Below are positions 1 to 51,566 of a stretch of DNA of 51,566 nt, piece by piece (the first letter of the stretch is position 1; every line of letters starts with the position of its first letter). The notes beneath the pieces are model-generated. The model was given only the letters and a program-made list of their open reading frames with translations, was not told where the DNA came from and ran no database searches. Source of the stretch: an uncultured Lachnospiraceae bacterium (GTDB lineage: Bacteria > Bacillota > Clostridia > Lachnospirales > Lachnospiraceae); contig CANQUG010000020.1 in assembly GCA_947626985.1 (NCBI GenBank), forward strand, positions 1 to 51,566. The letters run 5' to 3'. A program made the translations under genes and the position numbers.

Positions 1-63
1 TGTTAAAGTTACCCTTTTTCTCGAAAAACATATCAAAATCTTTTTCAAAAAGTCCTTGACATA

Positions 64-540
64 TCACCAGAATGCTTCCGCACGCCATAGTGGCTGAGGC
101 TGCAATACTGTGTCACATCGATGTTTTCTTTCAGAATATAGGCGGGTACCCCCCCCCACTGAACAATTCGGCGGCACATCGTGGATAACCACGGCGTTGG
201 CGCCAATGATGACATTGTCGGCGATAGTTATATTGCCAAGGATCTTGGCACCAGTGGCGATGTAAACGTTGCTGCCGATAACAGGCATGCCAGGCTTGTT
301 GGAACGCCCGCCCGTGAGAACATTGGTCCCGATGACCACATGATCCCCGATGACGGTTTCCTTGCCAATCACACAGCCCAGCCCGCCGTACAGGAACTTG
401 CAGTGTTCCCCGATCTTGGCCTCATAGGGGATGGATGAGCTGTGAATAAGATAAATCAGCCCTTTGATCAGTTTTGGTAAAAATGGGACGTGGTGCACAT
501 ACAGCCACCTCTCCACCCTGTACAGCTTATAAGCATTCAT
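64..540 (-). CDS. Hexapeptide-repeat O-acetyltransferase (serine acetyltransferase-like), 3' end out of frame at a G9 tract
   Basis: Left-handed beta-helix acyltransferase of the CysE/sugar O-acetyltransferase type, expected to move acetyl from acetyl-CoA to a sugar of the nascent polysaccharide. Hexapeptide repeats (IGKETVIGDHVVIGTN, IADNVIIGANAVV) fill roughly residues 50-125. The ATG at 540 has AAGGAG 8 nt upstream. Right after the helix, at NCSV, the coding strand has nine G. In the present frame the protein ends in an unrelated tail (GGGTRLYSE...) and stops at 64. With eight G the family-typical ending GGVPAYILKEN would be read and translation would stop at 45. The gene thus looks switched to an altered C-terminus, by phase variation or by sequencing error. 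It is the last gene of the locus inside the window. Confidence 0.8.
   Translation of the reverse strand: MNAYKLYRVERWLYVHHVPFLPKLIKGLIYLIHSSSIPYEAKIGEHCKFLYGGLGCVIGKETVIGDHVVIGTNVLTGGRSNKPGMPVIGSNVYIATGAKILGNITIADNVIIGANAVVIHDVPPNCSVGGGTRLYSERKHRCDTVLQPQPLWRAEAFW
149..157 (-). repeat. Poly-G tract (G9 in coding strand), candidate slippage site
   Basis: Nine C on the plus strand read as nine G inside the acetyltransferase gene, at the boundary between the beta-helix and its C-terminal tail. One G fewer restores the conserved GGVPA reading. Long G tracts inside surface-sugar genes are classic contingency sites. Confidence 0.75.
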
Positions 541-555
541 TGTACCCACTCCTTA

Positions 556-1683
556 CTACTCTCTCTTGGGGGCTTCATTCCCTATGGTCTGCTTGATGAC
601 GTTCACAGCCCCGCTCCACAAAAAGTGCTCTATGATCCTTTGATGCGCCGCCTTGCCGATTTGGGTCTCACTTTTGGACTGTAAGATCTTATCCGCCATA
701 TCAGGCAGCGAATCGAACAGGAAACCACTCACACCATCTTCAATGATATCGTTGGGACCCGGTGCGTGCATTACATAAACCGTTTTTTCATAGTACATGG
801 CCTCTAAAATGGACATACCGAAAATCTCCGTGCTTGAAAAGCTTACAAATGCTTCGGCAGATAGATATGCCTTCCACATATCCGTATTTGGGATGCTCTC
901 AAAATAATCGGTATATATATGTAGTCCTTCAGTAGAAAGCTGTGCGAACAGCTTGTCTTTTAGCTCCCCTTTGCCCACGACAAGTAGCCGGAAGTCTCCA
1001 CATATCTTGTGTACACGTTCGAATAGCTCCACGCAACGTAAAGGCTCACGTTCGGGACTAAGACGTCCTACCATGAGTAGATATCTAGCATTTTGGTCCA
1101 ATCCAAGCGCTTTTCTGGCACCGGCTTTTGAAATCGTTTCATAATCACTACGCAGTTTCGTGATATCCAGGCCAACCGGAGCCACATATACGTCCCGAAC
1201 GCCTTTCTTTACTAACTGATTCTTAACTGCGTTTGTTTTTGCAAATACAACTTTATCACTATAGAAATGCATGATTCTTTTTGCATTTAAATTGCTTAGT
1301 TCCCTTACTATCTTGTTATTGCTAAGACTCACCGTCACACCAACATATGGAGCAAACTTTACATCATGTTTCTTTGTCCATCTGTAAACTGTATTCAAAA
1401 TAAGCTGGACATCAGAAAAACATACCAACAATTCCAGATCTGTATCCAACCAAGAAAAATCCGATATTGCGTTATTGCCGATGGTTTTAACAGGATGACA
1501 AATATACTTAACCTTTGGATATATCATCTCATCTATCGCTTTGCCATTTCGTGCAATGCATTTATATATTGTTACATCATCACCCATGTCTGCGAAGGAT
1601 TTTGCCATCCCTATTTCTTGGGAATTATACATTTCTCTTATTCCAAATGTGCTTACGAATAAAACCAGGATCCCAACCCTCAT
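556..1683 (-). CDS. Glycosyltransferase family 4 (GT-B fold)
   Basis: A cytosolic or membrane-peripheral glycosyltransferase that probably adds one sugar of the repeat unit; donor and acceptor cannot be read from sequence. An N-terminal Rossmann-like half is followed by the GT4 donor-binding half, which begins near VGRLSPEREP. The E-x7-E type motif STEIFGMSILEAM lies near residues 278-290. The ATG at 1683 is preferred because AAAGGTGG lies 6 nt upstream; a longer in-frame reading from 1743 has no such site. It is 375 aa, a normal GT4 length. It sits 15 nt upstream of the acetyltransferase and downstream of the broken dehydrogenase, in one run of minus-strand genes. Confidence 0.87.
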   Translation of the reverse strand: MRVGILVLFVSTFGIREMYNSQEIGMAKSFADMGDDVTIYKCIARNGKAIDEMIYPKVKYICHPVKTIGNNAISDFSWLDTDLELLVCFSDVQLILNTVYRWTKKHDVKFAPYVGVTVSLSNNKIVRELSNLNAKRIMHFYSDKVVFAKTNAVKNQLVKKGVRDVYVAPVGLDITKLRSDYETISKAGARKALGLDQNARYLLMVGRLSPEREPLRCVELFERVHKICGDFRLLVVGKGELKDKLFAQLSTEGLHIYTDYFESIPNTDMWKAYLSAEAFVSFSSTEIFGMSILEAMYYEKTVYVMHAPGPNDIIEDGVSGFLFDSLPDMADKILQSKSETQIGKAAHQRIIEHFLWSGAVNVIKQTIGNEAPKRE

Positions 1684-1759
1684 TTTAAACCACCTTTCTC
1701 GAGTTACACCCTTAGACATGATTTTTATTTGGGAATAAGCCAATCCAAGTGGGCTTTTG

Positions 1760-3087
1760 CTACAATCTCCACCAACTTATCCCTGCATTATCCAACTCAT
1801 TTACATTAAGTATTCCCTTAACATCAATCAGTACTTTGGGGCAGCTACCAATTTTAAATAAGTGGGTGATACCTTCGACCCCCATTTTTCTGAACTCATT
1901 ATGGGCAACAGCCACAATAATACAATCCACTCCGGAAATATCTTCTATTTTTGATAGCTTAATACCGTATTCTCTCATTGCTTCTTGCTCAGATACCCAT
2001 GGATCTACTACAATAGGGGCAATTCCATATTCTTTTAGTTTAGTAACAATATCAAAAACTTTGCTGTTTCTTATATCTGGGCAATTTTCCTTAAAGGTGA
2101 GTCCTAATATCAGTACCCCCCCCTCCCGGATTTTGCCGGAGCAAGTCCCGCTTGGACCATTTTCTTTACTGCAGTATCGGCTATATAAGCACCCATATAA
2201 TCATTTACAATTCTACCGTTCAAGATAATCTGACTATGGTAACCAAGCTTTTCGGCTTCATAAGTAAAATAGTACGGATCTACACCTATGCAGTGTCCAC
2301 CAACAAGTCCTGGCCTAAAGCATAAGGCATTCCATTTAGTGTTCATTCCATCCACGACTTCATTCGTATCAATATCCATACGATCAAATACCATCGCCAA
2401 TTCATTCATAAAAGCAATGTTTATATCCCGTTGGCTATTTTCAACAACCTTTATTGCCTCGGCCGTTCGAAGATTTGAGACTGGATACGTTCCTACTTCG
2501 ATAACAATATCATATATTTGCTGTATTTCTTGCAGTGACTCCTCATCAATGCCAGATACAACTTTTCTGATATTATGAAGTCTATGTACTTGATCACCTG
2601 GATTAATGCGTTCTGGGCTATATCCGACTTTAAAATCTCTACCGCATTTAAGCCCAGATTGCTGTTCAAGAATGGGAATACACACATCCTCTGTACAGCC
2701 AGGATAAACAGTTGACTCATAGACGACAATCGAACCAGGGATCAAATTCCGACCCACAATTTCTGATGCAGATATGACCGGGGTCAAATCTGGTGTATGA
2801 TCCGACTTAACTGGTGTTGGCACAGCAATAATATGGAACTTAGCTTTCTTAAGATCAATCTCATCAAATGTAAAATAGATCTTGGTCTTAGCAATTTCTT
2901 CATTTCCAACTTCATTCGTTGGATCTATACCTGACTTGTATAAATCAATTTTAGATTTATTCAAGTCAAATCCAATTACGTCAACTCCCTTCTTAGCGAA
3001 GGCGTGAGCAATTGGCATCCCAACATAACCAAGACCAATAACTGCCAGTTTTTCATCATGATTTATAATTCTTGTAAAAAGCGACAT
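1760..3087 (-). pseudogene. UDP-N-acetylhexosamine 6-dehydrogenase (WbpO/TviB/WbpA family), frameshifted at a G8 tract
   Basis: This family oxidises C6 of a UDP-HexNAc to the uronic acid with NAD. The Rossmann motif AVIGLGYVGMPIA is near residue 15 and the active-site Cys is in GGHCIGVDPYY near residue 263. After AKSGRGG the frame runs into a stop at once, giving a 325-aa protein without the C-terminal UDP-binding domain. The rest (VLILGLTFKENCPDIRNS onward, to 1760) continues in another frame. The shift falls in a run of eight G at 2116-2123; nine, or six, G would join the halves. It may be a reversible OFF state, real decay or a sequencing artefact. The neighbouring ugd encodes a second UDP-sugar dehydrogenase. 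Confidence 0.85.
2116..2123 (-). repeat. Poly-G tract (G8 in coding strand), candidate slippage site
   Basis: Eight C on the plus strand read as eight G in the UDP-HexNAc dehydrogenase, between the central dimerisation region and the C-terminal domain. Adding one G restores SGRGG-VLILGLTFKEN in a single frame. Confidence 0.75.
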
Positions 3088-3161
3088 TCCACTTCCTCCA
3101 TTTTACTCTCATTATTTTATTGAATTATTTAATGTCAAAATAAGTATGAAACGTTTATAGT

Positions 3162-4412
3162 TCAGTCCCTCCTAAACAAATCCCTCGTATAAACTTTATC
3201 CGCAACATCATCAAGTACTGATTCATATCGATTTACAATTATTACATCTATTCCTCGTTTGAATTTCTCAATATCGTTTACTATAAGGCTTCCAAAGAAT
3301 GTCGTTCCATCCGGCAATGTTGGCTCATATATGATTACAGTTGCTCCCTTTGCCTTAACACGCTTCATCACGCCCTGTATACTGCTTTGGCGGAAATTGT
3401 CGCTGTTTGATTTCATGGTCAAGCGGAACACCCCGATTGTAATCGGGCGTTCTTTCGCAGCATTCCACATACTTGATCCAGTATAATATCCCACTTTCTC
3501 AAGTACTTTGTCTGCAATAAAGTCCTTTCTTGTCCGATTGCTCTCAACAATCGCTTGTATCAAGTTTTCAGGCACATCTTGATAATTGGCCAGAAGCTGC
3601 TTCGTGTCTTTCGGCAGACAGTATCCGCCGTATCCAAAACTTGGGTTGTTGTAGTAATCACCTATTCGAGGGTCAAGGCTGACACCTCTGATAATATCCG
3701 CAGTATTCAGTCCTTTGACCTCTGCGTATGTATCCAGCTCGTTGAAAAATGAGATTCTAAGAGCCAAGTATGTATTTGCGAACAATTTTACAGCTTCAGC
3801 TTCGGTAAAGCCCATGTAAAGAACTTCTATATCCTTCTTTACTGCTCCCTCAACCAGCATTCCGGAGAAGATCTCCGCGGCATAACTGGTAGCCTCATCA
3901 CAGCCAACAATGATTCGGCTCGGATACAGGTTGTCGTAGAGTGCTTTGGATTCCCGCAGGAACTCCGGACTGAATATGATTCGGTCCGTGTTGTATTTCT
4001 TTCTTATTGACTTTGTATATCCAACCGGAATAGTACTCTTTATCACCATTACAGCCCTGCTGCTACTCTTCAACACCAGCTCAATCACAGTCTCGACTGC
4101 TGAGCAGTCAAAGAAGTTCTTCTGTGGGTCATAGTTGGTCGGGGCGGCGATAATCACAAAGTCTGCGTCCGCATAAGCACTTTCTCCGTCTAGTGTGGCG
4201 GTCAAATCAAGATTCTTCTCAGCCAGATATTCCTCAATCTCCTTGTCCTGGATCGGGCTAATTCTCTTGTTGATCTTTTCAACCTTCTCCAGGAGGATAT
4301 CTACCGCTGTCACCTGATTATTCTGTGCAAGCAACACAGCAAGCGACAGCCCGACATAGCCCGTCCCTGCAACCGCAATCCTGTACTTTTTCCCAGTGCT
4401 TTCACTTATCAT
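3162..4412 (-). CDS. ugd: UDP-glucose 6-dehydrogenase family protein
   Basis: Converts UDP-glucose to UDP-glucuronate with two NAD, supplying an acidic sugar. The N-terminal NAD site [15 protein letters not shown] spans residues 11-25. The catalytic Cys is in [14 protein letters not shown] near residue 261. The C-terminal domain includes [17 protein letters not shown]. At 416 aa it matches the short bacterial Ugd class and looks intact. The start has no better alternative downstream before the Rossmann fold. It lies 74 nt upstream of the frameshifted UDP-HexNAc dehydrogenase, so the locus is designed to make two different uronic acids. The substrate is inferred from family only. Confidence 0.9.
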
Positions 4413-4802
4413 TTCTATCTTCCATTCTATTAACTACCATAGATATATTGTTTACTATAAACTATTATTGAACGAACCGCTTTGCGGGACCTTCTGGTCT
4501 TTAAAGTTTCTACATGTGGGGGCTTGCATGCATTCTCACAGTATGTTGGAATTCAGTTCAGTCACTTTTCTCTTCAAAATCTAACCTATCCAGCCCACTC
4601 ACATCCCAGTGCAGATAACTCTCCATATTATCCCATGGGGATTGCCCGTTTATGATTTGTTATTTCTCTGATGATTTCCACAAAGCGCTCCATTCAATTG
4701 AATTGTCCAAAGCCAAGATTCTTTTTTACTAGCCCCCTGTACTAGCAGGCGGGCGATTTTCTTTTGCCTGGGCTCTGGGTCAATCCGCTTTTAATTAAAC
4801 AG
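4413..4802. other. 390-bp gap without recognisable gene
   Basis: AT-rich non-coding stretch between the WecG-like gene and ugd. No open frame with homology, no clear terminator and no convincing promoter were seen. It breaks an otherwise tightly packed operon and may mark a cassette junction or a lost gene. Confidence 0.5.
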
Positions 4803-5564
4803 TCATACTCTATACTTGGCTTGATAATATATCCACTTAAATCCACCTAAAATATATCTCTTCCATAGTCTCTTCGGCTCTTTGATTAATCTATACGCCC
4901 ACTCTAGACTCGCTTTTTCCATCCATGCCGGAGCTTTATCTAATGTTCCTGCAAAAAAATCAAATCCTGCTCCAACTCCCAGTATTACCGCGCCATGTAT
5001 CTTCTCCCTATGTTGCTGTATCCAGATCTCCTGCTTTGGAGCACCGATGCCAACCCAAAGAAAATCAGGGGCTGCATTGTTTATCTCATCACAAACCGCA
5101 TTATCTTCATCATCTGTCAGTGGTCTGAACGGCGGGGAATACATGCCTTTAATTTGAATTCCCTGATAATCATGTTCCAAATTGTCACGAAGTTTTTTTA
5201 AGACGATACTGTCTTTCCCACCATAGAAAAAATGCGTCTTTCCACGCTTTACACTTTCTTGAAAAACAAGCGGCATAATATCAGGTGCTGCACATCGTTC
5301 ACAATTGAAGCCCCTTTTTTTTCCTATTTTTACAATTGGCATACCATCTATTGCAGCAAATGTACAACTTTTATAAATTTCCGCTATATCAGGATTCTCA
5401 CATGCATATATAACAGCAGGAACACCAATTAAACATACAGATCCGCTTACTGGTTCTGTAGGCATAGAAAAAACCTCTCTGACAAATTCTTCCTTAGTAG
5501 TTGCACATATACCAACTGTGTTACATACGGTAAAATCCCTGGTTCTGCGATATATAGTGCTCAT
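4803..5564 (-). CDS. WecG/TagA/CpsF family glycosyltransferase
   Basis: Members (GT26) transfer a HexNAc-type sugar from UDP to an undecaprenyl-PP-linked acceptor as the second step of wall or capsule polymer assembly. The hallmark C-terminal block GVGAGFDFFAGTLDKAPAWM, followed by EWAYRLIKEPKRLWKRY, lies at about residues 195-240. The N-terminal half has the conserved CLIGVPAV and CTFAAIDGMPIVKIGKK stretches. At 253 aa it is full length. It starts 4 nt after the stop of the dehydratase gene, so the two are very likely translationally coupled. Exact donor and acceptor are unknown. Confidence 0.88.
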   Translation of the reverse strand: MSTIYRRTRDFTVCNTVGICATTKEEFVREVFSMPTEPVSGSVCLIGVPAVIYACENPDIAEIYKSCTFAAIDGMPIVKIGKKRGFNCERCAAPDIMPLVFQESVKRGKTHFFYGGKDSIVLKKLRDNLEHDYQGIQIKGMYSPPFRPLTDDEDNAVCDEINNAAPDFLWVGIGAPKQEIWIQQHREKIHGAVILGVGAGFDFFAGTLDKAPAWMEKASLEWAYRLIKEPKRLWKRYILGGFKWIYYQAKYRV

Positions 5565-5568
5565 AATA

Positions 5569-6606
5569 TTACCTCGTCAAAAATGCTTCGCCTTTGCCGA
5601 CCCTTTCTCTCCAGTAGTCAAGCAGGTCATGCATCGTCTTTTCAAACGGAATCTGCGGCTCCCAGCCAGTATGTGCCTTGAACTTACGGCAGTCGGGTAC
5701 TTGGAGATCCGCATCAATTGGGCGCAGGCGCTCGGGGTCAGTAATGATCTCGATCTTATCCTTCATTGTTGAGTAAGAGATAAGCGTGTTCAGCGTGTCG
5801 CCGACCTCGCAGGTATAGCTACCGCCGATGTTGTAATACTCTCCCGCAATCGGATTGACTGTGACAAGCATATAATACGCTCTAACTGCGTCTCTGACAT
5901 CGGCGTATGTACGAAGCGACTTGAGATTTCCGACCATGACCTTCGGCTCAATCATTCCAGCCTCAATCATAGCAATCTGCTTCGCAAATGTGGATTCATG
6001 GAACACGTCGCCGCGTCTCGGACCAGTATGGGTAAACATTCTTGTAGTCATAACCTTCATATCGTAAGCTTCAGCATAGTATCTGCCCAAAAGGTCGGTA
6101 CCTACCTTAGAAATTGCATACGGGCTTGCCGGGTGAAACGGACATTCCTCATGAATACCCGTCTCAGGCTTTTTTCCGGCAGGAATCTTACCGAAAACTT
6201 CCGAAGACGCGCAGACGTGAATAACCGGGTGGTAATCCATATCCTCCGCCATTGCAAGGCGGAAGGCTTCAAGAAGACGACAAGTGCCAAGAATATTTGT
6301 ATTTAAAGTATCAATTGGAACAGTGAAGCTTGTGTAAGGATAGCTCTGTGCTGCTAGATGGAACACGTAATTTGGCTTGATGTTATTCACAACTGTAATG
6401 AGGCTCATCTCATCGTTCAAATCGGCATACTTAAAAAACATGCGGTCTTTTCTGTTCACGCGGTCAAGCAAATGCGAAACATTGTCCAAGGGACTTCTCC
6501 AACGGCATACTCCGTAAACGTCCCAGTCCGTATTTTTAAGCAGGAAATCTGCAAGGTGAGAACCTACCATACCAGTTATTCCAGTAATCAAAACCCTTTT
6601 ACTCAT
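5569..6606 (-). CDS. GDP-mannose (or GDP-manno-heptose) 4,6-dehydratase-like SDR enzyme
   Basis: Extended short-chain dehydrogenase of the GMD family, which makes GDP-4-keto-6-deoxy sugars. Motifs are the NAD(P) loop LITGITGMVGSHLADFLL at the N-terminus, VFHLAAQSYPYTSF, CASSEVFG, and the catalytic YAISK near residue 163 in SPYAISKVGTDLLGRYY. ATG 6606 is chosen because AGAGGGAA precedes it and it begins 1 nt after the upstream stop; a GTG at 6624 would overlap that gene. Because gmhA, hddA and hddC-gmhB lie in the same operon, GDP-D-glycero-D-manno-heptose is the more likely substrate, as for WcbK/DmhA-type enzymes. That assignment is inference; GDP-mannose remains possible. Confidence 0.82.
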   Translation of the reverse strand: MSKRVLITGITGMVGSHLADFLLKNTDWDVYGVCRWRSPLDNVSHLLDRVNRKDRMFFKYADLNDEMSLITVVNNIKPNYVFHLAAQSYPYTSFTVPIDTLNTNILGTCRLLEAFRLAMAEDMDYHPVIHVCASSEVFGKIPAGKKPETGIHEECPFHPASPYAISKVGTDLLGRYYAEAYDMKVMTTRMFTHTGPRRGDVFHESTFAKQIAMIEAGMIEPKVMVGNLKSLRTYADVRDAVRAYYMLVTVNPIAGEYYNIGGSYTCEVGDTLNTLISYSTMKDKIEIITDPERLRPIDADLQVPDCRKFKAHTGWEPQIPFEKTMHDLLDYWRERVGKGEAFLTR

Positions 6607-6607
6607 A

Positions 6608-7540
6608 CTATTTTCCCTCTGCACTTTCAGTATAATTTTTGTAAAACGTTGTCAGTCCATCTCTTAAGCTAGTTTTAGGGCACCACCCCAAACTGCGTAT
6701 TTTTGCCGAATTCAAGTGTCCTCTGCTAGATCCACTCGGTTTGGATAAATCATTATATATTTCTCCTGAGTATCCAACAACATCAGCAATAATTGAGGCC
6801 AGTTGATTTATGGTTACAGTTTCATATCCACAAATATTAAACATATATGTTGGCAAGTCCTCTAGTTGAAGAATTACTTCAATAGCATCAATAAAGTCGT
6901 CCACAAATAAAAACTCTCTTGTGTTTTCCCCATCTCCCCAAATATCAACACGATTATTATTGTTTATTTTGGCATTATGGAATCTACTAATCATCGACGG
7001 TATAACACTTGAATAATCAATGTTATAGCCTATTCCATTCCCATACATATTAACAGGAAGTAATGATATGTATTTTGTTTTAAACTCTCTATTGTAATAT
7101 TCACAAAGTTTCATTCCGGCTAATTTAGCAAGACCATAAGGTTCTGTGCTTTTTTGAACGGCTTCTTTGTCATAATCGTTTTCCGAATACACACATTCCG
7201 GATTAGATCCATATACACAACTTGCACCTATATTTATAAGCTTATTGACTCCCGCATCAAATGCAGCAGAAATAGTATTTGTACAAATAAGAATATTGTC
7301 TTTAAAGTATTCGACTGGTTTAGTTTTATATTCATCTATGCCGCCGTGCCTTGCCGCCACAAGGATCACAATATCCGGCTTCACTTTTTTTAAATATTCA
7401 AGCGTAGCCGCATAATCCCTTAAGTCAATACAATAATCGGCTGACGCTACAAAATTATATCCGCCTTCCTTCAATCTTTTAACCAAGGCGGTTCCTACTA
7501 ATCCCTGACCCCCAGCAATACACACCCTTCCGTTAAACAT
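6608..7540 (-). CDS. NAD(P)-dependent epimerase/reductase, GDP-fucose-synthase-like
   Basis: SDR-family protein acting on an NDP-keto-deoxy sugar, probably the reductase or epimerase that follows the 4,6-dehydratase. Motifs: RVCIAGGQGLVGTALVKRL at the N-terminus, NIGASCVYGS, and the catalytic Tyr/Lys pair in EPYGLAKLAGMKLCEYY. Length is 310 aa from the second of two adjacent ATGs, which has AAGGAG 7 nt upstream; the first ATG (7543) is possible. It overlaps the upstream reductase gene by 8 nt and is followed after 1 nt by the dehydratase gene. With the other Fcl-like gene it suggests two consecutive modification steps. Confidence 0.83.
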   Translation of the reverse strand: MFNGRVCIAGGQGLVGTALVKRLKEGGYNFVASADYCIDLRDYAATLEYLKKVKPDIVILVAARHGGIDEYKTKPVEYFKDNILICTNTISAAFDAGVNKLINIGASCVYGSNPECVYSENDYDKEAVQKSTEPYGLAKLAGMKLCEYYNREFKTKYISLLPVNMYGNGIGYNIDYSSVIPSMISRFHNAKINNNNRVDIWGDGENTREFLFVDDFIDAIEVILQLEDLPTYMFNICGYETVTINQLASIIADVVGYSGEIYNDLSKPSGSSRGHLNSAKIRSLGWCPKTSLRDGLTTFYKNYTESAEGK

Positions 7541-8447
7541 CATAATTCTCCTTATACCATTCAACCGTTTTCTTTAATCCCTCTTCAAAGGGCATTGTAG
7601 CCTTCCAGCCTAACAACTCATATGCTCTATGACCATCTACTGTTTTTATAAGAGCGCCATCTGGCCAAGAAGAATCAAATATCAGTTGCCCATCAAATCC
7701 AACTAACTTGGCGATTATTTCAGCAGTCTCTTTAATTGAATGACCTTTCTTTTCTCCAATATTAACAATACCAACGATCCTGTCAGCTGAAATTGCTCTA
7801 TAAAGGGCATCCACGGCGTCATCGATATAAAGCCATTCTCTGATAGGCTTTCCCGTGCCGTATACTACAAATTCTTTGCGGTTGCTTTTCTTAGCATCTA
7901 AAAGCCGCTTTATCATTCCACCGACTGCATGCGCTCTTTCTTCATCAAAGTGATCCCCCGGACCATACATATTACTCATAACTAAATTGATCGTATCTAA
8001 CCCATATTCTTTTCCATATGCTTCGCAAGCAACGACAAAAGCTTTCTTTGCTGTGGCAAACGGAAGTACAGATTCATGAATCGGGCCATCCCAAAGCTTA
8101 TCCTCTACATAAACATCCAAATCACCTGGATATACACAGGAGCCAATAGGATTAATAAGCCGACTGACATTATAAATTCGGCAGGCTTCAAGAATATTTA
8201 TCTGCATTTCCATGTTATTTGTAAACATTTCAGCCGCGTGCTTTATTCCGAAATGGACTCCTCCGAGGAATGCGGCCAAGTTAATTACAATATCTGGATG
8301 ATACCTTTTAAATAAATCTAAAGTAGCGCTCTTGTTTTGTAAATCGCATTGTTCATGGCTACAAGGAATAAAGTCTATTTTTTCTCTACCAAGGCGTTCC
8401 ACCATTGCTTTTCCAACAAATCCTTCGGCCCCAAGTACCAAAATCAT
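7533..8447 (-). CDS. GDP-fucose-synthase-like SDR with Tyr-to-Phe change at the catalytic YxxxK
   Basis: 304-aa extended SDR that resembles GDP-L-fucose synthase: MILVLGAEGFVGKAMVERL at the N-terminus, NLAAFLGGVH, IGSCVYPGD, MYGPGDHFD, IREWLYIDDAVDAL. Where Fcl has EPYAIAKIAG, this protein has LPFATAKKAF, so the catalytic Tyr is Phe (TTT codon, no sign of frameshift), while the Lys and the Ser/Cys pair remain. It may have another chemistry, such as epimerisation using other acids, or may be a partner of the neighbouring intact reductase. It overlaps the next gene by 8 nt in the same operon. Function beyond NDP-sugar modification is unknown. Confidence 0.8.
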   Translation of the reverse strand: MILVLGAEGFVGKAMVERLGREKIDFIPCSHEQCDLQNKSATLDLFKRYHPDIVINLAAFLGGVHFGIKHAAEMFTNNMEMQINILEACRIYNVSRLINPIGSCVYPGDLDVYVEDKLWDGPIHESVLPFATAKKAFVVACEAYGKEYGLDTINLVMSNMYGPGDHFDEERAHAVGGMIKRLLDAKKSNRKEFVVYGTGKPIREWLYIDDAVDALYRAISADRIVGIVNIGEKKGHSIKETAEIIAKLVGFDGQLIFDSSWPDGALIKTVDGHRAYELLGWKATMPFEEGLKKTVEWYKENYDV

Positions 8448-8461
8448 TATGCCATCCCCCT

Positions 8462-9480
8462 TTATTCACTTTTTATATTTTCTCTCGGAGTATAACTTTC
8501 AGGTGTATAATGAATTACACGCGTTCCACCATCTTCAAAGCAAAATGGAACATATAATAATTCTTTCATGGCCTCCATTACGCTTTCTCTCTTTCCTTCT
8601 TGAACATAGAAGATTAAAAATCCACCTCCGCCAGCACCAAGGAGTTTACCTCCAAGCGCACCGGCCTGAATACCTTTTTGATAAAGTTCATCAATGGAAT
8701 TTGTAGTAATAGCGTTACCAGTTTTACGTTTCAACTGCCATGTAATATGAAGCAATCGCCCAAAATCATCTAGATCGGAGTGATTATCTTCCAGAATCAT
8801 TTTTGCTTCATCTACTAGCTTATACATTTCCTGCAGTTTCTTTATTTTGTCTATATAGCCACTAGCATTTATTTTCTGCATGTCGGATGAGATTCTAGTA
8901 AACCCAGTAAAGAACATTAACAAATTATTATTGAGTTGCTTCTTTCTTTCAGGATGAATTATAATCGGTGTAACCTCATATGTTCCATTCTTATTAAAAC
9001 TGATTTTATTCATTCCTCCATATGAGGCGGCTATTTGATCTTGCCATCCCCCAGCTTCATTACATAATACCCGTTCCAAATAAATAGCCTCATTGGCTAA
9101 TCTTTGTTTATCAGCATATTTTCCTTTTAACGCATGAAAAGCATTTAACATCCCCACAGCAAAAGATGATGATGTACCAAGCCCTGATCTTGCTGGCAAA
9201 TCAGCTTCATAAGATAATCGAATTTCATGCATATCAAGCATTTTCATCGCATTTCTAATTGCAGGATGCTCTATCAATTCTATATCAGATACTCTTTCCG
9301 TTTTTGAATATGATAATTCAGAGGACCAATCAAAAAAGCGTGGCAAGTGGCGTACATTAACATAGCAATATTTGTCAAATGTAGTTGATAAAACAGCACC
9401 ACCATATTCTTTAAAAAACTTTCCATATCAGTTCCACCACCAAAAAATGACATGCGAAACGGTGTCTTTGTGATAATCAT
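8462..9480 (-). pseudogene. hddA: D-glycero-D-manno-heptose 7-phosphate kinase, copy 1, frameshifted near the 5' end
   Basis: GHMP kinase closely similar along its length to the intact hddA at 11437-12447. The N-terminus MIITKTPFRMSFFGGGTDM is encoded from 9480. A run of six T then puts the ribosome out of frame after ESFLKN, and the remaining sequence (GGAVLSTTFDKYCYVNVRHL onward, with PARSGLGTSSSF and LGAGGGGFLIFY) continues in another frame to 8462. One extra T would restore ESFFKEYGGAVLS. The ATP-binding motifs of the downstream part are intact, so the break is recent or artefactual. The second copy can supply the activity. Confidence 0.87.
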
Positions 9481-9549
9481 CGTCCTCTTTACTTCCTTCC
9501 AAAAATCATAAAATCAATCATCAGAATCAATTGAAGAAAACTAATACTT

Positions 9550-10194
9550 TTATTTGAAAAAAATATTCTCCAACATAAGGCACAAACAATGATACACCGG
9601 CAAATGCAGCTCCTGCACCATATACGTCTCTGTCTCAGGGACTCTTATGCACACGTCCGCCATTTCGCTGAGCTTGCTTTCTTTTTGTCCCGTCAGACCT
9701 ATGACCTTCATTCCCCTTGCCTTAGCCGTGACTGCGGCGTAGAGCACGTTTTTGCTATTGCCGGAAGTAGAAATCCCGAGAAAAACATCATTGTCATTCC
9801 CGTATCCGTTGACCTGTTGCGCAAAACAGAGCAGCGGCTCGCAGTCGTTTTGGTAGGCAGTCGAAAGCGCCGGGTGACCGTCGATGGCGATTGCAGGGAG
9901 TGCGCCCTGTAAATTCTCGGCGAGGGTTTTACCGAGCTCGGGATTAACGGCTATAAGCCTGTCCACATACTCTTTCGGGAGCTTGCGCGGGTTCTTAAAC
10001 CCCTTCATCAGCTCGCCGACGATGTGCTCGGCGTCGGCTGCAGAGCCTCCGTTACCGGCAATAAGGAGCTTCCCGCCGTGCGCATAACAGGCTTCAATAA
10101 GCTCATAAGCCTTTGCTATGTCGTTCTTGCATACTGCCAACTGTGGGTATCTCTCAATCAAAAGGTCGAGTTGGGCTTTAGCTTTCTCGGTCAT
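9550..10194 (-). CDS. gmhA: Sedoheptulose 7-phosphate isomerase (SIS domain)
   Basis: First step of the heptose pathway: sedoheptulose-7-P to D-glycero-D-manno-heptose-7-P, in the cytosol. A single SIS domain of 214 aa carries LLIAGNGGSAADAEHIVGEL near residues 44-63, the STSGNSKN phosphate-binding loop near residue 140, and the C-terminal helix with QELHLPVYH. It overlaps the end of the hddC-gmhB gene by 17 nt, which points to coupled translation. It differs from DiaA and other SIS proteins by the long insertion LMKGFKNPRKL, seen in GmhA-like enzymes of GDP-heptose clusters. Confidence 0.9.
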   Translation of the reverse strand: MTEKAKAQLDLLIERYPQLAVCKNDIAKAYELIEACYAHGGKLLIAGNGGSAADAEHIVGELMKGFKNPRKLPKEYVDRLIAVNPELGKTLAENLQGALPAIAIDGHPALSTAYQNDCEPLLCFAQQVNGYGNDNDVFLGISTSGNSKNVLYAAVTAKARGMKVIGLTGQKESKLSEMADVCIRVPETETYMVQELHLPVYHCLCLMLENIFFK

Positions 10195-11440
10195 ATGTTT
10201 CCTCCAAAATCACCTCAACCGCTTTCAGCAAATCTCCATCGGTCGGGATTATTTTTGTTCGGCAACCTGCCGCTTCTCCCGCGCCTCTGTCGTGTTCGCC
10301 GTCGCCTATCATCCAGGAACTTTCGAGATCGATGTTGAAGTCTTTTGCCGCTTGAACCAACATTCCCGGTTTTGGCTTGCGGCAACTGCAGTCGAACTTG
10401 AGTTCTTTGACCTCTCCCCCAAACCCGCTGTCTGGGTGGTGCGGGCAGAAGTAAATGCCGTCAAGATACGCTCCGTCAGTACCGAGCAGGGTTTCCATCT
10501 TGTTGTGTATCTCGTCAAGTTCCGCAAAGGTTATCTCACCGCGTGCAATCACTGGCTGGTTCGTTACGACTATTGCGAGATATCGTGAACGATTTATCTG
10601 CTTTATTGCCTCTGAAACTGTAGGCAGAAGCTCGAAGTCGTCAATATTGCGAAGAAATCCTTTATATTTATTGATCGTCCCGTCGCGGTCGAGAAAAATC
10701 GCTTTCTGCTTGTTGCGCAGGTTTCTTGCGAACACCTTGCCGCTCTCAAAGTCGCGGCTCACCGTCTCAACCCTCTCCGGTGTGCCCATATCCTTGACAT
10801 ACTCGGAACTGCCGTAGCAGAACATTTTACCAGTCCCTGCAAGGTGCTTTAGCAAGTGTCGGTCTAAATCTATCTTTGATAAGTCAACATCGCTCTCCAA
10901 AAGCTTCGGGGAGATGATGTGAAGCCCCGCGTTGACACAGTTCTTGTAAAATTCGGGACGCTCGTCCTCTTTAGCGAGCCATTTCTGAACCGATTTATTC
11001 TCATCCGCGATGATAAGTCCGCTGTCATAGGGGTGATCATTTGGGTGGGTGAACAGCGTCGCAAGGGCATTGTACTCCTTATGGAATGCTACAAATCGGT
11101 TGAAGTCTATATTAAAAACCGAATCGGCGTTAAGAAGAAGAAAGTCATCTGTCAGCTTGTCACGAAGCTTAAACAGTGCTCCTGCGTTGCCGAGGGGCTT
11201 ACCCTCAACGAAATAATTTATATGTACGCCGAATTTGGCTCCGTCACCAAAGTAATCAATTATCTTCTCCGCCATATGGCTTACGGTCAGGATTATGTCG
11301 GTGAAGCCTTGGTCTCTGAGACACTCGATTTCATGTTCCAAGACCGGTTTGTCACAAATAGGGATAAGAGGCTTCGGAATATCCGGAAAAAGCTCGGAAA
11401 TTCGTGTACCTTTCCCGCCAGACATTATTACCGCTTTCAC
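10178..11440 (-). CDS. HddC-GmhB fusion: heptose 1-phosphate guanylyltransferase + heptose 1,7-bisphosphate phosphatase
   Basis: A two-domain 420-aa enzyme. Residues 1 to about 235 are a nucleotidyltransferase (MKAVIMSGGKGTRISELFPD, PKPLIPICDKPVLEH, LGNAGALF, LLLNADSVF). Residues from about 245 are a HAD phosphatase of the GmhB class (FLDRDGTIN, IVVTNQP, the zinc-type cluster CPHHPDSGFGGE...CSCRKPKPG, MIGDGEHD). The C-terminal half removes the C7 phosphate from the 1,7-bisphosphate, and the N-terminal half activates heptose-1-P with GTP. The two domains occur in reverse order of reaction. It overlaps hddA by 4 nt (ATGA) upstream and gmhA by 17 nt downstream. Confidence 0.9.
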   Translation of the reverse strand: MKAVIMSGGKGTRISELFPDIPKPLIPICDKPVLEHEIECLRDQGFTDIILTVSHMAEKIIDYFGDGAKFGVHINYFVEGKPLGNAGALFKLRDKLTDDFLLLNADSVFNIDFNRFVAFHKEYNALATLFTHPNDHPYDSGLIIADENKSVQKWLAKEDERPEFYKNCVNAGLHIISPKLLESDVDLSKIDLDRHLLKHLAGTGKMFCYGSSEYVKDMGTPERVETVSRDFESGKVFARNLRNKQKAIFLDRDGTINKYKGFLRNIDDFELLPTVSEAIKQINRSRYLAIVVTNQPVIARGEITFAELDEIHNKMETLLGTDGAYLDGIYFCPHHPDSGFGGEVKELKFDCSCRKPKPGMLVQAAKDFNIDLESSWMIGDGEHDRGAGEAAGCRTKIIPTDGDLLKAVEVILEETYDRES

Positions 11441-12447
11441 TTTTTCTCCTCCGCGGGTGTATAGTTTTCCGGCGAATAATATATGACCCTCGTTCCTCCG
11501 TTCTCAAACTCGAACGGAACGTAAAGCAGGTCTTTCATCGTCTCCATAATGCTTGCGCGGCGTTCCGGTTGGACGTAGAAAATCATAAATCCCCCGCCTC
11601 CTGCGCCCAAAAGCTTTCCACCCAAAGCGCCAGCAGCTATGCCTTTTGCATAAAGAGCATTAATGCCTTCAGTTGTAACCGCTGCGCCTGTTTGCCGCTT
11701 CAATTTCCACGTGTAATCCAAAAGTCTACCAAAATCATCAAGATTAGCGTACTTATCTATTAATATATTTTCAGCTTCATCAACGAGAGTGAGCATTTCC
11801 TTCAACTGTGCAGTCTTATCCCCACGTCCTTTAGCATTCGCCTCTTGAACTTCAGACGAAAAGCGCGTAAAACCCGTAAAAAACATCACGAGGTTATCGT
11901 TAAGTCGACGCTTACGTTCAGGTGATATTATTACTGGCCTCACTTCATAGCCATTGGCATTGAAACTGATACGATTCAGTCCTCCAAACGAGGAGGCTAT
12001 CTGATCCTGCCAGCCCCCCGCTTCGTTACAAAGCGTGCGTTCGAGGTAAATTGCTTCATCAGCGAGTCTACCCTTATCCGCATATTTTCCTTTTAACGCA
12101 TGGAAAGCATTGAGCATTCCGACCACAAAAGAAGATGACGTTCCAAGACCAGAACGCGCAGGCAAATCTGACTCATATGTTAGACGAATTTCATGCATAT
12201 CAAGCATTTTCATAGCATTACGAATCGCAGGATGTTTAATTTGTTCGACGTCAGTCACGCGCTCGGTCTGGGAATAACAAAGCTCGGTCGAATAGTCAAA
12301 GAAACGTGGAAGATGACGCACATTTACATAGCAGTACTTATCAAATGTCGTTGATAATACTGCACCACCGTGTTTTTCAAAAAAATCCTTCATATCCGTT
12401 CCGCCGCCAAAAAAAGACATGCGAAAGGGAGTCTTTGTAATTATCAT
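11437..12447 (-). CDS. hddA: D-glycero-alpha-D-manno-heptose 7-phosphate kinase, copy 2 (intact)
   Basis: GHMP-superfamily kinase making heptose 1,7-bisphosphate. It is 336 aa and unbroken, with MIITKTPFRMSFFGGGTDM at the N-terminus, the ATP loop PARSGLGTSSSFVVGMLNAF, and the third motif GALGGKLLGAGGGGFMIFY near residue 290. It is the first complete enzyme gene after loaP. Its stop overlaps the start of the hddC-gmhB fusion by 4 nt. A second, frameshifted copy lies at 8462-9480, so the kinase gene was duplicated or two heptose cassettes were joined. Upstream of it is a repeated leader-like sequence rather than another gene. Confidence 0.92.
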   Translation of the reverse strand: MIITKTPFRMSFFGGGTDMKDFFEKHGGAVLSTTFDKYCYVNVRHLPRFFDYSTELCYSQTERVTDVEQIKHPAIRNAMKMLDMHEIRLTYESDLPARSGLGTSSSFVVGMLNAFHALKGKYADKGRLADEAIYLERTLCNEAGGWQDQIASSFGGLNRISFNANGYEVRPVIISPERKRRLNDNLVMFFTGFTRFSSEVQEANAKGRGDKTAQLKEMLTLVDEAENILIDKYANLDDFGRLLDYTWKLKRQTGAAVTTEGINALYAKGIAAGALGGKLLGAGGGGFMIFYVQPERRASIMETMKDLLYVPFEFENGGTRVIYYSPENYTPAEEKK

Positions 12448-13048
12448 CTCTTACCAATACCTTTCGACTACTAAAAGAATAGTAATTCTTCCTAAATGTA
12501 AAATAGCGGAGATTAGTAACACTCCGAGCCTGCCTTTCGCCACATCGTTTGTTAAATACAACTTTATGGGTGACCTTCCTCATCCAGCCTCAGATATCTA
12601 TTCCGTCCGACAGCTCTAAACTGCCGGTGTGACATTGCCTAACATGGGCATTTCTTTCCAATATCTGTCTCTTTGTAACCTCTTTGTTTTTGTGCCTAAT
12701 ATTACTCCAGCACCCATCACCGCAACTGTTAATGGCTTTTCTATTTTTTCATCTTTCAAGGTCACGCACTCCCTCAGTAGTAAAATTCTTTCTAAACATA
12801 AAATGACGGTGGGAAGCAAATCTTAAGGTTACAAATAAAATGATTCCGTAAACCTGCATAGTAAAAAAATATAGGAGACAAGCAACGCCTCGATCATTTC
12901 TTTCTCCGCATCGCTAATTTAAAACTTAATTATGAGGCCGCTTTTTCTCAACTAGGTCAAACAGAATCAGCCCGGTGACTCATGGATGGGGTGTATTATC
13001 GGCAATTTAGGCACTTTATATAAAAATAGTAGGCAAGCCGGGAACAAT
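12448..13048. other. 600-bp region with decayed leader/gene remnants
   Basis: No intact gene. It holds two of three related leader-like repeats. One is followed by a short minus-strand frame (about 12616-12759) that begins like the neighbouring GT fragment (LKDEKIEKPL versus LKDENVQKPL) and then loses similarity. This looks like scar tissue from cassette exchange. Confidence 0.55.
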
Positions 13049-13585
13049 TTATGTGCAACATGCTGTGCTAAAATTAGTGCTTATTATTACTGAGTCCCCA
13101 TGTATCGTTACTACAACACGCTTTCCCATAAGTTTCGGCAGCCAGGACATTGCCGCAGGACCTTCCGTATGGATGTGTACCACATCATAATTTCCAAATG
13201 CTGCTCTAATCGCCGCCGATATTGATGAACTCATTGCTGCAAAGCCTTTATGATTAATGGTGAAAACAGATTTCAGCTTCACGCCTTTATACTCTTTCAG
13301 TTTTTGTCCATCAAACTCTTCACCGCTCACGTGATGGCCGCGACGGTTGTAGCATGTTACCTGGTGCCCATGTTGAACCATCCTGGTACTCAGTTCCTCT
13401 ACAACGACTTCGACGCCACCCTCACCACAGGCAGGTACCCTTTTGTGGCCAAAAGCAGCCGCGGCTAGCGGTTTCTGTACATTTTCATCTTTCAAGGCCC
13501 TGCACTCCCTCAGTAACAAAATTCTTTCTAAACATAAAATAGCGGAGACTAGCAAAACTCCAAGCTTGCTTTCCTCCGCATCGCT
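12481..13585 (-). repeat. Three dispersed copies of a 50-75 bp leader-like sequence
   Basis: Related sequences lie at 12481-12547 (just upstream of hddA copy 2), 12735-12815 and 13475-13585. Shared blocks include AACATAAAAT/AATGTAAAAT, AGCGGAGA and CTTTCCTCCGCATCG-like ends, with CTCCCTCAGTA in two copies. Each lies at or near the 5' end of a gene or gene remnant on the minus strand, as expected if homologous leaders help swap sugar-gene cassettes. Confidence 0.6.
13049..13495 (-). pseudogene. Truncated GT4 glycosyltransferase (N-terminal fragment)
   Basis: The fragment reads GHKRVPACGEGGVEVVVEEL, then STRMVQHGHQVTCYNRRGHH, VFTINHKGFAAMS, DVVHIHTEGPAAMSWLPKL and GKRVVVTIHG. That is the N-terminal half of a rhamnosyltransferase-like GT4 of the GHKRIPSREGGVE type. 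After VTIHG the similarity stops and the frame ends, so the catalytic C-terminal half is gone. VPACGEGG in place of the usual PSREGG also suggests damage. The nearest in-frame start is TTG 13495. It was probably once the first transferase gene after loaP. Confidence 0.75.
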
Positions 13586-13917
13586 TATACCAAGCTATTT
13601 CATTGGAAACCTTTCTTTATACTCCCAATAAGCAACTAATCATTACAACTGTCCTATACTGTCGATATCATTGGTTACTGCCATCTTTCTCTTAAACCAG
13701 TCGAAATCACAAAAATAGTGATTAATAACATGAAAAACTCAGCATAAGCTCTTATCCCAATTATCACTCTTTTACCACGTATTTATTTCAATTACATATT
13801 TTCTAAAATGCAGAGGATACAGCGCATAACTGTCGGACCTCTACAAGACTATAAACGACATCATATTTTCCAAAAAAACCCTTTTATCACAGCCAATATG
13901 GAAGAACTTCCAGCGTT
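13496..13917 (-). other. Leader between loaP and the polysaccharide genes
   Basis: About 420 nt without a gene, except for one of the repeated leader copies and the hairpin at 13810-13844. In loaP-headed operons such a leader is where the antiterminator loads. I saw no strong intrinsic terminator in it. Confidence 0.5.
13810..13844 (-). ncRNA. Candidate LoaP-loading RNA hairpin
   Basis: On the minus-strand RNA, GTAGAGG pairs with CCTCTGC (7 bp, one G-U). An internal loop follows, then ACAG pairs with CTGT around a 7-nt apical loop. It lies 74 nt downstream of the loaP stop. LoaP proteins are known to act through a leader hairpin with an internal bulge; equating this one with it is inference. 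Confidence 0.45.
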
Positions 13918-14424
13918 CTAACTCTTCCCCACAACCTCCAGCCCCACCTGCAGTTCCACCATCCTCCCGAACAGCTCCACCTCCAGATAAGCTTTCCGTT
14001 TATGCCTGTCAATCCGTTTAATATATTTCTCCATTCCCGCCAGCGGTCCTTCCATAATCCGCAGATCCCCGGCATCGATAATTCCCTCGGACATCTCTAC
14101 CTTCTGTCCTTCTCCGCCGATCTTCAGAAGCCATTTTTGCTCATCAGAAGTAAGCGGCACAATCTCCTGGCCGGTTCCGAGAAGCTTCGTAAGTCCGATG
14201 ACTTTCCTCAGCCCCTCGCAGAGACCTTCTATTTTTTCTGTAATCATAAAAACATACCCAGGAAACAGAACCTTTTCCTGAGTATGCCATTTGCCTTCAT
14301 ATTTCTTTTTTTCTTCATAATAGGGAATAAAACAGCGCTCAAGTATTTCCTCGCTGATGATATTCCTGCACTGGCAGCAGACGGATTCCTCTGTGCCGGT
14401 ACGCACCTGCATAACATACCACAT
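13918..14424 (-). CDS. loaP: LoaP-type NusG paralog, processive antiterminator
   Basis: 168-aa protein with an NGN domain (MWYVMQVRTGTEESVC, then EKVLFPGYVFM near residue 55) and a C-terminal KOW domain (MEGPLAGMEKYIKRIDRHKR). LoaP proteins ride on RNA polymerase and let it read through terminators in long polysaccharide or polyketide operons. Here it directly precedes about 13 kb of sugar genes, which fits. AAGGAGG stands 8 nt before ATG 14424, and the sequence GGAGGAATCCTCC around it is palindromic, so the ribosome site could be partly masked. It is distinguished from housekeeping NusG by the GPLxGMEKYIKRID signature and its position. Confidence 0.9.
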   Translation of the reverse strand: MWYVMQVRTGTEESVCCQCRNIISEEILERCFIPYYEEKKKYEGKWHTQEKVLFPGYVFMITEKIEGLCEGLRKVIGLTKLLGTGQEIVPLTSDEQKWLLKIGGEGQKVEMSEGIIDAGDLRIMEGPLAGMEKYIKRIDRHKRKAYLEVELFGRMVELQVGLEVVGKS

Positions 14425-14465
14425 GGAGGATTCCTCCTTTTCCTGATTTTTTCCGGTCAGCTATA

Positions 14466-15063
14466 GCTGCCAGGTATAACCGCATTAGATGGAAATATCA
14501 GAGGTATTTTCAAATTCTACGGAATTCCATCTCTTTTACCAGTTTTTCAGCGCCCAAGCGCCTGCATTTGGGTATGCTTCGCCATTCTGCCATGTTTCAG
14601 GCAGACTTAAGTTCAAATATGACCATCTATATTCTCAAACGCGGCAAAGCGACGATTTAAGCATATAGAATCCTGACAATTCTCCCCGCTGCAGCCATCC
14701 AGCTTCTGCAGGACAGGTTTTGCACCACTTTCTTGCTGTTTGTTATTTTATAACTTGGAATACCCTCCCCCGCGCACCGTCTCGTTCCATAGGAGACAGC
14801 ATTCATTCCTGCGCAGGGCGTCTTCGCCGTCTCTTTCTGCTCCGGCTTTTTCCGAAGCAGCCAGACGCGACAGGCGGTATTCGACCCAACAGGGACAGTC
14901 TCTGGCGGTCCCCGTTTTTCAGCTCTCGCCTTTTATAAATCAAAGCAGTCCTTATCCGCTCCAATTCCATTATTAAAATAATTGTCCAAAATATGCCGAC
15001 TGCAGATCCAAATGTTCAAATCTCTCCACTCCTGCAATCTGACACATTTTCACGACTTATTTT
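14466..15063 (-). ncRNA. Structured non-coding region between the TnpB-like gene and loaP
   Basis: Nearly 600 nt with no credible gene. The stretch 14760-14935 on the minus-strand RNA folds well by eye. CTGCTTCGG pairs with CCGGAGCAG (9 bp, loop AAAAAG). GAGAC and GTCTC enclose a GGCG-AAGA-CGCC hairpin. GGGAC pairs with GTCCC. A second GTCTC/GAGAC pairing is an alternative fold. Guide (omega) RNAs of TnpB-type proteins are encoded at exactly this place, overlapping or following the 3' end of the gene, so this is the obvious place for one. It could instead be an attenuation leader for loaP. No guide-target match was found by eye within the window. Confidence 0.45.
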
Positions 15064-16380
15064 TCACCCGGACTCCCTCTCCTGAAACTGCCTCCGGCAC
15101 TTCACTGCCAGGTTTCTGGCCGTATTCAGATACCGATTCACCCGATGTCCCATCCTGCAGATACATTCCTTCGACTTTCCGCTTTCCTCTATCAGAGGCT
15201 GACCGCACTTCGCGCAGACCGTACCGGTCCCGCCGGCATAAGTTTCCATCACAATAATTCCGGATTTCCATGCCTTATAGCGAAGATAACTGCGGACGCG
15301 GGTGCTTAAATCCAGTGGACTCCACTTGCCGGCGCCTTTCATTACATTCCGGGTGTAGTCACTTTTATATTTCGGAAGAACGATGATATCTGTATGATGC
15401 TCCTCACAAAAACGAATAATCTCACGGCTCACCTGGTGCGCATAATGCTCCCGGAGATGCTTTAAATGCACCCAATATTTCCGGTTTGCCAGTCCTTCCG
15501 GGGAATCTCCCAGAGAATCTGCAGAAGAGCTGATCTTGTCCAGCACTTTTCTGCAGTGATGGCTGTATTCCAAGCCGCCATTGAAAAATTTCACGGCTGT
15601 TTCCTTCCCGTTTGCGTCACAGATACTTGCCACCGCAAAGGCGTCGCCGTTGGTAAACTGTATCCCGCAGATATTTCCGCCGTCTTCCAGACGTTTTTTC
15701 ACAGGAGAAATATTCTCCACAGGCTCGCGAACCGGTACATGAAGCATAAGGAAGGAGCCTTCCGGCACCACAGACGGCGACAGCATTCTGGCATTTTGAG
15801 GAAAGTCTCTGCCGGAAAGCCTGCAGCCCAACCAGTTCCATTTCTCTCCATCCCATACCTTCAAAGTAATATGCTCCGAAGAGAAATCTCGGTACATGCG
15901 GCTGTAATAGACCACTGCGGAATGAATTTCCTCTGCAGGAATTCCCGCTCTGGATACTCTGGAGAAAATCCATTTTTCTCCAGACGGATAAGCATCAAAA
16001 CCGTCCGCCTTCCGGTCTGTATCCGCATCCTCCGCCTCGTTCCGGTCAGCATCGTCCACTGCCCTTTTCCTCGACAGAAAACTCTTCGCCGCGGCAATTC
16101 CACCATTGATGGCAGCCCTGCGAAAGTAGGGAGGTACATCCTCCCAAGGAAGCGGCGTCTGCGGACTTCGTTTTTCTTTTCCGGGAAGACTCAGAAATTC
16201 CAGAGAGCGAAGAATCTCCTGGCTGTTCAATCCCCATAGTTCTTCATGGGCCAGCAGAAGGTCATAATAGAATTTTACAATTCCATCATAAAGCTCCTGT
16301 GTCCGAATCAGCCATTCCGGATGACTGCAGCGCAGCCGGAACCGATATGTGGTGATGCTGTAGCCCTGATTGCTGCTCAT
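15064..16380 (-). CDS. TnpB-family protein with all three RuvC catalytic acids replaced (nuclease-dead)
   Basis: A 438-aa relative of the IS200/IS605 OrfB/TnpB RNA-guided nuclease. The C-terminal RuvC-like fold is visible, but RuvC-I reads ICGIQFTNGDAFAVAS (Q241 for Asp), RuvC-II reads DIIVLPKYKSD (P336 for Glu), and RuvC-III reads GHRVNRYLNTARNLA (N415 for Asp). The zinc-ribbon cysteines remain (C389, C392, C406, C408), and the helical N-terminal half is long. No TnpA transposase or element ends were found beside it. The losses together with an intact frame suggest an exapted RNA-guided DNA-binding regulator like the described TldR proteins. It is the first gene after the invertible promoter and lies upstream of loaP. 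ATG 16380 has AGGG 8 nt upstream. Confidence 0.8.
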   Translation of the reverse strand: MSSNQGYSITTYRFRLRCSHPEWLIRTQELYDGIVKFYYDLLLAHEELWGLNSQEILRSLEFLSLPGKEKRSPQTPLPWEDVPPYFRRAAINGGIAAAKSFLSRKRAVDDADRNEAEDADTDRKADGFDAYPSGEKWIFSRVSRAGIPAEEIHSAVVYYSRMYRDFSSEHITLKVWDGEKWNWLGCRLSGRDFPQNARMLSPSVVPEGSFLMLHVPVREPVENISPVKKRLEDGGNICGIQFTNGDAFAVASICDANGKETAVKFFNGGLEYSHHCRKVLDKISSSADSLGDSPEGLANRKYWVHLKHLREHYAHQVSREIIRFCEEHHTDIIVLPKYKSDYTRNVMKGAGKWSPLDLSTRVRSYLRYKAWKSGIIVMETYAGGTGTVCAKCGQPLIEESGKSKECICRMGHRVNRYLNTARNLAVKCRRQFQERESG

Positions 16381-16448
16381 GGTTTCATCCCTTCATCTTT
16401 CAAAACTCCGAACTTTTTTATTTTTTACTTATCACCTTATGATTTTTT

Positions 16449-16469
16449 CTTCCGCATCCTGTGCGGAAG
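16449..16469 (-). other. Hairpin in the 5' leader of the TnpB-like transcript
   Basis: A perfect 8-bp stem (CTTCCGCA/TGCGGAAG, 5-nt loop). On the minus-strand RNA it is followed by A rather than U, so it is not an intrinsic terminator. It may stabilise the leader. Confidence 0.4.
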
Positions 16470-16633
16470 GAAGAAAAGCCTGCTGAAAAATGAATGATGC
16501 CTTAGAATATAACAGCTGGAATTCAGGCGTTTCCTGATAAGAGACGGATAATTCAACATGAAAATCCTGCAGATTTTGTCCCTTGCAGAATATGCGCGTA
16601 ATTGTTGTTAATCTGTCCCTTATTCAAAAACTA

Positions 16634-16660
16634 TGTCGCTAATCTACCTATTTAGCGACA
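16634..16660 (+). repeat. Left 27-bp inverted repeat of the inverton
   Basis: Arms TGTCGCTAA and TTAGCGACA around TCTACCTAT. It is the exact reverse complement of the copy at 16993-17019; identity ends sharply on both sides. Confidence 0.93.
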
Positions 16661-16703
16661 CCCGTTTTTTGATGTTTTTACGTCCTTTTTCAGGACATTA
16701 GTT

Positions 16704-16732
16704 ATGATAGCACCCTGTACATGTCTTGTCAA
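16704..16732 (-). promoter_or_regulatory. Sigma-A-type promoter inside the inverton
   Basis: Minus strand TTGACA, a 17-nt spacer, then TATCAT. The -35 is perfect and the -10 has five of six consensus bases. A small hairpin (GTCCT/AGGAC, 16683-16697) follows at about +1. It drives transcription out of the segment toward 16380. Confidence 0.8.
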
Positions 16733-16824
16733 GCCGTCATTTCTGGTATTTTCTGTCCGGATTTCCATCATTTTATGTAAAAATCATTCCAAAATTCTGC
16801 AAAAATCGGGCTTTCAGGAGCTAT

Positions 16825-16938
16825 AAGTGGTCAAAAAAGTGGTCAGATTTCATGTCCCGGAAGCCGCACAAACACTGGGGTTTTACCGGGTTTGATTGTA
16901 TACGATGTAATTTCAGAAGTGGTCAAAATAAGTGGTCA
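16825..16938 (+). repeat. Four copies of AAGTGGTCA in two close pairs
   Basis: Copies start at 16825 and 16837 (12-bp spacing) and at 16917 and 16930 (13-bp spacing), all in the same direction, within the inverton and upstream of its promoter. They look like binding sites for an activator or a recombination accessory factor. Confidence 0.65.
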
Positions 16939-16992
16939 GATAGAGTTTCTGATGTGAAAACAGACGGTAAATTCAGGGATTTTCTCAGAAAA

Positions 16993-17019
16993 TGTCGCTA
17001 AATAGGTAGATTAGCGACA
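16993..17019 (-). repeat. Right 27-bp inverted repeat of the inverton
   Basis: Exact reverse complement of 16634-16660. It ends 8 bp before the terminator stem. Confidence 0.93.
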
Positions 17020-17027
17020 AAAAATAA

Positions 17028-17066
17028 GAGGGAAATCCATTTTTGACGGATTTCCCTCCATTTTTT
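17028..17066. terminator. Bidirectional intrinsic terminator next to the inverton
   Basis: A perfect 11-bp stem (GAGGGAAATCC/GGATTTCCCTC) has a T run on both sides: TTATTTTTT on the minus strand and ATTTTTT on the plus strand. It ends the gltX-helicase-PPTase transcript before the inverton and would stop the inverted promoter in the OFF state. Confidence 0.85.
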
Positions 17067-17105
17067 GCACCTCTGATTTTTTTGTAATTCTGATTTCATT
17101 CTGCC

Positions 17106-17687
17106 TCACGGCAGCTCAGCCTCAGCGTACTCCCACCGGATTTCCAGCGGAAAGGCCGACCACACAGCGCAGCTGTACCCTTCTTCAAAATCCAGCAGAG
17201 AATGCCATCCCTCCGACGGAACATTCCACTCTGCCCCGCTGCTGTCCCCCATAGGAATCGTCCGCAGATCCCGGGAAAGTCCCTCCCCGGTCCATTTGAT
17301 ATAAGCCTCCCGGAGCACCCACTGAGTGTAAAAAGCCTTCATGGGGTCGTCCGCCTCCAGAATCTCCGGAATCATCTCCTGAGGCACCGTCCTCTGGAGA
17401 ATCCTCCGATAATTCACCTCTCTGTGCACCTGAATATCCAGCCCCACTTCCCTTCCGGCAAAAATACAGGCCACATACTCTCCGGAATGAGTAATATTGT
17501 AATGAATAGACGGACGCAGGGTGAAAAAGGGCTTTCCGTGTTCCCCTTTGGCTCTCGGCTCGTAAGCCAGCGTCAGCCCGTATTCCTCCTTCAGTCCTTT
17601 CTCCAGAAGCTTCTCTCCGATCATGTGCTCCATGTTCTTTTTCCGGTACTGTTCCGGAATCTTCGTGTAATAAATCACCGCATTCAT
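17106..17687 (-). CDS. Sfp-type 4'-phosphopantetheinyl transferase
   Basis: Moves phosphopantetheine from CoA to a carrier-protein serine. The 193-aa protein has the family order GKPFF, HYNITHSGEYVACIF, VGLDIQ (usually VGVDIE; the metal Asp is kept) and WVLREAYIKWTGEGLS (WxxKEAxxK type). The ATG overlaps the stop of the helicase gene by 4 nt, so it is the last gene of a gltX-helicase-PPTase transcript that ends at the 17028-17066 terminator. It could be the holo-ACP synthase for acpP or serve a secondary pathway outside the window. Confidence 0.87.
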   Translation of the reverse strand: MNAVIYYTKIPEQYRKKNMEHMIGEKLLEKGLKEEYGLTLAYEPRAKGEHGKPFFTLRPSIHYNITHSGEYVACIFAGREVGLDIQVHREVNYRRILQRTVPQEMIPEILEADDPMKAFYTQWVLREAYIKWTGEGLSRDLRTIPMGDSSGAEWNVPSEGWHSLLDFEEGYSCAVWSAFPLEIRWEYAEAELP

Positions 17688-19528
17688 ATCCCTGCCTCCT
17701 CTAAAAAACGGGACGGCTCCCTTATTTTTTCATATTGCCGCTTCACGTAACAGAGCTCCAGCCGCCTCTTGGCCCTGGTCATGCCCACATAAAACAGTCT
17801 GCGCTCCTCCTCCAGCGCCTCCGGAAGCACCGCCTTTTTATAGGGAATGCTTCCCTCATTCACATTGAGGATATACACCTGTTCGTACTCCAGACCCTTG
17901 GAACCGTGCAGGGTGGTGACGGCCACGCCTTCCTGAACCCGCTCCTGCTTTCTGGCCTGCTGCGCCAGCTTCTCCCCGTAGTCATCCATGTAGGCTTCCC
18001 ATTCCTTCAGGTCCCTCATTCCTCTGGCGCTCTCCATGATCCGGTCCAGGACCTCCGTGAGCTCTTCCGGTTTTATTTTACGATACTGAGCGTATTCCTG
18101 CAAGTATTCTTCGTATCCCATGGCATTTCGGATGAAGTTGATTCCGCCGTAGGGGGCAAGGGTCTTCAGTATTTTCAGGTGAGTCTCCAAGGTGGCAATG
18201 CGGTCCTGCATCCAGTCTTTATCCCGGTAGTACTCCTTCAGCCGCTGAAAGGAAACCTGCGCCTCCCCGGCGAGGGCTTCCCTGGAAATATACCGTTTCG
18301 GCCGATTCATCACCTGGAGAAAGGTCTTTCTGCTCCGGTCCCCGGCGGCCATATGGAGATAAGCCAGAATGTTGGAGCAGATCCAGTGCCGGAAGAGATT
18401 GGGCAGCTGCTCTCTCATGGTGAAGGGCACCTGAAATTCCATGAGGGCTCCCACCAGTCCCTCGGCCTCCTGATTGGTCCGCAGGAGAATGGCCGTGTCC
18501 TCCAGCTGTTCTCCCTGCTCCAGACGTTCCTTCAGCCGGCGCACCACCTCCGTATATTCTTCTCTGGGACCGGCAAATTCCCGGCCGATCACCGGCGGGC
18601 CCGGGGGATTGGGAGTGGAGAGCTCTTTGGAAAAACGGTTTTTGTTATGGCCGATCACCTGCAGGGCGCCGGAGAGAATCTGGGGACTGCAGCGGTAATT
18701 CACATTGAGAAGCACCTGCTGCGCATTGGGGTAGTCCCGGGTAAAGTTCAGCATGATCTCCGGCTTCGCTCCCCTGAAATGATAGATGGACTGATCGTCG
18801 TCCCCCACGATAAACAGATTCTCCTCCCTGCCGGCCAGCATCCGGACAATGTCGTACTGGAGACGGTTGATATCCTGAAATTCATCCACCAGAATATAGC
18901 GGAATCTTCTCTGCCAGGCCTCCAGAATATCCTTTCTCTGGTCAAAAAGCTCATAGCAGTAAAGCATCATATCGTCAAAATCCAGCTTTCTCCTGCCCTG
19001 GCAGGCCCGTATGTAGCCCTGATAAATCTGCCGGAACACCTCGTCAGGACAGCAGGAGGAATAGTAATGCTCCAGAGAAATGCGGTTGCCCTTGACCACG
19101 CTGATCTCTCTGGCCACCTCTTCGTGGAAATCCCCTTCCTCCGCCAGCTCTCCGCCGTAAGTGAGGGTCAGCTCCTTCAGAAGCTCCGTTTTTTCCTCCT
19201 GGGAAAGAATATTGCCCGAGTCAAAGCCGTAGGCCTGTTTCAGGATTCCGTAAAAAATGCCGTGAAAGGTGCCGAAGGTCACCGGTGAGGAGGGCTCTCC
19301 CGTAAACTTTAAAAAGCGCTCCTTCATTTCTCTGGCGGCCGCCCTGGAAAAGGTCACCACAAGAATGGAGGAAGCCGGTATCTTCCCCTCCCGGATCATA
19401 TATGCAGTTCGTTCTACAATAACGGAAGTTTTCCCCGAACCGGGGCCCGCCAGGACCATCATGGGTCCTGACAGGTGGGCGATCGCCCGAAGCTGAGACG
19501 GGTTTCGTTTTACAGCGGTGTTGTTCAT
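17684..19528 (-). CDS. UvrD/PcrA-like superfamily 1 DNA helicase
   Basis: ATP-dependent 3'-5' helicase of 614 aa, likely in repair or recombination. Motif I is AGPGSGKTSVIVERTAYMI (residues 27-45), motif II VDEFQDIN near 211, motif III GDDDQSIYHFRGAKPE, motif V LHGSKGLEYEQVYILNVNEG near 541, and motif VI RRLFYVGMTRAKRRL. It is shorter than classic PcrA/UvrD (about 720-740 aa) because domain 2B is reduced. ATG 19528, 5 nt after the gltX stop, is preferred to an upstream reading that would run inside gltX. Confidence 0.9.
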   Translation of the reverse strand: MNNTAVKRNPSQLRAIAHLSGPMMVLAGPGSGKTSVIVERTAYMIREGKIPASSILVVTFSRAAAREMKERFLKFTGEPSSPVTFGTFHGIFYGILKQAYGFDSGNILSQEEKTELLKELTLTYGGELAEEGDFHEEVAREISVVKGNRISLEHYYSSCCPDEVFRQIYQGYIRACQGRRKLDFDDMMLYCYELFDQRKDILEAWQRRFRYILVDEFQDINRLQYDIVRMLAGREENLFIVGDDDQSIYHFRGAKPEIMLNFTRDYPNAQQVLLNVNYRCSPQILSGALQVIGHNKNRFSKELSTPNPPGPPVIGREFAGPREEYTEVVRRLKERLEQGEQLEDTAILLRTNQEAEGLVGALMEFQVPFTMREQLPNLFRHWICSNILAYLHMAAGDRSRKTFLQVMNRPKRYISREALAGEAQVSFQRLKEYYRDKDWMQDRIATLETHLKILKTLAPYGGINFIRNAMGYEEYLQEYAQYRKIKPEELTEVLDRIMESARGMRDLKEWEAYMDDYGEKLAQQARKQERVQEGVAVTTLHGSKGLEYEQVYILNVNEGSIPYKKAVLPEALEEERRLFYVGMTRAKRRLELCYVKRQYEKIREPSRFLEEAGI

Positions 19529-19533
19529 CTTTT

Positions 19534-20997
19534 TTACAGTCCTGCTTCCAGCTTTTCCACAGCGGCGCTTACGCGCGCCAGAGTTTCCTCTTTTCCGATG
19601 ATCTCCATGATTTCCGTGGCTCCGGCGGGCGTCATCTGCTTGCCGGATACGGCGGTGCGCAGAGGCCACATCACATAGCCGTTTTTGTAGCCTTTTTCCT
19701 TCACGAAGGCGCTGAGGGTCTCATAAAGGGGATCGTTGGAATAGTCCTCCTGGGCTTCCAGAACAGGAAGAACCTCCTTCAGCACGGCCAGAGAGCTCTC
19801 CTCGGTGGTTTTCATCTTTTTGTGCCTGTACATGGAAATCTCATAGTCCGGCACGGTCTCAAAAAAGTCGATGAGCGCCGGGATATCCGGGAATACTTCG
19901 ATCCTGGTCTGCACCATGGCGGCAATCTTTCTGAAATCATAATCCTTCTTCAGGACCTGCTTCATATAGGGAAGGGCTCTCTCATAGAACTCCGCCGGAT
20001 CCATCTTTTTCAGATATTCTCCGTTCATCCAGCGAAGCTTCACAATGTCGAACACGGCCGGCGATTTGCTCATATGGTGATAATCGAAGGCCTCCGTCAG
20101 CTCCTGGAGGGTGTAGAGCTCACGGTTCTCTGTGGGGCACCATCCCAGAAGCGCCACAAAATTTACCACGGCCTCCGTCACGAAGCCCTGCTCGATGAGG
20201 TCCTCGTAGGAGGAATGGCCGGAGCGCTTGGACAGCTTCTGATGCTCCTCATTGGTGATGAGCGGGCAGTGCACGTACACCGGGATTTCCCAGCCGAAGG
20301 CTTCGTAAATCCTGTTATACTTCGGCGCGGAGGAAAGATATTCGTTTCCTCTCACCACATGGGTGATTCCCATGAGATGGTCGTCCACCACGTTGGCAAA
20401 ATTATAGGTAGGATAGCCGTCGGATTTGATCAGGATCAGATCCTCCAGCTCCTCGTTGTTCACGGTGATATCTCCGTAAATCACGTCGTGAAAGGTGGTG
20501 GTTCCCTCTGTGGGCATGTTGAAGCGGATCACGTAAGGATCCCCTGCCGCCAGACGGCGTTCCACTTCCTCCTTCGGCAGATGGAGGCAGCGTTTATCGT
20601 AGATGGAGATCTCTTTGCCCGCCACCACCCGCTTCATGGTGGAAAGCTCCTCCTGGGTGCAGAAGCAGTAGTAGGCGTCTCCCTGGGCGATGAGCTTCTT
20701 CGCGTATTCCATGTAGATGCCCTGTTTCTGACGCTCGCTCTGTACGTAGGGACCTACGCCGCCGTCTCTGTCCGGGCCCTCGTCATGGATGAGGCCGGTC
20801 TTTTCCAGCGTGCGGTAAATAATATCCACTGCGCCCTCCACGTACCGTTCCTGGTCGGTATCCTCGATGCGCAGGATGAAATCCCCGCCCTCGTGCTTGG
20901 CGATGAGATAGGCGTACAGCGCGGTTCTCAAATTTCCCACATGCATCCTTCCGGTGGGGCTGGGGGCAAATCTTGTTCTGATTTTTGATGTCGGCAT
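19534..20997 (-). CDS. gltX: Glutamyl-tRNA synthetase
   Basis: Class I aminoacyl-tRNA synthetase charging tRNA-Glu (or tRNA-Gln before amidation). The N-terminal [20 protein letters not shown] holds the HIGH-type signature, the [12 protein letters not shown] block follows, and KLSKRSGH near residue 254 is the KMSKS loop. From ATG 20997 (AGGAG 9 nt upstream) it is 487 aa, the normal bacterial length; a start at 21030 would add 11 unlikely residues. It begins a compact operon with the helicase and the PPTase. Confidence 0.95.
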
Positions 20998-21057
20998 ATT
21001 CGTTTTCTCCTGTATTCTTAGATTTCGCATTACTGTTCATGGAAATTTACACCGGAG

Positions 21058-21801
21058 TTATTGTATCACTACTTCCTTCATAATGTCCATAGGTTTTCCA
21101 TGAATCACCAGATCCGCCCGGGAATCTGTGTAATGCTCCCTGGAATTGATGAGAACCAGCTGGCTTCCCTCGAAATCCTTGAGGAAAGCCTCGGTCAGGG
21201 GAGTTTTCAGCGTGCTTCCCATCACCAGAAGGGTATCCGCTCTCTGCACTTCCTCCGCCGCTCTGGTGATGAGGCCGTTATCCACCATCTCTCCCACCAT
21301 GGATACCGCGGGACGGACGATGGAGCTGCAGTACTCGCATTTGGGGATGCCTCTGGAGTTCTTGATATACTCGATGGGATAGACCCTTTTGCATCTCTGG
21401 CAGTAGTTGCGGAAAACGCTTCCATGGAGCTCATAGACCTTCCGGCAGCCGGCGCGCTTCGCCAGAGAATAGATATCCCGGGTGATGGTGCATTTCAGCT
21501 TTCCGCTGTCCTCCAGCTGCTTCAGCCGGATCATGCCCTCGCCGATCTCTCCCAGAACGCTGATCATGTCATTCCTGTAAAATTCAAAGAACTGCCCCGG
21601 TCTGGTGTTGAAAAAAGCCGCGTTGAACAGCTCGTCCGGGGAATATCCGTACTTCGCTTCGATATCGTAGGAATCGCTTTCGTCCCGGTAATTGGTGCAC
21701 CCGCACTCGTAGCTGACCCACACCCCCATCAGGCACACCAGATAACTGCTGTTATTGATGATCTTATTCAGACGATTGATTTTATCCATGTTCTTTTCCA
21801 T
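21058..21801 (-). CDS. Divergent SIR2 (sirtuin)-family protein
   Basis: Sirtuins couple NAD cleavage to lysine deacylation. This 247-aa protein keeps the catalytic His region (VYELHGSVFRNYC), the CxxC...CxxC zinc pair (CQRCKR, CEYCSS) and a late Rossmann segment (LLVMGSTLKTPLTEAFL). The NAD-pocket GAGxS motif is instead LMGVWVSYECGCTNYRD, and the TQNxDxLH motif reads TRDIYSLAKRAG. It may have altered substrate or NAD use. ATG 21801 has GGAGG 9 nt upstream and gives a normal sirtuin length. It stands alone between gltX and the cobalamin operon. Confidence 0.82.
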   Translation of the reverse strand: MEKNMDKINRLNKIINNSSYLVCLMGVWVSYECGCTNYRDESDSYDIEAKYGYSPDELFNAAFFNTRPGQFFEFYRNDMISVLGEIGEGMIRLKQLEDSGKLKCTITRDIYSLAKRAGCRKVYELHGSVFRNYCQRCKRVYPIEYIKNSRGIPKCEYCSSIVRPAVSMVGEMVDNGLITRAAEEVQRADTLLVMGSTLKTPLTEAFLKDFEGSQLVLINSREHYTDSRADLVIHGKPMDIMKEVVIQ

Positions 21802-21978
21802 ACTGCGCCGCCTCCGGTCTTCTGAATTTCTTCCTTTGCGTGCAGTCGCCAGGATCTCTCCGCAGGACCCTGGCGACTGCATACAAATTTTTCCTCACTC
21901 ATTATACGCCTGAAAAATCTCCTTTTCAAGGCTGAATTTTCTGTAAAATTCAACGTTTTTCTACTTTTTTCGACTTTT

Positions 21979-23076
21979 TCACTTTCTCAGCCTGCCCAGC
22001 CTCCCGGCCTCATCCAGAAGCTCTTTCAGCCTCCGGTTTCCTTGGCCGAAGGTGACTCCCGCGTCGATCACCTGAGAGCAGCTTTGCACCCAGCTCAGCG
22101 CCTCCCGGTAAGCTCTGTCGCTGATCTCCTCGAAGGGCCGTTCCGTCACCACCGCTCCGGCGAGAAGACGTGCAAGCTGATAGTCCATATCGTTCTCAAA
22201 AAGAATCCCTGCCGCAAAGGGGATTCCCTCCTTCTGCAGCTTCCGGTACACGGGAATTCCCGTTCCGCAGGAGGAGATCACGAACACCTTCGGGTCGCCC
22301 TCCGGCCTGGGCAGCTCCAGACTTCCGAAGCAGGGGTCAAAATAACCGTTGTCGATTCCGTACAGCTCCCGGATGGTCTCCTCCCTGAAGATTTCCTCCG
22401 GTTTTCCGCAGCGGAAAATCCGCTCTCCCTTCACACAGACGATCATGTCGGATATTTTCTCCGCCAGATCGATCTCGTGGAGGGACATGATCACCGTGAT
22501 TCCCTTCTTTTTTGCCATGTTCCGGAGTATGGACAGGAGTTCCAGCTTATGGCGGATATCCAGAAAGGAGGTGGGCTCGTCCAGGATAATGACCTCCGGC
22601 TCCTGGCAGATGGCTCTGGCCAGAAGGACTCTCTGGCGCTGTCCGTCGCTGATGGCATTGAAGTCCCTGTTTCCGATCTCCTGGGCGTGTACGGCCCTCA
22701 TGGCGGCTTCCACCTTCTCCTCGTCCTCCAGGGTGAGCAGCCCGAGACGGCCGGTGTAGGGATAACGGCCAGTGGCAACTACATCATGACAGGTCATCAG
22801 CTCCGGCTGCATCCGCTCGGTGAGCACCACGGCCATCCGGGTAGCCATGTCCCTGGCGGAGATTCTCTGAATGTCTTTTTTCTCCAGGAACACTGTCCCA
22901 CCCACCATCTTAAGCTGGCGGGTGATACTCTTCAGAATTGTGGATTTTCCCGCGCCGTTGGGGCCGATGAGGGACACGATCTGCCCCTTCCTGATGCCGA
23001 TGCAGATATCCCGGATCAGAGGCTTTCCGTTGTAGCCTACTGTCATGTTTTCCATCTGAACATAGTAGTCCGCCAT
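21979..23076 (-). CDS. btuD: Corrinoid/iron-complex ABC transporter ATPase with C-terminal extension
   Basis: FecE/BtuD-type ATPase powering import through the adjacent permease. Walker A GPNGAGKST lies near residues 38-46, the Q-loop region contains VVLTERMQPE, the signature is ISDGQRQRV, and Walker B is VIILDEPTSFLD followed by the H-loop SLHEID. The usual domain ends near residue 255; about 110 further residues (from LPRPEGDPKVFVISSCGTG) form an alpha/beta extension of unknown role. It lies 4 nt downstream of the permease gene. Because the operon begins with a cobalamin riboswitch, corrinoid import is the best guess. Confidence 0.82.
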   Translation of the reverse strand: MADYYVQMENMTVGYNGKPLIRDICIGIRKGQIVSLIGPNGAGKSTILKSITRQLKMVGGTVFLEKKDIQRISARDMATRMAVVLTERMQPELMTCHDVVATGRYPYTGRLGLLTLEDEEKVEAAMRAVHAQEIGNRDFNAISDGQRQRVLLARAICQEPEVIILDEPTSFLDIRHKLELLSILRNMAKKKGITVIMSLHEIDLAEKISDMIVCVKGERIFRCGKPEEIFREETIRELYGIDNGYFDPCFGSLELPRPEGDPKVFVISSCGTGIPVYRKLQKEGIPFAAGILFENDMDYQLARLLAGAVVTERPFEEISDRAYREALSWVQSCSQVIDAGVTFGQGNRRLKELLDEAGRLGRLRK

Positions 23077-23080
23077 ACTG

Positions 23081-24145
23081 TTATCTTCCTTTCTGCCGCT
23101 TCAGCATCATCCAGATCACAACGGGCGCGCCGAATACGGAGGTCACTGTGCTGATGTTTAATTCCAGAGGGGCAAAGGCGGTCCTGGCGATCAGGTCGCA
23201 CATCATGCAGAACACTGCTCCCCCCAGGAAGGTTCCCGGAATCACTACCAGAGGTCTGGAGGTGTTCAGTCCCTGCTTCACCAGATGGGGAACCGCGATT
23301 CCCACGAAGGAGATGGGGCCGGCAAAGGCGGTAACGCAGGCGGAGAGCACGCTGGACAAAAGGATGAGCGTCACCCGGAACACCTTCACGTTCACACCCA
23401 TGCTCCGGGCGTAGGCTTCGCCCAGCTGATAGGCCCCGATGGGCTTTGCCAGGAAAAAGGTGCACACGCAGGTGATTCCCACAATGATCGCCGCGGTCTG
23501 CACATTTCCCCAGCTCATGCCGGAAAAGCTTCCCTGGGACCAGTCGTGGAGGTTTACAATATCGGAATCCTCCGCGAAGGTGATGACAAAATCCGTGGCG
23601 GCGGAACAGATATAGCCGATCATGATGCCCGCCACCAGAAGAATGGCCATATGGTTCACTCTTCTGGAAATAATGAGAATAAAGCCCATGCAGAGCAGAG
23701 AGCCCGCAAAGGCCGCCACTACCAGAGTGTAGGAAGAAACCGCGCTGAAATGTCCGATAAAATAAATCATCACCAGGGCGACCACAAACTTGGCCCCGGA
23801 GGAAATTCCCAGCATAAAGGGACCCGCGATGGGGTTCCGGAAAAAAGTCTGAAGGAGGAAACCCGAGAGGGACAGGGCTCCTCCCAGAATGGCCGCCATC
23901 AGAAGTCTGGGCATACGGATCTTCCAGATAATATTGTACTCCGTGTCCTCTCCTCCCCTTCTCAGAAGGATCTCCAGGATCCGGGAGACGGAGATGCTGG
24001 TGGTTCCCGTATTGATATTCAGCACGGTGATAAAAAGAAGGGCGGCAAACAGAACCAGAAAAACCGCCGTGTATCGGGAACGCCTCCTGAAGTTCTCCAT
24101 GTGAAAGCTGTTTGCCTCGTTCACATCAGCGGTTTTTCGGTTCAT
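23081..24145 (-). CDS. btuC: FecCD/BtuC-family ABC permease
   Basis: Polytopic inner component of a type II importer, 354 aa with about ten hydrophobic segments. The family signature RMPRLLMAAILGGALSLSGF, followed by QTFFRNPIAGPFMLGISSGA, is present, as is the C-terminal GPISFVGIAVPHLVK. GGGGAG precedes ATG 24145 by 6 nt. It lies between the substrate-binding protein and the ATPase genes, which together make a complete BtuFCD-like importer. Iron-siderophore import would be the alternative, but the upstream riboswitch argues for cobalamin. Confidence 0.88.
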   Translation of the reverse strand: MNRKTADVNEANSFHMENFRRRSRYTAVFLVLFAALLFITVLNINTGTTSISVSRILEILLRRGGEDTEYNIIWKIRMPRLLMAAILGGALSLSGFLLQTFFRNPIAGPFMLGISSGAKFVVALVMIYFIGHFSAVSSYTLVVAAFAGSLLCMGFILIISRRVNHMAILLVAGIMIGYICSAATDFVITFAEDSDIVNLHDWSQGSFSGMSWGNVQTAAIIVGITCVCTFFLAKPIGAYQLGEAYARSMGVNVKVFRVTLILLSSVLSACVTAFAGPISFVGIAVPHLVKQGLNTSRPLVVIPGTFLGGAVFCMMCDLIARTAFAPLELNISTVTSVFGAPVVIWMMLKRQKGR

Positions 24146-24244
24146 GTCTGTCTCCCCTTTTCTGCAGGCTTCTGTGATTCATGCGTCAGCCGGGCTGACG
24201 CCGATTTATCGTTATGGTATCTTCACAGGCTGAAATGCCGGCCT

Positions 24245-25408
24245 TCAGCTGATTTTTGATAAAAATGTCATGCTGCTTTCATCCTGAGTGGTGAGCATCA
24301 GATGGATATCCGTGATCATATTGCCTACGATATCCGTCGCCTGATAGAGATATTTGCTGGCGCACCACACATTTCCCTCTTCTACCGCCTTGAAATCCCG
24401 GAACAGTTCGCTCTTATTGAAGAGATCCTCCAGGCTTTCGATGGGATCGTCGATGGTGGCGTTGTAGATAAGGTAGTCCGCATCCACCGCCGTGGCGTAA
24501 AATTCCTCCATGGTCATGGGAATGGCGGAACGCTGAGAATCCGGATCATCCAGATCGGGAAAGGCATAGCGGCCGCCGGCAATCTCGATCATTCTGGGAA
24601 CATAGTCGCCGGCCTTGCGCACCACCACGGAACCGTCGCTGCTCACATAAAAGAAAGCCACCGTTTTCTCCGTATTCTCAAAATCCTTCAGTTCCGTAAT
24701 CACCTTCGCCTGATCCTCAAAAAAGGCTTCCGCTTCCTCCGCTTTTCCTGTCAGAGCCCCGTAAAGCTTCACCCATTCCGTCCGCCCCAGGGGATGATTC
24801 TCGTAGCTGGAACGGTCGATAAATACAGGAACGCCCATCATTTCGATCATTTCCTGCACCTTGGGGTTGTGAAGGATCATGGTGGATTCGATGGCCAGAT
24901 CGCACTCCTCATTGAGCAGAAGCTCATAATCCGGTTCATTGTATTTGCCGGCAAAAAGAATGTCTCCAGCCTCCATGGCTTTCACCGCGTTTTCCACATA
25001 CCATCCGGACGCAGCCGTTCCCGACAGCCGGATATTTCCCAGGGAATCCACCGCATCGAAGAGGGCCATGGCCGAGGTAGCCGCAAGGTAAATTTTGTCC
25101 AGAGGCTGATAGAGAACCCTGATTCCTTCAGCCAGTCCCTCCGGCGCCTCCATTCCCTCGGGAACCACCAGATACTGAGCGCTGTCATGCACATCGATGA
25201 GCATGTATCCGCCGCTGTAGTGATAAATGTCAAAGCCCTCGGCAAACTGCAGCTCCACAGCGGATTCAAAGGTCAGTCCCGGGATTTCCGGAGCTTCCCC
25301 GGCAGTTCCTTCCGCCGCGGCGGGCACGGTCAGAAGGAAGGTCAGAAGAAGTACGGAAAAGAATACCGCGCATCCGGAGAGCCCGGACCTTATCTTAATC
25401 TGCCTCAT
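24245..25408 (-). CDS. btuF: Periplasmic-binding-protein-like corrinoid receptor (BtuF/FecB type)
   Basis: Substrate-binding protein of the TroA/BtuF fold feeding the adjacent permease. A Sec signal peptide (GCAVFFSVLLLTFLLTVPAAA) has no lipobox cysteine, unusual for a Firmicute binding protein, so it may be released or held by the large surface protein. The N-lobe includes ILFAGKYNEPDYELLLNEEC and VPVFIDRSSYENHPLG; the C-lobe includes VAFFYVSSDGSVVVRKAGDY. ATG 25408 (GGAGG 8 nt upstream) overlaps the end of the large surface-protein gene by 14 nt. Its N-lobe is plainly related to the C-terminus of that upstream protein. Confidence 0.82.
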   Translation of the reverse strand: MRQIKIRSGLSGCAVFFSVLLLTFLLTVPAAAEGTAGEAPEIPGLTFESAVELQFAEGFDIYHYSGGYMLIDVHDSAQYLVVPEGMEAPEGLAEGIRVLYQPLDKIYLAATSAMALFDAVDSLGNIRLSGTAASGWYVENAVKAMEAGDILFAGKYNEPDYELLLNEECDLAIESTMILHNPKVQEMIEMMGVPVFIDRSSYENHPLGRTEWVKLYGALTGKAEEAEAFFEDQAKVITELKDFENTEKTVAFFYVSSDGSVVVRKAGDYVPRMIEIAGGRYAFPDLDDPDSQRSAIPMTMEEFYATAVDADYLIYNATIDDPIESLEDLFNKSELFRDFKAVEEGNVWCASKYLYQATDIVGNMITDIHLMLTTQDESSMTFLSKIS

Positions 25409-28400
25409 CCGCCGCTCCTCCTTCCAGTGTTTCGGCCATCGCGTCATAAAGATCCCGGGCGGCTTCCTCGCATCCGAAGATCGCGCCGTAAACCTTGTAC
25501 CATTCGTACTGTCCCAGTTCTTCCTTCTCATCGGCGGAGCGGTCGATGATCATGGGGATGTTCAGGAGCAAAAGCTGTTCTCCCAGATCCTTCATCTCCT
25601 GAGCCGGTCCCTGATTCGTTCCTTCCTCCGGAAGGATGTCACCGGGGATAATAGCCAGATCGCTTCCGCAGAGCACCAGATCCTTAAACTGAGGATCCGT
25701 GTAGGCTCCGGCAAAACGGATCTCCGCCTTTTCCATAGCCTGCAGAACGGCCTCCACCGGGCAGTTTTCTGCGTCAAAGCCCACAGCGGCAACGCTTTCG
25801 AGGGCATTCAGACGCTCCAGGATCTTCAAGGCATTGGCGGACGCCGCGTAGGCGTTCTCCACGGGCTGCTGAATGATCAGCATTTCTTTTTCAATACCGG
25901 CGGGCAGCTCTCCGTCCTTCGGTACGATGAGATATCGAATCCAGGGGTCTCCGTAGAGAACAGACTGTTCTTCGTCCGGAGCTTCGCCGGATTCTTCTTC
26001 TCCTGCCAGATTCTCCACTGCCGCAGGATCTTCCGCATCTCCGGCAATCAGAACTGCTTCCTGGATCACTTCCCCTTCTTCATTTACATCGGTTCTTCCG
26101 GTATCCTTCGCAGCGTTGATCTCCAGCAGAATGAAACCGTCTTCATAATAATGCATCTGATAGTACTCAGCATAATCTGTTTCCAGAGTACCGAGGTAAG
26201 TCAGTCTCGGAATCTCCGGCGCATTTTCCAGCTTCTTCAGGGTACCCGCCGCTGCGGTGATTTTTTCCTCTGATTTGTCGTCCTGGTCTGATTTTTTGGC
26301 CGCTTCAAGTCCCACATAAATGCTGTACTCCACCTCGTGGCCCTGAGACATGGCTGTAGTCATAGCCAGGATCCGGTTGTTGGCATTGAGCTTTACGGGA
26401 ATCTCAAATATGCTGTTTCCGCCCGAAACGCTGCCGTAATAGGTGCCTCCGCTGGCTTTTACATACTGATAGCTGGGGCTGTCAAACACAACGGTGGCAT
26501 AGGTGCTGCCGCCCCGCACAGTGATCTTCGTGCAGGAAATGCTTACCCGTCCCGTTCCTCCCGACCAGGAAAAGCTGTCCGGAGTGTAAGTGCCGTCCGC
26601 CAAAGTTGTGGAAGTGTTCAACGCGGAGGTGCTACCGTTCGTTTTATCCTTGTCTTTATCTTTGTCTTTGTCCTTGTCTTTATCTTTGTCTTTATCCTTG
26701 TCCTTATCTTTGTCCTTATCTTTGTCCCCGTCGCCGCTTCCGGGCTGATCGCCGCCGGTTATTCCTGAGGACCGGAAGGTAAGCTCACGGTCATACCAGG
26801 GCTGGGGATTTCCCTCCTGCGCGTTTCTCCGGGAACGCGCGGCTATGGCCAGGGGAACGTCCAGCGCGGATACGGGAACCACAAAGACAGACCTGTCCTG
26901 AGTCTTTCCGTCGCTGCCGGTATAATTGGGTACGATTTCCTTCACAGGGATCCATTTCGAGGAATCCGCTTTCACGGCCTGCTCGCTGGTCCCCAGATAC
27001 AGATAATCATAGCCTGTACTGCTGAGCATAATTTCCGCGGTCATTTTTCCGTTCTTCACGGTGAGGGTGCACCCAATTACCTTGAACATTTCCGCACTGG
27101 AGGTTACTTCCACATCCTTATAGGTGCCGTCCTTTATCTTATCTCCTGACGGAGTAACGGTGGGAACCGGCGTTGCTGTAGGAGCAGGAGTTTCCGTGGG
27201 TACCGGAGTTTCTGTTGGAGCAGGAGTTTCTGTTGGTACCGGAGTTTCCGTGGGCTCAGGAGTTTCTGTGGGCTCAGGAGTTTCTGTGGGTACCGGACTG
27301 GGTGTGGCAGACGGTTCTGGCACGGCGCTCTCACTTAAATCCGCACGGACAATATATTCCACCTCGTGGGCCTTTCCCATGGCCATGGTCATACCGATGA
27401 TTCGATTCTCCTGATTCAGAGCAATGGGAATCTGGAACACTGCTTTTCCGTCCGATACTGCCGGCTGGTCAAAAAACTCTCCATTTGCCTTGACATACCG
27501 ATAGTTGTCACTGCTGAAAGCAATTACAGCGTATGCTTTTCCATCCTTTACAAGGATCTGATCGCAGGAGATCGTTACTTTTCCGGTACCGCCCTGGAAG
27601 GTAAATGCCTCGGGAGCATATGTTCCATCGGCAAGGGCTGTGGAATTATCCACCGGCTCTGTAACTCCTTCGCCGGGTACAGGCGTAGGCGTTGCTTCCG
27701 GCGTCTGTGAGGGTTCCGGTGAAGGTGAAACTTCCGGCGTTCCCGTCGGTGTCGGTGAAGGCGTTGCGGAAGGTTCTCCCTCCTTCTCAAGCTTCTCGGA
27801 AAGGAAAGTAATACTGCGGCTGTACCAGGCGTCCTTGCTCCTGGAATGCGCTGCGACAGCAATGGGAACATTCAGCAAATCCACAGGGATTTCGAAGGTA
27901 TAACGATCCTGCGTTTTGCCATCGCTTCCTTCATAATTCTCCAGAATTTCCTTCACGGGAATCCACTGGCTCTCCTCTGCCTTCTCCGCATCCTCCGCAG
28001 TTCCGGGGAACAGATAATCATATCCCGTTCCGCTCATGGTGATCACTGCGGTCATTTTGCCCTCCGCGGATACCAGTATACAGTCGATCACCTTAAACAT
28101 AGCTTCGCCGGTAACGGCGCCTTCCTCCGGAAGATGATAGGTTCCATCGGGAGCGATCGTGGGTTCCGGCGTCTGGGTAGGCTCCGGCGTCGCCGACGGC
28201 GACGGAAGCATCTCGGGGATTCCTATAAGTAAATCCTGTTTTACATACCATTCTCCATCAGTTTTTCTCACCACTATGGGGATATACTGTCCCCGCATTG
28301 TTCCGGGTATTTCAAAGGAGAAGGTAAAGCCTCCCAGCTCGTTGGCTGTTCCTTCAATTACAGGCGACTTGGTCTCATCCTCCCTGCTTCCCAGGTAAAT

Positions 28401-29849
28401 TCCGTTATAGCTCTTGCTGGAAGTGGCAAATGTAACAGCGATGACGTTCTCTTTTTCCTCCGCGGTAAAGCTGGCGATTTTGAACATGGCATATTCTGTC
28501 ATGTCCTCCTTCTTCACCACTTTCATCTCCGTAACGGCATCGGCAGAATCTCCGGCTGCGTTCAGCAGTCCCTCATTCTCTGAAGGCGTTCCTTCCTCCG
28601 GAAGCTCTTCCCCCTGCAGATTTTCATTTTCCTCCCGCAGTTCTTCCTCATCAGATGCCCCAGCCGGCTCAGTTACCTCTTCGGAATCTACAGAAGTGTC
28701 CTCCGACGGATTTTCGGAGATTTCACCGGCAAGGAGGTTCACAGCCGCATCCAGCTCCTGTGACAGCTGTTCATCCTCGTCCTGGTCATCCGCATCAGAA
28801 GCCGCTTCATCGGACTCTCCGGCGTCTGTATCCTGCTCCTCATCCTCTTTCCGTTCTTCTCCTCTATCGGAAGAATCCGCAGCAGTATCGGACGATTCCG
28901 CAGCAGTTTTCTCAGAATCTTCCTTATTATTATCATCGGCAGAAGCGGGAAGAGTCAGATAGAGATCCTTCTCCACATACCATTTCCCTGTTTTGGTACT
29001 GCAAGGCACATAGGAAACCTTCTGACCCAGCTGGTCCTGCTGAATTTCAAAAACAAAGGTGTATGTACCGTCCCCGTTTAAGGTTCCCTCCACGACAGGA
29101 GTCTTTTCATCTTCCTTGTCTCCGAAGTAAATCCTGTTATAGCTTCCGTTTTCTGTAATCAGTGTGACCGTGATACGGCCGTCTTCTTCCCTTGCAGTGA
29201 TGCTGGAAACTTTAAATTCCTCCGCCTGAGCACTGCCTGACTTTTTTTCTTTCTTCTCAGCTGCAGCAGAATTCCCTTTTCCGGAAGTCTTAAGGGCTTT
29301 CTTCTTCTCTGCGCCAGAGGAAGTCTGTCCCTTTTCTTCGGATTTCCCTTTCTCTTTCTTTCCGGCTGTCTCCTGGGTGGTCTCTTTCCCCCCGGCGGCT
29401 TCCTGAGCCGTTTCCTTCTTGCCGGCCGTATCCTCCGTTGTCTTTTCTCCGGATGCATCCTGGGCCGTCTCCTTCTTATCAGCCTCATCCTCATCCGAAC
29501 TGTCTTTTTCCGCATTCTCCGGCTCGCTCTCCTGATCTGATGACTCACCGGATGTTTCCTCAGCTGCGGAAGAATCCTCCTCATTTTCCGGGACGGACGT
29601 CTCTGATTCCCCAGACGTCTTTTCCTCAGACGGCTCTTTTTCAGACGATTCCTCTCCGGAAGTCTTCTTCACAGCTTCCTCCCCGGAAGCATCGGTCCCG
29701 GACGTCTCCTCCGGCTCCGAAGCCTTCTCTTCCCCTGTGGCATTCGCAGTTTTCTCTCCGCCGGACGCCCCGTAGGCTGCCGCCGGGGACACTGTCAGCG
29801 AAAACGCGAGAAACAATGCGAGAAACTTACTGACATTTTTCATTTTCAC
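25395..29849 (-). CDS. Giant secreted repeat protein behind the cobalamin riboswitch, candidate surface corrinoid-capture protein
   Basis: 1484 aa. A signal peptide (residues 1-28, ending in AAAYG) is followed by a Glu/Ser/Lys-rich stretch to about 205. Six beta-rich modules of about 90-110 aa follow, starting near 212, 456, 585, 749, 922 and 1092. They form alternating types (MFKVI...GYDYL and GGTGKV/RVSISC...HEVEY) and resemble NEAT-like sandwiches. Linkers are acidic, Pro/Thr-rich, or an Asp-Lys run (about 1040-1069). The C-terminus (about 1206-1484) equals only the N-lobe of a BtuF-like protein. No LPXTG motif or transmembrane tail was seen. Placed directly after the riboswitch and before the importer genes, it probably binds a corrinoid or an associated ligand outside the cell. 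Heme binding is an alternative if the modules are true NEAT domains. Confidence 0.78.
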   Translation of the reverse strand: MKMKNVSKFLALFLAFSLTVSPAAAYGASGGEKTANATGEEKASEPEETSGTDASGEEAVKKTSGEESSEKEPSEEKTSGESETSVPENEEDSSAAEETSGESSDQESEPENAEKDSSDEDEADKKETAQDASGEKTTEDTAGKKETAQEAAGGKETTQETAGKKEKGKSEEKGQTSSGAEKKKALKTSGKGNSAAAEKKEKKSGSAQAEEFKVSSITAREEDGRITVTLITENGSYNRIYFGDKEDEKTPVVEGTLNGDGTYTFVFEIQQDQLGQKVSYVPCSTKTGKWYVEKDLYLTLPASADDNNKEDSEKTAAESSDTAADSSDRGEERKEDEEQDTDAGESDEAASDADDQDEDEQLSQELDAAVNLLAGEISENPSEDTSVDSEEVTEPAGASDEEELREENENLQGEELPEEGTPSENEGLLNAAGDSADAVTEMKVVKKEDMTEYAMFKIASFTAEEKENVIAVTFATSSKSYNGIYLGSREDETKSPVIEGTANELGGFTFSFEIPGTMRGQYIPIVVRKTDGEWYVKQDLLIGIPEMLPSPSATPEPTQTPEPTIAPDGTYHLPEEGAVTGEAMFKVIDCILVSAEGKMTAVITMSGTGYDYLFPGTAEDAEKAEESQWIPVKEILENYEGSDGKTQDRYTFEIPVDLLNVPIAVAAHSRSKDAWYSRSITFLSEKLEKEGEPSATPSPTPTGTPEVSPSPEPSQTPEATPTPVPGEGVTEPVDNSTALADGTYAPEAFTFQGGTGKVTISCDQILVKDGKAYAVIAFSSDNYRYVKANGEFFDQPAVSDGKAVFQIPIALNQENRIIGMTMAMGKAHEVEYIVRADLSESAVPEPSATPSPVPTETPEPTETPEPTETPVPTETPAPTETPVPTETPAPTATPVPTVTPSGDKIKDGTYKDVEVTSSAEMFKVIGCTLTVKNGKMTAEIMLSSTGYDYLYLGTSEQAVKADSSKWIPVKEIVPNYTGSDGKTQDRSVFVVPVSALDVPLAIAARSRRNAQEGNPQPWYDRELTFRSSGITGGDQPGSGDGDKDKDKDKDKDKDKDKDKDKDKDKDKDKTNGSTSALNTSTTLADGTYTPDSFSWSGGTGRVSISCTKITVRGGSTYATVVFDSPSYQYVKASGGTYYGSVSGGNSIFEIPVKLNANNRILAMTTAMSQGHEVEYSIYVGLEAAKKSDQDDKSEEKITAAAGTLKKLENAPEIPRLTYLGTLETDYAEYYQMHYYEDGFILLEINAAKDTGRTDVNEEGEVIQEAVLIAGDAEDPAAVENLAGEEESGEAPDEEQSVLYGDPWIRYLIVPKDGELPAGIEKEMLIIQQPVENAYAASANALKILERLNALESVAAVGFDAENCPVEAVLQAMEKAEIRFAGAYTDPQFKDLVLCGSDLAIIPGDILPEEGTNQGPAQEMKDLGEQLLLLNIPMIIDRSADEKEELGQYEWYKVYGAIFGCEEAARDLYDAMAETLEGGAADEAD
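26643..26732 (-). repeat. Asp-Lys dipeptide repeat, degenerate 6-bp tandem array
   Basis: About fifteen Asp-Lys units in the giant protein, written with mixed GAC/GAT and AAA/AAG codons. The charged, probably extended linker separates modules 5 and 6 and could vary in length by slippage. Confidence 0.85.
27170..27330 (-). repeat. Pro/Thr/Glu linker repeats (TETP-type)
   Basis: Repeating PTETP/PVPTETPAP units between modules 4 and 5, encoded by near-identical 18-bp DNA repeats. A wall-spanning or spacer stalk is the likely role. Confidence 0.8.
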
Positions 29850-29873
29850 CGCTCCTTTCTTTATAAACGCTTA

Positions 29874-29904
29874 TAAAAAACGCCTGCCCATTCCGAGCAG
29901 ACGC
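29874..29904 (-). terminator. Intrinsic terminator in the cobalamin-riboswitch leader
   Basis: A 9-bp stem (CGTCTGCTC/GGGCAGGCG) is followed by six U, about 25 nt upstream of the giant-protein start. It is the likely OFF switch of the riboswitch. Confidence 0.85.
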
Positions 29905-30029
29905 TTCTTCACAAAAACAAACCTATCCCTGGGATAAGTATTTTTCCGTGAATGAGACTTTACCTGGAAGCTATTCACCGGCGCGCCGAAAGTGAAGGAT
30001 CTCAACAGAGCTTTCACTTCCGCCGCATA

Positions 30030-30204
30030 GATTTTCAGCAGGTTTCCTGACTGACAGATCTCCACCGGACAGTTCCTTCTTGTGCGCGGCACAATGGATT
30101 TTTTACCATCCGATTCCCTGATTACAGTGGCCGGACCGTTCAGGATTTTCACCCGATTCCCTTTTACCCCCTCAGAACAGCAGGTCTGACGGGCACTGAA
30201 AATC
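30030..30204 (-). promoter_or_regulatory. Cobalamin (AdoCbl-type) riboswitch aptamer
   Basis: The minus strand shows the conserved core in order: AAAAGGGAATCGGGTGAAAA then TCC, ACGGTCCGGCCACTGTAA, and the B12 box GTCAGTCAGGAAACCTGC at 30037-30055. The closing P1 stem is a perfect 9 bp (GATTTTCAG/CTGAAAATC). The terminator at 29874-29904 is the expression platform. High cobalamin should therefore stop transcription of the giant protein and the importer genes. Confidence 0.95.
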
Positions 30205-30351
30205 TCTATTTTTTTATTATTCTAGCAAAATAAATACAAATGTCAATATGATTCACGAAAATACGCCCGGTGAAATCTCCGGCCTCATTTCCCATAAAAT
30301 AAAGAAATTTGCGGTTCTCCGGCTGTGCAGCAGGAAAGACGCTGCCGCCTT

Positions 30352-30783
30352 TTATTTTCCCACCGCAAAGGTGAGTTCCGCAGTCACGGCCACCTTTCCT
30401 TCCTGGTTTACCGCCCTGGCTTTTCCTACCCCTACGGGTCCTTTTTCCCTGATAATCTCTACCTCCAGTGTGAGAACGTCCCCGGGAACCACCTTTGTCC
30501 TGAATTTCGCTTTATCGATCCCGCCGAAAAAGGCAATCTTTCCCTTATTCTCCGGTTTGCTCAAAATCGCCACAGCTCCTGTCTGCGCCAGCGCCTCCAC
30601 CAGGAGAACTCCCGGCATCACCGGCTCCTGGGGAAAATGCCCCGCAAAATAAGGTTCATTATAGGATACGCATTTCTTTCCCACAGCCCGCACCCCCGGC
30701 TCCAGTTCTTCGATAGTGTCGATCAGCAAAAAAGGCTGTCTGTGGGGAATAATTTCCATGATTTCCTTTGTACTCAGCTTCAT
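30352..30783 (-). CDS. fabZ: 3-hydroxyacyl-ACP dehydratase
   Basis: Dehydrates 3-hydroxyacyl-ACP in type II fatty-acid elongation. It is a 143-aa hot-dog fold with [12 protein letters not shown] at residues 11-22, the catalytic His49 in [16 protein letters not shown], and Glu63 in [15 protein letters not shown] precedes ATG 30783. A terminator after acpP separates it from that gene, so it probably has its own promoter; TATAAT lies just before the ribosome site, next to a palindrome at 30810-30827. Confidence 0.95.
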
Positions 30784-30809
30784 ATACGGCCTCCTTATTA
30801 TAATAAACG

Positions 30810-30827
30810 GAAATCGGAACCGATTTC
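30810..30827. promoter_or_regulatory. 18-bp palindrome upstream of fabZ, candidate operator
   Basis: GAAATCGG-AA-CCGATTTC, a perfect dyad 26 nt upstream of the fabZ start. Its position suits a repressor of fatty-acid genes. The regulator is unknown; the TetR protein at 32931 is one candidate. Confidence 0.5.
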
Positions 30828-30950
30828 GGCTCCCGCTCTGCGCCGGGTCATAACTGCCGGCATTTCCTTCCCGCTCTCTGACGGGGACAGGTTCCGCACG
30901 ATTTCCCGTTCATTTGATGACAAAATATTTTGGCAGTCAAATTATTTTCC

Positions 30951-30987
30951 GAAAAAATTCTCCTTAAGGCTGTCATGCCTCAAGGAG
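30951..30987 (-). terminator. Intrinsic terminator after acpP
   Basis: CTCCTTGAGGC pairs with GCCTTAAGGAG (one G-U), followed by AATTTTTT on the minus strand, 17 nt after the acpP stop. Confidence 0.88.
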
Positions 30988-31003
30988 ACGTGTAAACGTG
31001 CAG

Positions 31004-31237
31004 TTATGCATCCAATCCTTTGCTTCTCAGAAAATCAATGACGTCGCCGACCTTCTCCAGGTGCTCCAGTTCATCCTCCGGAATTTCTATATTGTACTCC
31101 TCTTCCAGAGCCATCACCAACTCAAACAGATCCAGGGAGTCCGCACCCAGATCATCCTTAAAAGATGTATCCATAGTAATTTCTGCGGCATCACAGCTCA
31201 GCTGCTCCGCAATCATCTCTCTCATTTTTTCTAACAT
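31004..31237 (-). CDS. acpP: Acyl carrier protein
   Basis: 77-aa acidic carrier protein with the phosphopantetheine Ser34 in the [20 protein letters not shown] context. It carries acyl chains for fatty-acid synthesis and is the likely target of the PPTase at 17106-17687. ATG 31237 has AAGGAG 9 nt upstream; a longer in-frame reading from 31342 lacks ACP character. A terminator follows the gene. Confidence 0.95.
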
Positions 31238-31386
31238 TTCACTCTTCTCCTTAATTCCTATTAAAAGCAGCTGCCGAACGCATACTTCTTTGATGTTCAA
31301 AGTATATATTCTGCCGTTGTATTTGTCAATAGTATTTTCCATATTTGCCCAACTGTGTGATCCCCGCTGAATGGCCGCTTCCTCCC

Positions 31387-32601
31387 CTACAGCAGCAGCT
31401 CCGAATCCTGGAATCTGATCTGTCTGGCAACGCTGAGCGCCAGCCCCATTTCCGCCATCAGAAACAGGATGGAAGTCCCTCCGTAACTGATAAAGGGCAG
31501 CGTCACGCCCGTATTGGGCAGAAGATTCAGCACCACGGCCACATTCAGGATCACCTGAAGGGAAATATGAATAAAAATCCCGCTTACCAGAAGGGAGCCG
31601 AAAAGATCCGGCGCATTCTGGGCAATAAAAAACAACCGGTACAGCAGGTAGGCAAACATCAGCAGAACAATCGCGCCGCCCACGATCCCCAGCTCCTCGC
31701 AGACAATGGAAAAGATCATATCGTTCTGAGCCTCCGGAACCTTCCCAAGCTTCTGCATGCTGTTTCCCAGCCCTCTGCCGAAAAGTCCGCCGGAACCGAT
31801 GGCATAAAGCGCCTGAAGCGTCTGGAACCCTTCATTGTCCGCATAGCGTTCCGGATGGAGCCAGACCAGGATCCGCTTCATACGGAACGTTACGTTATCA
31901 TCGCCCACACTGGTGGTAATAGATAGAATCTTTACTCCCACCGCTGCGATCACAATCACCGCCAGGGCGATGAGGAGAAAAATTTTCATATCGGGATGGG
32001 CGATGAAGATCAGTCCGGCGGTGATGCAGAAAATAATAATCGCCGTACTCAGATTTTCCGTACCCACATAGGCAATGAGAGCCAGAAGGCCGCCCATGCC
32101 GCCCAGCACCATACAGGCCTTCAGAGTGCGCACCTGCTTCCCCATTTTTACGATCATATAGGAAAGGCAGACGATCACCGCAATCTTGGCAACCTCCGAC
32201 GGCTGGAACTGGATAGGGCCGATCTTCAGCCACCGCCGCGCTCCGTTCGCTGCCACACCAAGGGGCGTACGCACCAGCAGCATCAGAAGAATGGCTGTTC
32301 CATACAACAAAGTGGTAAAGTAAGCAAGGATATGATAATCTACTCTGGAAACGACCAGGGCAATGACAATACATCCCAGACTGATAAACGCCTGCCGCTT
32401 AAAATAGAACATATCATCTCCGTAATCGATCTCCGCCGTGTACGCACTGGTACTGTACAGCATAATCAGGCCAAAGCATGTCAGCAGCACGATCACCGCC
32501 ACCAGATTATAATCATAAAAGTCCGATCCCGAAAAGCTGAAAATTTTCCGTTTCCGTGCATTGGCAATCAGCGGCTTCCTCCGCTGTCCTGTTTTTTCCA
32601 T
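31387..32601 (-). CDS. ftsW: FtsW/RodA/SpoVE-family peptidoglycan glycosyltransferase
   Basis: SEDS polymerase that extends glycan strands from lipid II, 404 aa with about ten membrane helices. Family landmarks are [21 protein letters not shown] near residue 120, with the extended WL-x-QPSE motif, the extracellular [20 protein letters not shown], and the C-terminal [20 protein letters not shown] near residue 360. A division (FtsW) or sporulation (SpoVE) role cannot be separated by sequence; no partner PBP is adjacent. Confidence 0.9.
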
Positions 32602-32930
32602 CTCATCACCTGCACTTTCCGCCGTTCGTTTTCCATTCCCGGCTTCTGTAGATTATACCATGGCCGTTTTCTTCCCGCAAGAGCGGATTGTCAATGTTAT
32701 TTCAGCAAACTTCCCCTCATAGATTGCATTTTTCATTCCGCAAAACTCTTTTGTCAGTTTCTTTGGTGAAATTAAATCATATGATTAAATTCATCAAAAT
32801 TTAATAAGTTAAAATTTAAATCTTTCCGGTCCATTATCCGGTTGACTTCCCTCCCCTTCCCATTTAAAATAAGACAGGACGTCGAAAATTGTCTGATCAT
32901 TCAATCCAATATCGAGGAGGAAAGCAACGC
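32602..32930. other. Divergent intergenic region between ftsW and tetR
   Basis: 329 bp, AT-rich near 32760-32820. It has a 12-bp dyad AATCATATGATT at 32775-32786 that could be an operator for the TetR protein. No clear sigma-A promoter pair stood out. Confidence 0.35.
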
Positions 32931-33548
32931 ATGGGCAAACTGGAAGACAACAAGGAAAAGAAAAAGACCGCCCTTTTCAATGCCGCGCTGGAATTATTCA
33001 CCGACAAAGGCTTTGAAAAAACCACGATTTCCGATATTGCGGAAACAGCCGGAATCGCGAAGGGAACCTTCTATTTATATTTTGAAGATAAATATGATCT
33101 CCGGAACAAGCTTGCCGCCTACAAAGTACAGGAACTGTTCTATAAAGCCTACGAGGCGCTGGAGGCCTCGGAACTGTCGGACTTCAAAAATCAGCTTATT
33201 TTCCTGATCAATCATATTCTGCACGAACTCAGCGAGAATCCTTTTCTGCTGACCTTTGTCTCACAAAATCTTACCTGGAGCACCTTCCGAAATTTTTTTG
33301 AGGAGCGGATCAGCGAGGACGGCGCCGACTTCTATGATTTCTTTCAGTCCTTTCTGGATCAGAGCCGGAGATACTATCGTTATCCGGAATTTATGCTGTT
33401 CACTATTGTAGAACTGGTGTGGAGCACCTGCTACAGCTGCATTCTTTTCGGCCAGCCGGCGGCGCTGGAGGTCTATAAGCCCCATCTCTACCGTTCCATA
33501 GAAGGTATTATGCAGAGCTTCCGGCTGGAGAACGCGGAGCGGGCGTAG
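32931..33548 (+). CDS. TetR-family transcriptional regulator
   Basis: 205-aa repressor-type protein. The N-terminal helix-turn-helix spans about residues 30-56 (TTISDIAETAGIAKGTFYLY), and a helical ligand domain follows. ATG 32931 follows GAGGAGG by 10 nt; an in-frame start at 32889 would add 14 residues with no such site. It is one of the few plus-strand genes and is divergent to ftsW. The ligand and regulon are unknown; its place near fabZ and acpP allows a fatty-acid or membrane-stress role, but that is only context. Confidence 0.88.
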   Translation: MGKLEDNKEKKKTALFNAALELFTDKGFEKTTISDIAETAGIAKGTFYLYFEDKYDLRNKLAAYKVQELFYKAYEALEASELSDFKNQLIFLINHILHELSENPFLLTFVSQNLTWSTFRNFFEERISEDGADFYDFFQSFLDQSRRYYRYPEFMLFTIVELVWSTCYSCILFGQPAALEVYKPHLYRSIEGIMQSFRLENAERA

Positions 33549-33550
33549 GT

Positions 33551-33720
33551 CCGGGCAGAAAGCATATATTCAGCCGGAGAATAAAGCGCGGACGCTGACC
33601 CGGGCTGAAAGCACATATTCAGCCGGAAAATAAAGTGCGGACGCTGACCCGGGCTGAAAGCACATATTCAGCCGGAGAATAAAGCGCGGGTATAGACCTG
33701 GGCTGAAAGCACATATTCCG
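33551..33720 (+). repeat. 49-bp tandem repeat, about 3.4 copies, each able to form a hairpin
   Basis: Copies start at 33551, 33600, 33649 and 33698. Copies 2 and 3 contain GGCTGAA...TTCAGCC (7-bp stem, 8-nt loop); the first and last are degenerate. The array lies between the tetR stop and cotJA. 49 bp is not a multiple of 3 and no frame is open, so it is probably non-coding. Confidence 0.85.
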
Positions 33721-33850
33721 TCGTGAATTCCCCGAGCAGGAGAACGCAGAATTATACTCCATCTCACGGGCCAGTGAATCATGTGACCATTTGACGATCC
33801 AATCATAAAATATAGAGTGAACACTTTATATTTGAAGAAAGGATATGTTC

Positions 33851-34180
33851 ATGGAAAAATATCAGATGAACCGCTCCGGCGGCCGTCCTTATCAGTCCTC
33901 CTGCGGCATGAACCGTCAGCAGACGAGAGAACCCGGAATGTCCCGCCAGACCGGCAGGACAGACTGCATGAACGAAGACCGGTGCGGCTGTCATATGCGG
34001 GACATTTCCTCAGCAAAAGCCGCCCTTTATGCCCAGACAGACTCCATGCCGGTGGCTATGGCCTATGTTCCCTGTCAGAAATTTACGGAATGCTTCGACC
34101 TGTGCCGGGCGCTGAACGCCGGCACGATCTTTCCTGATCTCTGCAAACCATTCTGCGGAAAGAGAGGTGCGAAAAGATGA
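33851..34180 (+). CDS. cotJA: Spore coat protein CotJA-like
   Basis: 109-aa cysteine-rich protein with the CotJA core AMAYVPCQKFTECFDLCRALNAGTIFPDLCKPF split over two lines here as AMAYVPCQKF and GTIFPDLCKPF near the C-terminus. It belongs to the inner spore coat and is made in the mother cell. ATG 33851 is preferred to the ATG at 33845 because AAAGG then has normal spacing. The reading overlaps cotJB by 4 nt. The long Gly/Arg/Gln-rich N-terminus (about 50 residues) is species-specific. Confidence 0.87.
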   Translation: MEKYQMNRSGGRPYQSSCGMNRQQTREPGMSRQTGRTDCMNEDRCGCHMRDISSAKAALYAQTDSMPVAMAYVPCQKFTECFDLCRALNAGTIFPDLCKPFCGKRGAKR

Positions 34181-34461
34181 TGTATCCCAATCAATCAGCC
34201 TCTCAGAATCAGCTTCTTCAGACGATTTATGAGTCCAGCTTTGCAGCCTGCGATATTCTTCTTTATCTGGACACCCACCCCTGTGATGAAAAGGCTCTGG
34301 AATACTACGACGAGCGTATCAGCGAGCGCAAAAAAGCCTTAATTGAATATGCCCGGGCCTATGGCCCCCTGACCATGGATTCCGTCATGGAAAACTGCGG
34401 TGAAAGCTGGAAATGGATGGAGCAGCCATTCCCCTGGGAGCAGGAAGGAGAGTGCAGATAA
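34177..34461 (+). CDS. cotJB: Spore coat protein CotJB
   Basis: 94-aa partner of CotJA and CotJC. Typical features are FAACDILLYLDTHPCDEKAL, YYDERISERKKALIEY, YGPLTMDSV and the Trp-rich WKWMEQPFPWE C-terminus. The gene overlaps cotJA and ends 3 nt before cotJC, so the three are one operon. Confidence 0.92.
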   Translation: MMYPNQSASQNQLLQTIYESSFAACDILLYLDTHPCDEKALEYYDERISERKKALIEYARAYGPLTMDSVMENCGESWKWMEQPFPWEQEGECR

Positions 34462-34464
34462 TCT

Positions 34465-34657
34465 ATGTGGAATTATGAAAAAAGATTGGAATATCCGGTA
34501 AACATCAAGACCTGCGACGCAAAGCTGGCGCAGTTTATCATCAGTCAGTACGGCGGCCCTGACGGAGAAATCTCCGCCTCCATGCGCTACCTTTCCCAGC
34601 GCTTTAACATGCCCAACCGCATGGCCACCGCCGTGCTGAACGATATCGGTACAGAAG
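34465..34657 (+). CDS. cotJC: cotJC 5' segment (interrupted coat manganese-catalase-like protein)
   Basis: First about 64 codons of CotJC: MWNYEKRLEYPVNIK, then IISQYGGPDGEISASMRYLS and LNDIGTE. CotJC is a coat protein of the manganese-catalase family. At GGTACAGAAG (codons 62-65) the similarity stops and the frame runs into the element, ending at 34758 with an unrelated tail. The matching 3' segment starts at 37664. Removing 34648-37663 joins LNDIGTE to ELAHMEIIGAIVHQL in the same frame, giving a 209-aa protein. Confidence 0.93.
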
Positions 34658-36338
34658 CCCCTGAAATGTTCCTTTCAGGGGCTAACGCTTTTTTTCGCGC
34701 TGTGTGCGGGGAAGCTTCCAGTGGACGCTTTCCCGTAGACGCCTTTGCAACCGTATAGCTCCATTTCAAAGGAAGTAAATTCAAATACACATCAATGTGG
34801 TCTTTATCATTCACAACCATCTTATCTAAGATGTGCCTGTAAAATTCATCTTCGTATTCCACACCGCCGGCAATCTCGTTAATGGCTTCCGTGATTTTAC
34901 TGATAAGTTGCTGTTGCTGCTTTTTCATCGCCTGCTGCTTATCAATGCTGTCGATAACCGATTGCAGTTCGGCAATTTCAGTATCGCACTTAGACCGTGC
35001 CGCCGAAAACTCGTCTTTCGTTATGTTGCCATCCATATAAATGTCAATCAGTTTTGTACGCTTATCCTCGATAGCTGCAATCTGGGCTTTCAGCTTCTCA
35101 ACATCTGTGTCTGTCGTATCCATAGCAATGACAGACTCTATAATGGAAATAAGGTTATTCGCAATTTTCTCTCTATTGTATTTCAGGCTTTTTGTTACCA
35201 GATACATAATGTGTGTCGCTTCTTCATTGCGGATAGACAAGCCCGTACAGCCAACTTGATTTCCTGCTTTGTCGATATGCGGGCCGCCGTGCTTTGCAGC
35301 TTCATTACAACGCCACGCCTTATAGCGGCTTCCGTCTTTGCGGGTCTTATATCTCGCCACATAGCTTGAACCGCAGCATCCGCATTTGATTTTTCCAGAG
35401 AACGGATAACGGTTGCTGTGTTTTGCCTTGCCCTCCTGTGAAAGAGAACGCTCATCCAAAATACGATTGGCTTCCTCAAACAGCTCACGGGAGATAATCG
35501 GCTCGTGGTGGTCTTTGATGATAACAAATTCTTCCTGCCCTCGGTTGTATTTCTTTTCGTGAGAGAGGAAATCCGGCGTATAGGTTTTTTTCTGCACCAA
35601 ATCGCCGCAGTATTTCTCATTGCGGATGACACGGAGCACGACCGTATTTTGCCACTCCTTGACACGCATAGGCTCAATGCCTTCTTCTCGAAGCTCACGG
35701 GCTATCGCATGAGTACCTTTCCCCTCGTTGACAAACTTATGAAATATAAGGCGGACAACCTTTGCTCCTTCTTCATTGATATACATTTTGCCGTCACGGA
35801 CATCATAGCCGAGCATACTCCGTCCGAACACAACGCCTTGCTCCATCTGGCGTTTCTGCCCCCATTTCACACGCTCGGAAGTCTTGCGGCTTTCTTCCTG
35901 TGCAATAGAGGACATAATCGCAAGCCGAAGCTCTGCGTCGCCGTCTAAGGTGTTGATGTTATCATTCATAAAGATAACGCCGACGCCGTGCTTTTTGAGG
36001 TCACGAGTATAATAAATACTGTCAAGGGTATTTCTCGCAAAACGGGAAATTTCCTTTGTGATAATCAAATCAAAGTCGCCGTTCTTTGCACACGCTATCA
36101 TGCGGTTAAATTCTTTTCGCTTCTTTGTGTTCGTGCCTGAAATACCTTCGTCTGCAAAAATTTCGTACAGTTCCCAATCGGGATTACGCTCGATATATTG
36201 GCGAAAATAACGCTGCTGACTTTCAAAGGAATTGGCCTGGTCTTCGTTGTCCGTGGAAACACGGCAGTATGCAGCTACCTTCCTTTTCGTTTCAACCATT
36301 TTCAGCTCCTGGTTTAGGTGTTCATATCTATTTATCAT
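34587..36338 (-). CDS. Large serine recombinase of the cotJC element
   Basis: 583-aa site-specific recombinase expected to excise the element. The resolvase domain is N-terminal, with the nucleophile Ser28 in AAYCRVSTD and the RFARNTLDSIYYTRDL and SSIAQEESRKTSERVKWG stretches. The recombinase domain follows (MLGYDV, IARELREEGI), then a zinc ribbon (KIKCGCCGSSYVARYKTRKD) and a coiled-coil tail. AAGGAG lies 7 nt before ATG 36338. The last about 23 residues are read through the left attachment core into antisense cotJC, so the C-terminus differs between the integrated and the circular form. Confidence 0.93.
   Translation of the reverse strand: MINRYEHLNQELKMVETKRKVAAYCRVSTDNEDQANSFESQQRYFRQYIERNPDWELYEIFADEGISGTNTKKRKEFNRMIACAKNGDFDLIITKEISRFARNTLDSIYYTRDLKKHGVGVIFMNDNINTLDGDAELRLAIMSSIAQEESRKTSERVKWGQKRQMEQGVVFGRSMLGYDVRDGKMYINEEGAKVVRLIFHKFVNEGKGTHAIARELREEGIEPMRVKEWQNTVVLRVIRNEKYCGDLVQKKTYTPDFLSHEKKYNRGQEEFVIIKDHHEPIISRELFEEANRILDERSLSQEGKAKHSNRYPFSGKIKCGCCGSSYVARYKTRKDGSRYKAWRCNEAAKHGGPHIDKAGNQVGCTGLSIRNEEATHIMYLVTKSLKYNREKIANNLISIIESVIAMDTTDTDVEKLKAQIAAIEDKRTKLIDIYMDGNITKDEFSAARSKCDTEIAELQSVIDSIDKQQAMKKQQQQLISKITEAINEIAGGVEYEDEFYRHILDKMVVNDKDHIDVYLNLLPLKWSYTVAKASTGKRPLEASPHTARKKALAPERNISGASVPISFSTAVAMRLGMLKRWER
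34648..34657 (+). other. Left attachment core of the cotJC element
   Basis: GGTACAGAAG, codons Gly-Thr-Glu plus one base, at the point where CotJC similarity ends. Confidence 0.88.
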
Positions 36339-36354
36339 AGCGAAGCTCCTTTCT

Positions 36355-36372
36355 CAGTAACCTGTGTTACTG
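36355..36372. promoter_or_regulatory. Perfect dyad in the recombinase leader
   Basis: CAGTAAC-CTGT-GTTACTG (7-bp arms) lies between the -10 box and the ribosome site of the recombinase gene, at about the start of transcription. It suits an operator or a translation-blocking hairpin. Confidence 0.6.
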
Positions 36373-36377
36373 TATTT

Positions 36378-36406
36378 ATTATAGAAAAAACGCATAGATG
36401 TGTCGA
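36378..36406 (-). promoter_or_regulatory. Sigma-A-type promoter of the recombinase gene
   Basis: Minus strand TCGACA, a 17-nt spacer, then TATAAT. It is a near-consensus vegetative promoter rather than an obvious mother-cell one, so repression at the adjacent dyad may be what restricts excision. Confidence 0.7.
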
Positions 36407-36455
36407 ATATGCAAATCTTCAATTTTCATATTCGGATATGTAAAAACGCCAGGCG

Positions 36456-36662
36456 TTATGCTCGGCGTTGCTTTTTCTGATTTTGAATGTATTGTTTTTC
36501 AAGCGTGGCCAAACAGCGTTCCCGCTGCGATTGGGTCAACAGCTTTCTTTTTTCCAACGAAAGAATGATTGACCTCTGGATATTCATAAGAAACGCTGCG
36601 TGTTCCTGCTCATTTAATTCTGGAACAGGGTCGCCAACATAAACAAACTCTCTATACTTCAG
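36456..36662 (-). CDS. Small helical protein of the element, likely CTG start
   Basis: 68 aa beginning LKYREFVYVGDPVPELNEQE, followed by HAAFLMNIQRSIILSLEKRK, with a basic C-terminus ending KKQRRA. The in-frame stop just upstream leaves CTG 36662 as the only well-placed start, with GGAGGTG 7 nt before it. It is mostly helical, with no named domain that I recognise. It lies between the toxin and the recombinase gene and could be an accessory (directionality or repressor) protein; that role is only inferred from position. Confidence 0.6.
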   Translation of the reverse strand: MKYREFVYVGDPVPELNEQEHAAFLMNIQRSIILSLEKRKLLTQSQRERCLATLEKQYIQNQKKQRRA

Positions 36663-36824
36663 CCGTCAACACCTCCCTCGTTCCCAATATATGAGCCAAT
36701 GGTTGTACCATATAACGAGGGGGCTAATCCTTTTTATACTTCCACCTCCGCACTGACAGGGGTATAGGAAGTGCTTTCGCTGCCGCCGCCAAATAAAATT
36801 TCTGGCGTTAGTCTTGACCGTCAT

Positions 36825-36854
36825 AAAAAAAACGCCACCTCTTTTGAAGTGACG
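36825..36854 (-). terminator. Intrinsic terminator after the toxin gene
   Basis: CGTCACTTC pairs with GAGGTGGCG (two G-U), 4-nt loop, then eight U on the minus strand. It separates the toxin-antitoxin unit from the 68-aa gene. Confidence 0.85.
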
Positions 36855-36877
36855 ATTTTGCTCGATTTATTTTCTTG

Positions 36878-37195
36878 TTACCTGATAAGCCAATTGTAAT
36901 CCTGCCTGCAATCCACCACATAATCGGCGTAAACTATATCGTCTATTATCTGGAAGATTATCATATAGCGTTTTTCAAACAGGATAAAACGGTAGGCGTT
37001 TCTGGGGATATATTCCCCTGTGAGCCACGGGCATCTCTGCGGCATCAGCTCTAAGGAATTTGCGGTCTTTTCAAACTCGGCTGTGAGCCGTTCCGCCGCT
37101 TCTGGACTGACCTGTGCCAGAAATGCAGCGTGGGAAACGAGCATCTGCGTTGCCCGTTCCGATACAATCACACGGTATTTATTCTGCTGTTCCAT
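36878..37195 (-). CDS. RelE/ParE-family toxin
   Basis: 105-aa toxin-like protein: KYRVIVSERATQMLVSHAAF at the N-terminus, CPWLTGEYIPRNAYRFILFE in the middle, and IIFQIIDDIVYADYVVDCRQD at the C-terminus, as in RelE/ParE folds. ATG 37195 has GGAGG 9 nt upstream and overlaps the antitoxin gene end by 17 nt, the usual coupled order with antitoxin first. It could be an mRNA interferase or a gyrase poison; sequence alone does not decide. Confidence 0.85.
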   Translation of the reverse strand: MEQQNKYRVIVSERATQMLVSHAAFLAQVSPEAAERLTAEFEKTANSLELMPQRCPWLTGEYIPRNAYRFILFEKRYMIIFQIIDDIVYADYVVDCRQDYNWLIR

Positions 37196-37466
37196 GACCT
37201 GCCGCCTCCTCGATTGCACTACGCATCATCGCAGCGACTTCATCAACAGAGTAGCCTTTGCTTCCACGCACCCTGTCCTCCTCAACGGCAAGCAGCTCCT
37301 CACGCAACTTCAGCATTTTTTCCCTGCGGTTGTAAGTCCCGATGTCCATAACCACCAAATCTCCCTCGCCGTTCTTGGTAAGGAAAATCGGCTCTGCGGT
37401 CTTTCTGCACATATCGGCAATCTCGTTGTAATTCTGGCGGATTGCTGCGGATGGACGAATATTCAT
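37179..37466 (-). CDS. Phd/YefM-family antitoxin
   Basis: 95-aa antitoxin. The N-terminus MNIRPSAAIRQNYNEIADMC and the FLTKNGEGDLVVMD strand are typical of the Phd/YefM DNA-binding fold; the helical C-terminus would clamp the toxin. AAGGAGG lies 7 nt before ATG 37466. It probably represses its own promoter, which would lie near 37480-37550 at the right end of the element. Confidence 0.87.
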   Translation of the reverse strand: MNIRPSAAIRQNYNEIADMCRKTAEPIFLTKNGEGDLVVMDIGTYNRREKMLKLREELLAVEEDRVRGSKGYSVDEVAAMMRSAIEEAAGHGTAE

Positions 37467-37663
37467 AATGACACCTCCTTGAATCGTAGCGGTAGCAATA
37501 TTCTGCCCATATTATACCCATTTGATACAACAAAGTCAACAGCACCGCAGAAAATTTATAAAAACATGTGGTATATAAGACGGTAGAATCACCAGTCAAG
37601 GTAGAACCACTTCTTTTCGGGAACCCAAGTTTAATACATTGGAACATTTTCGCTGCTTCTCTG

Positions 37664-37673
37664 GGTACAGAAG
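37664..37673 (+). other. Right attachment core of the cotJC element
   Basis: GGTACAGAAG, identical to 34648-34657 and in the same CotJC codon phase. Confidence 0.88.
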
Positions 37674-38110
37674 AACTGGCGCACATGGAGATCATCGGCG
37701 CTATCGTGCATCAGCTTACCCGCGGCCTTTCCATGGAAGAGATCGAAAAATCCGGTCTTGGGCCCTACTATATCGATCACGGCAATGGCCTGTGGCCTCA
37801 GGCGGCAGGCGGAATTCCCTTCAACGCCTGCGAATTCCAGTGCAAAGGTGATCCCATCACGGATCTTTTCGAGGATATGGCCGCGGAACAGAAGGCCCGT
37901 TCCACCTACGACAACATCCTCCGTGTGGTAAGAAATATCCCGGATGTGGCAGATCCCATTAAATTCCTCCGTGAGCGGGAAGTAGTACATTTCCAGAGAT
38001 TCGGGGAGGCTCTCAGAAGCGTGCAGGAGCAGCTGGATGCCAAAAACTTCTATGCCTTCAATCCGGTATTCGACGCACCCTGCATGGAAACCTGCCAGGA
38101 TTGTAAATAA
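37664..38110 (+). CDS. cotJC: cotJC 3' segment
   Basis: Rest of CotJC: GTEELAHMEIIGAIVHQL, YYIDHGNGLWPQAAGGIPFN, ITDLFEDMAAEQKARSTYDN, and FLREREVVHFQRFGEAL. These carry the Glu/His ligands typical of manganese catalases (ELAHME, EREVVHF). The reading can be traced upstream to 37568 in frame, but that part belongs to the element and has no CotJC similarity or ribosome site. It is expected to be translated only after excision joins it to 34465-34657. The C-terminus is Cys-rich (CMETCQDCK). Confidence 0.93.
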   Translation, partial: GTEELAHMEIIGAIVHQLTRGLSMEEIEKSGLGPYYIDHGNGLWPQAAGGIPFNACEFQCKGDPITDLFEDMAAEQKARSTYDNILRVVRNIPDVADPIKFLREREVVHFQRFGEALRSVQEQLDAKNFYAFNPVFDAPCMETCQDCK

Positions 38111-38453
38111 AATACCTGCACAATCGGAACAATAACAGAAGAATACCGGGTCAGAAAAATCAGATCAAAAAAACCTGAGAGTAAGACAGACAGCAATTCT
38201 GAAACAGACACCAAAAAACCAGGGGGCTGCCGGTAAATGCTGACGGGACACACTATATGGAGAGTTACAAAGAGAATTCCTCCATATAGTGCGCTGTCAC
38301 GCAAGGATCCGACAGCCCCTTTGATAAAACAGCAGATATTAAACCTGCAGCCCCTTTGACAGGAAGCAGATATTAAATTTAACGAACGGCAGATATTAAA
38401 ATAGAAAGAAATACCCCCGCTCAGGCAGCAGCTGTACACAGACAGTATTCGAA
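38111..38453. other. Intergenic region with a 97-bp palindromic element and short direct repeats
   Basis: Imperfect 40-bp inverted arms at 38223-38262 and 38280-38319 have a perfect inner 12 bp (CACTATATGGAG) and matching ends (GGGGCTG). After it come three GCAGATATTAAA copies (38331-38400) and two CAGCCCCTTTGA copies. It resembles a repetitive palindromic element or MITE and may also end the cotJ transcript. No gene was seen. Confidence 0.7.
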
Positions 38454-39182
38454 CTAAAGCCCGAACAGCTCTGTCCACTTCTCATCCGCGATGATCCGTT
38501 TACTGGGCGCGTCCGCATTAGCCAGCATACTCTCCACCCTATTTGCCAGAGTCACATCTACGAAGCGTCCCACGTCGATCCCCCGAAGTTCGAAAAACAG
38601 CAGAGGATTCTCATCAAACCGTGCTCCGATCCCGTAAAGCACTGCCGCCACATGCTTGCACAAAAGAGCCCAGTCCGGACAGCTGCAGTTAAAGCTGATT
38701 TCCCTGGGTTCCGGAAAAAGGCCTCCGGTTCCCAGAAACAGTTCCTTCAGCTCCTCCGGAAAATCTCCCTTCAGCAGCCGCTCCAGATTATCGATCCGCT
38801 TCCCGCAGCGGGAAATGATCTGCTGGCACCGCTCCTCCGAGAGAGGACTGATGCGGATTTCCACCTTATAAGGCGCTTTTCGCCTTCCCTGCACCCTGGC
38901 CAGAACCTTTCCTTTCTGAATCTTCAGATCCACCACAGCGCCTGTGCGGACGTATCGTTTTCCTCTGTCCAGCCGGCTTTCATAATCCGCGTATTTCTCC
39001 AGATTATCGCACCAGGCGTTTCCCCACCAGCTTTTTACGATAGACCGGCCCTCAATGATCACCGGCTCCAGGATCTTCCCCTTTGATTTTTCCTTATGAA
39101 TCGTATTTACAGCGTTTTTCTTCAGCTGCGCCGCAGCCGGCTGACTGTAATTTGTCTGAGTATCCCAATAACTTCTGCTCAT
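38454..39182 (-). CDS. SWIM zinc-finger protein
   Basis: 242-aa protein with a SWIM motif FNCSCPDWALLCKHVAAVLY (CxC...CxH) near residues 163-182 and an N-terminal domain with SWWGNAWCDNLEKYADYESR. Such proteins are commonly encoded beside SNF2-type helicases and are thought to assist them on DNA. Here the SNF2 gene is directly upstream, separated only by the pentanucleotide repeat. ATG 39182 is preferred to 39215 because of GGGAG just upstream. Confidence 0.87.
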   Translation of the reverse strand: MSRSYWDTQTNYSQPAAAQLKKNAVNTIHKEKSKGKILEPVIIEGRSIVKSWWGNAWCDNLEKYADYESRLDRGKRYVRTGAVVDLKIQKGKVLARVQGRRKAPYKVEIRISPLSEERCQQIISRCGKRIDNLERLLKGDFPEELKELFLGTGGLFPEPREISFNCSCPDWALLCKHVAAVLYGIGARFDENPLLFFELRGIDVGRFVDVTLANRVESMLANADAPSKRIIADEKWTELFGL

Positions 39183-39230
39183 AGTTTCTCCCGCCCCGGT
39201 CAAACCGGTTATCACAAACAGAATCCGATA

Positions 39231-39295
39231 TGGTATGGTATAGTATAGTATAGTATAGTATTGTATTGTATTGTATTGTATGGTATGGTATGGTA
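39231..39295 (-). repeat. Pentanucleotide tandem repeat, 13 units
   Basis: Plus-strand units TGGTA x2, TAGTA x4, TTGTA x4, TGGTA x3, uninterrupted over 65 bp, between the SNF2 stop (39300) and the SWIM start. It is not inside a reading frame, so copy-number change would alter spacing or RNA structure rather than a protein. Confidence 0.95.
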
Positions 39296-39299
39296 CGTC

Positions 39300-41930
39300 T
39301 CAATCTGAAACCGGTCCCAGCCTGAGAACGGACATCAGCTCCTCGTTGCTCATCTCCGTGATCCAGCTCTCTCCGCCGCTTCCGATGACATTGGCTGCCA
39401 GTTCCTTCTTGGAATTGATCATCTCGTCTATTTTTTCCTCTATGGTTCCTCTGCACACCAGTTTATGGACCATCACATTGCTCTTCTGGCCAATGCGGTA
39501 CGCCCGGTCTGTGGCCTGATTTTCCACCGCCGGATTCCACCACCGGTCAAAATGGATGACGTGGCTGGCTTTCGTAAGATTCAGGCCGGTACCGCCCGCC
39601 TTCACAGAAAGCACCATATATGGGACATATTTATCTCCCTGAAAGGCCTCCACCATCTTATTTCTGGAAGGAACCGACGTTCCGCCATGAAGCACAAATC
39701 CCCGGCAATGAAAAATCTCCGCAAGAAAATCATCCAGGTAGGGAGCGATTTCCCGGAACTGGGTAAAAACCAGAACCCTTTCACGCTTCTCATAAATCGT
39801 CTCACAGATTTCCTGCAGCATTTCAAACTTGCCGCTGTCCTTTTTGTCATAGGTCTGCTGTCCCAGATACTGGTCAGGATGATTGCAGATCTGCTTCAGC
39901 TTCGTAAGGGAAGCAAGAACGAGACCTCTCCTCTCCATCCCGCTCAGCACTTCCAGTTTGTCCGCCAGCTCCGCCACATATTTGCGGTAAAGCACCGTCT
40001 GCTTTTTGGACAGTCCCACATAATCCACCTGTTCCAGCTTCTCCGGCAGATCGGAGATAATTTCCTTGTCCGTTTTCACTCTCCGCAGCATAAAGGGTGA
40101 AATCATGGACTTTAATCTGGCATACCCCTCGGGGTGGTTTTCCAGCTTTTTGCAATACTCCCGAAACTCCCCGGAGCTTCCCAGAAGTCCTTTATTCAGG
40201 AAATCAAAAAGAGACCAAAGATTCGTCAGATCATTCTCAATGGGAGTACCGGTCATGGCGATGCGCATGCTGCTCTTTAAGGACTTCACCTTTTTCGTCT
40301 GCTTCGTGACCGGATTTTTGATCGCCTGCGCCTCATCCAGGATGATGCAGTCCCAGTTCACATTTTCCAGTTCCGCGATTCGGGCCACCATGCCGTAAGT
40401 GACTATGGTGAGGAAGGTATGGTCCTGCTCCAGATTTTCCCCAAGCTTCTTCGCTCCCACGCCATGGAGAATCACAAGAGGCATCTGCGGGGCAAATTTT
40501 TCCGCTTCCTTCTGCCAGTTTCCCAGAAGGGACGCCGGCACCACCAGAAGCACCCTGGCGTCCTTTTTGCTCCTGCGGAGCTTTTCCAGAAAGGCCAGCA
40601 CCTGAACGGTCTTTCCCAGACCCATATCGTCCGCCAGACAGGCGCCGAAGTGAAGCTGATTCATATAATTCAGCCAGGTAAAACCGGACTTCTGATAAGG
40701 GCGAAGCGTGGCCCGGAAGGATTTTGGAACCACTGCGGTGCGGATCCGCCCGGGAGACCCCAGGTCCTGAAGCAGTCTGGAAAGCCATGCGCCGTTCGTC
40801 ACAATAGGTCCCACGTCCGCTCCTTCTCTGTCCTGTTCCTCATTCAGCCCCATCCGCAGCGCTTCCATGAGAGTTACGCTGCCCCGGTAGGATTCCATCT
40901 CCTCCAGCAGCTTCTGAAGCCTGGCGTGATCCACCGCGATCCATTTGCCCTTTAAGAAGGCCAAGCCCTCTGTCTGCTTCAGGAGCGTCTCGATCTCCTC
41001 TCTGGTAAGGGGCACGCCGTCCACCACCAGCTGCGGCGTCATGCCCAGAATGGTTTCAAGCCCCAGCATGGGCGGCCTGTCCTCGCCAAGGTTCACCGAC
41101 ATGGCGACTCCGCAGGCGTTTTTTCTCCACCAGTTGGGAATCCGGCAGACGATTCCCGCCTCCTCGATGCGGGGAACCGCCTTCAGAATCTCATATGCTT
41201 CGTCAGAAGTCAGACCCAGCGGGTGGAACATCTCGCCCCTGTCCACGAATTCCCCGATCAGAGGGGATACCTCCGCCGCTCTGTTCAGACAGGACAAAAG
41301 CTCCAGCAGCTTATCACGGTTATCCTGATATTCTGTAAGGGCATATTTCAGCGGCATATGCCGTACCTTATCATCCTCGCCTCTGGTGGAATAGGTGGCA
41401 AGGAAGGCAAAGGGATACTCCCCCTCCCGGCTCTCCACCAGATGGAAAAAAATTCTCTCCGAAACCCGAAGCTTCTGACTCTTATCCGCCAGATAAAGCG
41501 CTGCGGTCCCGTCGTAAGCACTGATCTCCCGTGCAAAGATCAGGCGCAGTTTTTCAAAAGCATCCCTGATCCAGTCCCCGTCTATGTATTCTGAACCAAT
41601 GGTGAAGGGCACAGAGTTTAAAAGCCTTTGGGTCATCAGTTCATCCGGGACGACCTCCACGTGCTCTCTGGCCACCTCCAGATCCGGCTGACGGGTGAGC
41701 TGACGCTGAAAGCAGTCCGCCAGTTGATACAGAAATCCTCCTGCGGCGTCCAGCCAGGCCGGTTTCTCCTCAAAGCCCAGATCGTAGACCGCCTGCCATC
41801 CGTCCGCTTCAAAGCGGAGCTTCCAGGGAAGGATGTCCTCCGTGTATTCCAGATCCGGCAGATCCAGCATAAATCCTTGCCTGCAGAACAGAATGTGAAG
41901 CCTGCTCTGCAGTTCTTTTTCTTTTATCAT
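39300..41930 (-). CDS. SNF2-family helicase/translocase
   Basis: 876-aa SWI2/SNF2 ATPase (bacterial RapA/HepA-like group with an N-terminal accessory domain). Walker A LADDMGLGKTVQVLAFLEKL lies near residue 433, the DEAQ box IILDEAQAIKN near 530, and the C-terminal RecA lobe has VLHGGTSVPSRNKMV and DRAYRIGQKSNVMVHKLVCR. It probably moves along duplex DNA to remodel bound proteins. It is transcribed before the SWIM gene, a frequent pairing. The SWIM domain seen fused N-terminally in many relatives is here supplied by the separate downstream gene. Confidence 0.92.
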   Translation of the reverse strand: MIKEKELQSRLHILFCRQGFMLDLPDLEYTEDILPWKLRFEADGWQAVYDLGFEEKPAWLDAAGGFLYQLADCFQRQLTRQPDLEVAREHVEVVPDELMTQRLLNSVPFTIGSEYIDGDWIRDAFEKLRLIFAREISAYDGTAALYLADKSQKLRVSERIFFHLVESREGEYPFAFLATYSTRGEDDKVRHMPLKYALTEYQDNRDKLLELLSCLNRAAEVSPLIGEFVDRGEMFHPLGLTSDEAYEILKAVPRIEEAGIVCRIPNWWRKNACGVAMSVNLGEDRPPMLGLETILGMTPQLVVDGVPLTREEIETLLKQTEGLAFLKGKWIAVDHARLQKLLEEMESYRGSVTLMEALRMGLNEEQDREGADVGPIVTNGAWLSRLLQDLGSPGRIRTAVVPKSFRATLRPYQKSGFTWLNYMNQLHFGACLADDMGLGKTVQVLAFLEKLRRSKKDARVLLVVPASLLGNWQKEAEKFAPQMPLVILHGVGAKKLGENLEQDHTFLTIVTYGMVARIAELENVNWDCIILDEAQAIKNPVTKQTKKVKSLKSSMRIAMTGTPIENDLTNLWSLFDFLNKGLLGSSGEFREYCKKLENHPEGYARLKSMISPFMLRRVKTDKEIISDLPEKLEQVDYVGLSKKQTVLYRKYVAELADKLEVLSGMERRGLVLASLTKLKQICNHPDQYLGQQTYDKKDSGKFEMLQEICETIYEKRERVLVFTQFREIAPYLDDFLAEIFHCRGFVLHGGTSVPSRNKMVEAFQGDKYVPYMVLSVKAGGTGLNLTKASHVIHFDRWWNPAVENQATDRAYRIGQKSNVMVHKLVCRGTIEEKIDEMINSKKELAANVIGSGGESWITEMSNEELMSVLRLGPVSD

Positions 41931-41939
41931 TTGTTTCTC

Positions 41940-42046
41940 CTGTGGGATTTTGTATTTTTGATTTGTTTCGCCTGCGGTAATTCTATATTTTTGATTTGTT
42001 TCGCCTGCGGGATTCTATGCTTTTGATTCATTTCACATGCGATGTT
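41940..42046. repeat. 32-33 bp tandem repeat, three copies
   Basis: The core TTGATTTGTTTCGCCTGCGG occurs twice, starting at 41958 and 41991, and a degenerate third copy starts near 42023. It lies just upstream of the SNF2 start. Confidence 0.85.
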
Positions 42047-42389
42047 GCATAGTTTTAATCTTTCCCGACTGGAATTTTCTATACTTTAACTTCATCCTTC
42101 AGAAATTCTCAGCACTATGCCAATAAAGCTTTTTACCAACGAAACATACCTTCTGCATCTCCATATGAGAAGAGTGTAACATAAACAGTATACAATTACC
42201 AGCATTTCCTGAGAAAATCAGCCGAACGAAATCAGCTGGCTCAGCCGGAAACACAGTATTTGTATCCTCCAGTATTCTATCCTCTATTGTTTGTACCCTC
42301 CACTGTTTGCCTCCTTCGCTTTTTATATCCTCCAGTCTGTGATTTTTGTGATTCTTTATCGAGGGATAATAAAGAGATTCTGCACGGAC

Positions 42390-42568
42390 GCTGCCAGGAC
42401 TGTGCTTCCTGTCTGTTGACGGCGCAACACTCCGCCGAACTAACCGCCAACTGCGACTAAGACGCTCAGGAAGAGCCTTCGCGCCTAAGTCTCCGTAAGC
42501 GGTGGATTTCGCCTCCGCTAAAACCGCGCCCGAACTGTCTGCCAGACAGGAAGCACAGTCCTGGCAGC
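42390..42568. repeat. 179-bp element with perfect 26-bp terminal inverted repeats
   Basis: Arms at 42390-42415 and 42543-42568 are exact reverse complements. The interior also folds: GACTAAGACGC with GCGcCTAAGTC-like pairing, and an AGCGG/CCGCT hairpin. No gene inside. Its size and shape fit a MITE-like element or a very stable RNA/DNA cruciform; inversion is possible but no promoter was recognised. Confidence 0.8.
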
Positions 42569-42726
42569 TGTCTCTCGAATCAACTATGCGAATTCTCCAT
42601 GAAAATTCCTTCATCTCCTCAGAAAATTCATCTCAGCAAATTCTCTTCATGTGATTTTCCTCACAAATTCCTTTTCCAAGTCGCACTCATGTAGTCTCTT
42701 CATAAAATTCCCGCATAAAAATCCCC

Positions 42727-43428
42727 TCACACAATCAGCAGTTCATCCACCGTCACAAACTCATATCCTTTGCCCTCAAGTTCGTCCACGATTTTTAAGG
42801 CAGCTTCCACAGAGGAGGCATAGCTGTCATGCATCAGAATAATGGAGCCATCCTGTATCTGATCTTCCACGATGTTCATTACAGAGTCCACATTTTGGGA
42901 CTTCCAGTCCAGTGTATCGATGCTCCAGAAGACTGGGAACATCTCTACACTCAGATCCAGATCTTTTCTCCAGGAGCCAAAGGGCGGACGCATGTATACA
43001 GGATACACACCTGTAATCTCATATATCTCATTGCTGGTTTTTTCAATTTCTGTCTTCGCCTCCAGTTTCGATACCTTATTCAGCTGCACATGATTATAGG
43101 TATGATTCCCGATCAGGTGCCCTTCCTCCTGAATGCGCTTTACCAGTTCCTCGTTCCCCTCAATATTTTTACCCATAAGAAAAAAGGAGGCCTGAACTCC
43201 TCTCTCCTTTAATCCGTCCAGAAGCATGGGCGTATACTTTTTGCTGGGGCCGTCGTCAAATGTGAGAGCTACCTTCGGATGTTCCAGAGTTTCTGCCACC
43301 AGACGCAGCATGCCCTTCCCTGCCATAATACGGGCAGACGTCTCTGCCGCCCCGCGAAAATCCATCTTCCCCAAAACAGCGCAAAACAGAATCACCGCCA
43401 AAACAATATGTCCAACTCTTCTCTTCAT
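42727..43428 (-). CDS. Polysaccharide deacetylase (NodB domain), membrane-anchored
   Basis: 233-aa CE4 esterase with an N-terminal hydrophobic anchor (HIVLAVILFCAVLGKM) and an extracellular catalytic domain: VALTFDDGPSKKYTP near residue 55 (metal/catalytic Asp pair), HTYNH near 108, RPPFGSWRK, and the C-terminal IILMHDSYAS His. Likely removes acetyl groups from peptidoglycan or a surface glycan, or acts in sporulation like PdaA/PdaB proteins. It stands alone, flanked by repeat-rich DNA. Confidence 0.9.
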   Translation of the reverse strand: MKRRVGHIVLAVILFCAVLGKMDFRGAAETSARIMAGKGMLRLVAETLEHPKVALTFDDGPSKKYTPMLLDGLKERGVQASFFLMGKNIEGNEELVKRIQEEGHLIGNHTYNHVQLNKVSKLEAKTEIEKTSNEIYEITGVYPVYMRPPFGSWRKDLDLSVEMFPVFWSIDTLDWKSQNVDSVMNIVEDQIQDGSIILMHDSYASSVEAALKIVDELEGKGYEFVTVDELLIV

Positions 43429-43779
43429 ACTACGCCGCCGAACTTTAATTTCCTTTCAGTATATGCAGAAAAATCCCGCCGAATACCGCAATCCTCACGT
43501 TATCCGGCGGGGTAACCCTGCACTGTACAGCTATTCCAGATTCTTCAATCCAATCCCGGTTTTACTTCTCCACATTGTGCAGCCCCACACTATAGAACCG
43601 TTCACACCCTTCTGCTGTCTCTGCATCCCTCCAGGCTCTCTGGTCCTGCGTTTATCACTCTTCCACATAGCAGGTACAAAGCGTCTCTTATTCAATCATA
43701 CATGGTTCCTTACCACTCGTCCACATAATCCAAATAGCCCAAAATACAAATCATCTTGCGTTCAATCACGCACAGCTCT
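43429..43779. other. Gap with remnant of a third Uma2 gene end
   Basis: Around 43704-43737 the minus strand reads LDYVDEW-stop, matching the DYAEEW-stop ends of the two Uma2 genes, which suggests a decayed extra copy. Nothing else recognised. Confidence 0.45.
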
Positions 43780-44466
43780 TTACCACTCTTCTGCGTAGTC
43801 AAATATCTCCCGGAAACTCACTGTGCATCTCCCGTCATAAATCCCCACAGGCACTTCCTCATCCGGGCCGTAAATCCTGTCCGGCATGCCCTTTTCAAAG
43901 GCACATACCACAATCCTCCTCTGCTGACGGTCCACCATCCAGTATTCCCGCACACCTGCGCGTCTGTATTTTTCCTTCTTCAGAATCATATCCTTCCTGG
44001 CTGTGGAATCGGACAGCACTTCCACCACCAGATCCGGCGCTCCCACTATGTTTCCTCCCTGAATTTTATTCTTGTCACACAAAATAACCACATCCGGCTG
44101 TACCATGGTCTTTTCATCGCAGTCCAGCTGAACGTTCACCGGTGCTGCCCAGGTCCGGCATTTTCCTCCGTTCTTTCCAATAAAATCATCGAAGCGTTTC
44201 CAGATTTGTGTAAGAACAGTCTGATGCCTGATATGAGGGGCCTCCATATAAAAGAGTACTCCGTCAATCAATTCCACCCGAAGGTTATCCGGCAGCGCCC
44301 GATAATCCTCCAGCGTGTACTCTCCCTGTCTCTTTCCCGGCCGATATTCTGCCAGTGTTTCCTGCAGCATCCCGGAATTAAGATCGCTTCTGCACAGTTC
44401 TTCCAGTATTTCTGAGTAAGAAGATTCTTTTGTAAAACTATTTTTTTCAGGGTCATGCTCTTTCAT
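43780..44466 (-). CDS. Uma2-family (DUF820) restriction-endonuclease-like protein, copy 1
   Basis: 228-aa PD-(D/E)XK-fold protein: YTLEDYRALPDNLRVELIDG, VQPDVVILCD, and the acidic PDLVVEVLSDSTARKD with a following Lys. The biological role of Uma2 proteins is poorly known; they often occur in multiple copies. The start is set at ATG 44466 (AAGGAG 6 nt upstream), which gives exactly the length of the neighbouring copy. The region after YMEAPH (about residues 84-101) differs from copy 2, so the two have diverged in a limited patch. Confidence 0.85.
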   Translation of the reverse strand: MKEHDPEKNSFTKESSYSEILEELCRSDLNSGMLQETLAEYRPGKRQGEYTLEDYRALPDNLRVELIDGVLFYMEAPHIRHQTVLTQIWKRFDDFIGKNGGKCRTWAAPVNVQLDCDEKTMVQPDVVILCDKNKIQGGNIVGAPDLVVEVLSDSTARKDMILKKEKYRRAGVREYWMVDRQQRRIVVCAFEKGMPDRIYGPDEEVPVGIYDGRCTVSFREIFDYAEEW

Positions 44467-44593
44467 AGACATCTCCTTTTCCTGTTGTTCCTGCATTCCT
44501 TTATGTTCTCCGTCCTGCACATACAGTTCCTTCCACTCTTCCGCATAATCCAGGATCCCAGCACAAACATCTCGTACTCAAACACACAGTTCC

Positions 44594-45280
44594 TTACCAC
44601 TCTTCCGCGTAATCAAAAATCTCACGGAAATTCACCGTGCATCTCCCGTCATAAATCCCCACAGGCACTTCCTCTTCCGGGCCATAAATCCTGTCCGGCA
44701 TGCCCTTTTCAAAGGCACATACCACAATCCTCCTCTGCTGACGGTCCACCATCCAGTATTCCCGCACACCTGCGCGTCTGTATTTTTCCTTCTTCAGAAC
44801 CATGTCCTTCCTGGCTGTGGAATCGGACAGCACTTCCACCACCAGGTCCGGCGCTCCCACTATGTTTCCTCTCTGAATCTTCTCCTTATCGCACAAAATA
44901 ACCACATCCGGCTGCACCATAGTCTTTTCATCGCAGTCCAGCTGAACGTTCACCGGCGTAGCCCAGGTCCGGCACTTCCCACCGTTCTTCAAAATATATT
45001 CCCGAAATCGCACGGAGAGTTCAAAGGCAATCGTCTGATGAGCCGCATGCGGAGCCTCCATATAAAAGAGTACCCCGTCAATCAATTCCACCCGAAGGTT
45101 ATCCGGCAGCGCCCGATAATCCTCCAGCGTGTATTCTCCCTGCCTCTTTCCCGGCCAATACTCTGCCAGTGTCTCCTTCAGCATCCCGGAATTAAGATCG
45201 CTTCTGTACAGTGCTTCCAGTATTTCTGAGTAAGAAGATTCTTTCGTAAAAGTATTTTTTTCTGAATCCCGGTCTTTCAT
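44594..45280 (-). CDS. Uma2-family (DUF820) restriction-endonuclease-like protein, copy 2
   Basis: 228 aa, nearly identical to copy 1 over most of its length, including VQPDVVILCDKEKIQ and PDLVVEVLSDSTARKD. Differences cluster near residues 84-101 (AAHQTIAFELSVRFREYILK here). GAGGAG lies 7 nt before ATG 45280. The tandem arrangement with a 127-bp spacer carrying another gene-end-like repeat points to recent duplication. Confidence 0.85.
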   Translation of the reverse strand: MKDRDSEKNTFTKESSYSEILEALYRSDLNSGMLKETLAEYWPGKRQGEYTLEDYRALPDNLRVELIDGVLFYMEAPHAAHQTIAFELSVRFREYILKNGGKCRTWATPVNVQLDCDEKTMVQPDVVILCDKEKIQRGNIVGAPDLVVEVLSDSTARKDMVLKKEKYRRAGVREYWMVDRQQRRIVVCAFEKGMPDRIYGPEEEVPVGIYDGRCTVNFREIFDYAEEW

Positions 45281-45683
45281 AGGCCTTCTCCTCTTAAACT
45301 TCTTCCCTGATCAGCCGAAAACTATCCGGAAATCTAATCCCCTGATGCCAAAACGTCTCTCCTGCAGCGATATCTATCTGCCCTCAGCAAAATATCTCCC
45401 CTGCAGTAGAATCTCTCTCCCATCAGAACATCCTCTTTCCCCGCACATCCCTCTCTCCCACCAGTATAGCACCCCCTGAAATCTCTTTCCACAGCGCTCC
45501 CGCGATTCCCAACCATATCACAAAACTTCTTAACATTATGCAAAAAAACCTCCCGAGACCGCCGCAAAATCCCCTCCACCGTAACTCCTCAGGAATTCCA
45601 GAGAACCCTGCACCCTGCCACGATGTCTTCGATTTTGCCGCGGCCCCGGAAGGCCCGGATAAACACAGTTTTCCAAATCAACG
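45281..45683. other. 400-bp gap, no recognisable gene
   Basis: Pyrimidine-rich on the plus strand. A short minus-strand frame here has composition unlike a protein and no ribosome site of note. No structured RNA was recognised. Confidence 0.5.
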
Positions 45684-46304
45684 TTACCCTTTCAGCAGCT
45701 CAATATGATTGATGATCGCCTGCGCGCATTTTTCAAATCCCAGCTTGCTGCAGTCCAGGCAAAGATCATAATTCACCGCTTCCTCCCACTGCCCGCCGGT
45801 AAAGCGATGATAATACTCTTCCTTCCTCCTGTCGTCCTTCTGAAGGAATTTTTCCACATCCCGCTCGGAACCGCTGATCTTTTTCATCGCCTCCCTCATG
45901 CGGAAGTCATGAGGCGCATGAATAAACACGCTGAGCACATGGGGAACGTCCCGGAGGATGTAATTGGAACACCGGCCAATGATCACGCAGGATTCCTTCT
46001 CCGCCAGCTCCCGGATCACCTTGGCCTGATAATTGAAAAGATTCTCATCGGAGGTGAACTCTTTGTCCCCGGGGGAAAGAAGTCCGCCGGTATACACGCT
46101 GCTCTTCTTATAAAAGGGAGCCTTCGCGCTGGTATATTCGTCCACCCGGCCGAAAAGTCCCGGATGAATACCGCTGTCCTCCGAAGCCATGCGGATGATT
46201 CCCTTGTCATAGAACGGAATTTCAAGTCTCTCCGCCAGCATCTGTCCGACGGTTCGCCCTCCGCTTCCATACTGCCTGGCTATGGTGATCACAATGTGGT
46301 CCAT
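45684..46304 (-). CDS. Cytidylate-kinase-like family protein
   Basis: 206-aa P-loop kinase of the clostridial cytidylate-kinase-like family. The N-terminal IARQYGSGGRTVGQMLAERL is the nucleotide-binding loop, PFYDKGIIRMAS follows, and CVIIGRCSNYILRD lies near residue 110. True CMP kinase is usually CmK with a different loop, so the substrate here is uncertain. It stands just downstream of the liv operon in the same direction but 54 nt after livF, and may be cotranscribed. Confidence 0.82.
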   Translation of the reverse strand: MDHIVITIARQYGSGGRTVGQMLAERLEIPFYDKGIIRMASEDSGIHPGLFGRVDEYTSAKAPFYKKSSVYTGGLLSPGDKEFTSDENLFNYQAKVIRELAEKESCVIIGRCSNYILRDVPHVLSVFIHAPHDFRMREAMKKISGSERDVEKFLQKDDRRKEEYYHRFTGGQWEEAVNYDLCLDCSKLGFEKCAQAIINHIELLKG

Positions 46305-46358
46305 ACTACATCCCTCCTAACTTAAAAATAAATCTCAATGCCCCGTAAAAGGCCCTGT

Positions 46359-47069
46359 CTATTCTCCCAGATACGCCTTCTGCACCGCCTCATTATGCAG
46401 AAGCTCCTCCGCCCTGCCTTCCAGGGAAATCTCCCCGGTTTCCAGAACATAGGCCCTGTCTGCGATGGCGAGCGCCTTCTTCGCGTTCTGCTCCACCAGA
46501 AGAACGGTGGTGCCGCTCTCGCTCACTTCCTTGATGATGTCAAAGATTTCATTTACAAAAATAGGCGACAGTCCCATGGACGGCTCATCCATCAGAATGA
46601 TCCTGGGCCTGCTCATGAGGGCCCTTCCCATGGCCAGCATCTGCTGCTCTCCTCCGGAAAGGGTGCCTGCCCGCTGAGTCTTCCGTTCCTCCAGCCTGGG
46701 GAACCGTTTGTACACATTTGCCAGGCTTTCCGCGATCTCGCCCTTATCCTTCCGGGTAAAAGCTCCCATCATCAGATTCTCGTACACGCTCAGCTGAGAA
46801 AACACCCGCCGGCCCTCCGGCACATGGGCGATTCCCATCTTTACGATCTTATGCGCGGGAACCTTCGTAATATCCTTGCCTTCAAAAATGATATGTCCCT
46901 GTTTGGCGGGAAGAAGGCCGGTAAGGGTGTGCAGCGTAGTGGTTTTGCCCGCTCCGTTGGCGCCGATAAGAGCGATGACCTCGCCCTGATTGACCTCGAA
47001 GGAAATGCCCTTCAGCGCCTGAATGACGCCGTAATATACATGCAGATTTTTTGCCTCCAACATTGCCAT
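46359..47069 (-). CDS. livF: Branched-chain amino acid ABC transporter ATPase LivF
   Basis: Second ATPase of the Liv importer, 236 aa. Walker A LIGANGAGKTTTLHTL, signature LSGGEQQMLAMGRAL, Walker B IILMDEPSMGLSP, H-loop LLVEQNAKKA. The LivF-specific VPEGRRVFSQLSVYENL is present. ATG 47069 is preferred to 47075 because AGGAGG then has 9-nt spacing. It begins 13 nt after livG. Confidence 0.93.
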   Translation of the reverse strand: MAMLEAKNLHVYYGVIQALKGISFEVNQGEVIALIGANGAGKTTTLHTLTGLLPAKQGHIIFEGKDITKVPAHKIVKMGIAHVPEGRRVFSQLSVYENLMMGAFTRKDKGEIAESLANVYKRFPRLEERKTQRAGTLSGGEQQMLAMGRALMSRPRIILMDEPSMGLSPIFVNEIFDIIKEVSESGTTVLLVEQNAKKALAIADRAYVLETGEISLEGRAEELLHNEAVQKAYLGE

Positions 47070-47082
47070 AGCCATTTCCCTC

Positions 47083-47841
47083 CTATTCGCCCAGATAAGC
47101 CGTGATAACCGCCGGATCGCTGAGTACGGCGGAAGTTTTGCCCTGAGTGAGCACCTGACCGAAGTTCAGTACGGTCAGCTCCTCACAGATGCCTCCCACC
47201 AGCTTCATATCGTGCTCGATCAGAAGAATGGTCATGTCAAAATGATCCCGCACAAAACGGATGGTATCCATCAGCTCCTGAGTCTCATTGGGATTCATGC
47301 CCGCCGCAGGCTCGTCCAGAAGAAGAAGCTTGGGATCCGTGGCCAGAGCCCTGGCGATCTCCAGCTTTCTCTGTTTGCCGTAGGGAAGATTTCCCGCCAG
47401 ATATTCCGCCTCCCCGTCCAGGTCAAAAACCTTCAGGATCTCCATGGCCCGCTCATCCATCTCCTTTTCCACCTTATAGTAGCTCGGAAGGCGGAGAATG
47501 CCCGCCAGAGTGGAATAGGTGTGATGATTGTGAAGCCCCGCCTTTACATTGTCCAGAACAGAAAGTTCTTTAAACAGGCGGATGTTCTGGAAGGTTCTGG
47601 CGATGCCCGCCTTATTGATCTCGATGGTGCTTTTTCCGGTGATGTCTGTGCCGTCCAGGCGGATGATCCCCTCGTCGGGCTTGTAAACGCCGGTGAGAAG
47701 GTTGAACACCGTGGTCTTTCCCGCGCCGTTGGGACCGATCATTCCGTAGAGCTGTCCCTTCTCAATGTTCATATAAAAATTGTCCACCGCGTGAAGACCG
47801 CCGAAGGAGATGGACAGATTATTTACTTCCAGCATAGCCAT
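47083..47841 (-). CDS. livG: Branched-chain amino acid ABC transporter ATPase LivG
   Basis: 252 aa. Walker A MIGPNGAGKTTVFNLLTGVY, ARTFQNIRLFKELSVLDNVK, Walker B LLLLDEPAAGMNP, then LLIEHDMKLV. The signature region reads NLPYGKQRKLEIARAL, the LivG form. Follows livM with a 2-nt gap. The importer takes up Leu, Ile, Val or related ligands. Confidence 0.94.
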   Translation of the reverse strand: MAMLEVNNLSISFGGLHAVDNFYMNIEKGQLYGMIGPNGAGKTTVFNLLTGVYKPDEGIIRLDGTDITGKSTIEINKAGIARTFQNIRLFKELSVLDNVKAGLHNHHTYSTLAGILRLPSYYKVEKEMDERAMEILKVFDLDGEAEYLAGNLPYGKQRKLEIARALATDPKLLLLDEPAAGMNPNETQELMDTIRFVRDHFDMTILLIEHDMKLVGGICEELTVLNFGQVLTQGKTSAVLSDPAVITAYLGE

Positions 47842-47843
47842 AC

Positions 47844-48905
47844 TTACGCCGCCTCCTTCCCGTTTGCCCTGGAGTGCTTCAGCCGCTCCTTCAGCCTGCT
47901 TCTCCAGTCGATGGCCGCAGGCGCCCAGTTAAAGAGCATCATGGCGATGAGAACGATGGCATAGATCAGCATACGCAGGTTGGACAGACCGCGGAGCATT
48001 TCCGGCAGTGCGGTAAGTACCACCGCCGCGATGATGGAGCCCCGGATGTTGCCGATCCCGCCCAGCACTACGAATACCAGCGCAAGGATGGATGTGTTGA
48101 AGTTAAACTTGGAGGCCTGCAGGGTAGCCAGATTGTGGGAATACAGAGTCCCGGCCATTCCCGCCAGAGCCGCCGAGATGGTAAAGGCCATCAGTTTGTA
48201 TTTGGTGATATTGATGCCGATGGACGTGGCAGCGATCCGGTTGTCACGGATAGCCATGATCGCCCGTCCGTCGCGGGAATTGATCAGATTCAGCACGATA
48301 AAAAGAGTAATCAGAATCAGGATGATCCCGGCCAGGAAGCTGGAATTCTTGGGAATGCCCGTAATTCCCTGAGGGCCTCCCAGAAGCATCTTTCCGTCCG
48401 CCTCCATTCCCAGAGAAAACTGATCCTTCATGGACATATGGAAGCCGTTGCTGTCTCTTCCGATATAAAAAACATTCAGGATATTTTTAATGATCTCTCC
48501 GAAAGCCAGAGTCACAATGGCAAGATAATCGCCTTTGAGACGGAGCACGGGAATTCCGATCAGAATTCCGAAAATCGCCGCCGCTATCGCGCCGATCAGC
48601 ACGGCGAGGGCGAAACGGAGAGGAACCATCGTAATGGTATCCTGGGTGCATTTGGTAAAAAACGCTCCGGCAAATGCGCCCACGCACATAAAGCCGGCAT
48701 GCCCCAGACTCAGCTCACCGGAAATGCCCACCACCAGATTCAGCGAAACGGCCAGAATCACATACACGCAGATCGGAACCAGAAGGCCGGTAAAAAGGCT
48801 GGAAAGATGCCCCGTGCTCTGGAGAATCTGCACTACAATAAACGCGGCGATCACCATACCGTAGGTGATCAGATTCTGCCGGAAAATTTTACTGTTTTTT
48901 TTCAT
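47844..48905 (-). CDS. livM: Branched-chain amino acid ABC permease LivM
   Basis: 353-aa membrane subunit with about nine helices. Conserved LSLGHAGFMCVGAFAGAFFT near residue 65, PVLRLKGDYLAIVTLAFGEI, GRAIMAIRDNRIAATSIGIN, and LAGMAGTLYSHNLA. Between livH and livG in the standard order. A basic C-terminal tail (SRLKERLKHSRANGKEAA) follows the last helix. Confidence 0.93.
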   Translation of the reverse strand: MKKNSKIFRQNLITYGMVIAAFIVVQILQSTGHLSSLFTGLLVPICVYVILAVSLNLVVGISGELSLGHAGFMCVGAFAGAFFTKCTQDTITMVPLRFALAVLIGAIAAAIFGILIGIPVLRLKGDYLAIVTLAFGEIIKNILNVFYIGRDSNGFHMSMKDQFSLGMEADGKMLLGGPQGITGIPKNSSFLAGIILILITLFIVLNLINSRDGRAIMAIRDNRIAATSIGINITKYKLMAFTISAALAGMAGTLYSHNLATLQASKFNFNTSILALVFVVLGGIGNIRGSIIAAVVLTALPEMLRGLSNLRMLIYAIVLIAMMLFNWAPAAIDWRSRLKERLKHSRANGKEAA

Positions 48906-48914
48906 CGCCCTTAC

Positions 48915-49799
48915 CTACACTTTCTCCTGAATCTGTTTGCCCAGCAGACCTGTTGGCTTCACAAGAAGCACGACGATCAGCACGGCAAATACGATAGCGT
49001 CCGCAAGCTGGGAGGAAATATAGGCTTTCGCCAGAATTTCAATGACGCCCAGCAGAATTCCCCCGATCATTGCTCCGGGAATGGAGCCGATCCCGCCGAA
49101 CACCGCCGCCACGAAAGCTTTGATGCCGGGCATGGAGCCTGTATAGGGAGACAGGGAAGGATAGGAGGAGCAGAGAAGCACGCCCGCCACTGCCGCCAGT
49201 CCGGAACCGATGGCGAAGGTCAGAGCAATGGTCTGATTCACATTGATGCCCATGAGCTGGGCAGCGCCCTTATCCTCAGATACGGCCTGCATGGCCTGAC
49301 CGGTCCTGGTCCTGTTGATAAACAGAGTGAGCACGGTCATGATGACAATGCAGCTGATGATGGTGACGATCGTCTCCCCTGTGATCATCAGAGCTCCCCC
49401 CGCCAGCTTCAGATCCGGAACAGGAATGACCGACTGAAAGTTTTTCGGATTGGATCCGAAAATCAGAAGTACAACATTCTGCAACAGATAGCTGACGCCG
49501 ATAGCGGTAATCAATACTGCAAGCGGAGAAGCCGCCGCGCGCAGAGGACGATAGGCCACCGCCTCAATGGTAATTCCAAGCACTGTACATACTACAATGG
49601 ACACCAGCACCGCCGCGAGGGGGCTTGCATTCGCGTTCAGCAGCATGGTCAGGGCCGCGTAGCCGCCTACCATGATCACGTCGCCGTGAGCGAAATTCAG
49701 CATCTTCGCGATACCATAAACCATGGTATAGCCCAGTGCGATAATAGCATATACACTGCCCAGACTGATGCCGTTAATCATATAAGATAAAAAACTCAT
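48915..49799 (-). CDS. livH: Branched-chain amino acid ABC permease LivH
   Basis: 294-aa membrane subunit: ISLGSVYAIIALGYTMVYGI, MLNFAHGDVIMVGGYAAL, MQAVSEDKGAAQLMGINVNQ, and PSLSPYTGSMPGIKAFVAAV. ATG 49799 has GAGGTG 4 nt upstream; an in-frame ATG at 49811 lies 5' of that site. Separated from livK by a strong hairpin at 49832-49859. Confidence 0.93.
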   Translation of the reverse strand: MSFLSYMINGISLGSVYAIIALGYTMVYGIAKMLNFAHGDVIMVGGYAALTMLLNANASPLAAVLVSIVVCTVLGITIEAVAYRPLRAAASPLAVLITAIGVSYLLQNVVLLIFGSNPKNFQSVIPVPDLKLAGGALMITGETIVTIISCIVIMTVLTLFINRTRTGQAMQAVSEDKGAAQLMGINVNQTIALTFAIGSGLAAVAGVLLCSSYPSLSPYTGSMPGIKAFVAAVFGGIGSIPGAMIGGILLGVIEILAKAYISSQLADAIVFAVLIVVLLVKPTGLLGKQIQEKV

Positions 49800-49831
49800 A
49801 GTACACCTCATATCCTGATATGCATTCTAAA

Positions 49832-49859
49832 ACAGGGGGTTGCGCGGGCAACCCCCTGT
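49832..49859 (-). terminator. Strong hairpin between livK and livH (partial terminator or RNA stabiliser)
   Basis: Perfect 12-bp stem (ACAGGGGGTTGC/GCAACCCCCTGT, 4-nt loop) followed by only TTTTA. Such hairpins often allow more binding protein than permease to be made from one transcript. Confidence 0.75.
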
Positions 49860-49901
49860 CGGGTTAACTATCTGTAAAACTCCGACATATTCGGATAACG
49901 A

Positions 49902-51056
49902 TTACATCGCCTTATAAGCGCCGTTCTCGATCACAACAGCCTTGGGAGCCTTGCTGGGCTCGCCGTCAGCGGTCCAGGTCATGCCTGCGCCGGTCAGGCC
50001 GTCTACAGTGATCTCGGTCATAGCCGTCTTCATGGCGTCGCACAGAGTGCTGGCGTCCATATCGGGAGTCGCGCCGCACTGCTCCAGAGCAGCCTTGATG
50101 ATGTAGATTCCGTCATAAGCGTCCGCTGCGAACTGGTTGGGAACCTCATTGTACAGCTCCTGATATTTGGCTACGAAATTCACGGTAAGATCATCCTGAG
50201 CATCCGCCGCGAAAGGTGTCAGCAGCATAACGCCCTCTGCCAGAGAGGTGTCAAAGCCTTCCACACTAAGGATACCGTCCATGCCGTCCACGCCGAACCA
50301 CAGCGGGGAGAAGTCCATGGCAGCCGCCTGGGTGAATACCAGAGAAGCCTCATTATAATAGAAGGGCAGGTAAACCAGCTCAGCGCCGGCATCCTTCGCC
50401 TTCTGAAGCTGTACGGTGAAGTCTGTCTTGCTGTCAGCAGTGAAGGCTTCCTCGGCAACGATTTCAAAAGGCTGATTCTCGGCTTCTGCCTTGAAGGTAG
50501 CATAAATACCGGAAGAATATACATCGGAGCTGTCGTAGATGGCGGCTACCTTGGTGGCAAGTCCGTTCTCACCGATGTACTGCGCGGACGCGGTACCCTG
50601 GGAAGGATCGGAGAAGCATACACGGAAGGCATTGTCGCCGGCTGTGATACAGTCAACAGCGGAGCCTGAAGGTGTCAGCAGGAACATATTGTCATTGGCA
50701 GCTTCCGCCTCAACAGCGATGCAGGGAGCAGAGGTAACGGAACCAAGAATCATGGTTGCGCCCCAGTCCTTCAGGGTGTTGTACGCGTTTACGGATTTCT
50801 CGGCGTCATGCTCGTCATCCTGGGGATTGAACTCCAGCATCGCGCCGTTTACGCCGCCTGCCTCGTTAATCTCATCTACAGCGATCTGAGCCGCGTTCAT
50901 AACCGCGGAGCCATAAGCCGCAGCCGGTCCGGTCACAGGGCCGATACCGCCGATCTTAAAGGTAGCCGCATCGTCTGCAAAAACAGACATGGGAAGCATA
51001 CTCACTGTCATGGCTGCCGCAGCGGCAACACCGATCACTTTTTTCCAGTTTCTCAT
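49902..51056 (-). CDS. livK: Branched-chain amino acid ABC transporter substrate-binding protein
   Basis: 384-aa extracellular binding protein of the Leu/Ile/Val type: FKIGGIGPVTGPAAAYGSAV and AQIAVDEINEAGGVNGAMLE early, MILGSVTSAPCIAVEAEAAN, AAIYDSSDVYSSGIYATFKA and FAADAYDGIYIIKAALEQCG later. The signal peptide (IGVAAAAAMTVSMLPMSVFA) has no lipobox Cys, so it seems secreted by signal peptidase I rather than lipidated. It is the first gene of the operon. Confidence 0.92.
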   Translation of the reverse strand: MRNWKKVIGVAAAAAMTVSMLPMSVFADDAATFKIGGIGPVTGPAAAYGSAVMNAAQIAVDEINEAGGVNGAMLEFNPQDDEHDAEKSVNAYNTLKDWGATMILGSVTSAPCIAVEAEAANDNMFLLTPSGSAVDCITAGDNAFRVCFSDPSQGTASAQYIGENGLATKVAAIYDSSDVYSSGIYATFKAEAENQPFEIVAEEAFTADSKTDFTVQLQKAKDAGAELVYLPFYYNEASLVFTQAAAMDFSPLWFGVDGMDGILSVEGFDTSLAEGVMLLTPFAADAQDDLTVNFVAKYQELYNEVPNQFAADAYDGIYIIKAALEQCGATPDMDASTLCDAMKTAMTEITVDGLTGAGMTWTADGEPSKAPKAVVIENGAYKAM

Positions 51057-51187
51057 AATGATTCTCCTCCTTAATCTTTTGCAGGCATCAGGAATCCGCC
51101 GGTTTTACTTAAAAATAGTCAAAAAGCCCACTGGATGTTCCAGCCGGCTTTGGCTCTCCCTGATGCATACGCTATTTTAATGTTAAA

Positions 51188-51216
51188 ATTATAGCATTCT
51201 GTGTTTTTGATTGCAA
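51188..51216 (-). promoter_or_regulatory. Sigma-A-type promoter of the liv operon
   Basis: Minus strand TTGCAA, a 17-nt spacer, then TATAAT, about 130 nt upstream of livK. The leader from there to 51056 shows no recognised riboswitch. Confidence 0.8.
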
Positions 51217-51280
51217 GTATTAATTTATACAAATTTTAGAATTCACCGCGGCAAAATTATGTGAGCCCAAAAGCGCAGCA

Positions 51281-51306
51281 AAGGCCGCCGGAAATCCGGC
51301 AGCCTT
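51281..51306 (-). terminator. Terminator-like hairpin after the rplT fragment
   Basis: AAGGCTGCCGG pairs with CCGGCGGCCTT (one G-U), with a weak T tract after it, 55 nt downstream of the rplT stop. Confidence 0.65.
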
Positions 51307-51360
51307 CTTCTATGCAAAACCCTTCCGGGCCCTTTTTCATTTCTCAGTCAAAACGGATAT

Positions 51361-51489
51361 TTACGCGATCGCTTTCTTGGCAATCTCTGCAAGAGCTGCG
51401 AATCCCTCTGCGTCGTTCACTGCCATCTCGGAGAGCATCTTGCGGTTGATGTCGATGTTCGCCAACTTCAGGCCGTGCATCATTTTGCT
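51361..51489 (-). pseudogene. rplT: 3' fragment of ribosomal protein L20 gene
   Basis: The minus strand reads [18 protein letters not shown], then [16 protein letters not shown] and EIAKKAIA-stop, the C-terminus of L20. Upstream of SK the similarity stops at once and the frame closes at 51505-51507 in AT-rich DNA. The first about 75 residues are missing, so this is a displaced 3' end, as left behind when an element inserts into a gene's 3' part, or a rearrangement junction. Confidence 0.82.
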
Positions 51490-51566
51490 CGGTAGTTTGA
51501 CAGTCTAACTGTATTGAATAATCTCAAAAGCCTTGATTGGCTTTATTTTTTTGTCAAAATTGAAAT
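51490..51566. other. AT-rich DNA abutting the rplT fragment
   Basis: 77 bp unlike the rest of the ribosomal-gene context, with no coding sign and a possible small hairpin (AAAGCCAATCAAGGCTTTT on the minus strand). It could be the end of an inserted element that continues beyond the window. Confidence 0.45.

Follow-up and report, generated by a model that had tools for sequence, protein, structure and literature searches.

What does a TnpB homologue with a dead nuclease do at the head of a run of polysaccharide genes, and on which DNA might it act? Our study addresses this question for one gene, here called dTnpB, in the window, the whole stretch of 51,566 nucleotides that was analysed, whose host is a Blautia with a genome of 4.08 Mb in 200 contigs, 97.6% complete. 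The gene and its co-directional neighbours are arranged as follows.

15064 to 16380, minus strand: nuclease-dead TnpB homologue (dTnpB), with Q241, P336 and Y417 in place of the RuvC acids and the zinc ribbon retained.
13918 to 14424, minus strand: loaP-type NusG paralogue (PF02357); similar genes stand at the window locus, C26 and L091.
556 to 13555, minus strand: polysaccharide genes (glycosyltransferases, WecG, UDP-glucose dehydrogenases, epimerases, GHMP kinases, SIS, NTP transferase).

The reading frame of dTnpB runs uninterrupted for 438 amino acids. The TnpB homology expected of a TldR is indicated by a match to Pfam PF07282 above its cut-off (32.2 against 26.3 bits), with the NCBIfam model guided_TnpB aligning to residues 168-425 at 39.4 bits, below its own cut-off of 100. 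The closest solved structure is 8hr5, a 'Transposase' (E 1.5e-5), and the phmmer alignment to it sets the catalytic Glu opposite P336 and the last Asp opposite Y417; the position of the first RuvC Asp is occupied by Q241. A preliminary description of this DNA had listed the replaced acids as Q241, P336 and N415. The first two assignments stand and the third is corrected to Y417, since the Asp of the TnpB motif NADYNAARN pairs with Y417 and not with N415, and D is present in the Y417 column in intact relatives. The same description was right about the intact frame, the retained zinc ribbon (C389, C392, C408 and H412) and, for the Y1 type, the absence of a TnpA: no match to the Y1 transposase (PF01797), by which an IS200/IS605 element is recognized, was found at E <= 0.001 in the assembly.

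The window genome contains four PF07282 matches, on contigs C20 (the window), C26, C5 and C28. The three sister dTnpBs are 65-77% identical to the window protein, polysaccharide genes lie downstream of all four copies, and a fifth copy is a decayed fragment (C5:77302). Among 61 genomes, the host and 60 relatives, matches were seen in 10, all of them congeneric with the host; the matches in G022 are to intact TnpBs only, and the dead form is present in 9 of 37 same-genus genomes and in 0 of the 24 others. A wider scan of one genome per species, covering 84,980 species, yielded 66 loci in Blautia, Coprococcus comes, Ca. Mediterraneibacter, Anaerotruncus colihominis and other Clostridia, with multiple copies in Eubacterium callanderi (four in a single genome), an Acetivibrio MAG (eight) and bacterium 1XD42-1 (four). 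An open frame of 350-500 amino acids is found at 59 of the 66, two intact outgroups included; the other seven have short, partial or interrupted frames, some of them at contig ends.

An active-site alignment of 70 rows (the four own copies and the 66 from the wide scan) suggests that the loss of the RuvC acids, a mark of TldR proteins, is general in this clade. The acids are retained in L131 and L132 alone, both distant TnpBs of about 20% identity; with these two excluded, the first Asp is kept in 0 of 65 readable rows, the Glu in 0 of 67 and the last Asp in 0 of 65, and the conservation of the lost residues that the preliminary description proposed to examine is borne out. Pro occupies the Glu position in 63 rows, and the zinc-ribbon Cys residues are present in 63-64 of the 70. 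When 66 proteins were placed in a tree, a branch with 100/100 support separated five intact TnpBs from all the others, so that one ancestral loss of the acids suffices. Values of dN/dS between 0.06 and 0.17 in 12 pairs, rough figures with synonymous sites near saturation in several, indicate that the dTnpB clade is under purifying selection. Searches of viral contigs and phage records turned up no relatives of dTnpB.

The window dTnpB heads the co-directional polysaccharide run, and its initial labelling as the first gene of a LoaP polysaccharide operon is accurate for this locus; the loaP neighbourhood is not conserved beyond it, since a LoaP-like gene, as judged from likeness to the window loaP, occurs at 3 of 70 loci (some loci ending at a contig edge). 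LoaP is ruled out as part of the conserved unit by this count and is incidental to it. In 53 of 62 loci the ORF after dTnpB shares its strand. Taking the next two co-directional ORFs, called mechanically, gave 111 ORFs from 58 of 67 loci, the families among them including epimerase (21), Polysacc_synt_2 (18), Bac_transf (13) and GT2 (12); these four are absent from the 25 commonest families of 106 ORFs beyond the inverted-repeat segment described below. Neither csrA nor flagellin is among the 25 commonest of the 55 downstream families. The pattern argues for a stable link to non-transposon genes without TnpA, searched for as the Y1 type, as would be expected of a TldR.

Three elements absent from the preliminary description are the sister copies, an RNA downstream of the gene and an invertible promoter upstream of it. 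The RNA comprises two parts.

14750 to 14932, minus strand: omegaRNA-like scaffold core, 3' of dTnpB, with covarying helices, a GAATAC/GTATTC pseudoknot and an AAGTTAT end.
14734 to 14749, minus strand: guide-like segment AAAATAACAAACAGCA adjoining the scaffold end, A/T-rich for about 11 nt over 32 loci.

Thirty-two copies of the RNA were chosen by their end motifs and aligned without structure. RNAalifold predicted 21 pairs from these sequences, with compensatory changes in 16 of the 21. In the named structure 92.6% of cells are paired, against 67.1% in shuffles, with a covariation of 0.710 (0.238 shuffled), and each of these two values was reached by 0 of 500 shuffles; versions of the structure slid along the alignment all fell below the real one in covariation and pairing, and the count of pairs with double changes was equalled by 1 of 500 shuffles. 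The pseudoknot is paired in 191 of 191 cells (91.7% in shuffles) with a covariation of 0.434 against 0.264 (0 of 500), and its pair types, six in number, are no more than in shuffles. Its variants include GAGCAC/GTGCTT, GAGCGC/GCGCTT and GAATAT/ATATTC. By eye the same plan can be followed in E. callanderi (TAGCAC/GTGCTA) and Acetivibrio (CAGCATC/GATGCTG), where the letters differ; recognition by end motifs found no RNA in about one third of the loci, chiefly the more distant ones.

At the 3' edge of the RNA, the information content is 1.55-2.0 bits across AAGTTAT, 0.3-0.9 from +1 to +11, where the sequence is A/T-rich, and 0.0-0.4 beyond. Such a sharp drop is the edge expected at the border between an omegaRNA scaffold and its guide. 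Likeness of the putative guides and their flanks was compared in 14 pairs of related loci, with gaps scored as differences: the first 16 nt of the guide are far less alike than both flanks in four pairs (for example L088/L119, with values of 0.88, 0.50 and 0.91) and conserved at least to the level of the flanks in three (L089/L090, L097/L107 and L101/L112), and the remaining pairs follow neither pattern clearly. Sequence and covariation together point to a guide-RNA scaffold directly 3' of the gene, as in TldR loci. The preliminary proposal of an exapted nuclease-dead TnpB is supported by the dead clade, by the lack of a Y1 transposase match in the genome and by a partner of the guide-RNA type that has a covarying scaffold and a variable 3' flank. 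A search of Rfam gave a sub-threshold match to RAGATH-28 between this RNA and loaP (26.5 against 45.3 bits).

Upstream of dTnpB lies the second element, an inverted-repeat pair that encloses a promoter.

16635 to 16659, plus strand: inverted-repeat arm beside dTnpB, site type GTCGCTAATCTACCTATTTAGCGAC.
16660 to 16993, no strand assigned: invertible promoter segment, ON in this assembly, reversed in C26, C5 and C28.
16704 to 16709, minus strand: -10 box TATCAT, behind a 17-nt spacer, facing dTnpB.
16727 to 16732, minus strand: -35 box TTGACA, of the segment's sole promoter with at most two mismatches to consensus.
16994 to 17018, minus strand: distal inverted-repeat arm.

The repeats lie directly upstream of the gene, those of the window being of the type TGTCGCTAA...TTAGCGACA, and their spacing across loci is often 200-350 nt and in some more than 1 kb. 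The 25-bp site pattern has 11 occurrences in the host genome (0 for the reversed-pattern control): each of the four dTnpB loci has a pair, another pair stands at the end of C107, and the last site lies beside the decayed fragment. All four dTnpB-linked segments contain a near-consensus promoter, TTGACA-17-TATCAT or TATTAT, and that of C5 has an additional weaker one. The promoter faces dTnpB in the window and faces away from it in C26, C5 and C28, which indicates that in the assembly the window locus is ON and the three sister loci are OFF. These orientations, compared between paralogues and not between reads of one locus, fit a phase-variable inverton.

The arrangement extends across the clade: inverted repeats were present in 42 of 56 windows adjacent to dTnpB, whereas of 192 control windows placed elsewhere in these loci 7 had them. 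The recurrence of the gene, RNA and inverton in the same order across many loci argues that the arrangement in the window is not due to chance. Scripted calls of orientation at 47 loci with repeats gave 9 ON, 26 OFF and 12 without a call; in two MAGs the script called two loci ON apiece, and for the isolate B. schinkii DSM 10518 it gave one ON locus plus a weak second call, all calls being made from assemblies, each a population consensus. A tyrosine-recombinase homologue is found near dTnpB in 13 of 70 loci, sometimes within the inverton, and the window genome has an unlinked homologue with 61% identity to the query.

We consider it very probable that the dead active site is accompanied by a real RNA partner and by phase control. 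RNA-guided DNA binding by dTnpB is also likely, and the question becomes where such a complex would bind. The guides of the window genome gave little indication of this: the C28 guide (18 nt, up to three mismatches) matched only itself, and the C20 guide had 11 other sites with two or three mismatches, against four in the reversed control, none of which resembled a shared target (the best, with two mismatches in 18, is on C126, and the ten others have three). With TTAT plus 11 nt as the query, the C28 guide has two other sites (control 8) and the C5 guide none (control 3), leaving three of the four guides of this genome (C20, C28 and C5) with no convincing chromosomal target. Elsewhere, with up to two mismatches allowed in 18, the L096 guide of E. 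callanderi matched nothing besides itself, and that of L109 in Acetivibrio matched a single further site, with one mismatch and inside a coding frame.

The clearest matches come from one Acetivibrio MAG, in which the guides of L097, L104 and L107 have TTAGATAAGTTATTATA in common, even though L097 and L107 share only 63% likeness over the final 60 nt of their scaffolds; in the promoter-proximal test described below, the results for these guides were equalled by 0 of 100 shuffles. Allowing two mismatches, TTAGATAAGTTATTATA has three other sites in the genome, and the reversed-pattern control has 3 in all. The first is exact, matching the L107 guide at 21 of 21 positions from its first base, where about 2e-5 occurrences of an exact 21-mer are expected in 2.4 Mb. 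It falls 34 nt before the start of a DegT aminotransferase ORF, in a gap of 170 bp that a Wzy_C ORF bounds on the other side. The DegT ORF opens a series of six polysaccharide ORFs that share one direction, and their contig (C84) has no dTnpB hit. The second, with a single mismatch, is 6 nt upstream of the -35 box of the sister inverton L112, and the L097 guide, from one of the two loci called ON in this MAG, pairs there at 19 of 20 positions from the first base, or 20 of 21 with the next base included. The third has two mismatches and falls within a coding frame.

The Acetivibrio matches point at other loci. A competing polysaccharide locus had been suggested as a target beforehand, and this one MAG lends the suggestion some support, while the window genome and other Blautia do not. 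The exact and L112 sites have TA alone in common on their 5' side, the likeness of L104 to the exact C84 site extends beyond the length of the guide, and 16 nt of the exact-site sequence also stand upstream of dTnpB in three Blautia loci; the matches, all from one genome, could be a shared cis-element. We place the action of dTnpB on other polysaccharide loci a little below an even chance, a figure lowered on three grounds: the L112 contig ends before its cargo, the genes on either side of the exact site run in one direction, and other genera, too, have the motif of this site upstream of dTnpB.

From these observations we propose a model in which dTnpB is an RNA-guided regulator akin to TldR that forms part of phase-variable polysaccharide loci and probably acts on other loci; we regard the arguments for and against this model as evenly balanced. 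A tyrosine recombinase would flip the promoter segment, and the promoter, when ON, would drive dTnpB, its RNA and the polysaccharide cargo. The protein would then bind the guide-type RNA encoded downstream of it, and the complex would settle on DNA without cutting and block transcription at other polysaccharide loci, such that an ON locus keeps rival coats repressed in trans. Since an ON locus would be the main source of dTnpB, the natural reading is a role in the ON state. Repression of rival polysaccharide clusters by the dTnpB-omegaRNA of the ON locus would be an RNA-programmed counterpart of allelic exclusion, an idea that we advance tentatively; the two ON loci in each of two MAGs speak against strict exclusion, the A/T-rich first 11 bases are odd in a specific guide, and it also counts against the model that guides are hypervariable between conserved flanks in only four of the 14 pairs and conserved in three.

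The alternative that survives best, although we think it unlikely, is control in cis, where dTnpB would bind the omegaRNA in its own mRNA, its own promoter or the 5' UTR and tune read-through into the polysaccharide genes by autoregulation, processing or antitermination, with no target in trans. The shared direction of dTnpB, RNA and cargo (53 of 62 loci) would suit such a role, as would the want of a target for the Blautia guides searched and a GATAAGTTAT-like motif that stands upstream of dTnpB in many Blautia loci and recurs in the Acetivibrio guides. Against it, the Acetivibrio guides match two other places, and guides compared with own and sister upstream regions are not clearly above control. 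That comparison used 14-mers, a TTAT-anchored scan, longest prefixes, whole loci, an anchored motif, promoter-proximal 16-mers and assumed 5' flanks, and nothing passed clearly beyond chance besides the Acetivibrio guides. In Blautia, matches to own and sister upstream regions and promoters were no better than controls, so that the control of its own locus envisaged in the preliminary description finds no backing there. For promoter-proximal 16-mers, with shuffles and other genomes as controls, 30 of 33 guides did no better than shuffles; with an assumed 5' flank of TA, the upstream regions gave 5 matches of at least 8 nt where 2.5 were expected, and the upstream tests overall showed no or a small excess. 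Matches of at least 11 nt to whole loci numbered 83 against 68 expected, homologous RNA copies being counted, and the longest control match was 16.

A complex that sits at the inverton or the recombinase gene and biases or locks the switch is less probable still, and we would be surprised to find it correct. Its appeal lies in the constant linkage to invertons (42 of 56 windows), the recombinase homologues near dTnpB at 13 of 70 loci, the position of the Acetivibrio L112 site within an inverton and the near-matches of two guides of the window genome close to two recombinase genes. Inspection of these last sites, one 3' of its recombinase gene and the other within an ORF beside its own, revealed mismatches at guide base 5 and base 8 and no common 5' flank; they look like chance and were rejected as targets, and the recombinase control that had been suggested for this locus loses its ground with them. 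The comparisons of guides with upstream regions, invertons included, were likewise not clearly above control.

Polysaccharide switching is a frequent route of phage escape, and guides aimed at phages or other foreign DNA, in the manner of the binding-only immunity of Cas12m, would account for Blautia guides without a convincing match in the host. We consider this very improbable: none of the viral contigs contains an exact 18-nt match to the C28 guide, and the six exact matches of the C20 guide, on contigs that by name come from six samples, are those of an A-rich 18-mer and might be expected by chance, which leaves phage targets without support from the two guides searched. That dTnpB is a functionless relic of IS200/IS605 elements hitch-hiking in polysaccharide islands, as its TnpB ancestry and the one decayed copy (C5:77302) might suggest, is hardly credible in the face of purifying selection, a covarying RNA, a fixed position behind invertons and the absence of relatives from the viral contigs and phage records searched, and a decaying transposon gene is ruled out by the dN/dS values and the missing Y1 transposase.

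The proposed regulator acting on other loci has parallels in known systems. The capsule loci of Bacteroides have invertible promoters and UpxY/UpxZ, and UpxZ proteins repress competing coats in trans by a mechanism other than a guide RNA. Both there and in the dTnpB genomes several phase-variable polysaccharide loci begin with regulators behind inverted-repeat promoters; Bacteroides employs an antiterminator and a protein inhibitor, whereas the dTnpB loci have a dead TnpB and a guide-type RNA, with a LoaP-type NusG at 3 of 70. Phage-encoded and fliC-associated TldR proteins were reportedly described by Wiegand et al. in 2024. The dTnpB clade differs from these in being chromosomal in Clostridia, with no relatives in the viral and phage records searched, in its link to polysaccharide genes and in its position behind an inverton.

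With TldR as presented in PMC13418256, the clade shares TnpB descent, loss of the RuvC acids, a guide RNA beside the gene and a link to surface structures. The same work describes a TldR seed of 6 nt, with 6-nt guides sufficient to lower motility, and csrA-TldR loci in Oscillibacter and Flavonifractor that combine hin with an inverton and for which cross-targeting is predicted (PMC13418256). These loci resemble ours in having several paralogues per genome, predicted cross-targeting and an upstream invertible promoter with a recombinase gene; they differ in that their partners are flagellin, csrA and Hin, in place of polysaccharide genes and tyrosine recombinases. Cas12m, which according to PMC10442227 is derived from TnpB, binds DNA without cutting it and silences transcription, shares this descent and, unlike the polysaccharide-linked dTnpB, serves CRISPR-linked immunity. 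A limited literature search found no description of a dead TnpB in polysaccharide invertons, although one may already be in print. The dTnpB clade is a new branch of the inverton-linked TldR idea, tied to polysaccharides.

If the model is correct, RNA-guided transcription control by domesticated TnpB reaches from flagellin to the choice of capsule or exopolysaccharide, and it suggests how Clostridia coordinate several phase-variable polysaccharide loci. The hosts concerned are gut commensals (Blautia, Eubacterium, Anaerotruncus and Lachnospiraceae), and in this clade a dead TnpB, a guide-type RNA and DNA inversion would have evolved as a single unit. Some paralogues differ in their guides, so that drift of the guides could rewire the system, and the idea of coordination is amenable to work in culturable type strains. 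One further match was noted outside these systems: the guide of L079, from base 5, has an 18-nt match that was initially judged low-complexity, exceeds the longest control match and falls where a heavy-metal-ATPase-like ORF of that genome begins (L086, ~5434).

The segment that follows the conserved omegaRNA-like scaffold is strongly A- or T-rich and contains little C at guide positions +1 to +11 across 32 loci, and the base composition of this stretch is unlike that of a free guide. The guide of locus L079 matches a second locus of the same strain, L086 (both Blautia schinkii DSM 10518), over 18 nt at about 5434-5451, starting from guide base 5. This match is longer than every control match in other genomes and is located where a heavy-metal-ATPase-like ORF begins. 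In a number of Blautia loci, for example L067-L075, L085 and L086, the region about -40 to -230 upstream of the nuclease-dead TnpB homologue (dTnpB) carries a recurrent GATAAGTTAT-like motif; this motif is similar to the 3' end of the RNA and also to the guides of the Acetivibrio loci L097, L104 and L107.

The invertible promoter segments (invertons) and related repeats of the family include the following features.

Window 16825-16845 and about 16917-16941: tandem direct repeats inside the invertible segment
L055 9991-10293: second pair of inverted repeats, after the RNA and ahead of the polysaccharide genes
L056 10663-10807: second inverted-repeat pair, in the same position
G000:C107 51-424 (L050): inverton truncated at the contig end, without an assembled dTnpB
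G000:C5 77258-77556 (L049): decayed dTnpB fragment adjoining a single repeat arm

Because the extra inverted-repeat pair in some loci (L055, L056) separates the polysaccharide genes from the RNA, the polysaccharide operon itself may have a separate switch there. Direct repeats of the AAGTGGTCA-N3..5-AAGTGGTCA type are found within the invertible segments of several loci, in the window and in other Blautia invertons, and are possibly sites for a recombinase accessory factor or for a regulator.

Between the RNA and the NusG-type gene loaP, window 14576-14666 (-) gives a RAGATH-28 RNA match of 26.5 bits, which is below the gathering threshold of 45.3. PF09820 and PF08011 are among the families tallied for the ORFs beyond the inverton. 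Upstream of the locus on contig C5 lies a further array:

L007 1191-6437: three ORFs in tandem that resemble one another, each about 580 aa long and AAA-ATPase/PD-(D/E)XK-like
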